Part shown: positions 1-64,000 of the stretch, piece by piece
Layout of the letters: every line of letters begins with the position of its first letter
How positions within the stretch are numbered: the stretch's first letter is position 1
NCBI GenBank assembly: GCA_029906195.1
Contig: JARWSJ010000004.1
Location: 434,001-498,000, forward strand
Length of the DNA stretch: 64,000 bases
Direction of reading: 5' to 3'
Source of the DNA: Chitinophagaceae bacterium 26-R-25
Lineage (GTDB): Bacteria; Bacteroidota; Bacteroidia; Chitinophagales; Chitinophagaceae
Position numbers and translations under genes: made by a program
Notes under the pieces: generated by a model
Told to the model about the DNA's origin: nothing
The model's input: the letters and a program-made list of their open reading frames with translations, nothing else
Database searches by the model: none

Positions 1-1802
1 CTGGCGTGTTTAATTATGTTATGTATAAGTTCCTGAACGATACGATAAATGGCCAGTTCGAAGTCCGGTGTAAACTTTTTGGGCGTACCGAAGATCTGGA
101 AGCTGATGTCCGGCGCGTTAGATTTTGCTACGCCATCGCAGAAGTATTTCACGGCGTCTACGAGGCCCTCTTCCAGCAAGATCTGCGGCATCATATTATG
201 TGCGGTTTTTCTCAGTTCTGATGCGGCTTGCTCCAATAGTTTAATGCCATCCTGAAAGTCTTCCTTATGCTGATCCTCTACATTCTGTTTCGATATTTCA
301 AAGTTCATTTTAGAGACAGCGAGCATCCCTCCAATGCCATCGTGGAGGTCACGCGCGATACGCGTCCTTTCTCTTTCTTCTCCACTGATGGCTGCATTCA
401 GTTTTTCAATTTCAATCTGTTTGTTGAAGCTGTTTATTTTTTCCTGTTGTAATTTTTGTTTGTGCAGATTGTTGCGTTGCCATAAAAGGAAAATGATGAC
501 CAGGCAAATAGTGACCAGCACAATAACGCCGATCCAAAAATTCTTCTTTCTGATTCTGCTTTCCGTTTCAGTTTTGGTAAGTTGCTGTTTAGCGATTTCC
601 TTGTCTTTTTCAGAAATTCGGAAGCGCATCTCGAGCTGGCTGATCATATCCAGCTTGTCCTTCTGCATCAGGCTATCATGCAGTTTGGTGTACTTGTCTT
701 TATATACCAGCGCGTCATTGAATTTTCCAAGCGCTTCGTAACATTCCGCAGCTGTTTCGTAACCAATAACAATCTCGTTATTCAGCACGTCATTATTCTT
801 CTTCAGTTTTTCCAGCGTATTGTTGATTAAAGAAAGTGACTGATCGTATTTTTTTTGGAGAAACAAAACTCTTGCATGTACGATGTTGGTGATAGACATG
901 TAGTACGAGAGGTATTGCTGATTGCCGGGTTGTTTACTAATGTTTATAATCTTTTGTACGTAAGCCATCGACTTGTCAGGATTTTTTTCCTGGAGATAGA
1001 TGTAAGAGAGGTTAAGGTAGATGGCGATTATTCTCGCGGCGTTGATGTTCTTCAGGTTTTTTTTGTCCAAAATCTGCAAATAATAGTAGCGGGCTGAATC
1101 GTATTGCTTGATGCCATGATAATACATACCCTCCAGAAAGCAGAGCTTAAGATTTGCGTCAGCTGTATCTTTTGTGCGGTACATTGCTGAACGGGCCTTG
1201 TCAATATATTCTTTTCCTATTCTTTGAAGATGTGATGTATTGTAATTGATATTTATCAGGAAAGCGGTAAGTTTTACATATGCATTGATTTCAAACACCG
1301 GGTCGTTGATGTCGGGATTTTTAATATCATCTGCCAAATAGAAGAAATAGTAACCTGCGGAGTCGCGAATGCCCTTCTCCTGCAGCGAAGTGCCAAGCAA
1401 CAAATGGATCTTCGCCTTTAGTTTTACATCATTTAAATTGTATTTTTCGTAAACATTTTGTGCGAGGTTGCCATAGTAGATGGCTTTGTTAATGTCATTG
1501 CCAAAATACCAGTTGCCAAGTCCTGCAAAAGCAAAAGCAATTCCTTTGTTGTAATGAATTTTGTAGCTTTTGTCGAGCGCGTTCGAAAGGGTCTGAAAGG
1601 CAGTGGCTGGTACAGAAAGATCTTCTCCTTTATGTATCAATGAAAGAATAACAGTTGTATCGTTTTCGCCGATGCTCTCAACATTGTCATCTCCACCTGC
1701 TTGTGCGGAAGTGGTAAGAGCGAAAATAATGATCAATAAAAGGAGAATATAGCGACACGAGGAAGAGCTTTTCTTCCTGAGCCGGCAAAACAGGTTTATC
1801 AT
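1..1802 (-). CDS. Sensor histidine kinase with TPR region, HisKA_3/NarX type, partial (3' end beyond window)
   Basis: The reverse strand is open from an ATG at 1802 to the window edge, giving about 600 residues without the C-terminus. It starts with a signal-like hydrophobic stretch, continues with a long helical region that looks like tetratricopeptide repeats, then a membrane segment near 481-540 on the DNA followed by a coiled coil. The HisKA_3 phosphoacceptor motif RDLHDGIGG lies near 330-360. The sequence ends inside the HATPase N-box (ELIHNIIKHA). Such kinases usually pair with a LuxR/NarL-type response regulator, which would lie outside the window. The signal it senses cannot be read from the sequence. 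Confidence 0.88.
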   Translation of the reverse strand, partial: MINLFCRLRKKSSSSCRYILLLLIIIFALTTSAQAGGDDNVESIGENDTTVILSLIHKGEDLSVPATAFQTLSNALDKSYKIHYNKGIAFAFAGLGNWYFGNDINKAIYYGNLAQNVYEKYNLNDVKLKAKIHLLLGTSLQEKGIRDSAGYYFFYLADDIKNPDINDPVFEINAYVKLTAFLININYNTSHLQRIGKEYIDKARSAMYRTKDTADANLKLCFLEGMYYHGIKQYDSARYYYLQILDKKNLKNINAARIIAIYLNLSYIYLQEKNPDKSMAYVQKIINISKQPGNQQYLSYYMSITNIVHARVLFLQKKYDQSLSLINNTLEKLKKNNDVLNNEIVIGYETAAECYEALGKFNDALVYKDKYTKLHDSLMQKDKLDMISQLEMRFRISEKDKEIAKQQLTKTETESRIRKKNFWIGVIVLVTICLVIIFLLWQRNNLHKQKLQQEKINSFNKQIEIEKLNAAISGEERERTRIARDLHDGIGGMLAVSKMNFEISKQNVEDQHKEDFQDGIKLLEQAASELRKTAHNMMPQILLEEGLVDAVKYFCDGVAKSNAPDISFQIFGTPKKFTPDFELAIYRIVQELIHNIIKHA

Positions 1803-1945
1803 CTACGTTAGTAATGGTTAATTGTCTTTACAGGAACGCCTGTCGTATGATAAAGTACGATATAAACCTGCATAGAAAATATAGGTGTAACTACCCAATT
1901 TTATAATGGAGTAGAAGCGCCTATAAAAAATTGAGGGGTTGAAAA

Positions 1946-2052
1946 TATTTTTGTGTTTTCTCAAGGTGTTAGCTTAAATCTCATGTGTAACCGTAGTTAA
2001 CCCGAAATCAGTTGTATGAAAGTCACCCCTCTAAACCCGGGTGGCTTTTTTT
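1946..2052 (+). ncRNA. Candidate orphan small RNA, about 95 nt
   Basis: On the plus strand, between two minus-strand genes, there is a perfect -7 box TATTTTTG (1946-1953) and then a rho-independent terminator with an 8-bp stem (2021-2028 with 2039-2046) and a run of T to 2052. A transcript starting near 1960 would be about 93 nt. No good -33 TTTG was found and no ORF longer than five codons is present. A small RNA is an inference from the promoter-terminator pair only. Confidence 0.35.
2021..2052 (+). terminator. Rho-independent terminator of the candidate small RNA
   Basis: AGTCACCC (2021-2028) pairs with GGGTGGCT (2039-2046), including one G-T pair, followed by seven T. The T run exists only on the plus strand, so it does not serve the minus-strand genes on either side. 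Confidence 0.6.
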
Positions 2053-2168
2053 AATTAGGAATTAGGAATTAAGAATTAAGAATTGTTCATTGCGTAGTCA
2101 GACTGTTTGCTCGTCGGTTTCACGCCGCACGGAAAGAATTCTTAATTCCTAATTCCTAATTCTTAATT
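2053..2168. repeat. Long inverted repeat, 'AATTAGGAATT' word family
   Basis: The left arm (2053-2085) is tandem copies of AATTAGG and AATTAAG. The right arm (2137-2168) is their complement. The element ends two bases before the HTCS stop codon. The same words recur at 16718-17024. Confidence 0.85.
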
Positions 2169-2170
2169 GG

Positions 2171-5100
2171 TTAAGCTACATTATTAGAATTGCTCGTCTT
2201 CTTCGAAGCCACATACTCAGAAGGCGTCATGCCGAATTGCTTATGAAAGTCACGGCCAAAATTAGATTGGTGGGTGTAGCCGACAAGATCTGCGACTTCG
2301 TAAATTTTGTAATCTTTCTCAGTTAAAAGCACTGCTGCTCTTTTGAGCCTGGCAAGCGTGATTAATTCATTCGGCGACATGTTGGAGATGCCTTTGATCT
2401 TTCTGTACAAAGTAGCCTTGCTCATATGCATGATCTTCGCCAGCTGTTCCACATCCAGGTCTGTATTTTCGATCTGCTGATAAATGGCGTCATTCAGCTG
2501 ATCGAGGAAGTTTTCATCTGCTTTTGAATAAGCAATGCTCTTGATGTGTGCCAGTGGAGATTTGGCAAAATATTCTTTAACTTTTGTCCGGTTATTTAGT
2601 AGACTTTGTATCTGTGCTTGCAAATGTTGCTGTGAAAAGGGCTTTTCAATGTATGCATCTGCACCAAGTTCAAGACCTTCAATTTTTGATTGCAATGTAT
2701 TTTTTGCTGTCAATAAAATCACAGGCACATGACTGAATTCAAAACTGCTTTTTATTTTTTTACACAATTCAAAACCATCCATTACCGGCATCATTACATC
2801 ACTGATCACGAGCTGAACAGTTTCATCTTCAAGCTTTTGAATAGCCTCCTTGCCGTTATGTGCCTTGATGATATTGTAATGTTCGCTCAGTTCCTTCGCA
2901 ATGAAGTCAAGTATTTCTTTGTTGTCTTCTACCAGTAAAACAATTGGTTTCGAAGAGCTGGCGGGCACTTCCTTAAATGCTTCTTCCGCTTGTGGTGTTT
3001 CTTCAGAAGGTTCATCAAACAGTTGGAACTCTTTTTCCTGGTGAATAGGCAGCACGAGCACAAATGTATTTACCGTAGCATCATCCATGCTCACGTTCAA
3101 CGTGCCTTTGTGCAACTCTGCAAGCGAACGGGACAGTTGAAGGCCTATGCCCGTTCCCGGTTGTTTTTCGGTTTCCTGCAAGCGAAAGAAAGGTTCAAAT
3201 ATTTTGTCCTTCATTTCCGCGGGAATGAGATAGCCGTCATTTTTTACCTGTATGCTGAAATGAGTGTCTTCACTATTAAAAGGCATCAAACGTAAATGTG
3301 CGTTAGTATCTGCATACTTGATCGCGTTGCTTAAAAGATTGCTCACAATCTTGGTGAACGCTTCTTTATCAATATACGCTTGTAAATGAATACTTGGTAG
3401 CTGCAGTTTGAAAACAAGATTTTTCTGCTCTGCAGCCGGTTTGAAACGGCTGTAAATTTCTTCCAGCAATTCGCAAATGTCAGCTTTTACAAAACTGAGG
3501 CTAAAGCCTTTCGTTTCTGTTTTTCGAAAATCAAGAAGTTGGTTGGTAAGCTCAATAAGGCGGTTAGTGTTTTTTTCCATGATCTTCAGATTGTCTTTTA
3601 TTTCAGGCAGGTGCGCTGCTTTTTCAATCGTTTTTTCTAACGGAAGTTTTATAAGCGTAAGGGGTGTTCTGATTTCGTGCGCTACGTTGGTAAAGAATTC
3701 TATTTTGGCGTGGTAGATCTCTTTTTCTTTTTCATTTTCGAGCAGTTCAATTTTTCTGTGATTCTTTTCCTCTACCCGCCTATGATAATTTCTGATAAGT
3801 ATAAATGCAAGAATTGCGCCTGACAATACATAGCAAAGATACGCCCATTTACTTGCCCAAAAGGGAGGCAAAATCTCTATGCTGAGCGTCGTTGGCGTTT
3901 CGTTCCACACACCGCTACTGTTGGATGCTTTTACTTTGAAAGTGTATTTGCCGGGAGACAGTTTGGTAAAATAAACTTTCCGGTTTGATTGCAGGTGCAC
4001 CCAGTCTTTATCAAGCCCTTCCAGTTTGTAAGCGTATTCGGCCATTTCCGGCGCAGTGTAGCTGAGTGCGGCAAAGTCGATGCTGATGGTAGACTGGTCG
4101 TGCTTTAGGACGATGTTGTGTGCGTAAGCAATAGCTTGTTTTAAAGGAGAAGTGTTTTTGTTTACAGTCAATTCTTTATTGTCCACCTGCATGCCGGTAA
4201 TGAAAACCGTGGGAATGTAGGTGTTGCGGATAAAATCAGCAGGATTAAAACTTATCATGCCTTTGAGACATCCGAAATACAATTTCCCATTGGCATCTTT
4301 ATAGCCCGACTTATAGTTGAATTGATCCGTAAGCAAACCATTTGCTTTGGTATACACTTTAATGCCTTCAGTCACGGGATCAAAGCAAACCAAACCCTTT
4401 GATGTGGTGATCCACAAATCCCCCTTCTTGTCTTCCAGCATAGAATAGAAGACATTGCTGGGAAAACCATTCTGTGTGCCGTATCTTTTGAAACTATTTC
4501 TGTCCGCATCATATCTGCAGAAGCCGTTTTCTGTAGTGATCCAGATATTGTTTTTACTGTCTTTAAAAACGCCGTTAATAGTATTGTTGCAAAGACTGTT
4601 CTTGTTGTTTGGATTGTGTTTAAAACTCGCCGTTTTTCCTGTGCGATTGTTATATGAATAAACGCCTTCGCGATAAGTGCCTGCCCAAATGGTTCCATTG
4701 TCATCCTCCACGATTGCCTGCACCAAAGAAATATCAGGCACTTGTTTTATTTGCGTAAACGTGCTTTTGTGAGGATCGTATGCGAACAAACCTCTTGCAG
4801 TACCTACAAGAATTTCACCCTTCTTTGTTCTCCAAAAGCACTCTACGAAATTGCTTTTGAAAGTAGTGTGCAGCGTGTCTGCATTAAAGTGTTGTACAAC
4901 TTTCTGCGTGCTGATGCGCATCACATCCATGCCGTGCTCAAACGTGCCGATAAACAATGTGTCGCCAATGGCCAGTAAGCCGTGAATATTGGTGTGCGAA
5001 ATGCTTCCCTGGTTATTCGATGGGCCGAAATGTTGCACCGTGCCCGTTTCAAGATCAAGCTTATTAAGGCCCGCATCTTCGGTGCCGATCCATAAGTTGC

Positions 5101-6169
5101 CGTATTTATCCGGACAAATTTCACGAACAGAAGTCCCGCTTATTGAGCTTGTGCCATACTGCGGAAAATATTTTTGAAAGAAAGTGTATTGCTTCGGGAA
5201 ATAATTTACGCCGCCAAAATAAGTACCTACCCATATGCCACCTTCTTTGTCTTTGCAAACAGTATACGATGCGTTGTCGCTTAGAGAAATGTGATTGTTG
5301 TATTCTCTTTTAAGATTCGTGTATTGTTTTGTTTTTACATTATAAATGAAAATGCCCGATTCTGTTGCGGCCCAAAATTCATTGGGTGAGTTCACCAGGA
5401 AGTCTCTCGCAAAAATTTCCGTCTGATCATCATTATAAGTAATGGCGTCTTCGTAGGTGTGATCTTGTGTATTGAATATTTTAATGCCTTGAGAAGATGT
5501 GCCAATTAAAATGTAGTGATCGTTGAATGCTCTGATCTTTTCGATCCATCTGGCCTTTGGTAATTTGGAATGGCTGAAAATATCATAGAAGGTAAAACTG
5601 TTTTTTGCCGGATCATATTTTGCAAGTGAACCTGTAACATTTGCGATCCACAAACTGCCATCTGGCAAGATGCAAAGTGAACCAGCGTCGAATCCTTTGT
5701 TGTCGAATGATGTAAGCTCTTTGGTGACAAGGTTGTATTTATATAAACCAAGGCCTGCAACAAACCAAAGATTGTGTTTTGCGTCCATCGTAATGTCGCG
5801 CACTTCTGATTCCGGCACTTTTTCAAGACGATGAAAGTTTTCGGCTCGCGGATCATAACGAAAAATACCTCTGTCTGTTCCCACCCACAGGTCCTCATTA
5901 CCATCTTCATATATGGAGTGAATAAAGTTGCTGCCAATACTTGATGTGTCTCCCGGTACATTTGTAAACACTTTGAAAGTGTAGCCGTCAAAACGATCGA
6001 GGCCATCCTTTGTGCCGAACCACATAAATCCTTTTTTATCCTGAAAGCTGCAAATGACTGAATTGTTGGAGAGACCTTGTTCAACCTGGTAGTGTCGGAA
6101 ATAAAATGATTGTGCATTGATAACGAATGCATGGAAGCAAAGTAATAATATGGCAGTTAGCGTTTTCAC
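2171..6169 (-). CDS. Hybrid two-component system regulator (HTCS) of the polysaccharide utilisation locus
   Basis: A 1332-residue one-protein signalling system. In order: signal peptide (about 1-19), a periplasmic two-component-regulator propeller (about 25-680) with repeated 'WIGT..GL...D' blades, a Y_Y_Y domain (about 690-760), one membrane helix (about 770-795), HisKA with the phosphoacceptor in NVAHEIRTPLTL, HATPase with NLLSNAIKYAD and GTGIGLQL, a receiver domain with the phosphorylated Asp in VISDVMMPVMDG, and a C-terminal AraC-type HTH. In this family the propeller binds an oligosaccharide and the HTH activates the adjacent susCD operon. It is divergent from susC, which fits that role. 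Confidence 0.96.
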   Translation of the reverse strand: MKTLTAILLLCFHAFVINAQSFYFRHYQVEQGLSNNSVICSFQDKKGFMWFGTKDGLDRFDGYTFKVFTNVPGDTSSIGSNFIHSIYEDGNEDLWVGTDRGIFRYDPRAENFHRLEKVPESEVRDITMDAKHNLWFVAGLGLYKYNLVTKELTSFDNKGFDAGSLCILPDGSLWIANVTGSLAKYDPAKNSFTFYDIFSHSKLPKARWIEKIRAFNDHYILIGTSSQGIKIFNTQDHTYEDAITYNDDQTEIFARDFLVNSPNEFWAATESGIFIYNVKTKQYTNLKREYNNHISLSDNASYTVCKDKEGGIWVGTYFGGVNYFPKQYTFFQKYFPQYGTSSISGTSVREICPDKYGNLWIGTEDAGLNKLDLETGTVQHFGPSNNQGSISHTNIHGLLAIGDTLFIGTFEHGMDVMRISTQKVVQHFNADTLHTTFKSNFVECFWRTKKGEILVGTARGLFAYDPHKSTFTQIKQVPDISLVQAIVEDDNGTIWAGTYREGVYSYNNRTGKTASFKHNPNNKNSLCNNTINGVFKDSKNNIWITTENGFCRYDADRNSFKRYGTQNGFPSNVFYSMLEDKKGDLWITTSKGLVCFDPVTEGIKVYTKANGLLTDQFNYKSGYKDANGKLYFGCLKGMISFNPADFIRNTYIPTVFITGMQVDNKELTVNKNTSPLKQAIAYAHNIVLKHDQSTISIDFAALSYTAPEMAEYAYKLEGLDKDWVHLQSNRKVYFTKLSPGKYTFKVKASNSSGVWNETPTTLSIEILPPFWASKWAYLCYVLSGAILAFILIRNYHRRVEEKNHRKIELLENEKEKEIYHAKIEFFTNVAHEIRTPLTLIKLPLEKTIEKAAHLPEIKDNLKIMEKNTNRLIELTNQLLDFRKTETKGFSLSFVKADICELLEEIYSRFKPAAEQKNLVFKLQLPSIHLQAYIDKEAFTKIVSNLLSNAIKYADTNAHLRLMPFNSEDTHFSIQVKNDGYLIPAEMKDKIFEPFFRLQETEKQPGTGIGLQLSRSLAELHKGTLNVSMDDATVNTFVLVLPIHQEKEFQLFDEPSEETPQAEEAFKEVPASSSKPIVLLVEDNKEILDFIAKELSEHYNIIKAHNGKEAIQKLEDETVQLVISDVMMPVMDGFELCKKIKSSFEFSHVPVILLTAKNTLQSKIEGLELGADAYIEKPFSQQHLQAQIQSLLNNRTKVKEYFAKSPLAHIKSIAYSKADENFLDQLNDAIYQQIENTDLDVEQLAKIMHMSKATLYRKIKGISNMSPNELITLARLKRAAVLLTEKDYKIYEVADLVGYTHQSNFGRDFHKQFGMTPSEYVASKKTSNSNNVA

Positions 6170-6220
6170 CGCGGCAACTAATCAGTTAGGTAATACAAAT
6201 ATAGAAGAGATCAGACAATA

Positions 6221-6354
6221 GAACGCAGATTTTCATGATTCTCATGATGGTCATGATTTTTGATTTGAGATTAACTACTGAGCGACATGTTAGTGAACCT
6301 CTATCCCAAAGCAAAATCCTAACAAATCATGACAATCATGAAAATCTGCGTTCT
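6221..6354. repeat. Long inverted repeat, 'GAACGCAGATTTTCATGAT' family
   Basis: The arm at 6221-6256 (GAACGCAGATTTTCATGAT and onward) is matched in reverse complement at 6324-6354. It lies between the HTCS gene and susC. A near-identical element is at 53607-53765. Confidence 0.85.
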
Positions 6355-6518
6355 CTCTCTTTCTTAAATTGATTCACTTTGATAAAACTGTGATACGCTA
6401 TGATAAGCTTGTTAAAAAGAGATGAATTTACTTTGTTAAAGAATTCTTATAGCCGTGTATGCAATTGTATATAGCTATCAGAACATCAACATTCATTAAC
6501 TAATACTGATTGACTGCC

Positions 6519-9500
6519 ATGAAAGTTATCAAAAGCTTTTGGAAAGGGCTCTTATACGCCTCTCTTTCCCGGCCAATGAGAAAAGCTGCAATGCTTGGCC
6601 TGATTATTATCTCCTCACAAAGTTCAACTTTCGCACAAAACAAAATTAAAGTTACAGGAGCTGTTACAGACAGTACCGGACGGGGCATCGAGGGTGTTAC
6701 TGTATCTGAGAAAGGTACACGCACTAACGCTTTGACCACTGCCAACGGTTCCTACACAATCAATGTAGATAACGGAAGCTCAGTGCTTGTTTTCTCTTCG
6801 GTAGGCTTTACCTCCAAAGAAATAAGAGTAGGAGGCCAAACTAATATTACCGTATCGTTAGTACAAGTAAGTTCTAGTTTGCAGGATGTGGTGGTTGTAG
6901 GTTATGGTTCTCAAAAGAAAGCAAACCTTACAGGAGCCGTGTCTGTAGTGCGTCCTGAAGAAATTACAAAGAAACAGGCAACGACTGTAGCAGAAGCCTT
7001 ACAAGGTGAAGCTACTGGTGTAAACGTTAGAGGCGGCGGCCAGCCTGGTTCTGAAGCTGCAATCCAGATCCGCGGTCTTAAGAATCTTTCTTCTGCAAAT
7101 CCACTGTATGTTATTGATGGTTTGATCACTACTGCTAATCGTGATTTTAACCCGGATGATATTGAGAGCATACAAATATTAAAAGATGCATCTGCCGCCG
7201 CAATCTACGGATCTCGCGCTGGTAACGGGGTAATCATCATTACCACTAAAAAAGGTAAAGCTGGCCCTATGCGCATTGAAGCATCTGCAAGGATGAGTGT
7301 GCAAACTACTCCAAGATACAGCCTGATGCAAACGCCTCAGTTTGTTGCTTACAATGACTCTGCTTACGCAAATGCAGGCATTCCGCAGGCAAACTGGCAA
7401 AAACATAACTTAAATAGTAATACAGACTGGCAGAAAGAAGCTTTCCGTACCGGTAACATGCAAGACTACAACGTTAGTTTTTCGGGCGGGTCAAACAACG
7501 GAAGTTATTTGGTGTCTGCGAATTATTTTGGAAACAACGGAACTGTTATCAGCACAGGATTTAAAAGACTTGGCTTGCGTGTGAATACGCAAGGTTCAAA
7601 AGGTATTTTTAGTGTAGGCGAGAACCTCGCGATTACCAATGCGAAGTCAGATGAAATGAGTGGTAATCCATATGTTGATGTTGTGCGTATGTTGCCAACC
7701 ATTCCGGTGTATGATCCAACACATCCGGGAGGATACGGTTACGGTAATGAAGACAGCGCACGTACATTTGGTACTAACCCTGTTGCGCACTCAAATCTTG
7801 AAGATGCAAATAATGAAAACTTCCGTGTACGTGGAAACCTTTGGAGCGAGCTGAAATTTACGCCATGGTTGAAATACAGACTGAACCTGGGATACGAAAC
7901 AAGTAACGACCACTACAAATATTTCAGAAAGAAAGGAAGCTGGACGCTTAACCAACCAGATGATCCTGCGATCTTAAATGAAAACAGAGCTCGTTTTCAA
8001 TCTGCACTTATTGAGAATACATTGAATTTTAATAAAACATTTGGTCGCCATACAGTTGCTGCTGTAGTTGGTCAAACTTATCAGCATGACAACTATGATA
8101 TGATATGGGGACAGAAAAGAAACATTCTTTACAATCCAAGTACTGACACCTATTATCCAAATCTGGATAATGGAACCAATCCTACAACAGGGGGCTATGG
8201 CACTGAAGTTATATTGTTGTCCTACCTTGGACGCGTTGAATATAGCTATGACGACAGATATTTGCTGAACGTTGTCGCAAGAAGAGATGGTTCTTCAAGA
8301 TTGGGAGTAGGATACAGATGGGAAAACTTTCCTTCTGTTTCCGGTGCATGGCGCATCAGCAAAGAGAAGTTCTTCCAGTCTTCATGGATCAATGATCTTA
8401 AATTGCGTGCCAGCTACGGAACGCTTGGTGCAAGCAACATTGGTGCATACGAATACCTGGCAACGATCAACACAAACCCTACGATGGCAGTCGGCCGCGA
8501 TCAACACGTAGAAGTTGGTGCAACGCAAGTGCAGTTGGCCAACGCTGATCTGAAATGGGAAAAACTGAAACAGCAGAACTATGGTTTGGATGCGTCCTTC
8601 CTAAGCAATCGTTTGACAATTACTGCTGAATATTTCGACAGCAAAACACAAGATGTACTGACTCGTATGCCAATTCTCCTGACTACAGGTAATGACCAGG
8701 GAAATCCTCAGGTGAATGCAGTTAGTTTGAGAAACAAAGGATTTGAATTCTCTGCAACTTATCGCGATAATGCAGGCGACTTCAGATACTATGGTACTGT
8801 TAACATTACCAGACTTCGTAACAGCGTAGAAGAGCTTGGGTATAATAAAAATGAAATTTATGTGGGCAACACTGTAACAGCTATTGGTAGCCCTATAGGC
8901 ATGTGGTATGTGCTGCAAACAAAAGGATTGTTCCAAAATCAGGACGAGATCAACAACTACAAAAATAAAGATGGCAAAGTGATCCAGCCCGATGCGGCAC
9001 CTGGCGATATTCGTTTCGCGGATAATAACGGCGATGGCCAAATTACCAATGATGATAAAGCAGTGGTAGCAAGCCCTTGGCCGAAATGGGAAATGGGTTT
9101 GAACCTTGGTGGGTCATGGAAAAATTTCGATCTTTCGATGAATTGGTTCGGATCGTTCGGAGCAACTGTGTACAATGGATATCATAGTCTTGTTGACAGA
9201 TTTGATGACAACTCTAACTACAGAACAGACGTAAATCCGTGGACACCAACAAATACAAACACTTCGTTCCCAAGAATTATTTACAAAACTACTCTTAACT
9301 CAAGAGGCGATACAGACAGATGGCTGGAAGATGGAAGCTTCTTCCGTTTGAAGTATGTAAGTCTTGGTTACAATCTGCCTTCTTCAATGTTGAAAAAGAT
9401 CGGGTTCACAAGTGCACGTGTTACTTTGTCCGGTCAGAACCTAATAACATTTACAAAATATTCAGGGCTTGATCCGGAGTTTTTAAATACAGATATATTC

Positions 9501-9572
9501 CAGAAAGGGGCGGACAATTTCGCTTTCCCTAACCTGAAGTCATATACATTGGGTGTAAACTTTGGCTTCTAA
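6519..9572 (+). CDS. SusC/RagA family TonB-linked outer-membrane glycan transporter
   Basis: A 1017-residue outer-membrane barrel importing oligosaccharide together with the SusD lipoprotein encoded next. It shows a signal peptide ending at SSTFAQ, a carboxypeptidase-regulatory-like domain (about 40-115), the SusC signature around DVVVVGYGSQKKANLTGAV, a plug domain with YVIDGL and AAIYGSRAGNGVI, and a barrel ending in the typical YTLGVNFGF. An upstream in-frame TTG exists at 6510, but the ATG at 6519 gives the expected signal peptide. No N-terminal STN domain is seen, so it is probably controlled by the HTCS rather than by a sigma/anti-sigma pair. The substrate is not visible from the sequence. 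Confidence 0.96.
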   Translation: MKVIKSFWKGLLYASLSRPMRKAAMLGLIIISSQSSTFAQNKIKVTGAVTDSTGRGIEGVTVSEKGTRTNALTTANGSYTINVDNGSSVLVFSSVGFTSKEIRVGGQTNITVSLVQVSSSLQDVVVVGYGSQKKANLTGAVSVVRPEEITKKQATTVAEALQGEATGVNVRGGGQPGSEAAIQIRGLKNLSSANPLYVIDGLITTANRDFNPDDIESIQILKDASAAAIYGSRAGNGVIIITTKKGKAGPMRIEASARMSVQTTPRYSLMQTPQFVAYNDSAYANAGIPQANWQKHNLNSNTDWQKEAFRTGNMQDYNVSFSGGSNNGSYLVSANYFGNNGTVISTGFKRLGLRVNTQGSKGIFSVGENLAITNAKSDEMSGNPYVDVVRMLPTIPVYDPTHPGGYGYGNEDSARTFGTNPVAHSNLEDANNENFRVRGNLWSELKFTPWLKYRLNLGYETSNDHYKYFRKKGSWTLNQPDDPAILNENRARFQSALIENTLNFNKTFGRHTVAAVVGQTYQHDNYDMIWGQKRNILYNPSTDTYYPNLDNGTNPTTGGYGTEVILLSYLGRVEYSYDDRYLLNVVARRDGSSRLGVGYRWENFPSVSGAWRISKEKFFQSSWINDLKLRASYGTLGASNIGAYEYLATINTNPTMAVGRDQHVEVGATQVQLANADLKWEKLKQQNYGLDASFLSNRLTITAEYFDSKTQDVLTRMPILLTTGNDQGNPQVNAVSLRNKGFEFSATYRDNAGDFRYYGTVNITRLRNSVEELGYNKNEIYVGNTVTAIGSPIGMWYVLQTKGLFQNQDEINNYKNKDGKVIQPDAAPGDIRFADNNGDGQITNDDKAVVASPWPKWEMGLNLGGSWKNFDLSMNWFGSFGATVYNGYHSLVDRFDDNSNYRTDVNPWTPTNTNTSFPRIIYKTTLNSRGDTDRWLEDGSFFRLKYVSLGYNLPSSMLKKIGFTSARVTLSGQNLITFTKYSGLDPEFLNTDIFQKGADNFAFPNLKSYTLGVNFGF

Positions 9573-9608
9573 TATTTAAAACATGTTTAGGAACTCAAAA
9601 AGATTATT

Positions 9609-11150
9609 ATGAAAAATACTTTCAATAAAATTATACTGGGGCTTGCTTTATCGGCATCACTGATGCCATCCTGCAAAAAGCAGTTGGAGGATGTCACAAA
9701 TCAAAATGCAATTCCCGTTACTGAATACTGGAAAACAGAAGATGACGCGCAAAAAGGAGTAAACGCGATCTATACAATGTTTTATAAACCAGGCGTGTGG
9801 TCACGTTGGATATACTTCAGACTTGATCTTACTTCCGATGAAGGTTGGAGCCAGAGCCCTTGGATCGAGCTTGGTGACTGGACACGTTTCCAGTACGTTA
9901 ACTACAACTTTTGGGAAGGGAACGTGAACACTTTCCGGGATACTTACAAAGCAATTTTCAGATGTAACCAGGTATTGGATAACATTGACGCAATTCCATT
10001 TGCAGATGCTAATAAGAAAAACCAATTAATAGCGCAGGCTAAATTTTTCAGAGGGTTTTATTACTACTATGCAGCCTTACTTTGGGAAAATGTACCACTG
10101 ATATTGCATGTGCAAAAGCCTAGTGATCTTCCAACACAGAATACATTAACTGAAGTGTGGGCGCAGGTGGAGAAGGATCTTTCAGAAGCAGCAACAGCAT
10201 TGCCGAAATCGTGGGATGATGCAAACGTTGGTCGTCCTACAAAAGGTGCTGCAATGGGTTACCTCGCAAAGACGTACATGCAGCAACATAAATGGAATGA
10301 TGCGAAAACTGCATTGGACTATTTTATCAATGGCGAAGCAAAAGGTATGTACAGCCTTGTTTCTGACTTCAAAACAAACTTTAGAGACAATGCTGAAAAC
10401 AACAGCGAATCCGTTTTTGAAATCCAATTTTCAGATGCTAACATAGGTGGGCCAGATAACGATGATCCAAATCAGGGTATGGGTAACAACCGTGCCCAAT
10501 TCTTTGCGCCACGCGGTATTGGCTGGTCGGATGGACAAGCGAGATACTGGATCGTAGATGAGTTTAAGAAAGAAAATACAAAAGACGGAAAACTCGATCC
10601 ACGTCTTGAATGGACGGTATTCTACAAAGACATCACAAAAGATTTTGGAGACAAAATTTATGGACGTGACTGGCAATGGGGCGATAAAGAAGCATGGTTT
10701 AGAAAAGGACAACGCGACTACTACCGTACAACTGAAGACTACTATTCTCAGGTTAACAACAGATTGCTTCGTTATGCTGACATCCTGTTGTTGTATGCAG
10801 AGGTTCAAAATGAGTTGGGACAAACTGCAGACGCTTACAACTATGTGGACCCGGTGCGTGCACGCGCAAACCTGAATACACTTGCAGTGGCGCATCCTGA
10901 AATTGGTACAGACAAAGCCAAGTTTAAAGAGCGCCTTAAAATGGAGCGTGCTCTGGAACTGTACGGCGAAAGCGTTCGTTGGGCAGATTTGAAACGTTGG
11001 GGTGATCTTGATACACAGGCAGGTGTGGATGCTGTTGCACAACGTGATCCTGACTTTAAAAACTTTGTTGTTGGAAAACATATCAGGCTTCCTTTGCCAC
11101 AATCAGAAGTTGATAACAACAAAAATCTAAAACAAAACGACCACTATTAA
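9609..11150 (+). CDS. RagB/SusD family surface glycan-binding lipoprotein
   Basis: A 513-residue partner of the SusC protein, starting 36 bases after it. The signal peptide has a lipobox with Cys22 (LMPSCKK). The SusD-like N-terminal segment (AEYWKTEDDAQKGVNAIYTMF-like), the TPR-type helices and the C-terminal RagB/SusD region with RLPLPQSEVDNN are all present. It caps the SusC barrel at the cell surface and binds the incoming glycan. Confidence 0.95.
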   Translation: MKNTFNKIILGLALSASLMPSCKKQLEDVTNQNAIPVTEYWKTEDDAQKGVNAIYTMFYKPGVWSRWIYFRLDLTSDEGWSQSPWIELGDWTRFQYVNYNFWEGNVNTFRDTYKAIFRCNQVLDNIDAIPFADANKKNQLIAQAKFFRGFYYYYAALLWENVPLILHVQKPSDLPTQNTLTEVWAQVEKDLSEAATALPKSWDDANVGRPTKGAAMGYLAKTYMQQHKWNDAKTALDYFINGEAKGMYSLVSDFKTNFRDNAENNSESVFEIQFSDANIGGPDNDDPNQGMGNNRAQFFAPRGIGWSDGQARYWIVDEFKKENTKDGKLDPRLEWTVFYKDITKDFGDKIYGRDWQWGDKEAWFRKGQRDYYRTTEDYYSQVNNRLLRYADILLLYAEVQNELGQTADAYNYVDPVRARANLNTLAVAHPEIGTDKAKFKERLKMERALELYGESVRWADLKRWGDLDTQAGVDAVAQRDPDFKNFVVGKHIRLPLPQSEVDNNKNLKQNDHY

Positions 11151-11297
11151 AAATTAGAAAATCAAAAGTAAAAAGTAAAAAGGTTGCCGATTCGGTTTGA
11201 ACTCAAATTGATGATGGAGAATGAATATGATGCAGAGAGACGAGTTTTTCAATATCCGGCGGTTGTTTTTACTTTTTACTTTTTCCTTTTGAATTTT
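11151..11297. repeat. Long inverted repeat, 'AAAAGTAAAAAGT' family
   Basis: The A-rich arm 11151-11183 (with AAAAGTAAAAAGTAAAAAGG) is complemented by 11264-11297 (TTTTACTTTTTACTTTTTCC). It separates susD from the glycosidase genes. The words recur at 49170-49251 and 49696-49792, with one arm at 30276-30295. Confidence 0.8.
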
Positions 11298-11354
11298 TTT
11301 CGCTTGCTGCAAAACACTCGATTTAATATAATGCTCACTTTTAAAACTACTTGA

Positions 11355-12488
11355 ATGAAATTTTTGAAACTGTCTGTTATTGTTTTAATAAGCTGTTGGT
11401 TATTGCAGAGCTGTGCATCGCAGGCAAGACCGGAAGAAAACAAAAGAGCAATCTGGACAAAGGAACAGGCAAACAATTGGTACAAAGACCAGCAGTGGCT
11501 GGTTGGTGCAAACTTTCTTCCAAGCACCGCCATTAACCAGCTTGAAATGTGGCAAGCCGAATCATTTGATACTACTACTATCGATAAAGAACTCAGCTGG
11601 GCCGAAAGCATAGGCATGAATACGGTTCGGGTGTTCTTGCATGACTTATTGTATGCACAGGATTCAGTTGGGTTTATGGAAAGAATGAACACCTTCCTGG
11701 AAATTGCTAAACGTCACCACATAAAACCATTGTTCGTGTTGTTTGATTCATGCTGGGACCCGTTTCCAAAGTTGGGCAAACAAAGAGATCCGCAACCATA
11801 TGTACACAACTCGGGTTGGGTGCAAAGCCCTGGATATGATGCTTTGAAAGATTCAACACAATATCCAAGACTTGAAAAATATGTAAAAGGAATTGTTGGC
11901 CACTTTGCAAACGACAGCAGAATAGTGGGTTGGGACATCTGGAACGAACCAGATAATCCTACTGGTCCATCTTACGAAAAAGTCGATCTGCCAAACAAAG
12001 TGCAATACGTTTTGCCTTTACTCAAAAAATCGTTTGAATGGGCTCGTACGCAGAAGCCTTCACAGCCGCTTACTTCAGGCATTTGGGCAGGCAACTGGAC
12101 AACGGATGAAACATTGAAGCCAATTGAAAAATTGCAGGTGGAACAATCAGATGTGATCTCATTCCACAACTACGATTCTTCACAGGTTTTTGAAAATAAG
12201 ATCAAAGAACTGCAACGTTACGGCAAGCCGCTTATTTGTACCGAGTACATGGCAAGACCAAACGGTAGCACTTTCGCGGGATTTTTGCCCGTTGCAAAAA
12301 AATACAATGTTGGTATGTACAACTGGGGTTTTGTAAACGGTAAATCACAAACAATTTATCCGTGGGACAGCTGGACAAAAAAATATACAAGTGAGCCTCC
12401 GGTATGGTTCCATGATATCTTCCGCAAGGATGGTACGCCATACAAACAAGACGAGGTGAACACCATCAAAAGCCTGACGGCCAGGTAG
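11355..12488 (+). CDS. GH5-like cellulase-superfamily glycoside hydrolase, lipoprotein
   Basis: A 377-residue predicted lipoprotein (lipobox LLQSCAS) with a clan GH-A (TIM-barrel) catalytic domain. The acid/base Glu is in GWDIWNEPDN (about residue 197) and the nucleophile Glu in PLICTEYMARP (about 296). The motif NTVRVFLHD is typical of the first strands. Retaining beta-glycosidases of this clan include mannanases, glucanases, xylanases and arabino-type enzymes, so the substrate is open. It follows susD on the same strand and is probably part of the utilisation operon. Confidence 0.85.
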   Translation: MKFLKLSVIVLISCWLLQSCASQARPEENKRAIWTKEQANNWYKDQQWLVGANFLPSTAINQLEMWQAESFDTTTIDKELSWAESIGMNTVRVFLHDLLYAQDSVGFMERMNTFLEIAKRHHIKPLFVLFDSCWDPFPKLGKQRDPQPYVHNSGWVQSPGYDALKDSTQYPRLEKYVKGIVGHFANDSRIVGWDIWNEPDNPTGPSYEKVDLPNKVQYVLPLLKKSFEWARTQKPSQPLTSGIWAGNWTTDETLKPIEKLQVEQSDVISFHNYDSSQVFENKIKELQRYGKPLICTEYMARPNGSTFAGFLPVAKKYNVGMYNWGFVNGKSQTIYPWDSWTKKYTSEPPVWFHDIFRKDGTPYKQDEVNTIKSLTAR

Positions 12489-12524
12489 TATAATCAGTTT
12501 AGTGAAGAAGGCTTATGTGCAAAC

Positions 12525-12567
12525 AAGGCTTCGACGAATCTCAAGCCGATTTGTTGGAGCCTTTTTT
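12525..12567 (+). terminator. Rho-independent terminator after the GH5-like gene
   Basis: AGGCTTCGACGAATC pairs with GATTTGTTGGAGCCT (15 bp with G-T pairs), followed by TTTTTT. It may only partly terminate, because the GH43-like gene follows in the same direction. Confidence 0.6.
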
Positions 12568-12645
12568 AATAACTGAATAACTGAATAATTGAATAACTGA
12601 GTGGTGAAAGTCCGAAACGACTCGAGTTCACTAAGCGAGCAAAAA

Positions 12646-12707
12646 AGGCTTCGACAAGCTCAGCCTGACAGCGTAAATGGAGTGTCAGGCTGAGCTTGTC
12701 GAAGCCT
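12646..12707. repeat. Inverted repeat with arms AGGCTTCGACAAGCTCAGCC
   Basis: A 25-base arm (12646-12670) is perfectly complemented at 12683-12707 around a 12-base loop. A single arm of the 'AACTGAATAACTG' family lies just upstream at 12568-12600. From memory, CTTCGACAAGCTCAG hairpins are frequent in intergenic DNA of many bacteria. Confidence 0.9.
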
Positions 12708-12745
12708 CGTCAAACGGAAGCGATAACTGCCATTAAAAATCAACC

Positions 12746-15535
12746 ATGATAAAAAAACTCTCTCTTCTGGTGATTGCATTTGCTTGTTTGAAAACGCAAG
12801 CGCAAAATATCAACAACCCTGTGCTGCCCAACGTTGCTGATGCAGGTGTTATAAAATACAATGGTGAGTACTATATTGGCGGCGTATTCACTAAAGGGAA
12901 TTTTTACAGGTCGTCCAATCTTGTAAACTGGGACACCTCCGTTCATGTCTTTTCAATGAATAACAATTGGGCAACGAAGTTTGGAATTGGAGATGAACAA
13001 ATACATGCAAATGACATCGTGTACATCAACGGCATGTTTCACATGTACTGGTCAGTAAATTATTGGGGAAGGGACAGAAACGTGATCCACATTGGTCACG
13101 CCGTTTCGCCGATTATTCTTGGCCCATTTGTGGAACCGCAAAAAGACAGTTGGCTTGATAACCGAATCGATCCGAAATTGTTTGTTGATGACGATGGCAA
13201 GCTTTACTTATACATGGTACGCTTTACTGATGGTAACACCATTTGGGTGCGACCAATGAAAGATCCTGCAACATTTGAAGGCGAACCAAAATATCTTTTC
13301 GCATCACTGCCCAATACCTGGGAAACGGCAGACAATAGGGTAGAAGAAGGTCCATGGGTTATGAAATACCGCAACAGTTATTACTTAATGTACAATACCA
13401 ACCATACTTCTACAGAATGGGGAAATTATGCGTTGGGAGTATCGGAGGCATCATCTCCCACAGAATTTAATCACGGCAATAAATATTCATATCCTGTAGT
13501 GCAAAACAATCAATGGGATATGGATGATAAATATGTTGACCTGTTGAAGTATGAAAACAAAGGGATCTTCGATTATACAACAGATGAGCCTGCATTAAAA
13601 TGGAATGCTGCTGCATTTGATGCAACAAATTGGCAAAAAGGAAAAGCAGGTTTTGGAGGTGAAGCAATTGAAAACTCTTTCACACGAAAAGTAAAAACAG
13701 CCTGGAAGACCGATCGTATCTGGCTGCGAAAAAAGATAACTATTCAAAAGAACACAAGCGGAAATCTTGCTTTGCGCATGAATCACAGTGGTGCCGCAAA
13801 AGTGTACTTAAATGAAACATTGATCTATGATAACAATGAATCCAACTACGCGGCCATCAATCTAGACGACAAAGTAAAAAGCCTTTTGAAAGATGGCGAG
13901 AACATTATTGCAGTTAGTGCTGACAAAGGCAATCGTTCGGGTTTTATTGATGTAGCGTTGTATGACATGAAAGGTGATATTGCAGATGATATTTTAATCA
14001 CACCGGGCCAGCCAAACATTGTTCACGGCCCGAATGGATTCGATTGGTGGCTTGTGTATATGGCAAACAAAAATCATGAGCGTCGGGCTCAATACATTAA
14101 CCAAGTACAATTTTTCGATAAGACACTGTTTGTAGACGGCATTACTTCCAGCAAAACACCGGGATATCACCCTGTTCCATCACAGCCCACATTTGGCGAT
14201 TTGTTTAATGATAAGAATGTTTCGCTGAGTGAGAAGTGGAGCATCACTAGAGGCAAATGGCAGATTGACAATCATGAGTTGACGCAAACAATATTATCAA
14301 ATGCACAAGCATTCATCAAAAGCGAAGCAGCAACAAACTACTTGTTTGAAGCCAATGTAAAAATTGCAGAAGGAGACAAAGCTAAAGCCGGTGTGTATGC
14401 TTACAAACAAAATGACAAAAACTGGCTTCGCATCTTTTTTAATGCAGGCACAAGGTCATGGCAATACGAATGCATGGAAAATGGCAAACAACGAACGCAA
14501 TCATTTGCATTGCCAAAAGATTTCAATTTCAGTGTGTATCACAAAATAACGGTGTACAAAAACACGAATGAATTCACCGTCAAAATAGATGATTTGCCTG
14601 CGGCTGGTAACAATGCTGTAAAAACAGCGTTTGCACAAAAAGGATTGCCGGGGCTTTTTTCACAGAACGCGAAAGTTGCTTTCGATGGCATCATTTACAC
14701 GATCGGTTGGGATGAATTTGATAACTACATTAGTGGATGGACCAGTTTGAATAATGCAACCAAACAAAACTGGAAAGTATCAAATGAAGGCCTGACGAAA
14801 ATAAATAGCACAGGAGAACAAGCAGTAGTCAAAGGCGACAATTTACAAGCGTATGATTTCTCGGTGCAAATAAAAAATAATACCTCAACCGGAATCACAG
14901 GTGTGTATGCCATGTACACAGATGAAAACAATTTCGTGAAGGCTGCATTTGATTATGCAAAACAAAAACTCCTTGTGTCGGGGAAAATAAACGCTGTGGT
15001 AATTGATTCGAAAGAAATTCCGCTCGAATATTTACACCCCGAATTTGCCAACATGACCTACAGCGATTTTATGGAAAAGCATTTCACTTTCAAAAACCCC
15101 GTGTACATTAACGAGCTGCGATTGAATAAGGACGGGCATTTGAAGACAGATACACTGATTGATAAACTATACGACAAGGTTGATGTCTTTTATCGAGATG
15201 GAAATGACTGGCATCCACTTGAATACAAAGTTGCTGCATCAGATCATCCTGGTTTTGATAAACTAATTTTCAATACAACAAAGGTTGATGAGTTGAAATT
15301 TACCAACAAGTTTGCGAGTGATCATAATTTTTATGTCTACAAGCTTTGGGTGAACGAGGTGTTTAAAACGTCTTACAATCTTCGCATTGTGAAGATTGGA
15401 GAAGGTCTGAAATTCATTGTCGACGGACGTTTGGTTTACGATTGGAAAATTAAATTGCCTGCATCCAAGGTTGGATTATTCACAAGCAACGCCTCTGCAA
15501 ACTTTAACGGAATCACCTTATTTGACCTGAAGTAA
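12746..15535 (+). CDS. GH43-like glycosidase interrupted by a jelly-roll domain, with C-terminal beta-sandwich domains
   Basis: A 929-residue secreted enzyme (signal peptide ending at TQA). The first part looks like a five-bladed GH43 propeller: catalytic base Asp32 in NVADAGVIKYNGEYY, the pKa-setting Asp near 141 in NRIDPKLFVDDDG, and the acid Glu near 199 in VEEGPWVMKY. From about 280 to 410 the propeller is interrupted by a sugar-binding jelly-roll-like segment (WLRKKITI, LNETLIYDNN, GENIIAVSAD). Propeller sequence then resumes at ILITPGQPNIVHGPNGFDWWLVY. The last 450 residues look like concanavalin-type sandwiches. GH43 enzymes mostly act on arabinose- or xylose-containing chains. Confidence 0.8.
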   Translation: MIKKLSLLVIAFACLKTQAQNINNPVLPNVADAGVIKYNGEYYIGGVFTKGNFYRSSNLVNWDTSVHVFSMNNNWATKFGIGDEQIHANDIVYINGMFHMYWSVNYWGRDRNVIHIGHAVSPIILGPFVEPQKDSWLDNRIDPKLFVDDDGKLYLYMVRFTDGNTIWVRPMKDPATFEGEPKYLFASLPNTWETADNRVEEGPWVMKYRNSYYLMYNTNHTSTEWGNYALGVSEASSPTEFNHGNKYSYPVVQNNQWDMDDKYVDLLKYENKGIFDYTTDEPALKWNAAAFDATNWQKGKAGFGGEAIENSFTRKVKTAWKTDRIWLRKKITIQKNTSGNLALRMNHSGAAKVYLNETLIYDNNESNYAAINLDDKVKSLLKDGENIIAVSADKGNRSGFIDVALYDMKGDIADDILITPGQPNIVHGPNGFDWWLVYMANKNHERRAQYINQVQFFDKTLFVDGITSSKTPGYHPVPSQPTFGDLFNDKNVSLSEKWSITRGKWQIDNHELTQTILSNAQAFIKSEAATNYLFEANVKIAEGDKAKAGVYAYKQNDKNWLRIFFNAGTRSWQYECMENGKQRTQSFALPKDFNFSVYHKITVYKNTNEFTVKIDDLPAAGNNAVKTAFAQKGLPGLFSQNAKVAFDGIIYTIGWDEFDNYISGWTSLNNATKQNWKVSNEGLTKINSTGEQAVVKGDNLQAYDFSVQIKNNTSTGITGVYAMYTDENNFVKAAFDYAKQKLLVSGKINAVVIDSKEIPLEYLHPEFANMTYSDFMEKHFTFKNPVYINELRLNKDGHLKTDTLIDKLYDKVDVFYRDGNDWHPLEYKVAASDHPGFDKLIFNTTKVDELKFTNKFASDHNFYVYKLWVNEVFKTSYNLRIVKIGEGLKFIVDGRLVYDWKIKLPASKVGLFTSNASANFNGITLFDLK

Positions 15536-15597
15536 AGATAATACTCAGCCTTTAGTCCGGCTTTGCAAGCGGGGCAAGTAACGCAAAAAAGCAATTT

Positions 15598-16728
15598 ATG
15601 AAATTACATTCATTACTCACATTTACCATGTTGGCAACTTGCAGCAGCATGTTTGCCCAAATAAAAACTAACATAGAGTGGAAAGAAAAAATATTGATCA
15701 ACGACGTTCCGGTTTTTAACGATGCAGGAAACGTATCAGAAGCCGGCGGAACAGGTGGAAGGCATCATGGTCAATACGGTTCGCAATATGCACGATTGCT
15801 GAAGCTTGCAAATGGCGCGTGGCTTGCGGCTTACACCGTTTCGCGAAATAATGGATACGCCAAAGACTCAACCGGTGGCCTCGAATTGGAAGTATCAAAA
15901 AGCAATGACAACGGGAAAACATGGAAACCGATTTCTTTGATTTCAGATAATGGTCGTGACCTTGACAACGCAGAAATGATCCAATGCAAAGACGGCTCTC
16001 TCCGCATGGCTTGTCGTTCTGTTCGGTGGCAGGAGTCGTACCTGTTGCCGGTTTACAAAAGCACGGACAACGGTGTAAGCTGGACACGCATCAGCATTAT
16101 CGATCACAACGAAGGAAAACCCGGCGAGCTTGGTAAACCTGACAAAGGTGTATACGAGCCACACATGTATTTTCTCGACAACGGAAAACTGTCTGTGATG
16201 TACGCAAACGAAATTCACGTAACGGCATCACCGTCATACAGCCAGATCATTTCGCAAAAAATATCCGATGACAACGGCGCTAGCTGGGGCAAAGAAATCT
16301 GGGTTACGTACGAAGAGGGGCACAATGCCTCTCGCCCCGGAATGCCTGTGTGGACTAAAATGAAAAACGGTCAGTTCATTGTTGTGTATGAAGTTTGCGG
16401 GCCTGAAAAATGCAGCATTTATTACAAAACCAGTAAAGATGGTATTTCCTGGCCCACAGGTTTAGGCACCATCATTCCTGATCAATTGGGCGGCCCATAT
16501 ATTCTGGCATTGTCAAACGGAAGTCTTGTTGTTACTTCCAACTCCAGCAACTATTCCATCAGCGATGACTATGGCAAGACATGGCGAACGATAGAACAGG
16601 CATGGCCAAAAACGCTCTGGGCCGCCATTTATCAATTTGATAAAAACACCATCGGCGCGGTGAACTCCACTTTTAGAGAGGAAGGCGGAAATAATATACA
16701 AATGAGAGTGGGGGCGATTAGGAATTAG
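15598..16728 (+). CDS. BNR-repeat sialidase-fold glycosidase (GH33/GH93-like)
   Basis: A 376-residue secreted protein (signal peptide ending at MFA) with a six-bladed propeller. Asp-box-like motifs are visible: SNDNGKTW, STDNGVSW, SDDNGASW, SKDGISW and SDDYGKTW. Families with this fold include sialidases and exo-arabinanases. Next to a GH43-like gene an arabinose-type substrate is at least as likely as sialic acid, but this is inference. The last codons (AIRN and stop) are encoded by the AATTAGG repeat that fills the next gap, so the 3' end looks invaded by the repeat. Confidence 0.75.
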   Translation: MKLHSLLTFTMLATCSSMFAQIKTNIEWKEKILINDVPVFNDAGNVSEAGGTGGRHHGQYGSQYARLLKLANGAWLAAYTVSRNNGYAKDSTGGLELEVSKSNDNGKTWKPISLISDNGRDLDNAEMIQCKDGSLRMACRSVRWQESYLLPVYKSTDNGVSWTRISIIDHNEGKPGELGKPDKGVYEPHMYFLDNGKLSVMYANEIHVTASPSYSQIISQKISDDNGASWGKEIWVTYEEGHNASRPGMPVWTKMKNGQFIVVYEVCGPEKCSIYYKTSKDGISWPTGLGTIIPDQLGGPYILALSNGSLVVTSNSSNYSISDDYGKTWRTIEQAWPKTLWAAIYQFDKNTIGAVNSTFREEGGNNIQMRVGAIRN

Positions 16729-17024
16729 GAGTTAGGAATTAGGAATTAGGAATTGGTCCTCAGTTGAAGACTCCGATAATTTAGATGCAGCTTGATGTTG
16801 TAGTTTGAATTATCGGAGTTTTTTGGTTCGGTGTGTTAAAGGAGACAAATGAATGGTGTTTGTCATCCCGACGAAGGAAGGATCTAAGACTTGCACCCTC
16901 AGCGTGTTTGTGCAACACCCAGATCCCTCCTTCGTAAGGATGACAAGCGGTCTTTCGATAACGATAGTGACAACCCCCACGCAGACTTTCAACTCCTAAT
17001 TCCTAATTTCTAATTTCTAATTCC
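16718..17024. repeat. Composite inverted repeat: AATTAGG arms around an inner palindrome
   Basis: Outer arms are 16718-16755 (GATTAGGAATTAGG...) and 16991-17024 (CTCCTAATTCCTAATTTC...). The outer left arm overlaps the stop codon of the BNR gene. Inside lies a separate palindrome, 16861-16884 with 16921-16945 (TGTCATCC...AGGATGACA). The gap holds no gene. Confidence 0.85.
16770..16824 (+). terminator. Terminator closing the polysaccharide utilisation locus
   Basis: ACTCCGATAATT (16770-16781) pairs perfectly with AATTATCGGAGT (16808-16819), followed by six T. Confidence 0.8.
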
Positions 17025-17068
17025 TCCCCGCTCTTCCTCGTTTCAACAAAAAAACTAATTTTACCCCT

Positions 17069-17515
17069 ATGCTATCAAACAAAGCGCAATACGCCATCCA
17101 TGCATTAACGTATTTGGGTGAGCGATATCAGCAGGGGTATATACCGATCAATCAAATTGCGGAAGAAAGGAAGATTCCCTATAAGTTTCTCGAGGCTATT
17201 TTATTGGAATTGAGAAAAGCGGGCATTTTAGGAAGTCGCACCGGAAAGGGCGGGGGCTATTATCTAACCAAAGCGCCGGAAGAAATCATGCTTGTGCAGA
17301 TCATGCGCGCAATGGACGGCCCGGTGGCTTTGCTCCCTTGTGTGAGTAAAGTGTTTTATGAACCTTGTCGTATTTGCCCCTATCCGGAGCCGAAATGTCC
17401 TATCAGAGGAGCCTTTTTAGAAGTGCGGGATGTTACCTTAAAAGTACTGGGCGGGAAGTCATTACGCGATCTAATAAATAAAGATGTAAATTTTCCGTCT
17501 GATTTTTCAATTTGA
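17069..17515 (+). CDS. Rrf2 family transcriptional regulator with a four-cysteine cluster
   Basis: A 148-residue winged-helix protein of the Rrf2 family (relatives: CymR, IscR, NsrR). The HTH is in the first 65 residues (MLSNKAQYAIHALTYLG, with GSRTGKGGGYYL as the wing). Cys91, Cys100, Cys103 and Cys110 could bind an iron-sulfur cluster or act as a redox switch. It lies directly upstream of the sulfate-assimilation genes, on the same strand, and is the best candidate to bind the palindromes at 17548-17564 and 27058-27072. The ATG follows a possible -7 box TAATTTTA, so its mRNA leader would be very short. Confidence 0.9.
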   Translation: MLSNKAQYAIHALTYLGERYQQGYIPINQIAEERKIPYKFLEAILLELRKAGILGSRTGKGGGYYLTKAPEEIMLVQIMRAMDGPVALLPCVSKVFYEPCRICPYPEPKCPIRGAFLEVRDVTLKVLGGKSLRDLINKDVNFPSDFSI

Positions 17516-17547
17516 TAATCAAGGAAATAAAAAATTTGCTAATAATT

Positions 17548-17591
17548 CCTATTAAAATTATAGGAGATGTAGGGAATACTCCTTATTTTCG
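17548..17591 (+). promoter_or_regulatory. cysJ promoter with palindromic operator
   Basis: The palindrome CCTATTAAAATTATAGG (17548-17564) ends 19 bases before a -7-like box TATTTTCG (17584-17591). No TTTG -33 box is present; the palindrome sits where it would be. The layout and sequence match the promoter at 27058-27099. The predicted start of transcription is near 17598. Confidence 0.65.
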
Positions 17592-17606
17592 TATCACAAA
17601 TCGAAT

Positions 17607-17651
17607 ATGGTATTAAATATGTCACATATTATATGTTGTTGTTCACGGTAG
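17607..17651 (+). CDS. Leader peptide with three consecutive cysteine codons (MVLNMSHIICCCSR)
   Basis: A 14-codon ORF (ATG at 17607, TAG at 17649-17651) starts about 10 bases after the predicted transcription start. Codons 10-12 are all TGT. It lies between the sulfur promoter and a terminator placed just before cysJ, the position of an attenuator leader peptide. A stall at the Cys codons, when charged tRNA-Cys is low, would leave 17658-17663 free to form an antiterminator. I know of polycysteine leader ORFs acting this way in mycobacteria, but not in Bacteroidota. Confidence 0.7.
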   Translation: MVLNMSHIICCCSR

Positions 17652-17716
17652 CTTGCCGGGGGCCAAACATTATATGTATGTTTTTATATTGCCCTTCTCA
17701 CGAAGGGCTTTTTTTT
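17652..17716 (+). terminator. Cysteine attenuator: antiterminator segment and intrinsic terminator before cysJ
   Basis: The terminator is GCCCTTC (17691-17697), loop TCAC, GAAGGGC (17702-17708), then eight T (17709-17716); cysJ starts 12 bases later. The upstream segment GGGGGC (17658-17663) can pair with GCCCTT (17691-17696) using two G-T pairs, with AA/TT stacking beyond a bulged C. AAACAT (17665-17670) with ATGTTT (17678-17683) forms a hairpin within that loop. A ribosome reaching the leader stop codon at 17651 would cover the G-rich segment and favour termination. The pairing model is by eye, not folded by program. Confidence 0.65.
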
Positions 17717-17727
17717 AAAAATCAGCC

Positions 17728-19602
17728 ATGAGTAACGAACAGTTCACGATAACATCACCATTATTTACTGCTAACGAGAAGCAGCAGGTGCAGCAATTAT
17801 TAACGAGTTTTGAACCGCAGCAACTGCAATGGTTGGCCGGTTACTTAACCGGGCTGAACCAGGCAAACAAGCAATTACTTGACCTGCTAAACCAGTTTCC
17901 TAATGTGCAGGAAACGATCGCGCCGGCTGAGGTTGCAAACGTTTCGGCCACACCAGTGACCGTTTTGTTTGGTTCCAAATCCGGCAACAGCAAGAGTGTA
18001 GCGAAATCTTTACATGAAAAATTAGTGGCAAGAGGTTTATCTGTCTCTCTTCAGGATATGAACCAGTACAACGCCACCAAACTCAAAGACGAAAAATACC
18101 TGCTCGTTATCGTTAGTACCCACGGCGAAGGCGATCCTCCTCCCGCAGCTGAAGATCTGCATGCATTTATCCATAACCGTAAAGCGCCAAAGCTTGGTGG
18201 AGCAAAATATGCTGTGTTGGCACTGGGCGACCAAAGCTATGTTAACTACTGCCAGACCGGTAAAGACTTTGACAAACGTTTAGCAGAACTGGGTGGCGAT
18301 AGAATTGCCGACAGAGTGGATGCTGACGTGGACTTTGAAGAAGCGGCTGAACAATGGATCGAAAATGTTACCACCAAATTACTCGCACAACTTAATCATA
18401 CAAACGGTACTTCCGTTGCTGCAAAATCAACTGTAGCAACAGCTGTAGCACCCGCAGTGAAGAAAGTTGTTTACAATAGAAAAAATCCTTTTGCAGCCAC
18501 CGTCCTGGAAAAAGTACAATTGAACGGTCGCGGCTCGCAAAAGAAAACATACCATTTGGAGCTGTCCCTCGAAGGCAGCGGCCTGACATACTTGCCAGGC
18601 GACACCGTTGGTATTTTTTCAAAAAATAACTCCACACTCGTAAGTGAAGTGTTGGCACAAACCAAATGGGATGGCGCTTCTACACTCGTTTACAAAGATC
18701 ATCTACTTCCTCTCGAAGAAATTCTTACAAGTCATATAGAGTTGACAACAGTTTCAGGCGTTTTGCTGGAAAAGCTGTTGCACTATGCCGAGCAAAAGAA
18801 AAATGAAAAAGATGTGGCTGCGTTGAAAGCCATTCTCGATAATAAAAAAGAATTGGTTGCATTTCTTTACGGAAAAGATGTGCTCGACATCATTCTTGAC
18901 TATGCACACGGCATAACCGCAGAAGAGTTCATCAACCTTGCATTGCCATTACAGGCAAGATTGTATTCTATCGCCTCTTCCATCAAAGAACACGAAGAAG
19001 AAGTGCATTTAACCATAGGTCAGGTATTGTTTGAAACCGGTAGCAGGGCACGCAAAGGCGTTTGCTCTAACCACGTTGCGGAGTTGTTGAATGTTGGTGA
19101 TTCAGTAGATGTCTTCATCGAAAAAAATGAATCATTCCGTTTGCCGGAAAATGAAAATACACCTGTGATCATGGTTGGCCCGGGCACTGGTATCGCGCCT
19201 TTCAGAGCTTTTGTAGAAGAAAGAGCGGCAACAGGAGCAAAAGGAAAAAACTGGTTGTTCTTCGGCGATCGCAATTTCACCACAGACTTCCTTTACCAGC
19301 TGGAATGGCAACGTCACCTGAAAAGCGGCGCGCTTACGCAAATGAATACTGCGTTCTCCCGCGACACCGATAAAAAAGTTTACGTGCAACATCGCTTGCA
19401 ACAAAATGCCGTGGAAGTATATAAATGGTTGAAAGACGGCGCTCACTTCTACATTTGCGGTGACGCAAAACAAATGGCGAGAGATGTAAGAAACACATTG
19501 ATCGACATTGTAGAAAAACAAGCCGCCATCAGCCACGAAGAAGCCGTGCATTTTGTGAAAGAATTGATCAAGGCGGGGCGTTTACAAGAAGACGTTTATT
19601 AA
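17728..19602 (+). CDS. cysJ: Sulfite reductase flavoprotein (alpha) subunit
   Basis: A 624-residue diflavin reductase passing electrons from NADPH through FAD and FMN to the sulfite reductase hemoprotein. It has a helical N-terminus, a flavodoxin domain (about 85-230, FMN loop FGSKSGNSKSVA), a FAD-binding domain with RLYSIASS near 411, and a NADPH domain with GPGTGIAPFRAF near 481 and ICGDAKQMARDV, ending in the usual C-terminal aromatic (DVY). Length is close to typical CysJ. Expression is predicted to depend on the cysteine attenuator ending just before its start codon. Confidence 0.95.
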   Translation: MSNEQFTITSPLFTANEKQQVQQLLTSFEPQQLQWLAGYLTGLNQANKQLLDLLNQFPNVQETIAPAEVANVSATPVTVLFGSKSGNSKSVAKSLHEKLVARGLSVSLQDMNQYNATKLKDEKYLLVIVSTHGEGDPPPAAEDLHAFIHNRKAPKLGGAKYAVLALGDQSYVNYCQTGKDFDKRLAELGGDRIADRVDADVDFEEAAEQWIENVTTKLLAQLNHTNGTSVAAKSTVATAVAPAVKKVVYNRKNPFAATVLEKVQLNGRGSQKKTYHLELSLEGSGLTYLPGDTVGIFSKNNSTLVSEVLAQTKWDGASTLVYKDHLLPLEEILTSHIELTTVSGVLLEKLLHYAEQKKNEKDVAALKAILDNKKELVAFLYGKDVLDIILDYAHGITAEEFINLALPLQARLYSIASSIKEHEEEVHLTIGQVLFETGSRARKGVCSNHVAELLNVGDSVDVFIEKNESFRLPENENTPVIMVGPGTGIAPFRAFVEERAATGAKGKNWLFFGDRNFTTDFLYQLEWQRHLKSGALTQMNTAFSRDTDKKVYVQHRLQQNAVEVYKWLKDGAHFYICGDAKQMARDVRNTLIDIVEKQAAISHEEAVHFVKELIKAGRLQEDVY

Positions 19603-19617
19603 TTTGAAAATTTGAGA

Positions 19618-19740
19618 ACCGGTAGCCGGTAGCCAGTTTCCGGTAGCCGGGATAACCATTCGTCAGAGAAGAAAAATTGCTGATAAAAGCAAGAAAACGC
19701 ACAGGAACACCGGCGTCCGGCAACTGGCCACCGGCAACTA
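19618..19740. repeat. Inverted repeat, 'CCGGTAGCCAGT' family
   Basis: The left arm 19618-19650 (repeated CCGGTAGCC) is complemented by 19709-19739 (CCGGCAACTGGCCACCGGC). It fills the cysJ-cysI gap. Relatives are at 24030-24130 and, as one arm, 42133-42164. Confidence 0.8.
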
Positions 19741-19769
19741 TTCTAACAACTATCAACTGTTAACTCATT

Positions 19770-21479
19770 ATGAACGAAGATAAAAGCAAACTTTCCGAAG
19801 TAGAGCATATAAAAGAGAGAAGCCAATACCTGCGTGGTACATTGCCTGAGAGCCTGGATGACCAGGTGAGCGGTAACTTGTTTGCACAGGATCAGCAACT
19901 GATAAAATTTCACGGTTCGTATGTGCAAAGCGACCGCGAGCTCGACAAAGAGCGCAAGGCGCAAAAGCTGGAACCATTGTATTCGTTCATGATCCGTGTA
20001 CGTGTACCGGGTGGAGTGGCCACGCCAAAACAGTGGATCGATCTTGACAATATTGCTGATAAATACGGCATGCCTACACTGAAACTCACTACCAGGCAGG
20101 CTTTTGAGTTGCACAGCATTTTAAAGCACAACCTGAAAAATACGATCAAGGAGATCAACGAGTCTTTGTTGAGCACCATCGCAGCTTGCGGTGATGTGAA
20201 CAGAAACGTGATGAATACGGTGAATCCAAACACCAGCTACATTCACGATGATGTGCAGGATGTTGCAAGACAGATCAGCGATCACCTGAACCCAAGAACC
20301 TCTTCTTACTATAAGATATGGTTGAACGACGAAGTGGTTGCGGGTAATGGTTTAACAGAAGAAATAGAAGAGCCGATCTACGGAAAAGTTTATCTGCCAA
20401 GAAAATTCAAAATCACACTGGCAATTCCTCCCTACAACGACACAGACGTTTTTGCGCATGACCTTGGTTTGATCGCAATAGAAAAAGACAAAAAGCTACT
20501 CGGCTTCAATATCAGCGTTGGTGGCGGTATGGGAATGACTTTCGGGGACAATACCACGCATCCTCGTTTGGGTAACATAATTGGTTTTGCGCCAACCGAC
20601 AAGATCGTTGATGTGTGCGAAAAAATATTGACCATCCAGCGTGACTACGGCAATAGAGAAAATCGCCGTTTGTCAAGAATGAAATATACCGTTGAAAGAA
20701 TTGGTTTGGATTTTCTTGTGGTGGAATTGAACAAAAGACTGGGTTATGACATCGAACCGGCAAAACCGTTCAAATTCACTACTAACGGTGATAGCTATGG
20801 TTGGGTAAAAGGTGCCAATGGCAAATGGTTCATCACACTGTTTGTAGAAGGTGGCCGCGTAAAAGACACTGAGAAATATCCGCTTCGTACCGGACTTCGC
20901 GAGATCGCAAAAATCAGCGACGGTGATTTTCGACTCACTGGTAACCAAAACGTAGTACTTGGAAATATCAGCGATAAGAAGAAAGCGGAGATCGACAAGC
21001 TTTTAAAACAATACAATATTTTACCCGAGCAGGATAAAACGCCTCTTCGACTGCATTCTATGGCTTGCGTGGCGCTGAACGTGTGTCCGCTGGCAAATGC
21101 CGAAGGCGAAAGATACTTACCAGAACTGGTAGACAAAATAGAGGCTTTGCTCGGAAAACATAAACTCCAAAACGAACCGATCACCATTCGTATGACTGGT
21201 TGCCCTAACGGTTGCGGTCGTCCGTACCTTGGTGAAATCGGGTTTGTGGGAAGAGCTCCGGGAAAATACAACCTTTACCTCGGTGCGTCATTCGAAGGAG
21301 ATAGAATGAATGTTCTGTACAAGGAATCCTTAAGCGAAGAAGAGATCCTGAACACGCTCGATCCGCTGATCGGCCAATTTGCAGCAGAGAAAGGAAAAGA
21401 TGAGCATTTCGGAGATTTTCTCGTAAGAAAAAAAGTAATTGAACATAAAAATTTAACCGCAGATTTTCACGGAGAATAA
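19770..21479 (+). CDS. cysI: Sulfite reductase hemoprotein (beta) subunit
   Basis: A 569-residue siroheme and [4Fe-4S] enzyme reducing sulfite to sulfide with six electrons from CysJ. It has two ferredoxin-like half-domains (first with YSFMIRVRVPGGV, LTTRQAFELHSI) and siroheme-binding strands. The cluster and siroheme ligands are the cysteines in ACVALNVC (about 431 and 437) and CPNGC (about 477 and 481). Length is as expected. The siroheme it needs is made by the CobA-HemD and CysG-like proteins of the same cluster. Confidence 0.95.
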   Translation: MNEDKSKLSEVEHIKERSQYLRGTLPESLDDQVSGNLFAQDQQLIKFHGSYVQSDRELDKERKAQKLEPLYSFMIRVRVPGGVATPKQWIDLDNIADKYGMPTLKLTTRQAFELHSILKHNLKNTIKEINESLLSTIAACGDVNRNVMNTVNPNTSYIHDDVQDVARQISDHLNPRTSSYYKIWLNDEVVAGNGLTEEIEEPIYGKVYLPRKFKITLAIPPYNDTDVFAHDLGLIAIEKDKKLLGFNISVGGGMGMTFGDNTTHPRLGNIIGFAPTDKIVDVCEKILTIQRDYGNRENRRLSRMKYTVERIGLDFLVVELNKRLGYDIEPAKPFKFTTNGDSYGWVKGANGKWFITLFVEGGRVKDTEKYPLRTGLREIAKISDGDFRLTGNQNVVLGNISDKKKAEIDKLLKQYNILPEQDKTPLRLHSMACVALNVCPLANAEGERYLPELVDKIEALLGKHKLQNEPITIRMTGCPNGCGRPYLGEIGFVGRAPGKYNLYLGASFEGDRMNVLYKESLSEEEILNTLDPLIGQFAAEKGKDEHFGDFLVRKKVIEHKNLTADFHGE

Positions 21480-21485
21480 GAGCAA

Positions 21486-21592
21486 GATTTACCACTAAGG
21501 CACTAAGTACACTAAGCTTCACTAAGAGAAACATGAAATTAAAACAACCCTTAGTGAGACTCTGTGCCCTAAGTGTCTCAGTGGTAAAGATT
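21486..21592. repeat. Inverted repeat, 'CACTAAGGCACTAAG' family
   Basis: Left arm 21486-21527 (TTTACCACTAAGGCACTAAG) and right arm 21548-21592 (CTAAGTGTCTCAGTGGTAAA) fill the cysI-cobA gap. A close relative is at 52509-52607. Confidence 0.85.
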
Positions 21593-21642
21593 TGGACCTA
21601 CAAATAATAGAAAATTCTGAAGAAAAAAGGGACTTTTGTAAT

Positions 21643-23199
21643 ATGAATACGCCAAACAAAATACGATCTAAAGTGTACATCACAGGAGCCGGTCCTGGAG
21701 ATGAAGGCTTGCTGACGTTAAAGGCTAAAGAAGTATTGCAAAAAGCCGATGTTGTTTTGTACGATAACCTTGTAAACCGCCGCCTGCTTGATTTCTGCAA
21801 ACCGGAAGCAAACAAGATTTATGTGGGCAAACTGCCTTTTGCATGCGCAAACAGGCAAGACGCCATTCATGAAAAACTGCTGGAGTACGCTGTAGACGGC
21901 AACATCGTCGTTCGTCTCAAAGGCGGCGATCCATTTGTGTACGGAAGAGGCGCGGAAGAAGCGGATTACTTAATAAAACACGGAATTGATTTTGAAATAA
22001 TTCCCGGTGTCACGGCCGGTATTGCGGTTCCTGCTTATGCGGGTATACCGGTCACACATCGTGAAGCTTCGACAGGAGTGTTGTTTGTAACGGCCCATCA
22101 AAAGGAATCTGCCGAGAAACAATTTATCAACTGGCCATTGCTCGCTGCGTTCGACGGAACCATTGTGTTTTACATGGGCGTTAAAAATTTACCGCAGGTA
22201 GTACAAAACTTATCTGCTCATGGTAAATCGCTGGATACACCCATCGCCATCATTGAGCATGGAACCACACCATTGCAAAGAACAGTAACCGGTACACTTG
22301 ACAACATCGAAAGCCTTGCAGCGGAAAAACAAATCGGCATGCCTGCACTGATCGTTGTAGGTGAAGTAGTAAAATATCATAAACCATTGGAGTGGTTCGA
22401 AAGCAAGCCGCTCACACATAAACATATTTTGCTGACACATGCCAGCAACTCTTTGAAAAATTTGTATGCTGATCTTGTTGCAGAAGGCGCCATGGTAACC
22501 CATGTCCCTTTGATTGACATAAAAATTGCAGAAGAGAACGAAGCCTTGCAAAATGAAATTGCAAATCTGCAACAGTACAACTGGCTGGCGTTTACATCTG
22601 TTGCCGGTGTTCATGCATTTTTCAAACATTTGGCAAAAGCAGGGAAAGACGCACGCTACCTGCATAATTGCAAAGTGGCAACCGTAGGTAAAGAAACAAG
22701 AACCGTATTAAAGCACTACGGTATTGACAGCGATGTAACGCCAAATATCTTCACCGGACAGCAAATGGCGCTTTACCTGTTGCATCAATGTCCGCAGCCT
22801 TACGAATTGAGCTTGCTGCATCCAACAAGCAACAAGGCTTTGACCGGTTGGATAGAAGACTTGCGCCAACTGGGAGCAACTGTTACGCAGGTAACGGCTT
22901 ATGAAAATGCAGAACCTGATTTTGATGAAGGCGAACTGAAGCAATTGCAATCAAAATTCGATGCGATCACTTTCGCAAGTCCATCAGCAGTGGATGCAGT
23001 TGAAAAATTATTAACAGCAAACAAGCTTGATTTTGACAAAGCAAATGTGGTGTTCTCCATTGGCCCGAGCACAACAGCAGCTTTAAAGAAAGCTGGTTTT
23101 ACAAACATAACAGAATCGTTTGCGGCAAATGGCGATGCATTGGCAAAGACAATTGTAGCAAACAGTATAGAACAACATCTGTCCACCCTAAACAACTGA
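21643..23199 (+). CDS. Fused uroporphyrinogen-III C-methyltransferase and uroporphyrinogen-III synthase
   Basis: A 518-residue fusion supplying precorrin-2 for siroheme. Residues about 8-250 are the CobA/SUMT methyltransferase (KVYITGAGPGDEGLLTLKA, VVRLKGGDPFVYGRGAEEA, VTAGIAVPAYAGIPVTHR). Residues about 260-510 are HemD-like (TFASPSAVDAVEKLL, FSIGPSTTAALKKAG). A longer reading from TTG at 21592 would begin inside the inverted repeat, so the ATG at 21643 is preferred. The next gene starts nine bases after the stop, so the two are probably co-translated. Confidence 0.9.
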   Translation: MNTPNKIRSKVYITGAGPGDEGLLTLKAKEVLQKADVVLYDNLVNRRLLDFCKPEANKIYVGKLPFACANRQDAIHEKLLEYAVDGNIVVRLKGGDPFVYGRGAEEADYLIKHGIDFEIIPGVTAGIAVPAYAGIPVTHREASTGVLFVTAHQKESAEKQFINWPLLAAFDGTIVFYMGVKNLPQVVQNLSAHGKSLDTPIAIIEHGTTPLQRTVTGTLDNIESLAAEKQIGMPALIVVGEVVKYHKPLEWFESKPLTHKHILLTHASNSLKNLYADLVAEGAMVTHVPLIDIKIAEENEALQNEIANLQQYNWLAFTSVAGVHAFFKHLAKAGKDARYLHNCKVATVGKETRTVLKHYGIDSDVTPNIFTGQQMALYLLHQCPQPYELSLLHPTSNKALTGWIEDLRQLGATVTQVTAYENAEPDFDEGELKQLQSKFDAITFASPSAVDAVEKLLTANKLDFDKANVVFSIGPSTTAALKKAGFTNITESFAANGDALAKTIVANSIEQHLSTLNN

Positions 23200-23208
23200 T
23201 AAAAGAAT

Positions 23209-24021
23209 ATGTCGAATCAATATCCGGGATATATACTCAGCAAAAGCATTCCTCAGAAAGAGGCAGTAGTAAAGTTCGCACAGGAAGTGATCAACTATCT
23301 TTTTCCGATAGTAGAAAATGAGCAGGCATTCTTAAACAGGCACCAGCGCAAACTGGAGGCTTTAAAAAACAGCTTGCTTGATATTCTTTATTCATTCGAT
23401 GAAAAGAGTCAATCCCTGGAGGCAAGTATTTGCAATCCATTCTTCTCATCCCTTAATGAAATAAAGGAAAAACTGGTGATTGATGCAAATGCATTGCTGG
23501 AATTCGATCCGGCTGCAAAAAGCATTGACGAAGTGATTATTACTTACCCCGGATTTTTGGCAGTAGCGGCTTACAGGATTGCAAACAAACTCTGCAGTTT
23601 GAAATTGCCGATAGTGCCACGCATCATTACAGAATGGGCGCACTCAGTAACGGGCATTGACATTCATCCAGGTGCAACTATTGGTGTGCCGTTTATTATC
23701 GATCATGGAACAGGTGTGGTAATCGGAGAAACAACGGTGATTGGAAAAAACGTGAAACTATACCAGGGCGTGACTTTGGGGGCTTTGGCAGTAAAAAAAG
23801 AAACAACAGGTCAGCGTCATCCAACAATTGAAGATGGTGTGATTATTTATGCCAATAGCACCATCCTTGGCGGTGATACTGTAATAGGCCGTGACTCAAT
23901 TGTAGGCGGTAACTGTTTTATCACCTACAGCATTCCGGCCCACAGCATCGCTTATCACCAACCAGTGGTAACGGTAAAAGACAAAAGAGACTATAACGAG
24001 CCGTTGAATTGGGTGATTTAG
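23209..24021 (+). CDS. cysE: Serine O-acetyltransferase
   Basis: A 270-residue enzyme making O-acetylserine from serine and acetyl-CoA, the carbon acceptor for sulfide. The N-terminal helical domain (1-140) is followed by left-handed beta-helix hexapeptide repeats (about 145-235) with IDIHPGATIG, IDHGTGVVIGET and YQGVTLGALAV. It matches the EpsC branch of the family. It is nine bases downstream of the CobA-HemD gene. Confidence 0.92.
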   Translation: MSNQYPGYILSKSIPQKEAVVKFAQEVINYLFPIVENEQAFLNRHQRKLEALKNSLLDILYSFDEKSQSLEASICNPFFSSLNEIKEKLVIDANALLEFDPAAKSIDEVIITYPGFLAVAAYRIANKLCSLKLPIVPRIITEWAHSVTGIDIHPGATIGVPFIIDHGTGVVIGETTVIGKNVKLYQGVTLGALAVKKETTGQRHPTIEDGVIIYANSTILGGDTVIGRDSIVGGNCFITYSIPAHSIAYHQPVVTVKDKRDYNEPLNWVI

Positions 24022-24029
24022 GAGAGAAT

Positions 24030-24130
24030 AGCCAGTAGCCGGTGACCAGTTGCCAGTAAGGATGCCGCTATTAAATCAGAATAATCGGATGTAAACTACC
24101 GGCTACCGGAAACTGGCCACCGGCCACTAC
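24030..24130. repeat. Inverted repeat, 'CCGGTAGCCAGT' family, second copy
   Basis: Left arm 24030-24058 (GCCAGTAGCCGGTGACCAG) with right arm 24094-24130 (CTACCGGCTACCGGAAACTGG), in the cysE-cysK gap. Confidence 0.8.
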
Positions 24131-24169
24131 TGAGGAAATTTTATCGACGAATTAAAAAATACAAAAACA

Positions 24170-25081
24170 ATGATCGCTAACAACATTCTCGAAACAATTG
24201 GTAATACACCACACGTAAAGATCAACAGACTGTTTGGTGATAAACATAAAGTGTACGTAAAACTAGAGCGTGCCAATCCTGGCGCCAGCATTAAAGATCG
24301 TATTGCTTTGGCAATGATTGAAGATGCGGAGAAGAAAGGCCTGTTGCACAAAGACAGCGTTATCATTGAACCAACATCTGGTAACACCGGTATCGGCCTT
24401 GCAATGGTAGCAGCAGTAAAAGGTTACAAGATCATTTTAGTAATGCCGGAAAGTATGAGCATTGAACGCAGAAGATTGATGAGTTTATATGGTGCTTCTT
24501 TTGAACTGACTCCAAGAGAGAAAGGGATGAAAGGTGCCATTGAAAAAGCAAAGGAATTGGTTGAAGCGACACCACATGCATGGATGCCGCAACAATTCGA
24601 CAATCCTGCAAACACAGAAGTGCACCGTCAGACAACTGCGCAGGAAATTTTGAAAGATTTTCCAAATGGTGTTGATTACATCATCACAGGTGTTGGTACA
24701 GGTGGTCACATCACAGGGGTGGCAGAAGTGTTGAAAGCTAAATTCCCTAAAACAAAAGTATTTGCAGTGGAGCCGGAATTATCACCAGTATTAAGCGGCG
24801 GTAGCCCGGGACCTCACCCATTACAAGGTTTAGGCGCAGGTTTTATTCCTTCAATTTTGGATACAAAAATATTGGATGGTGTTATAGAAGTGGGTAAAGA
24901 AGAATCGTTTGACTACGCGCAACGTGCAGCAAAAGAAGAAGGTCTTTTCATCGGTATTTCAAGCGGTGCAGCATTGGCAGCAGTTGCGAAAAAATTGAAT
25001 GAAATTCCAGAAGGCAGCACAGTGTTGACATTCAACTATGATACAGGAGAGAGATACTTGTCGATCGAGGGTTTATTTTAG
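24170..25081 (+). CDS. cysK: Cysteine synthase (O-acetylserine sulfhydrylase)
   Basis: A 303-residue fold-type II PLP enzyme condensing O-acetylserine with sulfide to cysteine. The PLP lysine is in [11 protein letters not shown] (about residue 43), the substrate loop is [12 protein letters not shown] (about 66-77), and the phosphate-binding glycine loop is [21 protein letters not shown] near the C-terminus is typical. It follows cysE, so the two cysteine-forming steps are adjacent. Confidence 0.94.
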
Positions 25082-25089
25082 TGCGCATC

Positions 25090-25177
25090 ATGTACGGAGT
25101 ACGATGTACGATGTACGAAAGCCATCAGTGTGTTAGATTAAAACGAATTTCGTACACCGTACATTGCACGGTACATC
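25090..25177. repeat. Inverted repeat, 'GTACGATGTACG' family
   Basis: Left arm 25090-25119 (ATGTACGGAGTACGATGTAC) and right arm 25148-25177 (TTTCGTACACCGTACATTGC) fill the cysK-cysH gap. The second copy is at 31902-31991. Confidence 0.85.
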
Positions 25178-25190
25178 AAACAGAAAAACT

Positions 25191-25925
25191 ATGAGTGAAA
25201 ATATTTCAAAGACTTTGCAGGATATCATCGATGCTCTCGAGCCGTTAACGGCTGAAGGGCGCTTGCAAAAGATCGTTTCTTTATATAATGAAGGCGTTGT
25301 TTTCTCAACATCTTTAGGGCAGGAAGATCAGGCGATCACTTACATGATTGCGAAACAAAAACTGCCAATAGAAATATTCACGCTGGATACAGGAAGGCTT
25401 TTCCAGGAAACATATGAGCTGATTGATAAAACGATCGCCCGTTACAAAGTGTCTGTTAAAGTGTATTTCCCGAATGCGGCACGTGTAGAGGAAATGGTGA
25501 ATGCAAAAGGTCCGAATAGTTTCTATGAGTCCGTTGAAAACCGCAAGGAATGTTGCTTCATCAGGAAAGTAGAACCACTGAACAGAGCATTGCAAGGGGC
25601 AAAAATCTGGATCACCGGTTTGCGTGCAGATCAATCTGCAAATAGAAATGAGGTGAAGGTGGCAGAGTACGATGAAGCAAGAAACCTGATTAAAATCAAC
25701 CCACTGATTGACTGGACTTTTGAACAGTTATTACAATATCTTGCGGCTAATAATATTCCTTACAATCCACTGCACGACAAAGGATTTTTGAGCATCGGAT
25801 GTCAGCCCTGTACAAGAGCAATCGAGCCAGGAGAGGACATCAGAGCCGGAAGATGGTGGTGGGAAACCTCTCAAAAAGAGTGTGGATTGCATGGGGTGAA
25901 TGTAGCGGAAAAACAGCAATCGTGA
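25191..25925 (+). CDS. cysH: Adenylyl-sulfate (APS) reductase, CysH family
   Basis: A 244-residue enzyme reducing activated sulfate to sulfite with thioredoxin-type electrons. It has a PP-loop-like start (FSTSLGQEDQAIT), the CC pair in NRKECCFIRK, CxxC in GCQPCTRAI, and the catalytic C-terminal Cys in KECGLH. The CC plus CxxC set binds [4Fe-4S] and marks enzymes using APS rather than PAPS. That agrees with the absence of an APS kinase gene here. The ATG at 25191 is preferred over an upstream in-frame codon inside the inverted repeat. Confidence 0.93.
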   Translation: MSENISKTLQDIIDALEPLTAEGRLQKIVSLYNEGVVFSTSLGQEDQAITYMIAKQKLPIEIFTLDTGRLFQETYELIDKTIARYKVSVKVYFPNAARVEEMVNAKGPNSFYESVENRKECCFIRKVEPLNRALQGAKIWITGLRADQSANRNEVKVAEYDEARNLIKINPLIDWTFEQLLQYLAANNIPYNPLHDKGFLSIGCQPCTRAIEPGEDIRAGRWWWETSQKECGLHGVNVAEKQQS

Positions 25926-25970
25926 ACGCTATATTCACAATCGAAAATTTTGAATGAATTAATATTATCC

Positions 25971-26004
25971 AACCAGGTGACACATGATTTTCGTCAGCCT
26001 GGTT
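25971..26004. repeat. Short hairpin in the cysH-cysD gap
   Basis: AACCAGGTGAC (25971-25981) pairs with GTCAGCCTGGTT (25993-26004) with one bulged G. There is no T run, so it is not a clear terminator. Confidence 0.6.
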
Positions 26005-26021
26005 AAATTAAACCAATTAGA

Positions 26022-26930
26022 ATGTCAAGTAAAAGTATTCCGTCTTTTCCACGCAGCCTTGAAGATGAAAGCATCTATATACTAAGGGAAGTGGCTGCGC
26101 AGTTTGAACGTCCTGCGTTGTTGTTTAGTGGAGGTAAAGACTCAATTACACTCGTTAGATTGGCACAAAAAGCTTTTTGGCCTGGAAAAATTCCTTTTCC
26201 TTTGGTGCATGTTGATACCGGTCACAACTTCCCTGAGACAATCGCTTTTCGTGACTGGCTGGTGAAAGAAACAGGTGCTGAGCTGATCGTGCGTTATGTA
26301 CAGGACAGCATTGATGCAGGAAAAGTAAAAGAAGAGACAGGTAAATATGCGAGCCGTAATGCTTTGCAAACCGTTACCTTGTTAGATACCATCGAAGAAT
26401 TCAAATTCGACGCTTGTATAGGTGGAGCGAGAAGAGATGAAGAAAAGGCTCGTGCTAAAGAAAGAATCTTTTCTGTGAGAAATGATTTTGGTCAGTGGGA
26501 TCCTAAAAAGCAACGACCAGAATTATTCGGTTTGCTGAACGGAAAGATCAACCGCGGAGAAAACGTACGTGTGTTCCCGATCAGTAACTGGACAGAGCTT
26601 GATGTGTGGACCTACATAAAAGAAGAGAATCTTCAAATACCATCCATCTATTATTCGCATGAACGAAGCGTGATCACAAGAGATGGTATGTTGTGGCCAA
26701 AATCTGAATTTTTGAATACCACAGAACAGGAAGTTCCGTTCAACCATACAGTTCGCTTCCGCACGGTAGGGGATATGACTTGTACAGCTGCAGTAGCATC
26801 TACAGCAGATAACATCGACGATATCATCACCGAAATTCTCGCAGCAAAAATCTCTGAACGCGGCGCCCGCATGGACGATCAGCGCAGTGAAGCAGCGATG
26901 GAGCAGAGGAAGAAAGACGGATATTTTTAA
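26022..26930 (+). CDS. cysD: Sulfate adenylyltransferase subunit 2
   Basis: A 302-residue ATP pyrophosphatase-fold subunit forming APS from ATP and sulfate, in complex with the GTPase CysN encoded at 32024. The PP-loop SGGKDSITLVRLA is near residue 37, followed by HVDTGHNFPETIAFRDWL, GGARRDEEKARAKERIFS and the C-terminal MEQRKKDGYF typical of CysD. cysD and cysN are split by the TonB receptor and fusion permease genes, which is unusual because they are commonly adjacent. Confidence 0.95.
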   Translation: MSSKSIPSFPRSLEDESIYILREVAAQFERPALLFSGGKDSITLVRLAQKAFWPGKIPFPLVHVDTGHNFPETIAFRDWLVKETGAELIVRYVQDSIDAGKVKEETGKYASRNALQTVTLLDTIEEFKFDACIGGARRDEEKARAKERIFSVRNDFGQWDPKKQRPELFGLLNGKINRGENVRVFPISNWTELDVWTYIKEENLQIPSIYYSHERSVITRDGMLWPKSEFLNTTEQEVPFNHTVRFRTVGDMTCTAAVASTADNIDDIITEILAAKISERGARMDDQRSEAAMEQRKKDGYF

Positions 26931-26931
26931 T

Positions 26932-27012
26932 AAGTTGTTAGTTGATAGTTGTTGGTTGTTAGTGTATTGATCGCAAAAAGCTAACAACTGTTAACTAACA
27001 ACTATCAACTAC
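26932..27012. repeat. Inverted repeat, 'GTTAGTTGATAGTTG' family
   Basis: Left arm 26932-26962 (GTTGTTAGTTGATAGTTG) with right arm 26981-27012 (AACTGTTAACTAACAACTAT), directly after the cysD stop. A single arm of the same words is at 51441-51469. Confidence 0.85.
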
Positions 27013-27057
27013 TCTAGTTCTTTGAAAAGGCGGTTTTGGAAAATAAAAAAATAAAAT

Positions 27058-27127
27058 CTACTAAATTAGTAGGATAATAAAATAAGACTCTTATTTTTGT
27101 GTCATCAATACTCTACCTAATTAGTAG
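27058..27127 (+). promoter_or_regulatory. TonB-receptor promoter with two palindromic operators
   Basis: CTACTAAATTAGTAG (27058-27072; 7-bp arms) ends 19 bases before the -7 box TATTTTTG (27092-27099). A second copy with two changes, CTACCTAATTAGTAG, is at 27113-27127, just after the predicted transcription start. Sequence around the -7 box (GACTCTTATTTTTGTGTCATCAA region) resembles the cysJ promoter, so both are probably controlled by the same protein, likely the Rrf2 regulator. Confidence 0.7.
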
Positions 27128-27131
27128 AATT

Positions 27132-27203
27132 ATGAAAATAATAAATGTTACATATATGATCTTATCAGCTAGCAAATGCTGCCCTTGGGGGCAATATTTG
27201 TAA
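27132..27203 (+). CDS. Leader peptide with tandem cysteine codons (23 residues, ends CCPWGQYL)
   Basis: An ORF from ATG 27132 to TAA 27203 reads MKIINVTYMILSASK followed by CCPWGQYL. The cysteine codons are at 27177-27182 and lie in the 5' arm of a hairpin TGCCC/GGGCA (27180-27193). It sits between the operator-bearing promoter and the TonB receptor gene, as the Cys-Cys-Cys leader does before cysJ. No intrinsic terminator follows, so if it regulates, this may be by Rho or by translation rather than by a T-run terminator. Confidence 0.6.
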   Translation: MKIINVTYMILSASKCCPWGQYL

Positions 27204-27240
27204 ACCACGGCGTCCGGCATCCTGCGGACATTTCGATAAG
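27161..27240 (+). promoter_or_regulatory. Structured leader RNA overlapping the cysteine leader peptide
   Basis: CTTATC (27161-27166) can close with GATAAG (27235-27240) around two inner hairpins: TGCCC/GGGCA (27180-27193) and GTCCG/CGGAC (27212-27229). Translation of the leader peptide would open the first. The outer stem resembles a SAM-I P1 helix by chance, but the SAM-I core is absent. Confidence 0.4.
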
Positions 27241-27295
27241 ACATAGTAATAAGATTCTACATAGAAAATTTTCCAAAAATTAACCGCTTTCTTCA

Positions 27296-30274
27296 ATGAA
27301 AAAGTTATTTACCAATAACATTAAAATTGTTATAATCATTTTAGTCTCTACATTAATATTCACCAATGCGAAGGCCCAGTTGAATGGCGCCATTGAGGTA
27401 TCGGGCAAAGTAACCGATGACCGTCAATTGGCATTGGATGGTATTTCTATACAGATTAAAGGAACCAACACTGGAACAGTAAGCGATAGCCTGGGTAACT
27501 TCAAATTGGTTACAGCGAAACAACCGCCATTTGTTTTAGTGCTCACAGGCGTTGGCTTTGCACCTAAAGAAGTAAACGTAAAATCATTAAGCGATAAAAT
27601 CAGGGTACAGCTTTTCACACAAACCTTTTATGCAAATGAAGTCGTAGTAACGGCGAGCCGCCAATCTGAAAAGATCATGCGTTCTCCGGTGGCTATTGAA
27701 AAGCTTGATATCCGCGCATTAAAAGAAACGCCTGCTCCGTCTTTCTACGATGCATTGGGCAATGTAAAAGGTGTGCAGCTTACCACTTCCTCTCTCACAT
27801 TTAAAGTGCCTAACACAAGAGGTTTCAACATTCCAAACAACTTCCGCTTCATGCAGTTGGTAGATGGTGTGGACATGCAAGCCGCTACATTGGGTGTGCC
27901 TTTGGGAAATGCGATCGGGCCAACAGAGCTGGATATTCAGACAGTGGAAATCACTCCCGGCGCCGCTTCTGCGTTGTATGGCATGAATGCGATCAACGGG
28001 ATGGCTAACCTTATTACAAAGAGTCCTTTCCAGTACCAGGGTTTGAGCATTTACCAAAGAACAGGTGTTAACCATGTGGATGGTATTGATCATTCTCCCT
28101 CGTTAATGACAGAATCTGCTTTGCGTTATGCAAAGGCTTTCAACAATAAATTCGCATTCAAGGTAAACGTAGATTATTTGCGTGGTACCGACTGGCGCTC
28201 TGACAATCACAGCGACCAGAATCCAAATAACTTAAAATCTGCAAATCCTCAGTTCCCTGAATTGAACAACGCAAATGCAGCATTTGATGGTTGGAACAAG
28301 TATGGTGATGATGCATTGGCGGGCAGTAACACGGTTTCCATCACCGGTTTAAATATCAACGGACAAGCAAACCAGGCGCTGACAGTGGCTCGTACAGGCT
28401 ATTGGGAAAAAGATCTGGTAAGCCCTAAAGTTGACAACCTGAAATTAGACGGATCTATTTACTATCGCTTCACACCGAAAACAGAAATTTCTTATAGCTA
28501 CCGTTTCGGTAAAATGGACGGTGTGTTCCAGCGTGGTAACAAAGTGCAGCTTGATAATGTGCGTGTGCAAAATCACAAGTTGGAGTTAAAAGGACAAGAC
28601 TTTTTGGTGCGTACATATGTTTCTCTTGAAAACACAGGCGATTCTTACAACGTAAAACCACTTGCAGATAACCTTGATCTGTACAGCGGTGGAAGCGCAA
28701 GCGCATGGGGCGCAAAATATAAAACGGCTTTACAACAATATGCTACCAATCATGGTGGAGCGCTTAATTCAAGCAATCTTGCGGATGCAACCATCTTCGC
28801 ACGTCAGGCGGCTGATGCAGGCCGCGTAGAGCCGGGCACAAAAGAATTCAATGATCTGGTGAATACCATTCGCCACATCAATAACTGGGATATTAAATCA
28901 TCTACCATTCCTGATGCGCCTGTAACAGGCGGTGCAGCTTTGATTCAGAAAAGCCGCATGTATCACGCAGAAGGCCAGTGGGATCTTTCACGTCACGTAA
29001 AATATTTCAACCTGTTGATTGGCGCAGATGCACGTGTCTATGAAATCATTCCAGACGGTAACAACTTTGTAGATTTCAGCAGACCAATCGATCAACGTAA
29101 CAAACCTGTGATGGTGGATGGCAAAGTGCCTGATTCCAGTGATTTTGGTGCCAATGTGTATTATAAAAAATTCGGTGGATTTGCACAGGTAACTAAAACA
29201 TTCTTCGACGAGAAACTTAAATTGTTCGGTTCGTTAAGATATGATTACAATCCTGAGTTTACAGGAAAATTTACACCGCGTATTGCTGCAGTGTATACAG
29301 CTAACAAGATTCACAATTTCCGTTTTACTTATCAGCAAGGGTATCGTTTCCCGGCATTGTTTGAAGCACTTTCTTACGTAAACAATGGTCGCGTGAAACG
29401 TGTGGGTAGTCTTCCTTACATCAATGAAGGATTGGGTTACCTTGATAACAGCTATACACAAACATCTGTTGTCAACTTTAACGCAGCAGTAAAAGCTCAA
29501 GGCAATACCGATGCAGCAGCATTGGCAAACAGGAACTTGCTCGTAGTGGCAAATCTTCCAAATGCTACACCTGAAAAGATCAACTCATTTGAAGTTGGTT
29601 ACAAAACAGTATTGTTTGAGAATAAAGTGATCGTTGATATCGACGCGTATTCGAATGTTTACACAGGTTTCCTTGGTCAGGTGCAGGTATTTGTACCTAA
29701 AGGAGAAACAGTGGGTTCTGATGCCGCAGTAATCGCAATGCTCGACCGCAACCGCGATGCAACAGTGGCAAGTGGCGGCAACGCTGCAAGCAAGGGGCAG
29801 GATCGCTACCGTGTGTATACCAACGCAAAAAATAAATATCACAGTTACGGATCAGCTTTGGCGGTTACTTATAATTTTTATAAGAAATTTACAATCTCTG
29901 GTAACGTAAGCTATAACGATATTAAAACCAATGCTACGAACGACGTTTTTGTAACAGGTTTCAACACGCCAAAATGGACAACGAACGTATCATTTGGTAA
30001 CCGTGAAGTAATAGAGAATGTTGGCTTTAATGTTGTGTGGAAATGGCAGGACTCGTTCCTTTGGGAAAGTCCTTTGGTAACTGGTAATGTAAGTGCATTC
30101 AATACAATTGATGCGCAGGTAACATACAGTTTGCCAAAATTGAGAAGCACAGTTAAAGTGGGAGCAGCGGATCTTTTTAACAATAGATATTATCAATATG
30201 CAGGCGGTCCGACAATTGGTGGATTGTATTACGCAACGATCATAGTTGACGGCCTGTTCCAGGGGGACAAATAA
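27296..30274 (+). CDS. TonB-dependent outer-membrane receptor in the sulfur cluster
   Basis: A 992-residue receptor with signal peptide ending near TNAKA, a carboxypeptidase-regulatory-like domain (about 30-112), a TonB-box/plug region (NEVVVTASRQSEKIMRSPVAIEKL, then YDALGNVKGVQL and GAASALYGMNAINGMANL) and a 22-strand barrel ending in an atypical GLFQGDK. It lacks a SusD partner. Placement between cysD and cysN, with a cysteine-rich leader peptide and shared operators, suggests uptake of a sulfur-containing compound. The substrate itself is not shown by the sequence. Confidence 0.9.
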   Translation: MKKLFTNNIKIVIIILVSTLIFTNAKAQLNGAIEVSGKVTDDRQLALDGISIQIKGTNTGTVSDSLGNFKLVTAKQPPFVLVLTGVGFAPKEVNVKSLSDKIRVQLFTQTFYANEVVVTASRQSEKIMRSPVAIEKLDIRALKETPAPSFYDALGNVKGVQLTTSSLTFKVPNTRGFNIPNNFRFMQLVDGVDMQAATLGVPLGNAIGPTELDIQTVEITPGAASALYGMNAINGMANLITKSPFQYQGLSIYQRTGVNHVDGIDHSPSLMTESALRYAKAFNNKFAFKVNVDYLRGTDWRSDNHSDQNPNNLKSANPQFPELNNANAAFDGWNKYGDDALAGSNTVSITGLNINGQANQALTVARTGYWEKDLVSPKVDNLKLDGSIYYRFTPKTEISYSYRFGKMDGVFQRGNKVQLDNVRVQNHKLELKGQDFLVRTYVSLENTGDSYNVKPLADNLDLYSGGSASAWGAKYKTALQQYATNHGGALNSSNLADATIFARQAADAGRVEPGTKEFNDLVNTIRHINNWDIKSSTIPDAPVTGGAALIQKSRMYHAEGQWDLSRHVKYFNLLIGADARVYEIIPDGNNFVDFSRPIDQRNKPVMVDGKVPDSSDFGANVYYKKFGGFAQVTKTFFDEKLKLFGSLRYDYNPEFTGKFTPRIAAVYTANKIHNFRFTYQQGYRFPALFEALSYVNNGRVKRVGSLPYINEGLGYLDNSYTQTSVVNFNAAVKAQGNTDAAALANRNLLVVANLPNATPEKINSFEVGYKTVLFENKVIVDIDAYSNVYTGFLGQVQVFVPKGETVGSDAAVIAMLDRNRDATVASGGNAASKGQDRYRVYTNAKNKYHSYGSALAVTYNFYKKFTISGNVSYNDIKTNATNDVFVTGFNTPKWTTNVSFGNREVIENVGFNVVWKWQDSFLWESPLVTGNVSAFNTIDAQVTYSLPKLRSTVKVGAADLFNNRYYQYAGGPTIGGLYYATIIVDGLFQGDK

Positions 30275-30347
30275 AATTAAAAGTAAAAAGTCAAACGAGT
30301 TGCTGAAATGAACAAGAACGTGAGTGGCATTTTACCAAAAGATAGAC

Positions 30348-31889
30348 ATGGCAAAAACAGAAGAAACATTAAACGTACAGAATAATTTATATCCTGTTTT
30401 TCTGAAACTGGAGAACCTTCACCTACTAATAGTGGGTGGAGGTTTTGTCGGTACAGAGAAAATGACTTCTGTAATGAATTGCTCTCCGGATGCAAGAGTT
30501 ACAGTCGTGGCAAAGGAGATTAGCGCGGAAATAAGAAACATGGTGATTGGCAATGATAACGTTGTGTTGCTGGAAAAACCTTTTGAGGCATCTGATCTTG
30601 ATGGCAAAGACCTTGTATTTGCTGCAACAGCAGACAGATCTTTAAATGCAGAAGTGAAAGCTGAAGCAGCCGAAAGAGGCATACTTGCCAATGTTGCGGA
30701 TACGCCTGATCTATGCGATTTTTATTTGAGCAGCATTGTAAACAAGGGTCATCTAAAAATTGCAGTTAGCACCAATGGTAAATCACCTACCGTTGCAAAA
30801 AGATTGAAAGAAGTATTCAATGAAATGCTTCCTGACGAATTAGAGGAGGTACTGGACAACATGCAGCAGATAAGACAAAGCCTTAACGGTGATTTTCATA
30901 ACAAGGTGCAGCAGCTGAATAACATCACAAAAGTATTGGTGGATAATCAAACACCGGTTGAAACACCGCTTACTGTCGATCAGCCACCAATGGTAAGCGA
31001 TAAGAAATGGAAGCGAATTGTGACCTGGTGCATTTTTGCTTTTGTATTTATGATCATCGGGCATGCGGTTCTGTCTTATATACCATTTAAAGAAATAGCT
31101 GGCTTTGGTAAATCCGCTCTTGGAAATATTGATCACGGCTGGTTTTTACTCATGTTGCTAACGGGCTTTCTGGCTCAATTTGTAGACGGGGCGTTGGGCA
31201 TGGGTTATGGTGTTATTTCAACAAGCATTCTCCTTTCTGTGGGCGTAAATCCGGCTATTGTGAGCAGCCGCGTGCACTCCGCACGTGTGTTCTCAAGCGC
31301 AGTGTCGGGATACAGCCACCGTAAGTTTGGCAACGTAAACAAAAAGCTGTTCAAGGCATTGGTAGTGCCGGGATGTATAGGAGCGATTGGAGGAGCGTTA
31401 CTGGCTGTGTATGCAAAGGAATCGGCACATATTGTAAGACCAATACTTTCGGTATACACTTTGTATTTAGGGATACGTATCATAACAAAGGCATTTGCGA
31501 AAAGGAGAAAAGAAGGTAAAATTAAAAATGCCGGATGGCTCGCTTCTGCAGGTGGTTTCATGGATGCCTTTGCGGGCGGCGGCTGGGGTTCTTTGGTAAC
31601 AAGTACTTTATTGTCAAAAGCAAAAAATCCACGGTACATCGTTGGATCAGTTTGCTTGACAGAATTTTTTGTGGTGCTGTCAAGTACGCTTACTTTTTTC
31701 ATTTTATTGAAAAGTTTGCCGTTGACGGATATCGCCGGTCTTATCATCGGTGGTTTGATCGCAGCACCAATAGCAGCGAGATTAGTTGGTAAAATACCAA
31801 TGAAATATATGCTCTTCGCAGTAGGTGGTTTGGTAAGTTTATCAAGCCTGAGAATATTGTGGATGGCAGCCTTGGAATTTTTAAAATAA
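30348..31889 (+). CDS. Fused precorrin-2 dehydrogenase (CysG N-terminal/Met8-like) and TauE/SafE (TSUP) permease
   Basis: A 513-residue fusion. Residues about 1-200 resemble the siroheme synthase N-terminal module: NAD-binding LLIVGGGFVGTEKM, FAATADRSLNAEVKAEA, NVADTPDLCDFYLSSIV and AVSTNGKSPTVAKRLKE. Residues about 230-513 are a TSUP transporter with about eight membrane segments (LLTGFLAQFVDGALGMGYGV, GGFMDAFAGGGWGSLVTSTLL). One protein thus joins the oxidation of precorrin-2 with movement of a sulfur oxyanion across the inner membrane. The ATG at 30348 is chosen over a GTG at 30324. Confidence 0.88.
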   Translation: MAKTEETLNVQNNLYPVFLKLENLHLLIVGGGFVGTEKMTSVMNCSPDARVTVVAKEISAEIRNMVIGNDNVVLLEKPFEASDLDGKDLVFAATADRSLNAEVKAEAAERGILANVADTPDLCDFYLSSIVNKGHLKIAVSTNGKSPTVAKRLKEVFNEMLPDELEEVLDNMQQIRQSLNGDFHNKVQQLNNITKVLVDNQTPVETPLTVDQPPMVSDKKWKRIVTWCIFAFVFMIIGHAVLSYIPFKEIAGFGKSALGNIDHGWFLLMLLTGFLAQFVDGALGMGYGVISTSILLSVGVNPAIVSSRVHSARVFSSAVSGYSHRKFGNVNKKLFKALVVPGCIGAIGGALLAVYAKESAHIVRPILSVYTLYLGIRIITKAFAKRRKEGKIKNAGWLASAGGFMDAFAGGGWGSLVTSTLLSKAKNPRYIVGSVCLTEFFVVLSSTLTFFILLKSLPLTDIAGLIIGGLIAAPIAARLVGKIPMKYMLFAVGGLVSLSSLRILWMAALEFLK

Positions 31890-31901
31890 TTACAGTGGAT
31901 A

Positions 31902-31991
31902 GATGTACGAAGTACGATGTACGGTGTACGAAATTGTTTAGAATACAACACACAAATGAATTTCGTACATCGCACATCACACATCGTACAC
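31902..31991. repeat. Inverted repeat, 'GTACGATGTACG' family, second copy
   Basis: Left arm 31902-31934 (ATGTACGAAGTACGATGTAC) with right arm 31959-31991 (TTTCGTACATCGCACATCAC), between the fusion permease gene and cysN. Confidence 0.85.
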
Positions 31992-32023
31992 AACATTAAA
32001 AACTCTTAACGAACAGAAAAACT

Positions 32024-33271
32024 ATGGAAGTACTTAGAATTGCAACTGCAGGTAGTGTAGATGATGGTAAAAGTACATTGATCGGAAGATTGTTGTATGA
32101 AACCAATAGCATTACAACAGACAAACTCGATGCAATTGAAAAAGCCAGCAAAAGAAGAGGAGTGGATTATCTTGATCTTAGCCTTTTGACAGATGGCCTT
32201 ATTGCAGAGCGTGAACAAGGTATTACAATTGATGTGGCGCACATTTATTTCTCTACACCAAAAAGAAAGTACATTATTGCAGACACTCCGGGCCACGTGG
32301 AGTATACAAGGAACATGATCACCGGTGCAAGCAATGCACAAGTCGCGATCATTCTTGTAGATGCAAGAAATGGTATCGCAGAGCAAACCTATCGTCACTT
32401 CTATATTACCAATCTGCTGCACATTTCCAATGTAGTAGTGTGTGTAAACAAAATGGATCTGGTGAATTACTCACAGGATCAATTTGAGAAAATTAAAGAA
32501 GAATTCAACGCATTGTCTGGCAAAGGAAACTTCAAACGACAGCATTTGCAGTTCATTCCAATCGCCTCTTTGTTTGGTGACAATATCGCTTCAAAATCTT
32601 CAAATATGTCCTGGTACCAGGGGCCGGCGTTACTTGAGCACCTTGAGACCCTCGAGTGGCACACAGAAGAAAACGAATTGCCGGCAAGATTCCCTGTGCA
32701 GTATGTGATCCGTCCGAAATCTAATGAACATCATGATTTCAGAGGTTTTTCCGGAAAACTGGCCAGTGGTGTTTTGAAAAAAGGAGACAGAGTAGTTGCC
32801 CTGCCTTCATTGAGAGAATCTAACATTAAAGATATTTTCCGATTTGATGTTTCTGTTGATCATGCAGAAGCTGGTGATAGCGTGGTAATTACTTTGGAAG
32901 ATGAAATTGATTTGAGCCGCGGCGACATGCTGGTGCTGCAAAATCAACAGTTCCATTCTTCAAAAGAATTGTCAGCGCAGGTTTGTTGGTTAGATCATGA
33001 AGCATTGGTGCCCGGTAAAAATTATTTGCTGCAACATGGCATCAACCGCGTGAAAGCAAAGGTTGGCAACCTGTTCAGTAGCATCAACGTACAGGATTTC
33101 AATCATGTTGAAGATGTGAGCAAACTTGGACTGAACGAAATTGGTTTCATTTCTATCAAAACTGCGCAGCCTGTATTTGCAGATAAATATGCAGAGAACA
33201 AACAAAATGGTTCTTTCATTTTGATTGATGAATACAGCAATAATACTGTGGGCGTGGGGTTTGTGGTGTAA
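32024..33271 (+). CDS. cysN: Sulfate adenylyltransferase subunit 1 (GTPase)
   Basis: A 415-residue EF-Tu-like GTPase that couples GTP hydrolysis to APS formation by CysD. G1 is AGSVDDGKST (about 9-18), G3 is DTPGHVEY (about 86), G4 is NKMD (about 142). The length corresponds to CysN without the fused CysC kinase domain seen in some CysNC proteins. This fits the APS-type CysH. It ends the cluster on this strand. Confidence 0.95.
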   Translation: MEVLRIATAGSVDDGKSTLIGRLLYETNSITTDKLDAIEKASKRRGVDYLDLSLLTDGLIAEREQGITIDVAHIYFSTPKRKYIIADTPGHVEYTRNMITGASNAQVAIILVDARNGIAEQTYRHFYITNLLHISNVVVCVNKMDLVNYSQDQFEKIKEEFNALSGKGNFKRQHLQFIPIASLFGDNIASKSSNMSWYQGPALLEHLETLEWHTEENELPARFPVQYVIRPKSNEHHDFRGFSGKLASGVLKKGDRVVALPSLRESNIKDIFRFDVSVDHAEAGDSVVITLEDEIDLSRGDMLVLQNQQFHSSKELSAQVCWLDHEALVPGKNYLLQHGINRVKAKVGNLFSSINVQDFNHVEDVSKLGLNEIGFISIKTAQPVFADKYAENKQNGSFILIDEYSNNTVGVGFVV

Positions 33272-33287
33272 AAGAATCAGAGAATCC

Positions 33288-33382
33288 GTAGAGACGCATT
33301 ACATGCGTCTCTGTAACATTATAGTGTTGTTTGTATTTAATTGAACTGACGAAATAACAGAGACGCCTTCAAGGCGTCTCTA
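33288..33382. repeat. Double hairpin, 'GAGACGC...GCGTCTC' family
   Basis: Two perfect hairpins, TAGAGACGCATTACATGCGT at 33289-33312 and AGAGACGCCTTCAAGGCGTC at 33359-33382, can also pair with each other through their arms. They follow the cysN stop codon. Confidence 0.85.
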
Positions 33383-33446
33383 CAGTGGTAAACCGTAAAA
33401 GCTGCGTCTTTACCGCTTCTTTACAATTAATTACCTATAAAAATTA

Positions 33447-33482
33447 AAAGAGGAACTGTTTTATTTAGCAGTTCCTCTTTTG
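33447..33482 (+). terminator. Terminator downstream of the sulfur cluster
   Basis: AAAGAGGAACTG (33447-33458) pairs perfectly with CAGTTCCTCTTT (33469-33480), flanked by T-rich sequence on the plus side. It may work in both directions. Confidence 0.7.
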
Positions 33483-33507
33483 TTTAGCCTGCGGGGCCTT
33501 ATATTTG
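33479..33507 (+). promoter_or_regulatory. Acyltransferase promoter
   Basis: -33 box TTTG (33479-33482) and -7 box TATATTTG (33500-33507), 17 bases apart, precede the ATG at 33536. The -33 box overlaps the preceding terminator. Confidence 0.5.
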
Positions 33508-33535
33508 GATCTTTCTAAATAATTGCTAAAAGCCA

Positions 33536-34645
33536 ATGATGCAGCAGGAATTAACCCTTGAGCGCAAAAGCGCAAATGACCTTCTGAAAACAAAACAACA
33601 TTTTGAAATCCTCGACGGACTTCGTGGAGTCGCTGCCATCGCTGTCGTTGTGTATCATTTCATGGAGATAGCGGTACCGGATTATAACAATTGTTTCATA
33701 GCACATGCCTACCTTGCCGTTGATTTCTTTTTCTGTCTTTCGGGTTTTGTGATCGCGTATGCCTATGACAACAGGCTGCAAAAAATAGGAACTACTGCCT
33801 TCTTAAAATTGAGATTCATTCGTTTGCATCCTCTCGTTGTAATAGGCTCAGTACTTGGACTGCTTACTTTTGTGTTTGATCCGTTCAGCAATCTGTGGCT
33901 TTCATATTCAGGCAAGGTGATCGTTATGTTTGTAACTGCGTGCCTGATGATTCCATATGCTGTAGTACCAGAGCGATATTTTAATTTGTTTCACTTGAAT
34001 CCTCCCACATGGTCATTGTTTTGGGAGTACGTAATTAATATAGTGTATGCTTTTGTGTTGGTTAAGCTTAGCAAAAAAGTACTTCTTTTTCTTACTATAA
34101 TATCTGCGGCGCTAGTGATCTATATCTCATACAAATGGAAAATTCTCTCACTTGGCTGGGGTATTACCGATAGCAATTGGATTGGTGGCCCTGTCAGAGT
34201 TAGTTTTTCATTCTTAATGGGAATGCTCATCTATCGCTATGGATGGATCATCAAATCCAGACTTGGATTCATTCCAGTTGCGATACTCACTTTGCTGGCG
34301 TTCTTGTTTCCATGGAGTGATAAGAACGCCTGGATGGTCGATCCTGTTATTGCTATTATTTATCTTCCACTAATGGTGTCACTGGGTGCAGGCGCGCATT
34401 TGCGCAACGGACTTAAGAAGATCTGCAAATTTTCCGGAGATATTTCATACCCACTTTACATGGTTCACTATCCGTTCATCTGGATATTTTTTAGCTGGGT
34501 AGCTAAAGCAAAACCAGATATTAAAGAGATGACGCCAGTAATAATTGTTGGGACAATTTTGCTACTGGCATTTGCATATTTCGTACTTAAATTTATTGAC
34601 GAACCAATCAGAAAATATCTCAGAAAGAAGATGATAAAAGCCTGA
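33536..34645 (+). CDS. Acyltransferase family 3 (OafA/YrhL-like) membrane protein
   Basis: A 369-residue integral membrane protein with about ten hydrophobic segments. The family signature is near the N-terminus (FEILDGLRGVAAIAVVVYHF, with the conserved His) and ends with SYPLYMVHYPF and an FIDEPIRKYLRKK tail. Members O-acylate sugars of lipopolysaccharide, capsule or other cell-surface polymers. It stands alone with its own promoter; acceptor and donor are unknown. Confidence 0.9.
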   Translation: MMQQELTLERKSANDLLKTKQHFEILDGLRGVAAIAVVVYHFMEIAVPDYNNCFIAHAYLAVDFFFCLSGFVIAYAYDNRLQKIGTTAFLKLRFIRLHPLVVIGSVLGLLTFVFDPFSNLWLSYSGKVIVMFVTACLMIPYAVVPERYFNLFHLNPPTWSLFWEYVINIVYAFVLVKLSKKVLLFLTIISAALVIYISYKWKILSLGWGITDSNWIGGPVRVSFSFLMGMLIYRYGWIIKSRLGFIPVAILTLLAFLFPWSDKNAWMVDPVIAIIYLPLMVSLGAGAHLRNGLKKICKFSGDISYPLYMVHYPFIWIFFSWVAKAKPDIKEMTPVIIVGTILLLAFAYFVLKFIDEPIRKYLRKKMIKA

Positions 34646-34888
34646 GGTTAGCATTTGTGGAATGATTTGGATTAATCGAGAGCCTATATGTCCACAAAAA
34701 ATGTGTGGACTGATTCAGTTTGAAAAATATGTGGTTGAATATCAGGCAATAAATTTTTGCAAAAAAAATGAGGTTCCCGCGGTACGAAATTTTTGTAACT
34801 TTACTGAAAGAACGGTGAATTCCTATTTTACCTTGACACTTTGATTAACTTCAAACAGTTAATAATTTAAAGGAATAAGCGTTCAAGG
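34646..34888. other. Non-coding stretch after the acyltransferase
   Basis: A 60-codon frame at 34662-34844 has no recognisable family, promoter or biased composition and is not called. The stretch is AT-rich and ends at a plus-strand terminator. Confidence 0.5.
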
Positions 34889-34924
34889 AAGGTGCGTCTC
34901 AAATCGGGGTGCACCTTTATTTTT
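34889..34924 (+). terminator. Plus-strand terminator between the acyltransferase and higA
   Basis: AAGGTGC (34889-34895) pairs with GCACCTT (34911-34917), then a T-rich tail to 34924. The reverse direction lacks a T run, so it is not higA's terminator. Confidence 0.55.
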
Positions 34925-34931
34925 AGAATAT

Positions 34932-35297
34932 TTATTTAGGACGAGCCGCAATAGCATGGGGTGCGCGTGAAAATACAGACTCCTTTGCGGGCTTCTTTTC
35001 TTTTTTATCGAGTTTTAAATTTCTTACAACAGTTATATCGTAGTCACCTTGCAAGTGCATCCAATATTCAGCTTGCAGTTTCAGATAGTTTTCGATGCTC
35101 ACGCAAAATGCAGGTGAAAAGTTCCTACGGCCGGCGAATATGTCGCTTAAATATTGCGGGCTAACCTGAAGGCCCTTTGCAGCGTCCGATTTCGAAATCT
35201 CCCTGGCTTCAAGTTCATCCTTTAATATTTCTCCCGGATGAATAGCAATGCGGCTATATAATTCGTCAGGTTTGTATGTTTTTTTTTCTTTGCTCAT
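34932..35297 (-). CDS. higA: HigA family antitoxin (XRE HTH)
   Basis: A 121-residue protein with the HigA/VapI signature: IHPGEILKDELEAREISKSDAAKGL, QVSPQYLSDIFAGRRNFSP and LKLQAEYWMHLQGDYDI. It binds DNA with a Cro/C1-type HTH and neutralises a HigB mRNA interferase. The remains of higB lie 78 bases upstream of its start, in the usual higB-higA order. Because the toxin is frameshifted, this antitoxin may be a leftover or may serve another toxin. Confidence 0.88.
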   Translation of the reverse strand: MSKEKKTYKPDELYSRIAIHPGEILKDELEAREISKSDAAKGLQVSPQYLSDIFAGRRNFSPAFCVSIENYLKLQAEYWMHLQGDYDITVVRNLKLDKKEKKPAKESVFSRAPHAIAARPK

Positions 35298-35375
35298 AAA
35301 TATTAATGGTAGTCGGTAAGATCGTTAATAATTATTTCGGTTATAGTCAATATTGTTTTGTTGTCAACGGTCTCG

Positions 35376-35623
35376 CTAAAGGAAAAGGATCAACCTGTAT
35401 TGATCGTTAAGCCTCACAGAATAGAAGCCATCGTAATTTTTATATAATTTTTCGAAACGCAAACCTTTGTGATGCGTAAGTTCTTTTAAACTATTAAATC
35501 GTCTTAGTGCAAGATTGTTTTAATAAAGGCTTTAATCAAAGCCAAACCGTACTTTGGTTTGCCTTTCTCCTTTCCAGTTAAATAAATAGTTTCGAGAGCT
35601 GAACTTTCAAAAATTATATCCAT
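35376..35623 (-). pseudogene. higB: Frameshifted HigB/RelE-type toxin gene
   Basis: The first frame starts at ATG 35623 (MDIIFESSALETIYLTGKEK) and stops at 35504. A shift of one base near 35505-35525 lets reading continue as ALRRFNSLKELTHH, GLRFEKLYKN, DGFYSVRLNDQYRLILFL and stop at 35376. Together these give an 82-residue HigB with the expected RelE/ParE C-terminal fold (FYSVRLNDQYRL). The span is 248 bases, one short of whole codons. A real mutation or a sequencing error at the A/T-rich tract would both explain it. Confidence 0.75.
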
Positions 35624-35840
35624 GCTAAATAGTTCCCAAAAATAGGGAAGTTTTGAACACAACAGTTGTATTTTGAGACACTTGTGTTGTGAAATGGGCC
35701 ATATTTTGTGAACGAATAGTTGGTTGGAAGATATCAAACAATTGTGTCGTACATAAACATCCAGTTCCTTTCAATTATTTACAATCAGCCGTGTAAATCA
35801 GTCTATCTGTGTCATCTGTGTGCCAATTATTTAAAATAAA

Positions 35841-35871
35841 TTTGGTTGATATGTCAACTATTGTAACTTTG
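35841..35871 (+). promoter_or_regulatory. marR promoter with operator GTTGATATGTCAAC
   Basis: -33 TTTG (35841-35844) and -7 TAACTTTG (35864-35871) are 19 bases apart, an ideal Bacteroidota promoter. The near-palindrome GTTGATATGTCAAC (35845-35858) sits between them. The gene's ATG is at 35876, so the mRNA is almost or fully leaderless. The same word occurs before the efflux genes, pointing to autorepression. Confidence 0.8.
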
Positions 35872-35875
35872 CTAT

Positions 35876-36352
35876 ATGAAAATGGCAAAAGACATATCGG
35901 ATAGTCCTCTTTTCGACGATTTACGTGGGACTTTACATTTTCAGCTTCACCGTATTCAGAAGGCTATGTTTCGCAATGGCAACCATATGATGCAGAAATC
36001 TGACATTCCATTGCAAATGGAGCAATTGCCGGTGCTAATGGTGATTTGTGCCAAGAAGGAACTTTCGCAACAGGAAGTAGCTGACATTTTAGGTCGCGAT
36101 AAATCTTCCGTTATGCGATCGATCACCACTATGGTGAAAAAGGGGCTGGTAACTGTTTCGCAGGATGTGAATGACAAGCGTAGAAACAACCTCATTCCAA
36201 CAAAGAATGGCATTGCCCTGGCAAACAAATTGAAAAACATTGCCAAAGAAGCAGAAGCTGAAGCATTTAAAGCTTTTTCTGTTGAGGAAAAAGATACCAT
36301 GCTGAAAGCCCTGATGGATATAGCCGATAAATTGGAAGCAAAGAACAAATAA
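35876..36352 (+). CDS. MarR family transcriptional regulator of the efflux operon
   Basis: A 158-residue winged-helix protein. The recognition region is ELSQQEVADILGRDKSSVMRSITTMVKKGLV, followed by a wing (NDKRRNNLIPTKNG). MarR proteins usually repress efflux genes and release DNA on binding a small phenolic or drug-like ligand. Operators matching its own promoter occur twice in front of the TolC-like gene. An alternative start is ATG at 35882. Confidence 0.92.
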   Translation: MKMAKDISDSPLFDDLRGTLHFQLHRIQKAMFRNGNHMMQKSDIPLQMEQLPVLMVICAKKELSQQEVADILGRDKSSVMRSITTMVKKGLVTVSQDVNDKRRNNLIPTKNGIALANKLKNIAKEAEAEAFKAFSVEEKDTMLKALMDIADKLEAKNK

Positions 36353-36370
36353 AATTTTTTTGTATATAAT

Positions 36371-36398
36371 GTTGATATATCAACTATTGATATATCAA
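36371..36398 (+). promoter_or_regulatory. Two MarR operators before the efflux genes
   Basis: GTTGATATATCAAC (36371-36384) is a perfect palindrome, and a second TTGATATATCAA follows at 36387-36398. Both resemble the operator within the marR promoter. Confidence 0.75.
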
Positions 36399-36402
36399 CC
36401 AA

Positions 36403-37719
36403 ATGTTAAATGTTATGAGAAATATTTTAATGCTCATTTTTTTATTACCCTTTGGAGCTGTTTCCGCACAGGATAACTTGTCGCTCAAAGAATGTATATC
36501 CTATGGCCTGCAAAATCATAGCTCCGTAAAAGTGGCGGAGAATAATATCGCGAAGTCAAAAGAGCAGGGAAGGGAAGCCCTTGCTGCTTATCTGCCGCAG
36601 GTGAACATCAATGGTGAGTACGATTACAATCTGAAAGTGCAAACGGCTCAGTTTAATGGGCAAAAGGTAAATATGGGGTCGCCGTATAGCTCAACCCTTA
36701 GTGCACAGCTTGATCAGCCGTTATTCAACCAATCATTGCTGCTGGGTATTAAAGCGAATCAACCAAACATGGAGCTTTCGCAACTTAATAAAGAGCAAAC
36801 CAACGAACAGCTCATTTATAATATTTCAAGCTCTTATTTCCAGGTATTGGTTATTCAAAAACAAATTCAATTGCTGAATGACAACAAGGCCCGCACCGAA
36901 AAATTGTACAACGTAACAAAGTTGCAGGCAGAGCAGGGTACAGGCAAAAAAATCAATGCTAAACAGGTGGAAGTGAATTTGAATAATATCAATTCTCAAA
37001 TTGCCAATGCACAAAGCAATTATACCATAGCGTTGAACAGATTGAAAAATGCAATGGGAATGGAAGTATCTGCAAATGTAGTTTTAACCGATACGGCACG
37101 CTGGGTACAAAACGTAACAGCAACGCCGGCGGCTGGAGTTTTTGATTATGTCAGTACCACTGCATATAAAATACAGGAGAAACAAATTGAGTTGAATGAG
37201 ATCAACGCGAAATCCATTCGTGCCGGTTACATCCCAACAGTGTCTATGTTTGGACGATATGGTTTGAATGGCTTCGGACCTACTGGAGGTGATGTTTTTT
37301 CTAATCAATTTAACTACTCCACCATCGGTGTAAAATTCACTGTTCCTCTACTTGATGGTTTCAAAAAAGATGCGCAGTATAAACAAGCAAAGATTGCCAT
37401 CAGTACTGCAAAGGAAAATCTGAAGTTGAATCAATCCAATTCAAACATGGTTTTCCAAAATGCAACCAACAAGCGTGAACAGGCTCGTACAACATTGCTT
37501 AGCGATAAACGAAATATGGAAATGTCGCAAGAGTTGTACGATAATGTAAACCTGCAGTACAGAGGTGGTACGGCTTCTTTAAGTGACCTGCTGAATGCAG
37601 AAAGCTCATGGAGTTCTGCGCAAAACAACTTCCTTCAATCAATGATCAACTATTATGTTGCGGCACTTGATCTGGCAAATGCACAAGGTTCGCTGGAAGA
37701 CTTTTACAATAAACTGTGA
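36403..37719 (+). CDS. TolC family outer-membrane efflux protein
   Basis: A 438-residue outer-membrane channel with signal peptide (ending at VSAQ) and two repeated outer-membrane efflux halves: LSLKECISYGLQNHSSVKVAENN at the start, and the second copy around KQAKIAISTAKENLKL with long coiled coils. It forms the exit duct for the RND pump encoded two genes downstream. ATG at 36415 is an equally good start and gives a cleaner signal peptide. Confidence 0.9.
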   Translation: MLNVMRNILMLIFLLPFGAVSAQDNLSLKECISYGLQNHSSVKVAENNIAKSKEQGREALAAYLPQVNINGEYDYNLKVQTAQFNGQKVNMGSPYSSTLSAQLDQPLFNQSLLLGIKANQPNMELSQLNKEQTNEQLIYNISSSYFQVLVIQKQIQLLNDNKARTEKLYNVTKLQAEQGTGKKINAKQVEVNLNNINSQIANAQSNYTIALNRLKNAMGMEVSANVVLTDTARWVQNVTATPAAGVFDYVSTTAYKIQEKQIELNEINAKSIRAGYIPTVSMFGRYGLNGFGPTGGDVFSNQFNYSTIGVKFTVPLLDGFKKDAQYKQAKIAISTAKENLKLNQSNSNMVFQNATNKREQARTTLLSDKRNMEMSQELYDNVNLQYRGGTASLSDLLNAESSWSSAQNNFLQSMINYYVAALDLANAQGSLEDFYNKL

Positions 37720-37721
37720 GA

Positions 37722-37776
37722 AATTGAAAATTGAAAGTTGAAAATTGAAAATGGTAGGGGCGAATCGCATTCGCCC
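37722..37776. repeat. AT-rich repeat arm plus GGGCGAAT hairpin
   Basis: Tandem TTGAAAATTGAAAG words (37722-37753) also occur at 51331-51361. They are followed by the hairpin AGGGGCGAATCGCATTCGCC (37756-37776). Confidence 0.7.
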
Positions 37777-37821
37777 TCAACAAGATAAACAACCAACTAA
37801 GAAAATATAAAACCAAAAGAA

Positions 37822-38877
37822 ATGAAAAGAATAATCCCTATAGTTTTAGCGCTCGGCGTGCTTGGATTGATTGGATGGAGACTCGCAAGCAATAAGAAAC
37901 ATATTGATGAAAAGAAGAAGCCGGTTGCAACTGGCAACGTTGTGATTCCAGTCAACGTGATAAAAGTCGCGAAAGCAGACGTAAACGATCAGTTGATAAA
38001 AACAGGAACGCTTATTCCTATCCTGGAGTCTGATATTATGGCGACTGCGGGTGGTAAACTGGTAGCTGTAAATTTTGAATTGGGTAGCTATGTATCAAAG
38101 GGTGCAACCATTGCGCAAATCGATAACAAAATGTTGCAATTAAAAACCGAAGCGTCTGAATTGGCGAAGTCGAAATATGAAAGCGACTACAAACGCAACA
38201 AGACGCTTTTAGAAGGAGATGCGACCACAGAACAAAATGTGCAGGACATAAAATACAACTACGATAACACCGTAAATCAAATCAGTCAATTGCAACAGCA
38301 AATAGCTGACAACAACATTAAAGCGCCCATCAGTGGACAGATCGTTGTTAAGAAATTAGAAGCCGGTACTTATGTAAGCGCGGGTGCGGTGCTTGGTTCT
38401 ATCGTAGACATCAGCACATTGAAAGTAGATGTGATGATTACTGAAAAAGATGCATATACTTTAAAAGTTGGTCAGCCTGTAACAGTGACTACAGAGGTAT
38501 ATCCAAATGAAAAATTTAAAGGCACTATTTCCTTCATCAGTCAGAAAGGCGATGCCACACACAACTATCAAATACAAGTGAAATTACCCAACACATCTGC
38601 GCATCCTTTGAAAGCCGGTACTTATGTATATGTTGATTTTGCACGTAAAAGCAATGCTCCATTGTTGTTGATCCCTCGTACTGCATTGGTTGAGAGCTTC
38701 AAGAACCCTTATGTATATGTTGTTGAGAACGGAAAAGCAGTTGTAAGAAAAATTACTCCAGGCAGAGAGATCGGTAACAATATAGAAGTAGTAGACGGTA
38801 TTAACGAAGGCGAAGAAGTAGTTGTGAACGGACAAATAAATCTGAGCGAAGGTGCTAGTGTAAAAATGATTGATTAA
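37822..38877 (+). CDS. Periplasmic adaptor (membrane fusion protein) of an RND efflux pump
   Basis: A 351-residue HlyD/AcrA-type adaptor with one N-terminal membrane anchor (IIPIVLALGVLGLIGWRL). It has a biotinyl-lipoyl-like hairpin (VAVNFELGSYVSKGATIAQID and NIKAPISGQIVVKKLEAGTYV), a coiled coil between its halves, a beta barrel and a C-terminal membrane-proximal domain (GINEGEEVVVNGQINLSEG). It links the TolC-like duct with the RND permease. Confidence 0.92.
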   Translation: MKRIIPIVLALGVLGLIGWRLASNKKHIDEKKKPVATGNVVIPVNVIKVAKADVNDQLIKTGTLIPILESDIMATAGGKLVAVNFELGSYVSKGATIAQIDNKMLQLKTEASELAKSKYESDYKRNKTLLEGDATTEQNVQDIKYNYDNTVNQISQLQQQIADNNIKAPISGQIVVKKLEAGTYVSAGAVLGSIVDISTLKVDVMITEKDAYTLKVGQPVTVTTEVYPNEKFKGTISFISQKGDATHNYQIQVKLPNTSAHPLKAGTYVYVDFARKSNAPLLLIPRTALVESFKNPYVYVVENGKAVVRKITPGREIGNNIEVVDGINEGEEVVVNGQINLSEGASVKMID

Positions 38878-38883
38878 AAATGA

Positions 38884-38967
38884 CGTAGGGACAAGGCAGT
38901 GCCTTGTCTTTCTTTAACACAGCATGATGCCTGCTATACAAAGACAAGGTAGTGCCATGTCTCTACT
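38884..38967. repeat. Inverted repeat, 'GACAAGGCAGTGCCTTGTC' family
   Basis: A perfect hairpin (38890-38908) and an outer pairing between 38884-38897 and 38943-38967 fill the gap before the RND permease gene. Confidence 0.75.
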
Positions 38968-38981
38968 CAAAATATATTAAA

Positions 38982-41900
38982 ATGAAGAAACTGACAGAAC
39001 TCGCCATAAAGCGCCCCTTACTGATAATAGTGGCTTTCGTGGCGTTGATATTGTTTGGGTTAATAAGCTTCAAACAACTTAACTATAATTTGCTTCCAAA
39101 GTTTGATGCAAACGTTGTGACGGTGATCACTACTTATCGAGGTGCATCTGCTGAGGAAATTGAAAATGCGGTAACAAGAAATATTGAGGATGCCGTGTCT
39201 TCAATGGAAGGTGTTGACAGGATCACTTCGTCATCCCGTGAAGGTGTTTCTACAGTAACCATCCAGTTAAAAGACGGGGCTGATGTGAACTACGCATTGA
39301 ATGATGCACAAAGAAAAGTGAACCAGATCATCGCTGCGTTACCAACGGGCATTGATCAGCCTATTTTGAATAAATTCTCATCTGATGATATTCCTGTATT
39401 GCGTTTGGCAACTACGGCAAAGATGAGCCCTGCTGCTTTGTATGACTTGGTTGACAAGCAAATCAAGCCGCAAATCGCAAACATTGAAGGTGTTGGTCAG
39501 GTTAGTTTGATCGGAGGGAATGAGCGCCAAATCAATGTGAACGTTGATAAGGATAAACTTGATGCGTATGGACTGACTATTACACAGGTTGCTCAAATGG
39601 TGAATGCAGCGAGTCTTTCGTCTCCTGCCGGTACTGTGGAGACTCCAAAAAATCAGTTCTCGATAAAATTCGATGCGAAGTTTACAGATCCTGAAGACAT
39701 GCGCAACATGGTTATCAAACAAAGCAGCAACGGAGGAAAAGTGTACCTGAAGGACGTGGCTGAAGTAGTAGATGCGCAAACAGATGCTACGACCATCAAC
39801 CATTTTAACGGTGTTCCGTCTTTGGGTGTTCAGGTAATGAAACAAAGTGATGCGAACGCCGTGGAGGTAAGTGAATTGGTAAGACAACGTTTGGATAAAC
39901 TCACCACACAATACAAAAACATCGATCTGAAATTCGACATCGCATCTGATCAGTCAACCTACACGCTGGCTTCTTCGGATGCGGTTATTCATGACCTGAT
40001 TCTTGCGGTGTTTATCGTGGCCGTTGTGATGTTGTTGTTTCTGCACAGTTTGAGAAGTTCGTTGTTTGTGTTGGTGGCTTTACCGGCATCCATGATTCCC
40101 GTGTTCATCTTCATGAATGTATTCGGCATGTCGCTCAACCTGATGACCTTGATGGGACTCTCATTGGTCGTTGGTATTTTGGTGGATGACTCGATAGTAA
40201 TCCTGGAGAACGTCATGCGACACATGGAGATGGGTAAGAACAAGGTGAAAGCAACAGTTGACGGGCGTTCTGAAATTGGTTTTACAGCGATTGCCATTAC
40301 GTTGGTGGATGTTGTAGTGTTCGTGCCTGTTGCCTTGGCCGGTGGTATTATTGGTAACATTCTCCGTGAGTTTGCATTGGTGGTCGTAAGTTCTACATTG
40401 ATGAGCTTGCTGGTGTGTTTTACCCTTACGCCTTTGCTGGCGGCGCGTTATGGAAAGATCGTGCATTTGAATCCTAAGTCATGGTGGGGTAAAATGAACA
40501 TCTGGTTCGAAGATCGCATTACCAATTTGAGAGATGGCTATACAAGTATTTTAACCTGGGCGCTTAAGCATAAACGCTGGATTTTGGGTGGTACGTTCGT
40601 GATATTTATCGCTTCCTTCATGTTGCTGACAAAAGGTTTCATTGGGTTTTCATTTGTGAGCAAAAGTGACAGGGGAGAGTTGAATATGAAACTGGAAATG
40701 GCGCCGCAAACAGCGGTTTATCAAAATAACCAGATCGTTCAGCAGGCAGAAAAAATGCTGTTTGCACAACCCGAAGTGGTAAGTGTTTTCTCCAACGTTG
40801 GCTTCAGCAGCACGGCGGGTTTTACCGCTACAAACGGTGGAAACAGCAACGTGAGTGAATTGACCGTTGTACTGGTAGACAAAGAAAAAAGAAAGGTATC
40901 GGATGATGAGTTTGGTATCCGCATGAAAAATATGATCGGGCAAATACCTGGCGTAAAAGTTACCGTGAGCCCCGTGAGTATCACAGGTAACACCCAGGTG
41001 GATGTCCAGTTGGCCGTGAAAGGTGCGAACCGCGCGGACATGCGTAAAACTGCTGCGCTGATAAAAGACGTAGTAGCGAAAACGCCGGGAACACAATATG
41101 TGAAGTATACCGTGGACGATCCAAAACCGGAAGTTGACATAAAACTCGATCGTGAAAAGATCGCGACTTATGGTTTGAATGCATCTGATGTTGGTACTGC
41201 TATTGCGAATGGATTTAGCGGAAATGACAATGCTAAATTCAAGTCAAACGGTAACGAGTACGACATCATGGTGAAGAATGATAAATTTGACAAGACAAAT
41301 ATTGATGACGTTCGGCGCTTGCAGTTTACAAATTCCCAGGGAAAGCAGTTTCAGTTGTCGCAATTCGCAGAGATCACCGAAACAATGGGTGAAACTGTAA
41401 TGGAGCGTATGGATCGTTTGCCTTCCGTAACCATCAATGCTTCTGTTGTCGGTCGTTCGCCAGGAACAGTTGGTAACGAAATAAAAGCACAGGTCGATAA
41501 AATGCAATTGCCAACAGGCGTTACATGGCAGTTCATCGGTAACCTTGAGAACCAGTCAAAATCATTTGGTAGTTTGCTTGGCGCGCTTGGTCTTGGAATT
41601 TTGCTCGTGTATTTGATCATGGTGGCGTTGTATGAAAATGCGATTTACCCATTGGTGGTATTGTTTGCATTGCCGCTTGCGATGATTGGAGCATTCCTTG
41701 CACTGGCATTAAGTATGCAGGACATGAGCATCTTTACCATGGTGGGTATCATCATGCTAATGGGGCTTGTGGCAAAGAACGGTATTTTACTGGTAGACTT
41801 TACCAATCACCGGAAGGCAGAAGGCGCTTCACTTGTAGAAGCATTGATAGATGCCGGTCGCGAGCGTTTCCGACCAATTCTTATGACAACCATCGCAATG

Positions 41901-42128
41901 ATCGTAGGTATGTTGCCAATTGCGTTGGCATCTGGTGCCGGTGCAGAAGTTAAGAATGGCATGGCATGGGTTATTATCGGAGGCCTTACCAGTTCATTAT
42001 TGCTAACGTTGGTAGTGGTGCCTTGTGTGTATTATATCGTTGATAAATTATTGCACAGAATCACCCGCCGTAAACGTGTTCGCTTCTTCAAGAAAAGCCG
42101 GGCTACGGTGCAAATGAAGCACGCCTAG
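38982..42128 (+). CDS. RND family efflux permease (AcrB/HAE-1 type)
   Basis: A 1048-residue inner-membrane proton-drug antiporter with twelve membrane helices in two repeats, each followed by a large periplasmic loop. Conserved stretches are LPKFDANVVTVITTYRGASAEEIE, SLVVGILVDDSIVILENVMRHME (proton-relay Asp pair in helix 4) and GLVAKNGILLVDFTNHRKAEG. The N-terminal ATG at 38982 is chosen; the upstream GTG frame lies inside an inverted repeat. Drug specificity cannot be read here. Confidence 0.95.
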   Translation: MKKLTELAIKRPLLIIVAFVALILFGLISFKQLNYNLLPKFDANVVTVITTYRGASAEEIENAVTRNIEDAVSSMEGVDRITSSSREGVSTVTIQLKDGADVNYALNDAQRKVNQIIAALPTGIDQPILNKFSSDDIPVLRLATTAKMSPAALYDLVDKQIKPQIANIEGVGQVSLIGGNERQINVNVDKDKLDAYGLTITQVAQMVNAASLSSPAGTVETPKNQFSIKFDAKFTDPEDMRNMVIKQSSNGGKVYLKDVAEVVDAQTDATTINHFNGVPSLGVQVMKQSDANAVEVSELVRQRLDKLTTQYKNIDLKFDIASDQSTYTLASSDAVIHDLILAVFIVAVVMLLFLHSLRSSLFVLVALPASMIPVFIFMNVFGMSLNLMTLMGLSLVVGILVDDSIVILENVMRHMEMGKNKVKATVDGRSEIGFTAIAITLVDVVVFVPVALAGGIIGNILREFALVVVSSTLMSLLVCFTLTPLLAARYGKIVHLNPKSWWGKMNIWFEDRITNLRDGYTSILTWALKHKRWILGGTFVIFIASFMLLTKGFIGFSFVSKSDRGELNMKLEMAPQTAVYQNNQIVQQAEKMLFAQPEVVSVFSNVGFSSTAGFTATNGGNSNVSELTVVLVDKEKRKVSDDEFGIRMKNMIGQIPGVKVTVSPVSITGNTQVDVQLAVKGANRADMRKTAALIKDVVAKTPGTQYVKYTVDDPKPEVDIKLDREKIATYGLNASDVGTAIANGFSGNDNAKFKSNGNEYDIMVKNDKFDKTNIDDVRRLQFTNSQGKQFQLSQFAEITETMGETVMERMDRLPSVTINASVVGRSPGTVGNEIKAQVDKMQLPTGVTWQFIGNLENQSKSFGSLLGALGLGILLVYLIMVALYENAIYPLVVLFALPLAMIGAFLALALSMQDMSIFTMVGIIMLMGLVAKNGILLVDFTNHRKAEGASLVEALIDAGRERFRPILMTTIAMIVGMLPIALASGAGAEVKNGMAWVIIGGLTSSLLLTLVVVPCVYYIVDKLLHRITRRKRVRFFKKSRATVQMKHA

Positions 42129-42132
42129 AATG

Positions 42133-42164
42133 GCAGCCAGTTGCCGGTTTCCGGTGGCCGGTAG
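42133..42164. repeat. Single arm of the 'CCGGTAGCCAGT' family
   Basis: CAGCCAGTTGCCGGTTTCCG and onward follows the RND stop codon. No clear matching arm is nearby, unlike the copies at 19618 and 24030. Confidence 0.6.
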
Positions 42165-42171
42165 GGTTCAA

Positions 42172-42219
42172 AATAAAGTAAAGAAGCCGCTTGATATCAA
42201 GCGGCTTCTTTACTTTATT
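42172..42219. terminator. Perfect 48-base palindrome, bidirectional terminator
   Basis: The halves of AATAAAGTAAAGAAGCCGCT...AGCGGCTTCTTTACTTTATT pair without mismatch, centred between 42195 and 42196, with A-rich and T-rich ends. It lies between convergent genes (the RND permease and the TraB-like gene) and can serve both. Confidence 0.85.
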
Positions 42220-42306
42220 GAATTATTGAGTAATTGAATAATTGAGGAGCAACGGGCCTGCGAGTTCAGTTATTCAGTCATTCAGTCATTCAGTTATTTA
42301 GTTATT
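42213..42306. repeat. Imperfect inverted repeat, 'AACTGAATAACTG' family
   Basis: The left arm (ATTGAATTATTGAGTAATTG, 42216-42245) and right arm (CAGTTATTCAGTCATTCAGT, 42269-42306) pair imperfectly. The right end reaches into the stop region of the TraB-like gene. A single related arm is at 12568-12600. Confidence 0.6.
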
Positions 42307-45300
42307 CATATCTCGAAGACTTCGCGGCATCGTTTATATAGCTATCGTCATCATCATCCCCTGATGAGTTCCCGAAGAATCTTGATGAGCTTGGTCTCAG
42401 GTCGTACAAAGTTTCCTTTAATAGTTTTTGCAAGGTTGGTGCTACAGTTTTTTTACCTGGCTTATAGGTTTCCTGTGTAAGTTTTGTAAAACCTCTTGTG
42501 TTGCTGTCAGCGTCGTTGTCGCCATCATCATCGTCGTTATCTCCATCATCGTTGCTGTTTACTTTGGAAAGATCGAGCGGCTGCAAACCACACATGGCGA
42601 TCTTGTAATCATCGTCATCTTTATTTTTCTTGTAACCATAGAAATAAACCCAACCCTTGTACTTTGGTTGGTTTACCTGAAGCTTGTCAATCAAAATCAG
42701 CGAATCAAGATTTCCTGAAGTGTAGCCGGAAGAGATGAGAATGCTTTTCGCCATCAGGTCCTGTGTCATATATTTTTCCGGGAACAGTTTTTCTTTTTTA
42801 CAGTCAACCAGGGCACTGTAAAGGTCAGCTCTGTATTTATCGTCAGCAGCGAGTTTTGTAATGATGCTATCGGGAACGGGTTTATTATTTCGTATCATAA
42901 CAACAGCAGTATTAAACAATGTCTTTTTGTCTTTTAGAGACAACAGTTTATTGAATAGTGCCGGCACTTCTGTCGAATGATCCCAAAATGGAATCAATAA
43001 AGTAGAATAGCTGCTTATGTCGTTTGAATTATAATCATTGTAATCATAACTGTCATTGTCGTTGTCCTTATCCTTATCGTTCAACTTGCTCATTTCCTTT
43101 TTGCTGTCATAAGCTGCTTGTTTCTTGATCGCCTGTTTCGCCTCCAGCAAGAACTTGTTGTAATACTGTTTGTATTGTTCCGGTTTAACGTAACCGCTGT
43201 CAATCGCGTCTTCCAGTAAAGAGGTGATGGTTGGTTTGTAGTCTTCCAAAACCATCAGGTCCATGAGTTCCGGCAGTAGCGGTGCAGACAATTGCAATGT
43301 ATCAAACAGCGGCTGCCATTTTGAACTGTAGTTGCTGTAATAGCTATAGGCCTTGTTTTTTTTGCCTGGTGACCGCGACGTAACTACGTCATCAACAAGC
43401 GCCTGGATATTGTAACTGTTAGGCCCCGCATTAGAAGTGCTAGTCAGCGCAGGTGGTTCAACAATCACCAAATTTTTAAACGCATTGAAAGAAGCGGTCG
43501 TCTTGATATCGAGCAATGCATCCAATACTTCATTCTGCAAGTCAGAAGTGTCAGTCACCTGTTTGTATAACTTTGACAAGTAATTCACGGTAACGGTGTC
43601 TCTGAAATTGCTCGCGATGCTTATCCATTTTCTTTTAACAACGAGGTAGTTTTTGTCTTTCCATGAAAGACGATCGATCGCCTTTATAACATTGGGAAGA
43701 TCTGTTGAGTCAAATAACGAAGGGCTCACTGCTCTCAATGCTTTTGCTGAAACAGCACTATCCTTGCTAAAATAATCCTCAAAAAGTTTATTCGATTTTT
43801 TTACAAAAGGGTTGAAGCTTTTGATGCTGTCTGATGGTGTAAATGTTTCAAATACATTTTTGATAAAATCGCTTTTTGCAGAGATGGTGTCGCCTTGCGA
43901 CATGAGGTTGAAGGTGGTACCATTGTGGTAAAGCGATTTCATGATCAGTGTCCTGCTGCTTCCTGAATCGCCATATTCAACATAGCTGCATTTCCAGTTG
44001 CCCGGTGCGGTATATGTTTGTTTCTTGCGAATCTGGTATTTAAAATCGTTGCGCATCATCAATCGTTTATCAGAGAAAAAAGCCGCAGAATCCTTTATGT
44101 AAACGTATTGTGGAAAACGAATGGACGTAACACTTACATGTTCGCCGGTTGTATCATTGCCAATGTTTTTGATGAAGAAGCTGCTCAATGCATCCTGCAA
44201 TGCAGATTTATTATCGTCATCTGTATTAGCATACATATCGAGTGATGGGTTGTCCGAACTATCCACTTCCGTTTTGTAGAAAAGAGGGCTGTTTACAGTG
44301 TAGCCCACTGTAGTGTCAGTACGTAGTTTGCTCTCCTTATACACAAAAGGCGTTATCTCAAACGAGTTGATAAAGTTGTCGGCGTTGGCTTCGTTTTGTT
44401 TGTATTTCGCACCAATCACGTAGTAGTTATTGCCCTGGATCAGGTAGCGGACTTTCACTGTAGAACCATCTGCATGTTGGTATTTAGCGTTGATCACAGG
44501 ATATCTGTTGACATTGCCCAATTTTCCACTGGCAGGTTGTTTCAACATTTTGGAGTTGGTAAAACTTTCCTCCATTAACCGAAGTTCAAAGCTGTCTTTT
44601 TCAATGTACTCGTATTGCTGAACGGTGGTTTTGAAAATGAAATAGGCGCTGTTGTTTGCGTCCTTGCTTAACCACTCGCTTCTGTCGCGGTCGTTCCTTT
44701 CATTGGCAATGTAAAACGGCTCCGAAGGGAAGCTAACTTTAAAACCTCCGTACGGTGGTTGGTACAAAGTGGGCTGCGTATTTTTTGCAGGGAAATTTAT
44801 TGATGAAAAAAACTGGTCAGCTTCTTTGCCTTCAGTAATGTAGTCAGCAATTCCGCTGATTTTGAAAATCAAAACCTCATCCGGCAAAATGAAAATGTTG
44901 TAACGCTGCACATCACCTTTCCTGGTTTTGTTTACAATATCAAAGCCATTGTAGCCATTCCGTGTAACCGCTTTCTTTGATAGTATTTTACCAGGAATAT
45001 TTTCATACAGAAGACTGTCGATTTTCCTTGTAACCGTTTCAATTGAATTCCCAAGTAATGAAGCATTGGTTTTGACACGTGTTGCCATGTAATAGCTGCC
45101 GTTGCTCATATCGGCATATTGCAGCATATTCAAATGCCCCAGGGTATTGTATCTGTAGAGTTTTGGTCCCGGAATATCAACTTTGAAAACGCTGTCTTCG
45201 GAGTACTGTGTGTTGAAGGTCAGCGGCACTCTTATCTTTTCAATTTTTTCCTTTTCTTCGCCATCGCGTTGACCAGTGTACACGGGGCGAAGCTTGTATC

Positions 45301-46207
45301 CTTTTTTGCGTAACATTTCAATTACACCTCTTTCTCCCGGAAGGTGAGCGGCGCCCACTCCAACAAACAAAGAGTGTTTTTGAATGATTGTATCAATAGA
45401 GTTGGCCTGTATTTCGTTTCTTTTGTACAGAAATTTTTCCTGGAAGGCATCAGAAGTTACACTTGCTACTTCCAGGGAATCCAATACGTCCAGGTCGCCG
45501 CGCCGGTATGCATCTTCCATTCTTTTTCTGCCACCATAGCTGTCATAGTCGTAGCGCTGCTTGCGGTTCTTGTCTTTGTACATTGCTGCGTAAGCCTCTT
45601 TCACAATGCGGTTCGATTCTTTATAATCCTCGACGCCTGTCACAATTTTGTTCAGCTTGCGACCCATACGGTATATATACATGTCGAGGTAAGTTTCCTC
45701 CTCAAAATCCTCCATGCCCACGTTATTTCGATACAACATTCCATTGACCATTCGAGCCTCTGAAGACAGAGCCAGTTTTATTCTGGATTCGTAATTGCCT
45801 ATCGAAAAAGTTTGCTGGGTAAGACGGTCGTTTGCTTCGGAAAAAGTGCTGTAATAATTATTGCCGTAGGGATTCGAGCCTTTGCCGTCCGCCCATTCCT
45901 GTTGCCATACTTCGGGATTTTGCTCCAGTGCGACTACATCAACATTTTTTATGGCGTTGTAAAACGAATCGCTGAGATTGAAAACTAGTTTATTGCTCAC
46001 ATGCATTGTTCCAAAAAGGTAAGACGGCTTTGTCATGCCCTTGCCTGTGATTTCCCAAAGCAGACTTGTATATTTTTTTTGAGGTGCAGGAGATGCAGAT
46101 GTGACCGTTGTCTTTTGTGTGGTTATCTTTTTCTTCTGGGCATACGAAGGGGTTACGAAAAAAAGAACGCAAATAAGTGCAAACGGTAAGCCTGGTTTAA
46201 TTTTCAT
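42302..46207 (-). CDS. Giant TraB/GumN-domain protein with repeated C-terminal modules
   Basis: A 1301-residue secreted or membrane-attached protein (signal peptide ending at PSYA). The first 330 residues are a TraB/GumN (Tiki-like) domain, with metal-binding motifs FGTMHVSN near the start and VGAAHLPGERGVIEMLRKKGY near its end. Ordinary members are about 300 residues. The following 900 residues hold what look like three copies of a 140-160-residue module, each closing with an aromatic motif (FFSSINF, FINSFEITPF, VFETFTPSD), then an alpha-helical part and a very acidic Asp-rich C-terminus. Tiki-type domains can be metal-dependent proteases; activity here is not established. Confidence 0.75.
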   Translation of the reverse strand: MKIKPGLPFALICVLFFVTPSYAQKKKITTQKTTVTSASPAPQKKYTSLLWEITGKGMTKPSYLFGTMHVSNKLVFNLSDSFYNAIKNVDVVALEQNPEVWQQEWADGKGSNPYGNNYYSTFSEANDRLTQQTFSIGNYESRIKLALSSEARMVNGMLYRNNVGMEDFEEETYLDMYIYRMGRKLNKIVTGVEDYKESNRIVKEAYAAMYKDKNRKQRYDYDSYGGRKRMEDAYRRGDLDVLDSLEVASVTSDAFQEKFLYKRNEIQANSIDTIIQKHSLFVGVGAAHLPGERGVIEMLRKKGYKLRPVYTGQRDGEEKEKIEKIRVPLTFNTQYSEDSVFKVDIPGPKLYRYNTLGHLNMLQYADMSNGSYYMATRVKTNASLLGNSIETVTRKIDSLLYENIPGKILSKKAVTRNGYNGFDIVNKTRKGDVQRYNIFILPDEVLIFKISGIADYITEGKEADQFFSSINFPAKNTQPTLYQPPYGGFKVSFPSEPFYIANERNDRDRSEWLSKDANNSAYFIFKTTVQQYEYIEKDSFELRLMEESFTNSKMLKQPASGKLGNVNRYPVINAKYQHADGSTVKVRYLIQGNNYYVIGAKYKQNEANADNFINSFEITPFVYKESKLRTDTTVGYTVNSPLFYKTEVDSSDNPSLDMYANTDDDNKSALQDALSSFFIKNIGNDTTGEHVSVTSIRFPQYVYIKDSAAFFSDKRLMMRNDFKYQIRKKQTYTAPGNWKCSYVEYGDSGSSRTLIMKSLYHNGTTFNLMSQGDTISAKSDFIKNVFETFTPSDSIKSFNPFVKKSNKLFEDYFSKDSAVSAKALRAVSPSLFDSTDLPNVIKAIDRLSWKDKNYLVVKRKWISIASNFRDTVTVNYLSKLYKQVTDTSDLQNEVLDALLDIKTTASFNAFKNLVIVEPPALTSTSNAGPNSYNIQALVDDVVTSRSPGKKNKAYSYYSNYSSKWQPLFDTLQLSAPLLPELMDLMVLEDYKPTITSLLEDAIDSGYVKPEQYKQYYNKFLLEAKQAIKKQAAYDSKKEMSKLNDKDKDNDNDSYDYNDYNSNDISSYSTLLIPFWDHSTEVPALFNKLLSLKDKKTLFNTAVVMIRNNKPVPDSIITKLAADDKYRADLYSALVDCKKEKLFPEKYMTQDLMAKSILISSGYTSGNLDSLILIDKLQVNQPKYKGWVYFYGYKKNKDDDDYKIAMCGLQPLDLSKVNSNDDGDNDDDDGDNDADSNTRGFTKLTQETYKPGKKTVAPTLQKLLKETLYDLRPSSSRFFGNSSGDDDDDSYINDAAKSSRYE

Positions 46208-46524
46208 ATAAAAGGGTTTTGTGCCTCTAATCCACCTTAAGTTAGTTAAAAAATGAAAATCCTGATCACATTTAACGAATCACAAAAGAATATCAGGCTT
46301 TCAGATCGTTTTTTAGGGTATTGTGCAAGAAAAGGGAGGTTTTTCTTCGGGGCTGGACAGTATTTGACTATAACCCAATAGATGGTGTTTTATTGCTTTT
46401 CCATAGCAAATTGGGGAAAATAGATGAATTATTAAGTTATTGAAGAGGTGGGTTCTGGCGCTACTTGATGGAGGTGCTTTATAAAAGGCGCGGGTTAAAA
46501 AGATAGGTAAGTATTTGTCACAGG
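46208..46524. other. Non-coding gap
   Basis: I see no ORF of note, no convincing hairpin and no promoter match in this AT-rich stretch upstream of the TraB-like gene. Confidence 0.5.
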
Positions 46525-47082
46525 TTATCTGAGCAACTTAGCTGATTTTTTCAAGCCACATTTTTCTAAGGTATCTAGCACCTGCTTAGGGGTTTTAAGT
46601 GGTTTTTGTAAAGAATCAACAAGTATTCCCAAAACATGTAACACTGATTGTTTATTGTTTGCTATAAGCTTCAAGACAAAATCATCTGGGGAAATAGCTT
46701 CAATATCGTATTGCTCCAGATTTCTCTTGGGAAAGTCTTTGAGATTATTGGTGACAATAAGATTAGCACCGCCTTTAATCGCGGCTGCAAATACATGCCT
46801 GTCGCTCCTATCAGGCAAGAATAAAGTGGCGATTAATTTTTCGTAACCGTTTATTTCCGCTTCAGGAAAATAAAAATCCATCAGTGTCTTTGTTCTTTCG
46901 AGATTTGAGGGTATCAGGTCAGGTCTGTTTTTCTTCAAATTTTTTATCCATTCATTTAGAATTTCATTCGTCCATTTTGGTTCGTACAAATTTGCTCGGG
47001 CTAAACGAAGCAAAAAATCTCTCAGAGGAGCTGAATATATCACATTAGCATCAAGCAATGCGATTGTTTTCAAATTCTCCAT
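46525..47082 (-). CDS. PIN-domain toxin (VapC-like ribonuclease)
   Basis: A 185-residue protein with a PIN fold of the PIN_3 type. Acidic metal-binding residues are visible in LLDANVIYS, the middle Glu region, RSDRHVFAAAI and TNNLKDFP. The ATG at 47082 overlaps the antitoxin stop codon as TGATG, which suggests translational coupling. A GTG nine bases earlier is also in frame. Such toxins cleave RNA and are inhibited by the upstream gene's product. Confidence 0.82.
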   Translation of the reverse strand: MENLKTIALLDANVIYSAPLRDFLLRLARANLYEPKWTNEILNEWIKNLKKNRPDLIPSNLERTKTLMDFYFPEAEINGYEKLIATLFLPDRSDRHVFAAAIKGGANLIVTNNLKDFPKRNLEQYDIEAISPDDFVLKLIANNKQSVLHVLGILVDSLQKPLKTPKQVLDTLEKCGLKKSAKLLR

Positions 47083-47537
47083 CAATCCCACATATTAAGT
47101 TCCTGTGCCTGCCTGGTCATCCAATCAAGTGCCTGGTCTCTTTCTCTTTCAAATTTTTTCTGGTAGGCTACAACATCTGCAATTTTTAGACGCCTATGTG
47201 TTCCAACCTTTTGATAAGGTATTTTTCCCTCTTCCAATAATTTAACAACATAGGGACGGGAAAAATTGAGAATATCAGCGGCTTGCTGAGTGGAAATTAA
47301 TAAATCGGACGTAAGAACGGTGACGGATTTTCCGTATGCCATACTATCAACTATTTCGTAAAAGAAACCGACCGCCTTAGTCGGAACATTCATGCTGTTT
47401 CCGTTTTTGCCAATACTTACAATTGTCGTGGCAGCTTTCTTGTTTTTAGACTGCCGCTGTAGTTTTTGAATTTCGTTCATTGCTTCTTTCGCTATTTTTT
47501 GTTCATGTTTTGTTGGTTTGAAGGTTACTGTTTGCAT
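47082..47537 (-). CDS. Excisionase/MerR-type HTH antitoxin partnered with the PIN toxin
   Basis: A 151-residue protein. A basic helical N-terminus is followed by an HTH_17-type domain at the C-terminal half (STQQAADILNFSRPYVVKLLEEGKIPYQKVGTHRRLKIADVVAYQK). This architecture is common in antitoxins preceding PIN toxins. The start at 47537 is supported by a -7 box TACATTTG on the minus strand (47555-47562) about ten bases upstream of the likely transcription start. Longer in-frame readings would cross that promoter. Confidence 0.8.
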   Translation of the reverse strand: MQTVTFKPTKHEQKIAKEAMNEIQKLQRQSKNKKAATTIVSIGKNGNSMNVPTKAVGFFYEIVDSMAYGKSVTVLTSDLLISTQQAADILNFSRPYVVKLLEEGKIPYQKVGTHRRLKIADVVAYQKKFERERDQALDWMTRQAQELNMWD

Positions 47538-47554
47538 AAAAAGTATTTGGTACT

Positions 47555-47602
47555 CAAATGTACATAAACGAAATAAACGAAACGATGTTTTTTTTACTTT
47601 TG
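47555..47602. promoter_or_regulatory. Divergent promoters with ACGAAA direct repeats
   Basis: A minus-strand -7 box TACATTTG (47555-47562) faces a plus-strand -7 box TACTTTTG (47595-47602). Between them are tandem repeats (ATAAACGAAATAAACGAAAC) that could be the antitoxin's binding site. Confidence 0.6.
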
Positions 47603-47606
47603 GGTT

Positions 47607-47888
47607 ATGAAGAAAGAAATCGAAGAACTCAAGAAACGCTTTAGAACGGCTGATAGAAACCAACTTGCTGCTATTGACAAAGAGATGGATGAACTCTCTA
47701 CTAAAGATCCGGTTGCTTTTTCAAAAGCAATGGTCGATTTAGTAATAGAGGCAAATAAGAAACTGGTAGATATATTGTCCTCCACCCCAAATCAATCAAT
47801 TATCGATAATTCAATCTTGAAGGGCGTGGTTATAAAAAAAGCCGCACATACGTGCGGCCCAGACAAAAACTATAACAATGAAAAATGA
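47607..47888 (+). CDS. Small hypothetical protein divergent from the toxin-antitoxin pair
   Basis: 93 residues, Lys/Glu-rich and helical at the start (MKKEIEELKKRFRTADRNQ), with no family I recognise. The ATG is five bases after the -7 box TACTTTTG, so its mRNA would be leaderless. Its last 18 codons overlap the transcription terminator of the convergent homoserine dehydrogenase gene, and the C-terminus (KKAAHTCGPDKN) is partly encoded by that hairpin. Whether it takes part in the toxin-antitoxin system is unknown. Confidence 0.6.
   Translation: MKKEIEELKKRFRTADRNQLAAIDKEMDELSTKDPVAFSKAMVDLVIEANKKLVDILSSTPNQSIIDNSILKGVVIKKAAHTCGPDKNYNNEK
47834..47858 (-). terminator. Terminator of the methionine operon
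   Basis: GCCGCAC (47841-47847) pairs with GTGCGGC (47852-47858); seven A at 47834-47840 give the T run on the minus strand, downstream of hom. Confidence 0.8.
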
Positions 47889-47897
47889 GAGAGCTGA

Positions 47898-49154
47898 TTA
47901 GAATATGCCTGCCAGTTCCAGGCTTTTTTTCTTGATGTTTCTTATTTCTACATCTTCAATAATGGAATCTGGTGCTACGATAAGTGATGTGCCGTTTTCT
48001 TTCCACCATTTGCTGTTTTTAAGCTCTGCAAACGGCAGCACGCCTACAAGGTAGCTTCTGCTTTCAGATGAATGCCACTCTTCGATCCAGTTGAATTTCT
48101 CTTTCGGAATGTTTTTCAAATCTGTAAAGCTTATGTACACTCTTATGTAAAAATCATCGCTTAACTCGTGCGGAGTGTGATGATACAATTTCTTATACTC
48201 GTATTTATAATCATAGCGCAGTGATGAAATGTCACTCAACACCGCAGATGCAGTAGGGAAACTGCCGGCGCCTTTTCCGTAAAAGAACTGTTTATCGGCA
48301 AAACCACTTTCAATTACCACACCGTTGTATTCATTTTTTACAAATGATAAATGGTCATCTGCTGCAACAAATTGTGGCAAGACAAATGCCGCTACTTTTC
48401 CATTCTTCAACTTCTTTGCCTGTGCTACAAGTTTTATCTGCAGATTTTTTTCTTTGGCTGCATTTGCATCCGTTGCATCTATATTTTGAATGCCATTGAA
48501 TACGATAGCATCGGGGTGGACCAAAATGCCATAAGCGTGCGTGAGCAGGAATGCCCATTTGCTCACTGCGTCATGCCCTTCCACATCTAGTGTTGGGTCA
48601 GATTCTGCAAAACCAAGTTGCTGAGCAAGAATTAAAGCTTGCTGGAAATCTAGTTTATCCTCAAACATTTTTGTAAGGATAAAATTTGTAGAACCGTTTA
48701 CGATTGCTTTAATTGAGTGCAGCAAATCGTTGTCATAATATTCTTCCAGGTTGCGGATGACAGGGATTGATGCACATGCCGCGGCCTCGCAAAGGAAGGA
48801 CTGGCCTGTGGTTTGTTGCAATTTCAAAATGGCCGGCAAGTGTTCCGCGATCATTTTTTTGCTGGCACTTACTACAGATTTTCCGTTGGTCAAAGCAGTG
48901 CTTACAATTTCAAATGCAGCATCTGCTTCGTTGATTACCTCTACAATCACATTGATTTCGGGATCGTTCAGTAACACGTCCTTGTCTGTTGTAAATAGAC
49001 TTGCCGGGGCATTTCTTTTTTTGTGCGCATCTTTAATACACACTTTTTTGATACTGGCTTTTAAAGACGGAGTTTGTTGTAAAACTTTATATAAACCTTC
49101 ACCTACTACACCAAAACCAAAAAGACCGATCGTTAATTGCTTATGTGTTTCCAT
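47898..49154 (-). CDS. hom: Homoserine dehydrogenase
   Basis: A 418-residue enzyme reducing aspartate semialdehyde to homoserine with NAD(P)H. It shows the Rossmann loop IGLFGFGVVGEGL, VNGSTNFILTKM and the catalytic-domain stretch ESDPTLDVEGHDAVSKWAFL with its lysine. It is monofunctional, without the aspartate kinase domain. The last 80 residues form a separate small domain where an ACT-type domain could be, but I cannot confirm it. It is the last gene of the SAM-riboswitch operon. Confidence 0.93.
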   Translation of the reverse strand: METHKQLTIGLFGFGVVGEGLYKVLQQTPSLKASIKKVCIKDAHKKRNAPASLFTTDKDVLLNDPEINVIVEVINEADAAFEIVSTALTNGKSVVSASKKMIAEHLPAILKLQQTTGQSFLCEAAACASIPVIRNLEEYYDNDLLHSIKAIVNGSTNFILTKMFEDKLDFQQALILAQQLGFAESDPTLDVEGHDAVSKWAFLLTHAYGILVHPDAIVFNGIQNIDATDANAAKEKNLQIKLVAQAKKLKNGKVAAFVLPQFVAADDHLSFVKNEYNGVVIESGFADKQFFYGKGAGSFPTASAVLSDISSLRYDYKYEYKKLYHHTPHELSDDFYIRVYISFTDLKNIPKEKFNWIEEWHSSESRSYLVGVLPFAELKNSKWWKENGTSLIVAPDSIIEDVEIRNIKKKSLELAGIF

Positions 49155-49169
49155 TGTATATGCTTAGTC

Positions 49170-49251
49170 TAAAATTTAAAGTAAAAAGTGAAAATTCAAA
49201 AGTCAAAAGCGCTCTCTCATTTTTGACTTCTGAATTTTTAATTTTGAATTA
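49170..49251. repeat. Inverted repeat, 'AAAAGTAAAAAGT' family
   Basis: Arm 49170-49211 (AAGTAAAAAGTGAAAATTCA) with arm 49218-49251 (TTTTTGACTTCTGAATTTTT), between hom and the QueF-like gene. Confidence 0.7.
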
Positions 49252-49683
49252 CATTGTTACTTCCCATTCATCTTCTATGATTTTCCAATCGTTAAATACT
49301 TCTGTGCCTCCACGAATTTTCCAGTCGGAGTCAATGGTCAGTTTTGAACTGATACCACCACGCGGATTACAAATCATAACAATCCTTAGCCTTGAAGGTT
49401 GATAAACGGCCATAAGATCTTCGTAAATAATATTGATCAGTCTTTCGTAACTCACTACGATGTTCCTAAGTTGGAAAACATAGTGTTTCAGAGACTTTAG
49501 TTCAATGATACTTTTGCCCGGATAAAAAGTAAGGTAGATCACTGCAAAATCAGGCTGCTCCTTTACTCCGAGAAAAGTAAACTCGGGAATTTTTGTTTTT
49601 ATTTCATACGCCTGGTTCGTAGGGTTTGGAATTGCAACGAGTAAATTCCTGTCAATATCTTTATACGTTTTTATAGCGCTCAT
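49249..49683 (-). CDS. QueF-like T-fold protein lacking the catalytic cysteine
   Basis: 144 residues with the QueF (preQ0 reductase) family motifs EQPDFAVIYLTFYPG, IIELKSLKHYVFQLRN and RLRIVMICNPRGGI. In active QueF the segment before QPDF carries the catalytic Cys (LCPxTGQPDF-like). Here it reads FLGVKEQPDF: Gly replaces Cys and one residue is missing. The FHE histidine motif reads SYE. The protein is therefore unlikely to reduce a nitrile. It lies between the MetB-like and hom genes in a SAM-riboswitch operon, which points to a methionine-related role of unknown kind. Confidence 0.75.
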   Translation of the reverse strand: MSAIKTYKDIDRNLLVAIPNPTNQAYEIKTKIPEFTFLGVKEQPDFAVIYLTFYPGKSIIELKSLKHYVFQLRNIVVSYERLINIIYEDLMAVYQPSRLRIVMICNPRGGISSKLTIDSDWKIRGGTEVFNDWKIIEDEWEVTM

Positions 49684-49695
49684 TTTAGGTTTTAA

Positions 49696-49792
49696 TTATG
49701 TTTAAAGTCAAAAGGGAAAAGTCAAAGTCAAAGTCAAAGTCAAAATTCGGCGACGCTGCTTTTTTTACTTTTTACTTTTGAATTTTTACTTT
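49696..49792. repeat. Inverted repeat, 'AAAAGTAAAAAGT' family, overlapping a gene's 3' end
   Basis: Arm 49696-49741 (repeats of AAAGTC) and arm 49761-49792 (TTTTTACTTTTTACTTTTGA). The second arm encodes the Lys/Ser-rich tail ([12 protein letters not shown]) of the MetB-like protein. Confidence 0.75.
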
Positions 49793-50933
49793 CAAGTGCT
49801 TCAAATGTTTCTTTCAAATCGTTGATCAAATCATTCGCATCTTCCAGGCCAACGCTCAATCTTATCAGGCTATCATTCACGCCATTTGCTCTGCGTTTAT
49901 CTGCAGGAATGGATTTGTGCGTCATTTGGGCCGGATGGCATAACAAACTTTTTACACCGCCAAGGCTCTCTGCAAGTTTGAACAAGCTGGTAGAAGTTAC
50001 AAACGCTGCGGCTGCTTCTTCAGTGTCGTTTTTCAACGTAAATGATACCACACCGCCAAAAGCTTTCTGTTGTGTCGCTGCCAATTCATGTTGCGGATGA
50101 CTCTTTAAACCAGGATAGAAAACTTTGTCCACTGCAGGATGTGATTCAAGGAAAGTCGCTACAGCCAAGGCATTGCGGCTATGTTCTTTTACACGCAAAT
50201 GCAAGGTTTCAATACCTCTGATCAAAAGGAAGCTATCAAACGGGCCCAGAATATTGCCACATGCGTTTTGATAGAATTTTATTTGTTCACCCAGTTCTTT
50301 TGTTTTTGTTACCACAACACCGGCGATTACATCGCTGTGGCCACCCAGGTATTTTGTAGCACTATGCACTACGATATCAGCACCAAGATCAAGCGGGTTC
50401 TGCAATACAGGTGTTGCAAATGTATTGTCTACACAAAGCAGGATGTTCTGTTGTTTAGCCAGTTTTGCTATGGCTGTGATGTCAGAAATTTTAAGGGTAG
50501 GATTGGTGGGTGTTTCAAGCCAGATCAATTTTGTTTTTGGAGTGATGGCATTGAAAACTTCCTCCACTTTTGTTGTATCAACATAGGTAACGTTGATGCC
50601 GAATTTTTTGTACACTTTTTCGAACAAACGAAACGCACCGCCGTAGATATCGTCAACAGCTACAATTTCATCACCGCTTTCAAGCAACTTTACAACTGCG
50701 TCGATTGCTGCTAGGCCACTGGCGAAGGCAAGGCCAAACTCGCCATGCTCCAGTTCTGCAACTAAATTCTCCAATGTTTTACGAGTAGGATTGTTACTGC
50801 GCGAGTAATCAAATCCTTTGTTAACGCCCGGTGCTTCCTGCTCAAAAGTGGATGTTTGATAAATAGGTACTGCAATGGCGCCTGTAAGTTCATCTACCGG
50901 AATGCTGTGAATAAGTTTTGTTGTTGCTTGCAT
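49740..50933 (-). CDS. metB: Cys/Met-metabolism PLP enzyme (cystathionine gamma-synthase-like)
   Basis: A 397-residue fold-type I enzyme. Motifs: [49 protein letters not shown], the PLP lysine in [18 protein letters not shown] and [17 protein letters not shown]. The family covers cystathionine gamma-synthase, gamma-lyase and sulfhydrylases, which are hard to separate by eye. The SAM riboswitch and the downstream hom favour a biosynthetic role. The last 17 residues (after FEALE) come from an AAAAGTAAAAAGT repeat and are probably not functional. Confidence 0.87.
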
Positions 50934-51075
50934 TGTTAAACAGTTTTTGTGCTCCGCTGTGCGAAGCGATTGATAATTGATTAAACATTGATTTTGCCTG
51001 AAAACTTATGCAGAAAGGATTACCGGAAGTGCAGTTTTGTTTGATACGTGCAGTGTGTTGCAATAACCGTATAAA

Positions 51076-51110
51076 ACAAAAAAGCGCTCCCGATAAATCA
51101 GAAGCGCTTT
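51076..51110 (-). terminator. Expression-platform terminator of the SAM riboswitch
   Basis: On the minus strand AAAGCGCTTCTGATTTATCG runs into GGGAGCGCTTT and a T-rich tail; stem 51081-51089 with 51102-51110. It lies between the aptamer and the start codon at 50933. Confidence 0.85.
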
Positions 51111-51146
51111 AAATATTGTGAGTAAAAATTGTAAAGCATTATCTGA

Positions 51147-51265
51147 CTTATCTGTCCCGAATAAAATCCATCGGGGTGGAATTGGCACCTTACTTCTTCG
51201 ATGTGAATCGAATTGCAGGTTGCCAAGGCTTCAAAGGGCCATGTCCCTCAGCCTTTCTTGATAAG
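51147..51265 (-). promoter_or_regulatory. SAM-I (S-box) riboswitch aptamer
   Basis: Read on the minus strand it starts CTTATCAAGAAAGGCTGAGG, continues GACATGGCCCTTTGAAGCC and TTGGCAACC, has the variable P3 hairpin, then AAGGTGCCAATTCC, and closes with GATAAG. These are the conserved S-box blocks in order. With SAM bound, the downstream terminator forms and the MetB/QueF-like/hom operon is shut off. Confidence 0.95.
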
Positions 51266-51286
51266 TGATCTATTAAAGAACTGGCG

Positions 51287-51319
51287 CAAAGATAAGGTTA
51301 CATATTTCAAATTTCCAAA
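51287..51319 (-). promoter_or_regulatory. Promoter of the SAM-riboswitch operon
   Basis: On the minus strand, -33 TTTG (51316-51319) and -7 TATCTTTG (51287-51294) are 21 bases apart. Transcription should start near 51281, just before the aptamer. Confidence 0.75.
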
Positions 51320-51330
51320 TAGAGTTTTGT

Positions 51331-51361
51331 GAATTGAAAATTGAAAGTTGAAAATTGAAAA
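51331..51361. repeat. Single repeat arm, 'TTGAAAATTGAAAG' family
   Basis: GAATTGAAAATTGAAAGTTG and onward, matching 37722-37753. No clear partner arm. Confidence 0.6.
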
Positions 51362-51440
51362 TGGAATGGCTGGTTTTTTATTTGATTTTCAAGTATTTAG
51401 GAGTTGCAAAAAAGTTTGAAAAATTTTGCTGACCGGAACT

Positions 51441-51478
51441 AACAACTATTAACTAACAACCAACAACTTGTATTTTTG
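51441..51478 (+). promoter_or_regulatory. Repeat arm and -7 box before the WYL regulator
   Basis: A 'GTTAGTTG' family arm (51441-51469) is followed by a perfect -7 box TATTTTTG (51471-51478). The predicted start of transcription, near 51484, rules out the upstream TTG at 51468 as a start codon. Confidence 0.6.
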
Positions 51479-51500
51479 TCTCTCCAACAAACAACAACCA

Positions 51501-52454
51501 TTGAATCGGATAGACAGATTAAGCGCCATTTTAATTCATTTGCAAAGCAAACGACGGGTGACTGCACAAGAAATTGCCGAGCGTTTCGAGATCAGTTTGC
51601 GAAGCGTATACCGCGATGTAAAAGCCTTGCAGGAGAGTGGTGTGCCGATAATCGGCGAATCGGGCATCGGTTATTCGGTGATGGAAGGCTACCGGTTACC
51701 GCCGGTTATGTTCACTAATGAAGAAGCCAGTTCCCTCTTGCTTGCGGGAAAATTGGCGGAGATTTCCACGGACCCCGTTGTGAAAAAACATTTTGAAAAT
51801 GCGTTGTACAAAATCAAATCTGTACTGCGTTATACCGACAAAGAGCAAATTGAAACACTGGAAGAGAATGTGGTTGTTCTTCCTTCTGCTTACAATACGA
51901 GCAAAGATGCCAATGCGCAATACCTAAGTGAGTTGCAAAGAGCGATGGTCACAAAAAGGGTGGTGCATATGGAATATTGCAAGGCTTATGATACCACTGT
52001 TGAAGCCAGGGATATTGAGCCTATTGGCTTGTGTTATTACGGAAATGCATGGCATTGCATCGCCTGGTGTAGACTACGCAATGATTACAGGGATTTTAAA
52101 ATGAGTCGCATAGTAAAATTGTACGTAACTGATACCGCATTTGACAATTCCTCACACCCATCTATAAGCGAATATCTCAGCAAGATGAAAGCGAGAGAAA
52201 CGCAGCTTTCGGAGATTGTCATCAGGATAAGAAAAGATGTTGCAAGATATATCGGCGAGCAAAAATATTACTATGGATTTGTGTCTGAAGAAATTTGTGA
52301 AGGCGATGTAAGGCTGACGTTCCTGACTTCATATCCGGATATGTTTGCCCGCTGGATCCTGATGTTCACTGATGCCCTTACCATCGAATCTCCTGCTGAC
52401 TTCAAGGCTCAGGTGAAAGAGATGTGCGGGAAGCTGTACAGGCATCATGTGTAG
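51501..52454 (+). CDS. YafY family HTH and WYL-domain transcriptional regulator
   Basis: 317 residues. The DeoR-type HTH is at the start (MNRIDRLSAILIHLQSKRRV, then IAERFEISLRSVYRDVKAL), the WYL ligand-binding domain is in the middle (DIEPIGLCYYGNAWHCIAWCRLR) and a WCX domain is at the C-terminus. The start codon is taken as TTG at 51501, since family members begin exactly there and the promoter excludes earlier starts. It probably controls the two small genes that follow, a common arrangement. Confidence 0.9.
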   Translation: MNRIDRLSAILIHLQSKRRVTAQEIAERFEISLRSVYRDVKALQESGVPIIGESGIGYSVMEGYRLPPVMFTNEEASSLLLAGKLAEISTDPVVKKHFENALYKIKSVLRYTDKEQIETLEENVVVLPSAYNTSKDANAQYLSELQRAMVTKRVVHMEYCKAYDTTVEARDIEPIGLCYYGNAWHCIAWCRLRNDYRDFKMSRIVKLYVTDTAFDNSSHPSISEYLSKMKARETQLSEIVIRIRKDVARYIGEQKYYYGFVSEEICEGDVRLTFLTSYPDMFARWILMFTDALTIESPADFKAQVKEMCGKLYRHHV

Positions 52455-52508
52455 TTGTTGGATCTTCATTATTTGAATAAGCGGTCAACACTGTCGACGA
52501 TCAAAAGC

Positions 52509-52607
52509 TTTACCACTATGGCACTAAGGACACAAGATTCACTAAGGGGTATTTGAAATTAGGCAATTCTTAGTGCGGCTTAGTGTCCTTAGTGCCTTAG
52601 TGGTAAA
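52509..52607. repeat. Inverted repeat, 'CACTAAGGCACTAAG' family, second copy
   Basis: Left arm 52509-52548 (TTTACCACTATGGCACTAAG) with right arm 52565-52607 (TAGTGTCCTTAGTGCCTTAG). Matches 21486-21592. Confidence 0.85.
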
Positions 52608-52700
52608 CCTCAAAAGCGAAGCTTTTTTTCTTTCTCCCGAAAAACTTCCTGACATAAGGCTGTCACTAACGCATTGTTGTTTTGTGTAAAATAACACACC

Positions 52701-53159
52701 ATGCAAGTCAAAACAATGCCACCGATGACCGTTCTGTATTACACCACGAGAACCACCTTTGCAGGATTGGAGGATATTATAGGCAAGGTTCCGCAGGAAC
52801 TGCAAAATGAGGCCAATCGTTTACAACTCTTCATTTCCGGGCCGCAATACTGGTTTTATTTTGGCGCCGATGGCAAGCCTGATACTGAATTTACACTTGA
52901 AGTCGCACTTCCTGTCAAAGGAGATGTTAATCAATCGACTGGTTATCAGTTCAAACATTTATCACCTTTCAAATGCGTTGCTGCCACTCATGAGGGTGGA
53001 TGGGATCAATTGCACCTTACTTACGGAAAGATAATTCCCTGGTTGTTTTCGCAAGGCATGCAAATGGCGAATGATCTTGAATGCAGGGAAATGTATGTGA
53101 ATGTTGATTTTGAGGAACAGCAAAACAATTTAACTGAAGTGCTGGTCGGTATTAAATAA
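52701..53159 (+). CDS. GyrI-like/AraC effector-binding domain protein
   Basis: A 152-residue stand-alone small-molecule-binding (SHS2/GyrI) fold: PPMTVLYYTTRTTFAGLED, ISGPQYWFYFGADGKPDTEF and the typical HEGGWDQLHLTYGKIIPWL. No DNA-binding part is present. It lies between a WYL regulator and an SRPBCC gene. Confidence 0.8.
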   Translation: MQVKTMPPMTVLYYTTRTTFAGLEDIIGKVPQELQNEANRLQLFISGPQYWFYFGADGKPDTEFTLEVALPVKGDVNQSTGYQFKHLSPFKCVAATHEGGWDQLHLTYGKIIPWLFSQGMQMANDLECREMYVNVDFEEQQNNLTEVLVGIK

Positions 53160-53174
53160 TTCAAACCACTTTTT

Positions 53175-53606
53175 ATGGATGCCGCATTAAGCATAGAACG
53201 TTCTTTGTCATTGCCCGCAACAAAAGACAATGTTTGGCAGGCATTGACAAATCCAGATTTCACGAGGCAATACATGTTCAATTGCGATGTGATTACTGAT
53301 TGGCAGGAGGGAAGTATGGTGCTTTGGGTAGGAACATATGCAGGATACGAAGCGTTTCAGAAGGGATTGGTAATGAAGTGTGTTCCGTGTAAAGAATTGA
53401 AATATTCGCTCTTCGATCCCTACTATGAATGCGAAGATGAGCTTCGCAATTATGTGCATGTTTCCTATAAATTGGAGGAAGAAGATCACAGTACAAAGCT
53501 GGTGGCAACGATAGATAACTTTGGCGCAAACTATAATCGTTATTCGCAGGTTAAACACTCGTGGGATGAGGAAGTATTGCCGGGATTAGAACGTCTGTTT
53601 AGATAA
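53175..53606 (+). CDS. SRPBCC (AHSA1/START-like) domain protein
   Basis: A 143-residue lipid/ligand-binding fold protein: RSLSLPATKDNVWQALTNPDFTRQYMFNCDV at the start and the long C-terminal helix HSWDEEVLPGLERLF. It starts 15 bases after the GyrI-like gene, so they are probably co-transcribed. Ligand unknown. Confidence 0.82.
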   Translation: MDAALSIERSLSLPATKDNVWQALTNPDFTRQYMFNCDVITDWQEGSMVLWVGTYAGYEAFQKGLVMKCVPCKELKYSLFDPYYECEDELRNYVHVSYKLEEEDHSTKLVATIDNFGANYNRYSQVKHSWDEEVLPGLERLFR

Positions 53607-53765
53607 AGAACGCGGAAAGAAGAACGCAGATTTTCAAGATTGTCATGATTAAAGATGATTTGAAATTTTTGATTTGAAATTCAATTACAATCTCAAGCCA
53701 AAGTCAAAAAATCATTACCTATCATGACAATCTTGAAAATCTGCGTTCCATCTCTTCTGCGTTCC
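53607..53765. repeat. Inverted repeat, 'GAACGCAGATTTTCATGAT' family, second copy
   Basis: Left arm 53607-53650 (AGAACGCAGATTTTCAAGAT) with right arm 53721-53765 (ATCTTGAAAATCTGCGTTCC). Matches 6221-6354. Confidence 0.88.
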
Positions 53766-53771
53766 AATTAT

Positions 53772-54422
53772 CTAAAACCTATAGCCTACAGAAAGTCCGA
53801 AGCCTGTGTTTTTAAGAGCTGCAGACGATTTGCTATCGCCGGTTGTAAGTTCTGGTGCGATGTTGGCAAGACCAAGTTGACAATTTAACTGGAAGGAAAG
53901 ATTGCTGGCAAATTCATAACCAATCAATAGATTTCCACCTGCATCAACTCTTTTGAAATAAGCACCCTGGTTAGCGAAATATTCCAGCGAAGTGGCACTT
54001 TTTGTAAAAGTTACCGCCTTGTCACCTACTTTGCCTCCCACGCCAAAGGCGATATAAGGGCCCACGCCCAAAAGCAAATGTCCGTCACCGAGGTCTGGTT
54101 TGTACATTGCATACACCGGTACCTCAATGTATCCGAGATTAACTTTTCTGTCCCCTGCTTTTGCTCCTTTCGTCGTATATAAAATACCCGGTTGAATAAA
54201 CCAGTCCGTTCCAATTGGAACTTCAGCGTTTACACCAACATTAAATTTTAAAAGCGGGTCATTGTCCAGTTTGTTATTTTGGTAATCATGGCCGTTGAGA
54301 TTTTGAAGGTCAACGCCAGCTCTGATACCAAAAGTAACAGCTGGTTCCGATTTTTTCGACTGGGCGTTCGCACCTGCTATTGACAATGCCGTTAATGTGA
54401 TTGCGGTAAGTACACGTTTCAT
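53772..54422 (-). CDS. Outer-membrane beta-barrel protein (porin-like)
   Basis: A 216-residue barrel of the OMP_b-brl type. It has a signal peptide ending at GANA, alternating amphipathic strands (VTFGIRAGVDLQNL, FIQPGILYTTKGAK, HLLLGVGPYIAFGVGG) and a C-terminal aromatic (SVGYRF). It is 29 bases downstream of the OmpA-like gene. Function beyond an envelope barrel is not evident. Confidence 0.85.
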   Translation of the reverse strand: MKRVLTAITLTALSIAGANAQSKKSEPAVTFGIRAGVDLQNLNGHDYQNNKLDNDPLLKFNVGVNAEVPIGTDWFIQPGILYTTKGAKAGDRKVNLGYIEVPVYAMYKPDLGDGHLLLGVGPYIAFGVGGKVGDKAVTFTKSATSLEYFANQGAYFKRVDAGGNLLIGYEFASNLSFQLNCQLGLANIAPELTTGDSKSSAALKNTGFGLSVGYRF

Positions 54423-54451
54423 AGTTCAATGATTTTTAGAATTGTTGTTTA

Positions 54452-55135
54452 TTATTTCTGCCCTGCTTGTTGCTTTGCTTCCTGCTGCATTTTTTCGTTT
54501 GCAGTGATGACAAATTCAACACGGCGGTTTTGTGCACGTCCATCAGCTGTTGCGTTAGGATATTTTGGAACATCTGGACCATAACCTTTTGTTGTAACAC
54601 GGGACGAGTTGATATTATGATCTAGCAAATAGTTTGCCACAGCAATTGCACGGTTTACAGACAATGTTTGATTGTATGCTTTTGTACCCGTACTATCTGT
54701 GTGACCTTGTACTTCGATATCTGTATCCGGATATGTGTTAAGAATAGTGATCAATTTGTTGAGGCTTTCTTTTGATTGATCAGAAAGGTCAAATTTATTT
54801 ACCTTGAATAGTACTGCACTGTTGAACTCAACCATAATACCTTCGCCGACTCTTTCTACTTTTGCATCCGGTACGGTTTGTTTAATTTGCTCAGCCTGCT
54901 TATCCATGTTGCGTCCAATGATCGCACCGCCTGCACCACCAACAACAGCTCCAATGATAGCGCCGAGACCTGCATTGCCAGCTACTTTGCCAATGACAGC
55001 GCCTGCAGCAGCACCACCTGCTGTTCCTATCACTGCACCTTTTTCTGTTCTGTTCATCTTGTTAACTGTACTGCATCCAGATGCCACGATCAAAATGGCC
55101 ATGCTACCAAATAGAAGACTTTTTACTTTTTTCAT
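54452..55135 (-). CDS. OmpA family lipoprotein with glycine-zipper segment
   Basis: 227 residues: lipobox VASGCST, a glycine-zipper hydrophobic segment (about 35-75, GAAAGAVIGKVAGNAGLGAI), then an OmpA C-terminal peptidoglycan-binding domain (VQGHTDSTGTKAYNQTLSVNRA, GYGPDVPKYPNATADGRAQNRRVEF). It anchors the outer membrane to the wall. The architecture resembles YiaD-type proteins. Confidence 0.92.
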   Translation of the reverse strand: MKKVKSLLFGSMAILIVASGCSTVNKMNRTEKGAVIGTAGGAAAGAVIGKVAGNAGLGAIIGAVVGGAGGAIIGRNMDKQAEQIKQTVPDAKVERVGEGIMVEFNSAVLFKVNKFDLSDQSKESLNKLITILNTYPDTDIEVQGHTDSTGTKAYNQTLSVNRAIAVANYLLDHNINSSRVTTKGYGPDVPKYPNATADGRAQNRRVEFVITANEKMQQEAKQQAGQK

Positions 55136-55360
55136 ACACTTTGGGTTTTACTACAATAAAATTTTATTTCTAAATAGTTAAAAAAATTGTTCCTCAGTTA
55201 TAAGTATTTGGGAATTGAATACCGACGTAAAAGGGATGGGGTTAACCCGATTGGGGTTGCGTATAACAAATTGCGATTTGTGCACGGGATCATAGGCCGG
55301 ATTTTGTTTGAGGCCGCAAATGTAAATAATTCAGGCAAACATTAGATGAGTAAAAGTCCT
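55136..55360. other. Non-coding stretch upstream of the OmpA-like gene
   Basis: No gene is visible in this part of the 55136-55446 gap. It should contain the promoter of the OmpA-like operon, but I found no clean TTTG/TAnnTTTG pair. Confidence 0.45.
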
Positions 55361-55388
55361 AAAAAAAAATCCGGGCAAAACGCCCGGA
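55361..55388 (-). terminator. Terminator of the DTVP-repeat protein gene
   Basis: TCCGGGC (55370-55376) pairs with GCCCGGA (55382-55388); nine A at 55361-55369 give a T run on the minus strand. Confidence 0.8.
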
Positions 55389-55446
55389 CTTTATATTGGT
55401 CGAATATCAGAATTTTTGGATGGCTTAATGGTCTTGGATTTTATTA

Positions 55447-56610
55447 TTATAGAGATGCAGTACCTGCATCGGTTTTAATACCATCAAAGCTGATCACTTT
55501 TTTCACTGGTGCCTTTGCAACTGCATGAGAATTTTTACCTTTTTTCATTGGTTTCTCAGCAGGTTGTTCTGCACTGGCTGTTGCTTGTGCACCGTTTAAA
55601 GAAGCAGCAGGATCTGCATCATTAAAGCCACTGCCGATACGGATGTGTACTTCTTTTGAAGTTTCATTATAAGATACGATACCTTCTGAAATTGATTTTT
55701 TATCGCTTACTTTTTGAGCCGGAATTTTATAAATGTTTGCATCACTTTTCAGGTAAGCATAAAATTTATCATCACCTATACCAGATACCCAGATCTTACC
55801 AGGGTTTTGGTCATCAACAGTTATAGTAACATTGCTGCCAGCTGTAGTTGTAGTTGTTGCAGATGGCTGTGTTTCTGTTGTAGTGGTATTTTCCGGTTGA
55901 TAAGTGCCAAGCACTGCAACATAATACTTGCCTGCATTTGGAGCCGGAGCAGAAGATTTAAATTCTGACAATGGCTGTGCTTGTGGAATTGGAGCTAATG
56001 AACCCCATCCTGAAGGCTTTTTAGTTGTATCATTTGGTACTGTATCCAACACAATGTATGCGTCTTCTACTGCAAAAGGTCCTTTCGCTACATCGTTAAA
56101 AGAAAATTCTTTCTTCTTATCGGAAGTGTCTTTTTTCTCAGGCACTGTATCCAAAACTGCATAATTTACGAATGCAAACATTCCGGTTGAATCTTTCTCT
56201 TTCTTATGTTTCTTAGGTTTTGTGGTATCTGCATCATTGATGTAGCTAAAAGCAAATGCTTTTGTTGTGTCTTTTTCCTTTTTGTCTTTCTTAGGTACTG
56301 TATCTAGCGCTGCATAAGATATCCACTTAGATGTGTCTCTTTTCATAGTGGTATCTTTCTTACCGGGTACTGTGTCAAGTGCCAGGTAATTGTCTTCCAT
56401 CAAGAAACGTCCTTTTGCAATTTGATTAAATGCATAGTCCTTCTTTTCAGTAGTGTCTTTTTTCTTCTCAGGAACTGTATCCAGAACAGATACAAAAGAA
56501 AGGTCTTTTTTCTTAGTTGTATCCTTAGGTGTTTTTGTAGTATCAGTTTGGCTGAAACCCTGCATTGACAGTAATATCAGGCCTCCTAGAAGTAATTTTG
56601 GTGCTTTCAT
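55447..56610 (-). CDS. Secreted repeat protein with LDTVP/KKDT motifs, function unknown
   Basis: 387 residues with a signal peptide (KAPKLLLGGLILLSMQGFSQ). Residues about 20-200 hold five or six imperfect repeats built around LDTVPxKKDTxxKK, alternating with aromatic segments (SFVSVLDTVP, YLALDTVP, YAALDTVP, YAVLDTVP, YIVLDTVP). A Thr-rich linker and a small C-terminal globular part follow (VTITVDDQNPGKIWVSGIGDDKFYAYLKS). The repeats are charged and probably unstructured. I do not recognise the family. The start at 56610 is chosen over a non-ATG start because it opens the signal peptide. Confidence 0.7.
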   Translation of the reverse strand: MKAPKLLLGGLILLSMQGFSQTDTTKTPKDTTKKKDLSFVSVLDTVPEKKKDTTEKKDYAFNQIAKGRFLMEDNYLALDTVPGKKDTTMKRDTSKWISYAALDTVPKKDKKEKDTTKAFAFSYINDADTTKPKKHKKEKDSTGMFAFVNYAVLDTVPEKKDTSDKKKEFSFNDVAKGPFAVEDAYIVLDTVPNDTTKKPSGWGSLAPIPQAQPLSEFKSSAPAPNAGKYYVAVLGTYQPENTTTTETQPSATTTTTAGSNVTITVDDQNPGKIWVSGIGDDKFYAYLKSDANIYKIPAQKVSDKKSISEGIVSYNETSKEVHIRIGSGFNDADPAASLNGAQATASAEQPAEKPMKKGKNSHAVAKAPVKKVISFDGIKTDAGTASL

Positions 56611-57002
56611 AAAACTAATGGTTTGTATTATCAATTTGTTTTCTGACTAGTAGTATAGAAAAACTGTGCCAATTCTATAAAAATGTGGATAACTCCGTTT
56701 TTTTAAGGAAGGCTTTTATTTCGAAACTCAATGATACTGCGGCTTTCATTGATTTGCTGCATGTTATGCAGCGTTAGGCTGAGAAGCCTGTGTTATGAAA
56801 ACATTAACGGTTACAGGGGTTCCAGCGTTTACAGGCGCTTACAAAATGGCTGCAGAAGATACTGTTTTGAGCAACAGGGAATTTTTAGTTCAATAGTCTT
56901 GTAAGACGGTAGGAAATTCGTGTAATTCAAGCCGGATAAGCGTTTTATCATGTCACTACTTTACCTTAAATTTACTGTTCTATTCTTATAAGGAAACAAG
57001 GT
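56611..57002. other. Non-coding gap before uvrA
   Basis: Divergent upstream regions of the repeat protein and uvrA. A 33-codon ATG frame near 56795 has no supporting feature. I see no hairpin, and no strong -33/-7 pair for either gene. Confidence 0.5.
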
Positions 57003-59873
57003 ATGGCAAAGAACAATAACGGGTTTGTAAGTGAAGATGGTGCAATTGAAGTTTTTGGTGCGAAAGAGCACAATCTGAAAAACATAGATATCTCCATTCC
57101 AAAAAATAAACTGGTAGTATTTACGGGGGTGAGCGGGAGCGGAAAATCTTCCCTTGCTTTTGATACTATTTACAATGAAGGCCAGCGTCGTTACATGGAA
57201 AGTTTCAGTGCTTACGCAAGGCAGTTTATCGGAAATATGGAAAGGCCTGAAGTTGATAAGATCACGGGACTTTCTCCGGTAATTTCCATTGAACAGAAAA
57301 CGACCAATAAAAATCCACGATCGACTGTTGGGACTATTACAGAAGTCTATGACTTTCTTCGATTGTTGTACGCAAGAATAGGTGAGGCCTATAGCTACAA
57401 CACAGGAAAGAAAATGACGAAGTTTAGTGAAGAAGAAATTGTAGAAAATATTTTCAAAAAATTTCTTCGTCAAAAAATAAGCATCCTTGCTCCGGTTGTG
57501 CGTGGCCGTAAGGGACATTATCGGGAGTTGTTTGAGGACCTTCGAAAAAAAGGTTTTGTGAAAGTGCGCGTGGATGGTGAGATAAAAGATCTTGTTCCTA
57601 AAATGCAGGTGGACCGTTACAAAATTCACGATATTGAATTAGTGATCGACAGGTTGAAAGTGGAGGATGAGTTTCGTGTACGCATAAGCCAAAGTGTACA
57701 ACAGGCATTGAACCTTGGTAAAGGCCTGATGTTTCTTGATCTCAGTGAGGCAACAAAAGGCACTGCTAAAGAAGCCTCTTATTCAAAACAATTGATGTGT
57801 GAAGATACCGGCATCAGTTACGAAGAGCCATCTCCCAATTCATTCTCATTTAACTCTCCCTATGGTGCGTGTCCAGTTTGTAAGGGCTTGGGAACAGTGT
57901 ACCAGGTGAGCATGGACAAAATAATTCCTGATAGTAGCATCAGCATAAGCGATGGCGCTATTGCTCCGCTTGGCGAAGAACGTGAAGCATTCGTTTTTAA
58001 GCAGGTGCAGCAAATGGCGAGAAGATATAAGATTGATCTTAAGAAACCGGTGAAAGATATACCTCAAAATTCATTGAACCTTTTGCTTTACGGAAACGAA
58101 GAAGGTGAAGATGAAATGGTAATGGATTTTGAAAATGTTTCCAGCGAAGGAACTGTTTATACAGAAGAGTTTGAAGGCATTGTGCCGCAATTGAAAAGAT
58201 GGTTTGCTGCAAGCAACTCAGATGCAATACGTGATTGGGCAGAAAAATTTATGGACCTGAAAACATGTCCGTCCTGTAAAGGTGCAAGATTGCGCAAGGA
58301 AAGCCTTTGGTTCAAAGTAGATGAAAAAAACATTGCTGAAATAAGCGAACTGAATCTTGACAAATTAATGATTTGGTTTACCGGCATTGAAAAAAGACTA
58401 TCAACAAAGCAAAACACCATTGCAAAGGATATTTTAAAAGAGATCCGCGAGCGTTTGCAGTTTTTGCTGGATGTGGGCCTTACATATCTTACCATCAACA
58501 GATCGTCCAAAACATTGAGCGGCGGAGAGTCGCAGCGTATTCGTCTTGCTACGCAAATAGGATCGCAATTGCAGGGCATCACCTACATTCTTGATGAGCC
58601 AAGCATTGGGTTGCATCAACGTGATAACCACCGGCTGATTGATGCGTTGAAAAATCTTCGCGATATCGGCAATAGTGTTTTAGTTGTTGAGCACGATAAG
58701 GACATCATGATGGCCTCTGACTATCTTGTAGACATAGGACCTAAAGCGGGTAAACACGGCGGAAGCATAGTGGCACAAGGTACTCCCAATGAAGTATTGA
58801 AGAGCCAGAGCGAAACCTCTCAATATCTGAATGGTAAAAAAGGAATTGCTGTTCCCAAAGAAAGAAGAAAAGGAAACGGTAAGTCGATGGTGTTGAAAGG
58901 TGCGAAGGGAAACAACCTGAAGAATGTGAGTGCTACATTTCCTTTGGGAAAATTGATTGTTGTAACTGGTGTAAGCGGTGGTGGTAAATCAACGCTGATC
59001 AACGAAACGTTGTATCCGATCCTTTCCAAATATTGTTACGATTCTAAAATGTATCCTTTGGAATATGATTCCATAAAGGGATTGGAGAACATTGATAAAG
59101 TAATTGAAATTGACCAGTCCCCAATTGGCAGGACTCCGCGAAGCAATCCGGCCACTTATTGTGGATTTTTTACAGAGGTAAGAACTTTGTTCGCTGCCGT
59201 ACCGGAAGCGAAAATTCGCGGATATAATGCGGGACGATTTTCATTTAACGTAAAAGGTGGTCGTTGCGACATGTGTGAAGGCGGAGGAATGCGTGTGATC
59301 GAAATGAACTTTCTTCCCGATGTTTATGTGCATTGCGAAAAATGTAACGGTAAACGCTACAACAGGGAAACGCTTGAGATTCGTTACAAAGGAAAATCCA
59401 TAAGCGATGTACTTGACATGACTGTGGATGAAGCTGTTGAGTTTTTTCAAAATGTTCCCTACCTGTATCGCAAAATAAAAGTGCTGCAGGAAGTGGGTTT
59501 GGGATATGTTACTTTAGGGCAAAGTGCCGTAACGCTTAGTGGTGGCGAGGCACAGCGTGTAAAGCTTGCAACGGAACTTTCAAAGAAAGACACTGGCAAA
59601 ACTTTTTATATTCTTGATGAGCCTACAACAGGCCTCCATTTCCAGGATATTCAACACTTGCTGGATGTATTAAACAAACTGGTCGATCGTGGCAATACGG
59701 TGCTGATCATCGAGCATAACCTCGATGTCATAAAGGTAGCAGACCACATCATAGATCTTGGTCCCGAAGGCGGTGATGGTGGTGGTAAGATATTGTTTGA
59801 AGGATTACCTGAGGATCTTGTAAAAGTGAAAGAAAGCCATACGGGGAAGTTTCTGAAAGAAGAACTGAAATAG
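57003..59873 (+). CDS. uvrA: Excinuclease ABC subunit A
   Basis: A 956-residue DNA-damage recognition ATPase of nucleotide excision repair. It has two ABC ATPase halves: Walker A GVSGSGKSSLAFDT and GVSGGGKSTLINET, and LSGGE signatures in both. It has zinc-binding CxxC pairs (CPVCKG...CPSCKG and CDMCEGGG...CEKCNGKRY). The length is normal. It is encoded alone, with no SOS-type box that I could recognise. Confidence 0.97.
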   Translation: MAKNNNGFVSEDGAIEVFGAKEHNLKNIDISIPKNKLVVFTGVSGSGKSSLAFDTIYNEGQRRYMESFSAYARQFIGNMERPEVDKITGLSPVISIEQKTTNKNPRSTVGTITEVYDFLRLLYARIGEAYSYNTGKKMTKFSEEEIVENIFKKFLRQKISILAPVVRGRKGHYRELFEDLRKKGFVKVRVDGEIKDLVPKMQVDRYKIHDIELVIDRLKVEDEFRVRISQSVQQALNLGKGLMFLDLSEATKGTAKEASYSKQLMCEDTGISYEEPSPNSFSFNSPYGACPVCKGLGTVYQVSMDKIIPDSSISISDGAIAPLGEEREAFVFKQVQQMARRYKIDLKKPVKDIPQNSLNLLLYGNEEGEDEMVMDFENVSSEGTVYTEEFEGIVPQLKRWFAASNSDAIRDWAEKFMDLKTCPSCKGARLRKESLWFKVDEKNIAEISELNLDKLMIWFTGIEKRLSTKQNTIAKDILKEIRERLQFLLDVGLTYLTINRSSKTLSGGESQRIRLATQIGSQLQGITYILDEPSIGLHQRDNHRLIDALKNLRDIGNSVLVVEHDKDIMMASDYLVDIGPKAGKHGGSIVAQGTPNEVLKSQSETSQYLNGKKGIAVPKERRKGNGKSMVLKGAKGNNLKNVSATFPLGKLIVVTGVSGGGKSTLINETLYPILSKYCYDSKMYPLEYDSIKGLENIDKVIEIDQSPIGRTPRSNPATYCGFFTEVRTLFAAVPEAKIRGYNAGRFSFNVKGGRCDMCEGGGMRVIEMNFLPDVYVHCEKCNGKRYNRETLEIRYKGKSISDVLDMTVDEAVEFFQNVPYLYRKIKVLQEVGLGYVTLGQSAVTLSGGEAQRVKLATELSKKDTGKTFYILDEPTTGLHFQDIQHLLDVLNKLVDRGNTVLIIEHNLDVIKVADHIIDLGPEGGDGGGKILFEGLPEDLVKVKESHTGKFLKEELK

Positions 59874-59875
59874 GC

Positions 59876-59957
59876 TGAATGCCTAATGCCTAATGCTAAA
59901 CGCTTAACGCAACCGATCCCTCGGTTTTGCATTAAGCGTTTAGCATTAGGCGTTAAG
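59876..59957. repeat. Inverted repeat, 'GCTAAACGCTTAACGC' family
   Basis: Left arm (GCCTAATGCTAAACGCTTAA) and right arm (TTAAGCGTTTAGCATTAGGC) lie between the convergent uvrA and XRE genes. Related words are at 62511-62608. Confidence 0.88.
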
Positions 59958-59966
59958 CCCTTGGCC

Positions 59967-60371
59967 TTACTTCTCCTCCAATCCCTGTTTTAGAAACATA
60001 TTCTCCGTTGTTAGTTCGGCGATCTGTTTGTCTTTAACTTCTATCAAAAGTTTGAGTGTGTCGACATTCAATTGAAGGCTGTCAATCAGTTTGGAAGTAT
60101 TTGCCAGATATGCTTCCTGTTCTTCTTTTACAGCGTGGTTGTGTTCAAGATTATAACTTGTGAGAGCAAGATCATCAAGAATCAAATGATCGAGACTGAT
60201 CTGAAAAAAGTCAGCTATTATTACGAGTTCTTCTATGCTCGGCTGTGCGATTCTTTTTTCCCAATTACCAATTGTTGTATGGGCTTTTTCTACCAGAATG
60301 GCAATTTCAGTTTGGGTAACGCCTTTGCGTTTTCTTAAGTACCGCAGATTGCTTGCGAAGTGATGTTTCAT
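59967..60371 (-). CDS. XRE family transcriptional regulator with C-terminal coiled coil
   Basis: 134 residues. A Cro/C1-type HTH occupies the first 65 (FASNLRYLRKRKGVTQTEIAILVEKAHTTIGNWEKR, IADFFQISLDHLILDDL). A coiled coil follows (LQLNVDTLKLLIEVKDKQIAELTTENMFLKQ). The ATG at 60371 is preferred over a TTG nine bases earlier. Targets unknown; similar proteins are common in Bacteroidota. Confidence 0.85.
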   Translation of the reverse strand: MKHHFASNLRYLRKRKGVTQTEIAILVEKAHTTIGNWEKRIAQPSIEELVIIADFFQISLDHLILDDLALTSYNLEHNHAVKEEQEAYLANTSKLIDSLQLNVDTLKLLIEVKDKQIAELTTENMFLKQGLEEK

Positions 60372-60917
60372 TATAACCAATGATTATTTAAAAAATATGT
60401 ATTTCTCAAACAAGCTGGGTATATTTGCCTTGCTATATCATTATTACCTGATGGCCTTATACTTCCTACTTACTTCAAGAAACCAGTAAATTTTTTGTGA
60501 TAAAATACTAACCAGATTTGAATGACCTGATCAGCGTTATTGGTAGGTACTTGTCAATGTGCAAATATATTGTATTCGCTGTTATTTCATGAAGGAAAGC
60601 CTCTTTCAGCAATTTCGCGTGCAAATTCTAATATTGAGGAAACCGAAACTGAGTAGAATTACGTTGATTAAAGTCAACTTTTAGAAAGCGCATGTTTGAA
60701 GCCGTTGTATGTCAATTGATTAGGCCGAAAATTAACATTTTAGAAAAGTTACCCACACTGTATGAAGTTATCTTTATTTTTTGCAACTTTAGATCAGATG
60801 AATACGGAGCTATGTAGTTATAAAAAATGATGCGTCCTTATTCTCTTTTTACAATCCATTTAGTCCTGCGAACACGAAGAGCCTACCCCTTATTTAACTC
60901 ATCAACCATTTTGAAAA
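60372..60917. other. Non-coding AT-rich stretch
   Basis: I see no gene, repeat or terminator here. Confidence 0.45.
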
Positions 60918-61061
60918 ATGCTACTACAACTACTCAACCACGTCATCTGCTTTTTGGTGCTGCTGTCATGTTTTTTGTCATTTAACCTTAACAGGACCGA
61001 CAAAAAGAAATTCAAATTGCCTTTTACTGAACCAACAACAGTTTCTAATCAGCAGATTTAA
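60918..61061 (+). CDS. Possible 47-residue membrane peptide
   Basis: ATG 60918 to TAA 61061 reads a hydrophobic helix (MLLQLLNHVICFLVLLSCFL) followed by a charged tail. It resembles neither neighbour nor a family I know. No promoter was found, so it may be chance. Confidence 0.3.
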   Translation: MLLQLLNHVICFLVLLSCFLSFNLNRTDKKKFKLPFTEPTTVSNQQI

Positions 61062-61375
61062 TTAATTAGATTTTATAAAATAAAAATGGCGATTTCTTAT
61101 TGTGAAAATCACCATTTCGTATAGAACGAAAAAATGAATGCTCAATCATCATTCCTGATTGATTTGCGTCCATTCAGATAGTTATTGCGCTATTTTTTAT
61201 AGAGGCAATTGTCCTTTGCACACCATCCCGTTTAATCACTTAGGCCTCTGACCTGGCGTATTTCTTTTCCCATTTTTATTAATTGACCACTAAAGTTTTC
61301 TCGTGGAGGATACTGAATTGGATATGGTAGGATATTGAAAGAAGGATAGAAAAATAAAATGGGGAATTGTAAAAG
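61062..61375. other. Non-coding stretch with one weak hairpin
   Basis: AAATGGCGATTT (61084-61095) can pair with AAATCACCATTT (61105-61118) with one mismatch. There is no T run. Nothing else is visible. Confidence 0.4.
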
Positions 61376-61867
61376 CTAACTGGCAATTTTATACTCAATC
61401 ACGCCGCGTGAAGGATTGTGGAATGGAAATAAAGTTTCCATGAAAAAGTTTGATACTGCAGCCCATAGATTGTTTTTGCGGGCTGTAGGTTCAAACATTT
61501 CTACCCCTTCAATTTTTACTCTTACCAACATGGACTTATCATGTGCTTTTTCGCGCAACTCGTCATCTATACAGGTTACAGTGTTTATTACTTCAGGATC
61601 AAGAATCATTTCTCCCAATCCATTAATTGATAGCGATGTATTTATACCCTTTTTAAAATAAGAAAGTTTTACAGGGAAAATTCTGTCGAACAATGCCACA
61701 TGCTGCACCGGCTTGGGGACGAGGAACCACACATGTCCCAGATCATCGATACACAATGTGTTTACAATTTGTGTAGGCAGTTTTAACACCGTATCAGGCA
61801 TACTGTACATAATGGCACTCCCTATATTCTCTATTTTGTCTTTGATTATTTCAAGGCTTTTGTCCAT
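61376..61867 (-). CDS. Pyridoxamine 5'-phosphate oxidase-like (general stress protein 26-type) protein
   Basis: 163 residues. The split-barrel strands typical of flavin-binding PPOX proteins can be followed (TLCIDDLGHVWFLVPKP, VKLSYFKKGINTSLSINGLGEMI, SMLVRVKIEGVEMFEP). The cofactor and activity are uncertain; several such proteins in Bacteroidota are stress-linked and of unknown substrate. Confidence 0.5.
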   Translation of the reverse strand: MDKSLEIIKDKIENIGSAIMYSMPDTVLKLPTQIVNTLCIDDLGHVWFLVPKPVQHVALFDRIFPVKLSYFKKGINTSLSINGLGEMILDPEVINTVTCIDDELREKAHDKSMLVRVKIEGVEMFEPTARKNNLWAAVSNFFMETLFPFHNPSRGVIEYKIAS

Positions 61868-62041
61868 AACACAGTTATTTGTTTAGTCAATAACAAATAA
61901 ATGTTATGCCTTGTTGAAAGTTAAAGAAATAAAAAAATCGGTGTAGAATTTGTTCCTCAAAGACTTGCAGCATTTTTAGTGGTTCATTAAGAAATGTTGG
62001 TACAATTATTTAGATACATTAAGCTATAAAAATCAGATACT

Positions 62042-62509
62042 ATGTCACAAAATGAAACTGTAGAGGTATTAAATGACCTTATCAAAATCAACAACGATCG
62101 CGTTGCCGGATATCAAAATGCCATTGATAATACACCCGGTATCGATGTAGACTTAAAGGCCATTTTTAGAAACATGGCGAATGAAAGTCTTAAGTATAGT
62201 AATCAACTTAAAGACGAAGTTGTCAAACTCGGTGGTGAGCCAGCAACCGGCACAACTTTGAGCGGAAAGATTTATCGTGCATGGGATGATGTAAAAGCAA
62301 GCTTCTCAGGTAATGACAGACAATCTGTTTTAAATGCATGCGAATTTGGCGAAGATGCTGCGCAAAAAGCATATAAAGCTGCATTGTCTTCTGATGCTGA
62401 GTTGCCGGCAGCTTTAAGACAAATAATCATGGATCAACAAACAGCTTTGAAAAAATCTCATGATTTGATCAAGAGCTATAGAGATGCGAATAAAGCAGTA
62501 AGTGCTTAG
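62042..62509 (+). CDS. PA2169 family four-helix-bundle protein (DUF2383)
   Basis: 155 residues in a ferritin-like helical bundle: EVLNDLIKINNDRVAGYQNAI, LKAIFRNMANESLKYSNQLKDEV and ILxDQQTALKKSHDLIKSYRD-like C-terminal helix. Length and pattern match DUF2383. Family members are often induced by stress; function unknown. Confidence 0.82.
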   Translation: MSQNETVEVLNDLIKINNDRVAGYQNAIDNTPGIDVDLKAIFRNMANESLKYSNQLKDEVVKLGGEPATGTTLSGKIYRAWDDVKASFSGNDRQSVLNACEFGEDAAQKAYKAALSSDAELPAALRQIIMDQQTALKKSHDLIKSYRDANKAVSA

Positions 62510-62510
62510 A

Positions 62511-62608
62511 TGGCTTAATGCCAAACGCAAAACGCTGAACGCTTTACCTTAATGTCGGAGCCTCCGCATTGAGTGTAGAGCGTTCAGCATTTTGCATTGA
62601 GCCCTAAG
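62511..62608. repeat. Inverted repeat, 'AAACGCTGAACGC' family
   Basis: Left arm (CTTAATGCCAAACGCAAAAC, 62511-62545) with right arm (GAGCGTTCAGCATTTTGCAT, 62579-62608), between the DUF2383 gene and the terminator of the small membrane protein gene. Confidence 0.82.
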
Positions 62609-62645
62609 CAAAAAAAGAAGCATTCCTTGTTAAACGAATGCTTCT
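62609..62645 (-). terminator. Terminator of the small membrane protein gene
   Basis: AGAAGCATTC (62616-62625) pairs with GAATGCTTCT (62636-62645); seven A before it give the T run on the minus strand. Confidence 0.8.
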
Positions 62646-62686
62646 GAAATAGTGGTTGGTGATGTATGATGAGTGAGAATATTTTT

Positions 62687-62833
62687 CTAAGCACGCCTGA
62701 TCACACCAAGCAACAATGCGATAACTGCCAATACTAATAATACGTGAATCATCCCTGTTGCGCTATAAGCGAATACGCCCAATAGCCAACCTACTAATAA
62801 AATCACTGCGATGATATAAAGTATGCTTCTCAT
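62687..62833 (-). CDS. Small lmo0937-family membrane protein
   Basis: 48 residues read from ATG at 62833 to TAG at 62687: MRSILYIIAVILLVGWLLGV, a short glycine/serine turn, then HVLLVLAVIALLLGVIRRA. Two membrane helices separated by FAYSATGMI are the signature of this family of tiny stress-linked membrane proteins. A terminator follows it. Confidence 0.88.
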   Translation of the reverse strand: MRSILYIIAVILLVGWLLGVFAYSATGMIHVLLVLAVIALLLGVIRRA

Positions 62834-63013
62834 AATCTTCAATGTTTTTTAGTGATTAATCTTTCAACGTGTATTGTAAAACCCGCGCCAGTGCATAAAA
62901 GCAGGAATCGAGTGGAAGAAATTCCTCAAGTTGTTGAATTTTTACTTTAAAAGTTACCTCCGTTTCTCATTTTCAAACAGGCACATTATTATGAACTGTT
63001 TCAGAAAAAACAA

Positions 63014-63937
63014 GTGCTATCATTCAAAAGTTTTATAAACATTTTAAAATCAGCGGGTAAGAGCTTTGGCGCAGATAACGCTATTAAATTGAGCGCTTCG
63101 TTATCCTATTATACTGTATTTGCCCTTGGGCCCATGTTGATGATCATGATTTCTCTGGCCGGATTATTTCTCGGTGAAGACGCAGTGAAGGGAAAGATTT
63201 ACGCCCAGATAAGAACGCTGGTTGGTTCGTCTGCGGCGTTGCAAATACAAGACATTATCAAGAACATTGAGGCTTCGCAATTTACTTCTACCGGAGTGGT
63301 TATTGGTGGAATTTTACTGGTGCTTGGCGCGACAGGTGTTTTTACAGAGATACAGGATTCAATCAATTATATCTGGTCGATCAGGGCGAAACCCAAGAAG
63401 AACTGGCTGAGATATCTTACTAACAGGCTGATATCTTTTTCTTTAGTAGTAGGTCTTGGATTTCTGTTGTTGGTGTCGTTGCTCGTTAACACTTTGATAG
63501 ATGCCTTCAGCGATTATCTTACAAGATTCTTTTCAGATGATACTTACTACATCGCAGGCTTTATTAATACCGTTCTTACGCTGGGAATAATAACCGGGTT
63601 GTTCTCCATTATTTACAAAGTTTTACCCGATGCCAGGATTGCATGGCGGGATGCATTAGTGGGTTCAGGGTTTACAGCGATGTTATTTATACTGGGTAAA
63701 TTCCTCATTGGCCTTTACATGGCGCACTCAAAAGTTGGTTTAACGTATGGTGCCGCAGCATCAATCATTGTTATTCTTACCTGGATATACTATTCTTCTA
63801 TCATCTTGTATTTTGGTGCGGAGTTTACAAAGGTGTATGCGTTAACAAGAGGGCAGGGAATTAAGCCCTATGACACCGCTGTGTTCATTGTTAAAACGGA
63901 AACAAAGGAAATTAAACCAATGACTGAGGCAGGCTAA
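63014..63937 (+). CDS. YihY/virulence factor BrkB family membrane protein
   Basis: 307 residues with about six membrane helices. Family motifs are DNAIKLSASLSYYTVFALGPMLM, GVFTEIQDSINYIW and the C-terminal GAAASIIVILTWIYYSSIILYFGAEFTKVYA. Members were once taken for RNase BN, a view since withdrawn; a transport role is more likely. The start is GTG at 63014, with no in-frame ATG nearby upstream. Confidence 0.9.
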   Translation: MLSFKSFINILKSAGKSFGADNAIKLSASLSYYTVFALGPMLMIMISLAGLFLGEDAVKGKIYAQIRTLVGSSAALQIQDIIKNIEASQFTSTGVVIGGILLVLGATGVFTEIQDSINYIWSIRAKPKKNWLRYLTNRLISFSLVVGLGFLLLVSLLVNTLIDAFSDYLTRFFSDDTYYIAGFINTVLTLGIITGLFSIIYKVLPDARIAWRDALVGSGFTAMLFILGKFLIGLYMAHSKVGLTYGAAASIIVILTWIYYSSIILYFGAEFTKVYALTRGQGIKPYDTAVFIVKTETKEIKPMTEAG

Positions 63938-64000
63938 AGGCAAACGTGGGCAGAGAGTTATGAGTGGTGAGTTCCGAAAAGTTGCAGGTCGTTTCTTTAA

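Follow-up and report, generated by a model that had tools for sequence, protein, structure and literature searches.

A cysteine-codon leader and putative transcription attenuator before cysJ of Pinibacter, and cysteine-rich leaders before sulfur operons of the Bacteroidota

We consider it very likely that the cysJ operon of Pinibacter is regulated by ribosome-mediated attenuation of transcription, with charged tRNA-Cys as the signal. In the window, by which we mean the whole 64,000-nucleotide stretch of DNA that was analysed, a short leader ORF with three consecutive cysteine codons lies between an Rrf2-family regulator gene and cysJ, and is followed by a G-rich segment and an intrinsic terminator. 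The attenuator reading is favoured because the changes among all three Pinibacter genomes compared spare the CCCSR-stop end of the leader peptide, because RNA with a ribosome stalled on the cysteine codons is computed to pair with the G-run (-8.8 to -15.1 kcal/mol) and RNA with a ribosome at the stop codon is not (-2.2 to -4.5 kcal/mol), because the genes behind the leader make cysteine, because leaders with cysteine runs recur far above chance before cysH, and also before metY, and because four Flavobacterium genomes have such leaders together with a terminator and a complementary segment. Against it, the cysteine leaders of CysH relatives precede another gene and are without a terminator, and the neighbouring genus lacks the leader. 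Judged by its CysJ, which is 97% identical to those of the nearest named records, Pinibacter aurantiacus and P. soli, the window is from the genome of a Pinibacter (Chitinophagaceae), a soil bacterium.

The leader, its operon and its promoter region

The first-pass annotation had described the leader ORF, its three TGT codons and stop, the G-run, the terminator and the cysJ start, and these elements match the sequence base for base. The features of the locus are as follows.

17069-17515, + strand: Rrf2-family regulator gene, directly 5' of the leader (Pfam PF02082, E 3.2e-32)
17547-17565, no strand: palindrome TCCTAT-TAAAATT-ATAGGA, candidate Rrf2 operator (sequence)
17584-17591, + strand: TATTTTCG, possible -7 promoter element (sequence)
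17607-17651, + strand: leader ORF MVLNMSHIICCCSR, 14 codons from ATG at 17607 to stop codon TAG at 17649-17651
17634-17642, + strand: three consecutive TGT (Cys) codons, codons 10-12 (sequence)
17646-17658, + strand: small hairpin across the leader stop codon, a 5' alternative pairing (folds)
17658-17663, + strand: predicted antiterminator segment GGGGGC, pairing with 17691-17696 (folds, pairing energy)
17691-17716, + strand: intrinsic terminator, 7-bp stem, 4-nt loop, 8 T (sequence, terminator scan)
17728-19602, + strand: cysJ, sulfite reductase flavoprotein (NCBIfam TIGR01931 above cut-off; Pfam)
19770-21479, + strand: cysI, sulfite reductase hemoprotein (Pfam NIR_SIR, NIR_SIR_ferr)
21592-23199, + strand: tetrapyrrole methylase-HemD fusion, siroheme (Pfam TP_methylase, HEM4)
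23209-24021, + strand: serine acetyltransferase-like gene, epsC/cysE (Pfam Hexapep above cut-off; NCBIfam EpsC and cysE best but below cut-offs)
24170-25081, + strand: cysteine synthase-like gene, cysK/M (Pfam PALP)
25164-25925, + strand: cysH, (P)APS reductase, start codon tentative (NCBIfam NF002537 above cut-off; Pfam PAPS_reduct)
26022-26930, + strand: cysD, sulfate adenylyltransferase subunit 2 (NCBIfam NF003587 and TIGR02039 above cut-offs)

The cysteine codons of the leader ORF agree with what is made by the operon that follows (cysJ, cysI, siroheme, cysH, cysD and others). Seven small ORFs with dense cysteine runs lie outside same-strand ORFs of at least 100 codons in the 64-kb window, three on the + and four on the - strand, and among these only MVLNMSHIICCCSR has terminator-like elements and a gene behind it. 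No Rfam element above gathering score was found at 17584-17727, the only match in the window being a SAM riboswitch at 51145-51267 (-). This riboswitch lies 5' of a gene (49740-50933) that resembles those of cystathionine synthases/lyases and scores below the NCBIfam cut-offs, with a homoserine dehydrogenase gene (47898-49154) further along, and no poly-Cys leader was seen near the riboswitch. The order of genes at cysD is common to the window and the neighbouring genus, g9. By eye, a gene like those of TonB-dependent receptors (27296-30274) lies between cysD and a gene of the cys region in which a siroheme-synthase-like N-terminal part is fused to a TauE/SafE permease (30324-31889); a gene resembling the receptor is also found near cysD in some relatives.

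The palindrome at 17547-17565, which shows small changes in both Pinibacter relatives and has a similar counterpart 5' of cysJ in g9, may be the operator for the Rrf2 regulator. Downstream of it, TATTTTCG is likened to the Bacteroidota -7 element, whose consensus we take to be TAnnTTTG, and TATCTTTG stands at the corresponding place in two g9 loci (L010 and L011). If TATTTTCG is a -7 element, transcription would start at about 17597-17600, 7-10 bases 5' of the leader ATG. A scan of 17400-17900 for sigma-70-type promoters gave no match, with a model that says little about a Bacteroidota promoter.

Terminator, competing pairing and conservation

The terminator stem (GCCCTTC-TCAC-GAAGGGC, 17691-17708, five G-C pairs) is followed by eight T to 17716. 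The whole terminator starts some 175 bases beyond the Rrf2 stop and leaves 11 bases between its end and the cysJ ATG at 17728. It was the sole site found in a terminator scan of 17400-17900 (shuffles gave a mean of 0.4, sd 0.6), and the fold of 17598-17727 has an energy of -32.5 kcal/mol (z -2.72), which 3 of 200 shuffles equalled. The proposed pairing of the G-rich 17658-17663 with the terminator 5' arm has a computed energy of -9.4 kcal/mol. Of 3195 background windows 75 did as well, as did 121 of 1000 dinucleotide-shuffled and 9 of 1000 mononucleotide-shuffled sequences; taken alone in the window, this pairing is only moderately beyond chance. Two Pinibacter relatives (L004 and L005) have a G-run of six and a pairing of -11.1 kcal/mol, which 14 and 17 of 1000 dinucleotide-shuffled sequences equalled.

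RNA up to the terminator 5' arm was also folded with a ribosome masking each of the three cysteine codons or the stop codon, the ribosome front edge being placed by what we take to be the usual toeprint distance. With the ribosome on the cysteine codons the antiterminator folds in the window (-8.8 to -11.4 kcal/mol), in L004 (-12.5 to -15.1) and in L005 (-10.8 to -13.4 kcal/mol). When the ribosome is placed on the stop codon instead, the terminator 5' arm is unpaired in the window (-2.2 kcal/mol), and three weaker pairs to this arm persist in L004 (-4.5) and L005 (-2.9). Comparing folds with and without a ribosome, as the first-pass annotation had suggested, therefore gives competing structures with trp-type logic in three species: an antiterminator that, as computed, depends on ribosome position and excludes the terminator, its strength against chance being moderate in the window. 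The complete leader RNA folds with the terminator in every ribosome state, and antitermination would therefore need co-transcriptional timing, as in all such attenuators.

The transcription start, translation, stalling and cysteine response that we infer for the leader from its sequence would be connected as follows. Transcription would begin just 5' of the leader ORF, at a promoter that is probably also under the neighbouring Rrf2 regulator. When Cys-tRNA is ample, the ribosome would reach the UAG and cover the G-run to about 17661, so that the antiterminator is blocked, the hairpin at 17691-17708 forms and RNA polymerase halts before cysJ. When Cys-tRNA is scarce, the ribosome would stall on the UGU codons with its front edge at about 17646-17652, GGGGGC would pair with GCCCUU, no terminator would form, and cysJ and the genes behind it would be transcribed. 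The attenuation of the trp/his type that had been proposed for this locus is supported in that the parts visible in the sequence are present and rightly placed and the masked folds compete in three species.

The leader and the terminator are kept in all three Pinibacter genomes compared (the window, L004 and L005). The middle of the peptide differs among them (II, NI and IK), CCCSR-stop is fixed, and one Asn codon changes silently. In L005, which has a longer terminator loop and a T-run interrupted by one A, one change in a terminator arm, from U-A to U-G, keeps the pair. This was the only pair-keeping change in the stems of these three close species; the compensatory changes in terminator and antiterminator that had been sought did not appear. 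Outside the genus the picture is different. At all five g9 loci with the same Rrf2-cysJ order there was no ORF with two Cys in four codons within 300 bases 5' of cysJ, and no terminator above the scan threshold before cysJ. The expectation that the cysJ leader would be conserved across Chitinophagaceae thus held within Pinibacter (3/3) and failed in the neighbouring genus (0/5 loci), and the lack of a conserved ORF or Cys codons in relatives, which had been named as evidence against an attenuator, occurs in g9 (5/5) and not in Pinibacter (0/3). Since leader and terminator are both absent in g9, the hairpin is unlikely to be merely the terminator of the Rrf2 gene; on this comparison of sequences the two came, or went, together, and we read the absence in g9 as a gain in Pinibacter. 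One g9 locus (L011) has an ORF with a single Cys, MRYTSLRYVGCI, before cysJ, and visual inspection suggests a weak hairpin with four T there, below the terminator threshold; these may be remnants or a coincidental resemblance.

As a phylum-wide search key CCCSR-stop was dropped. It matched in 68 of 395 genomes, with two matches in the Pinibacter genome itself, and no leader before a cys gene was recognised among the 30 loci fetched, which were read by eye with the pattern narrowed to true stop codons and the genes behind not identified individually. The second match in the same genome (L039) has a 15-codon open stretch 5' of the motif.

Cysteine-rich leaders before cysH and metY

CysH matches were found in 177 of 294 family genomes, and in a family set of 146 loci from 145 genomes the cysH start was placed in 138 loci (137 genomes), the other eight having no cysH match in the stretch fetched. 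Taking as a leader a small ORF with at least three Cys in four codons within 200 bases 5' of cysH, we found such a micro-ORF at 47 of the 138 loci (46 genomes, 26 of 60 genera), related loci being treated as independent in these counts and in the p-values. The antisense strand gave 0/138, 20 rounds of dinucleotide shuffling gave a mean of 1.45 loci (maximum 4), and the regions 5' of 425 other ORFs gave three positives, an upper figure because these control ORFs were mechanical ORFs of at least 150 codons that may include metY genes. Other residues scored in the same test on the sense strand (Leu 43/138, Val 17), because many upstream stretches are coding, and on the antisense strand (Leu 29, Gln 26, Thr 26). 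The positive at L156 seems to lie inside upstream coding sequence, and at least one of the 47 is therefore likely due to chance.

Examples of these peptides are MMEKMKKYMCCCCCCR, MNATNTQCCCCCC and MKNLAHIKYICCCCC. In genera g71, g85, g3 and g61 the Cys-rich end of the leader is largely kept, with TGT/TGC swaps between L145 and L231, and the leaders of g15, g59 and g5 share little beyond cysteine density. The leader stop lies 27-117 bases 5' of cysH. No strong intrinsic terminator was found before cysH at any of the 47 leader-bearing loci, and C outnumbers G in the spacer of 45 of them, compared with 26 of 48 control regions. A spacer so rich in C and poor in G, as at Rho sites, suggests Rho or, just as well, translational control as the output. 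A scan for Cys ORFs around the 30 nearest CysH homologues gave nothing convincing, because these are mostly Rrf2-type relatives; the signal emerged once more distant genera were added. A hairpin that would join the start of the leader to that of cysH over a long range, noticed by eye, was rejected as a common mechanism (mean fold z -0.27 over the 47 loci, one below -2).

In a midpoint-rooted tree of 61 CysH proteins a branch with support 98 separates 27 rows, which include all 15 leader-bearing ones, from 34 mostly Rrf2-linked rows. CysH of the window is in the latter set and groups there with g9 (support 99). The Pinibacter leader was probably gained independently, because its CysH falls outside the leader-bearing group, the gene behind the leader is a different one (cysJ) and the output is different, with a terminator present. 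With g9 left out, a cysH leader is found in none of 21 loci with an Rrf2 gene and in 15 of 35 without (Fisher p 0.0003). We claim no functional trade-off between Rrf2 and cysH leader, since the exclusion follows the tree and independent pairs give a median p of 1.

An Rfam search covered 19 of 20 leader-negative, Rrf2-negative loci or their kin, two of the 20 loci given being leader-positive, and found one tRNA and seven SAM riboswitches. One riboswitch (L154, leader-negative, 7837-7952 on the - strand) stands directly before cysH, which starts at 7763 (-); the others belong to other genes or are unplaced. By eye, a palindrome of the type CTACnnnnTTnGTAG was seen before the poly-Cys leaders of cysH at L140, L141, L145, L152 and L153, and also 5' of metY at L140, L141 and L152, often just 3' of a TATCTTTG-like box. 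It may be an operator common to the cysH and metY operons.

Poly-Cys ORFs also precede metY, the gene at L151 scoring above the NCBIfam cut-off for O-acetylhomoserine aminocarboxypropyltransferase. A pattern of two Cys codons and a hairpin GCC-GNAA-GGC matched in 33 of 294 family genomes, the reversed control in none; the hairpin loop is GUAA or GCAA in all 33, and metY stands behind the pattern in 28 of the 30 loci read (L265-L294). The metY leaders of many Chitinophagaceae were seen usually to end in CCMP-stop or CCMPQG.., with a GCC-GYAA-GGC hairpin over that end, and poly-Cys leaders of metY (O-acetylhomoserine sulfhydrylase) were also noted at L136, L140, L141, L146, L151 and L152. Rfam scans of loci of this kind listed only SAM riboswitches. 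Of the 28 metY-leader loci 20 were scanned, and 14 of these (among L265-L289) have a SAM riboswitch upstream on the same strand. At L300 and L316, too, a SAM riboswitch precedes a poly-Cys or Met/Cys leader. Such an arrangement in series, in front of metY or cysH, is a candidate two-input methionine/cysteine switch.

In a survey of the class, CysH was found in 59 of 295 genomes, 55 of them outside Chitinophagaceae, and 54 of these were read, with G805 left out (its cysH is at a contig start) and the stretch of L305 being only 211 bases. In family f58, leaders with six or seven Cys at their end precede cysH in five of six genomes (L241, L242, L245, L246 and L248). The single genome of family f56 (L316) has the leader MFTTIGTANTICCCCCCC before cysH, with six or seven Cys at its end and a SAM riboswitch upstream, and the single genome of family f9 has a Met/Cys-rich leader with a GTG start, again with a SAM riboswitch upstream. 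Among five Flavobacterium loci, one has a tandem pair of Met/Cys leaders before cysH, each with its own intrinsic terminator behind it, and three further genomes with tandem leaders were found by DNA similarity among 150 of the genus; BLASTN matches other than G347, G1018, G935 and G933 were short, the longest among the matches listed being under 80 bases, and were not used. The feature list for these four genomes has one entry:

L311, L325-L328: tandem Met/Cys leaders, four Flavobacterium genomes

A segment complementary to the terminator 5' arm was computed in seven of the eight Flavobacterium leaders, and the eighth missed the motif. At L318 (f99) another ORF stands before a Cys-run ORF, which was left out of the counts, and the remaining class-level loci read had no such leader within the stretch fetched.

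Alternative readings and relation to known attenuators

That the terminator sits between the Rrf2 gene and cysJ, with regulator and palindrome present here and present alone in the neighbouring genus, would also be expected if the hairpin were the ordinary terminator of the Rrf2 gene, the Cys run were due to chance and cysJ were under the Rrf2 regulator alone. We regard this as very improbable, given that the terminator is so far past the Rrf2 stop and so near cysJ, that no terminator was found at any of the five loci of the neighbouring genus, and that the leader ORF is kept in all three genomes and Cys runs before cysH widely exceed chance. A leader acting at the level of translation, with a stalled ribosome altering how accessible the cysJ start is and the terminator in a minor role, is likewise very improbable. 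The hairpin is close enough to the cysJ ATG that it could also hinder initiation, and poly-Cys leaders of mycobacteria are described, in the account given in PMC9031893, as attenuating translation of the genes behind them; a 7-bp stem with five G-C pairs and eight T is nonetheless a standard intrinsic terminator, and the competing segment fits the terminator in three species.

The chance that the element senses redox state, a metal that the CCC peptide binds or a metabolite that binds to the RNA is smaller again, and we give it almost no weight. Regulators of the Rrf2 family often sense Fe-S or thiol state, and the peptide has three adjacent cysteines. Set against this are the lack of any Rfam element at the leader, the persistence of cysteine density across genera and families while the peptides differ, and the TGT/TGC swaps at Cys positions between L145 and L231, the last two being what codon sensing predicts.

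As a ribosome-mediated attenuator, the Pinibacter leader has well-known counterparts. The trp operon of E. coli has a short leader ORF with a run of codons for the end product, a terminator, a competing antiterminator and the first gene just behind. The Pinibacter leader is like such trp/his-type attenuators of Proteobacteria in its clustered codons for the amino acid of the operon, its intrinsic terminator between leader and first gene, its antiterminator and its adjoining gene, and its 14 residues with regulatory codons at 10-12 resemble trpL. It differs in sensing, on the reading given here, cysteine, in belonging to Bacteroidota, in its linked Rrf2 regulator, and in having only a small hairpin over the stop codon rather than a strong 1:2 stem.

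Poly-Cys leaders have been predicted in Actinobacteria, where the passages devoted to them describe no conserved terminator hairpins and suggest Rho (PMC1262725, 2005), and were tested in mycobacteria by Canestrari et al. 2020, as related in parts of PMC9031893, PMC9094748 and PMC13236596. In the Pinibacter leader, as in those described there, a micro-ORF ahead of cys genes carries a run of Cys codons close to its stop, a likeness of layout. A leaderless start, with the RNA beginning at the ATG, is a further mark of the actinobacterial kind; the predicted start of the Pinibacter RNA would be 7-10 bases before its ATG. In contrast to them it is in another phylum and has a clear intrinsic terminator (17691-17716) and antiterminator. 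Leader-peptide systems had previously been shown only in Proteobacteria and Actinobacteria, according to the relevant part of PMC2965389, which added Firmicutes. Within the Bacteroidota, leader-peptide attenuation before amino-acid operons is described for Flavobacterium psychrophilum (PMC9723704), a general likeness in the same phylum; its attenuation section names no cysteine operon, and its main text mentions cysteine once, in another matter. In the Bacteroides thetaiotaomicron map, leader-like small ORFs are mentioned in general in the portion concerned (PMC7366714). We found no report of a cysteine leader in Bacteroidota in the literature searched, most subscription journals lying outside it, in agreement with the first-pass annotation, which knew of no such attenuator there; many more such leaders were found in the phylum here. 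The putative cysteine-codon attenuation with an intrinsic terminator is, as far as the literature searched shows, new in Bacteroidota, and the cysteine-codon leader as a kind was already known.

The cysH leaders of Chitinophagaceae share amino acid, pathway and family with the Pinibacter cysJ leader, but precede cysH, have no strong terminator (0/47) and have a C-rich spacer. The tandem leaders of Flavobacterium are like the Pinibacter leader in their Cys codons, intrinsic terminators and segments complementary to the 5' arms, but have two attenuators in series, mixed Met/Cys codons and the competing segment inside the ORF.

It seems reasonably likely that Bacteroidota run a wide regulon of Cys or Met-Cys leader peptides before cysH, cysJ and metY, and that this sensing arose more than once. 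The output would be an intrinsic terminator for Pinibacter cysJ and for the tandem leaders of Flavobacterium cysH, and Rho or translation for cysH of many Chitinophagaceae. The metY operon would use the CCMP peptide, its end covered by the GCC-GYAA-GGC hairpin; where, as often, a SAM riboswitch stands in front, methionine and cysteine would be sensed in series. Pinibacter would have put its leader under a pre-existing Rrf2-linked promoter. The finding points to small genes that lack any Rfam family. The same operon with and without a leader offers natural comparison pairs, and a SAM riboswitch followed by a poly-Cys leader offers a candidate for a switch with two inputs. If true, a terminator-coupled cysteine leader in Bacteroidota, and the recurrence of such leaders before three sulfur operons in several families, would mean that sensing by codon runs evolves easily and repeatedly.
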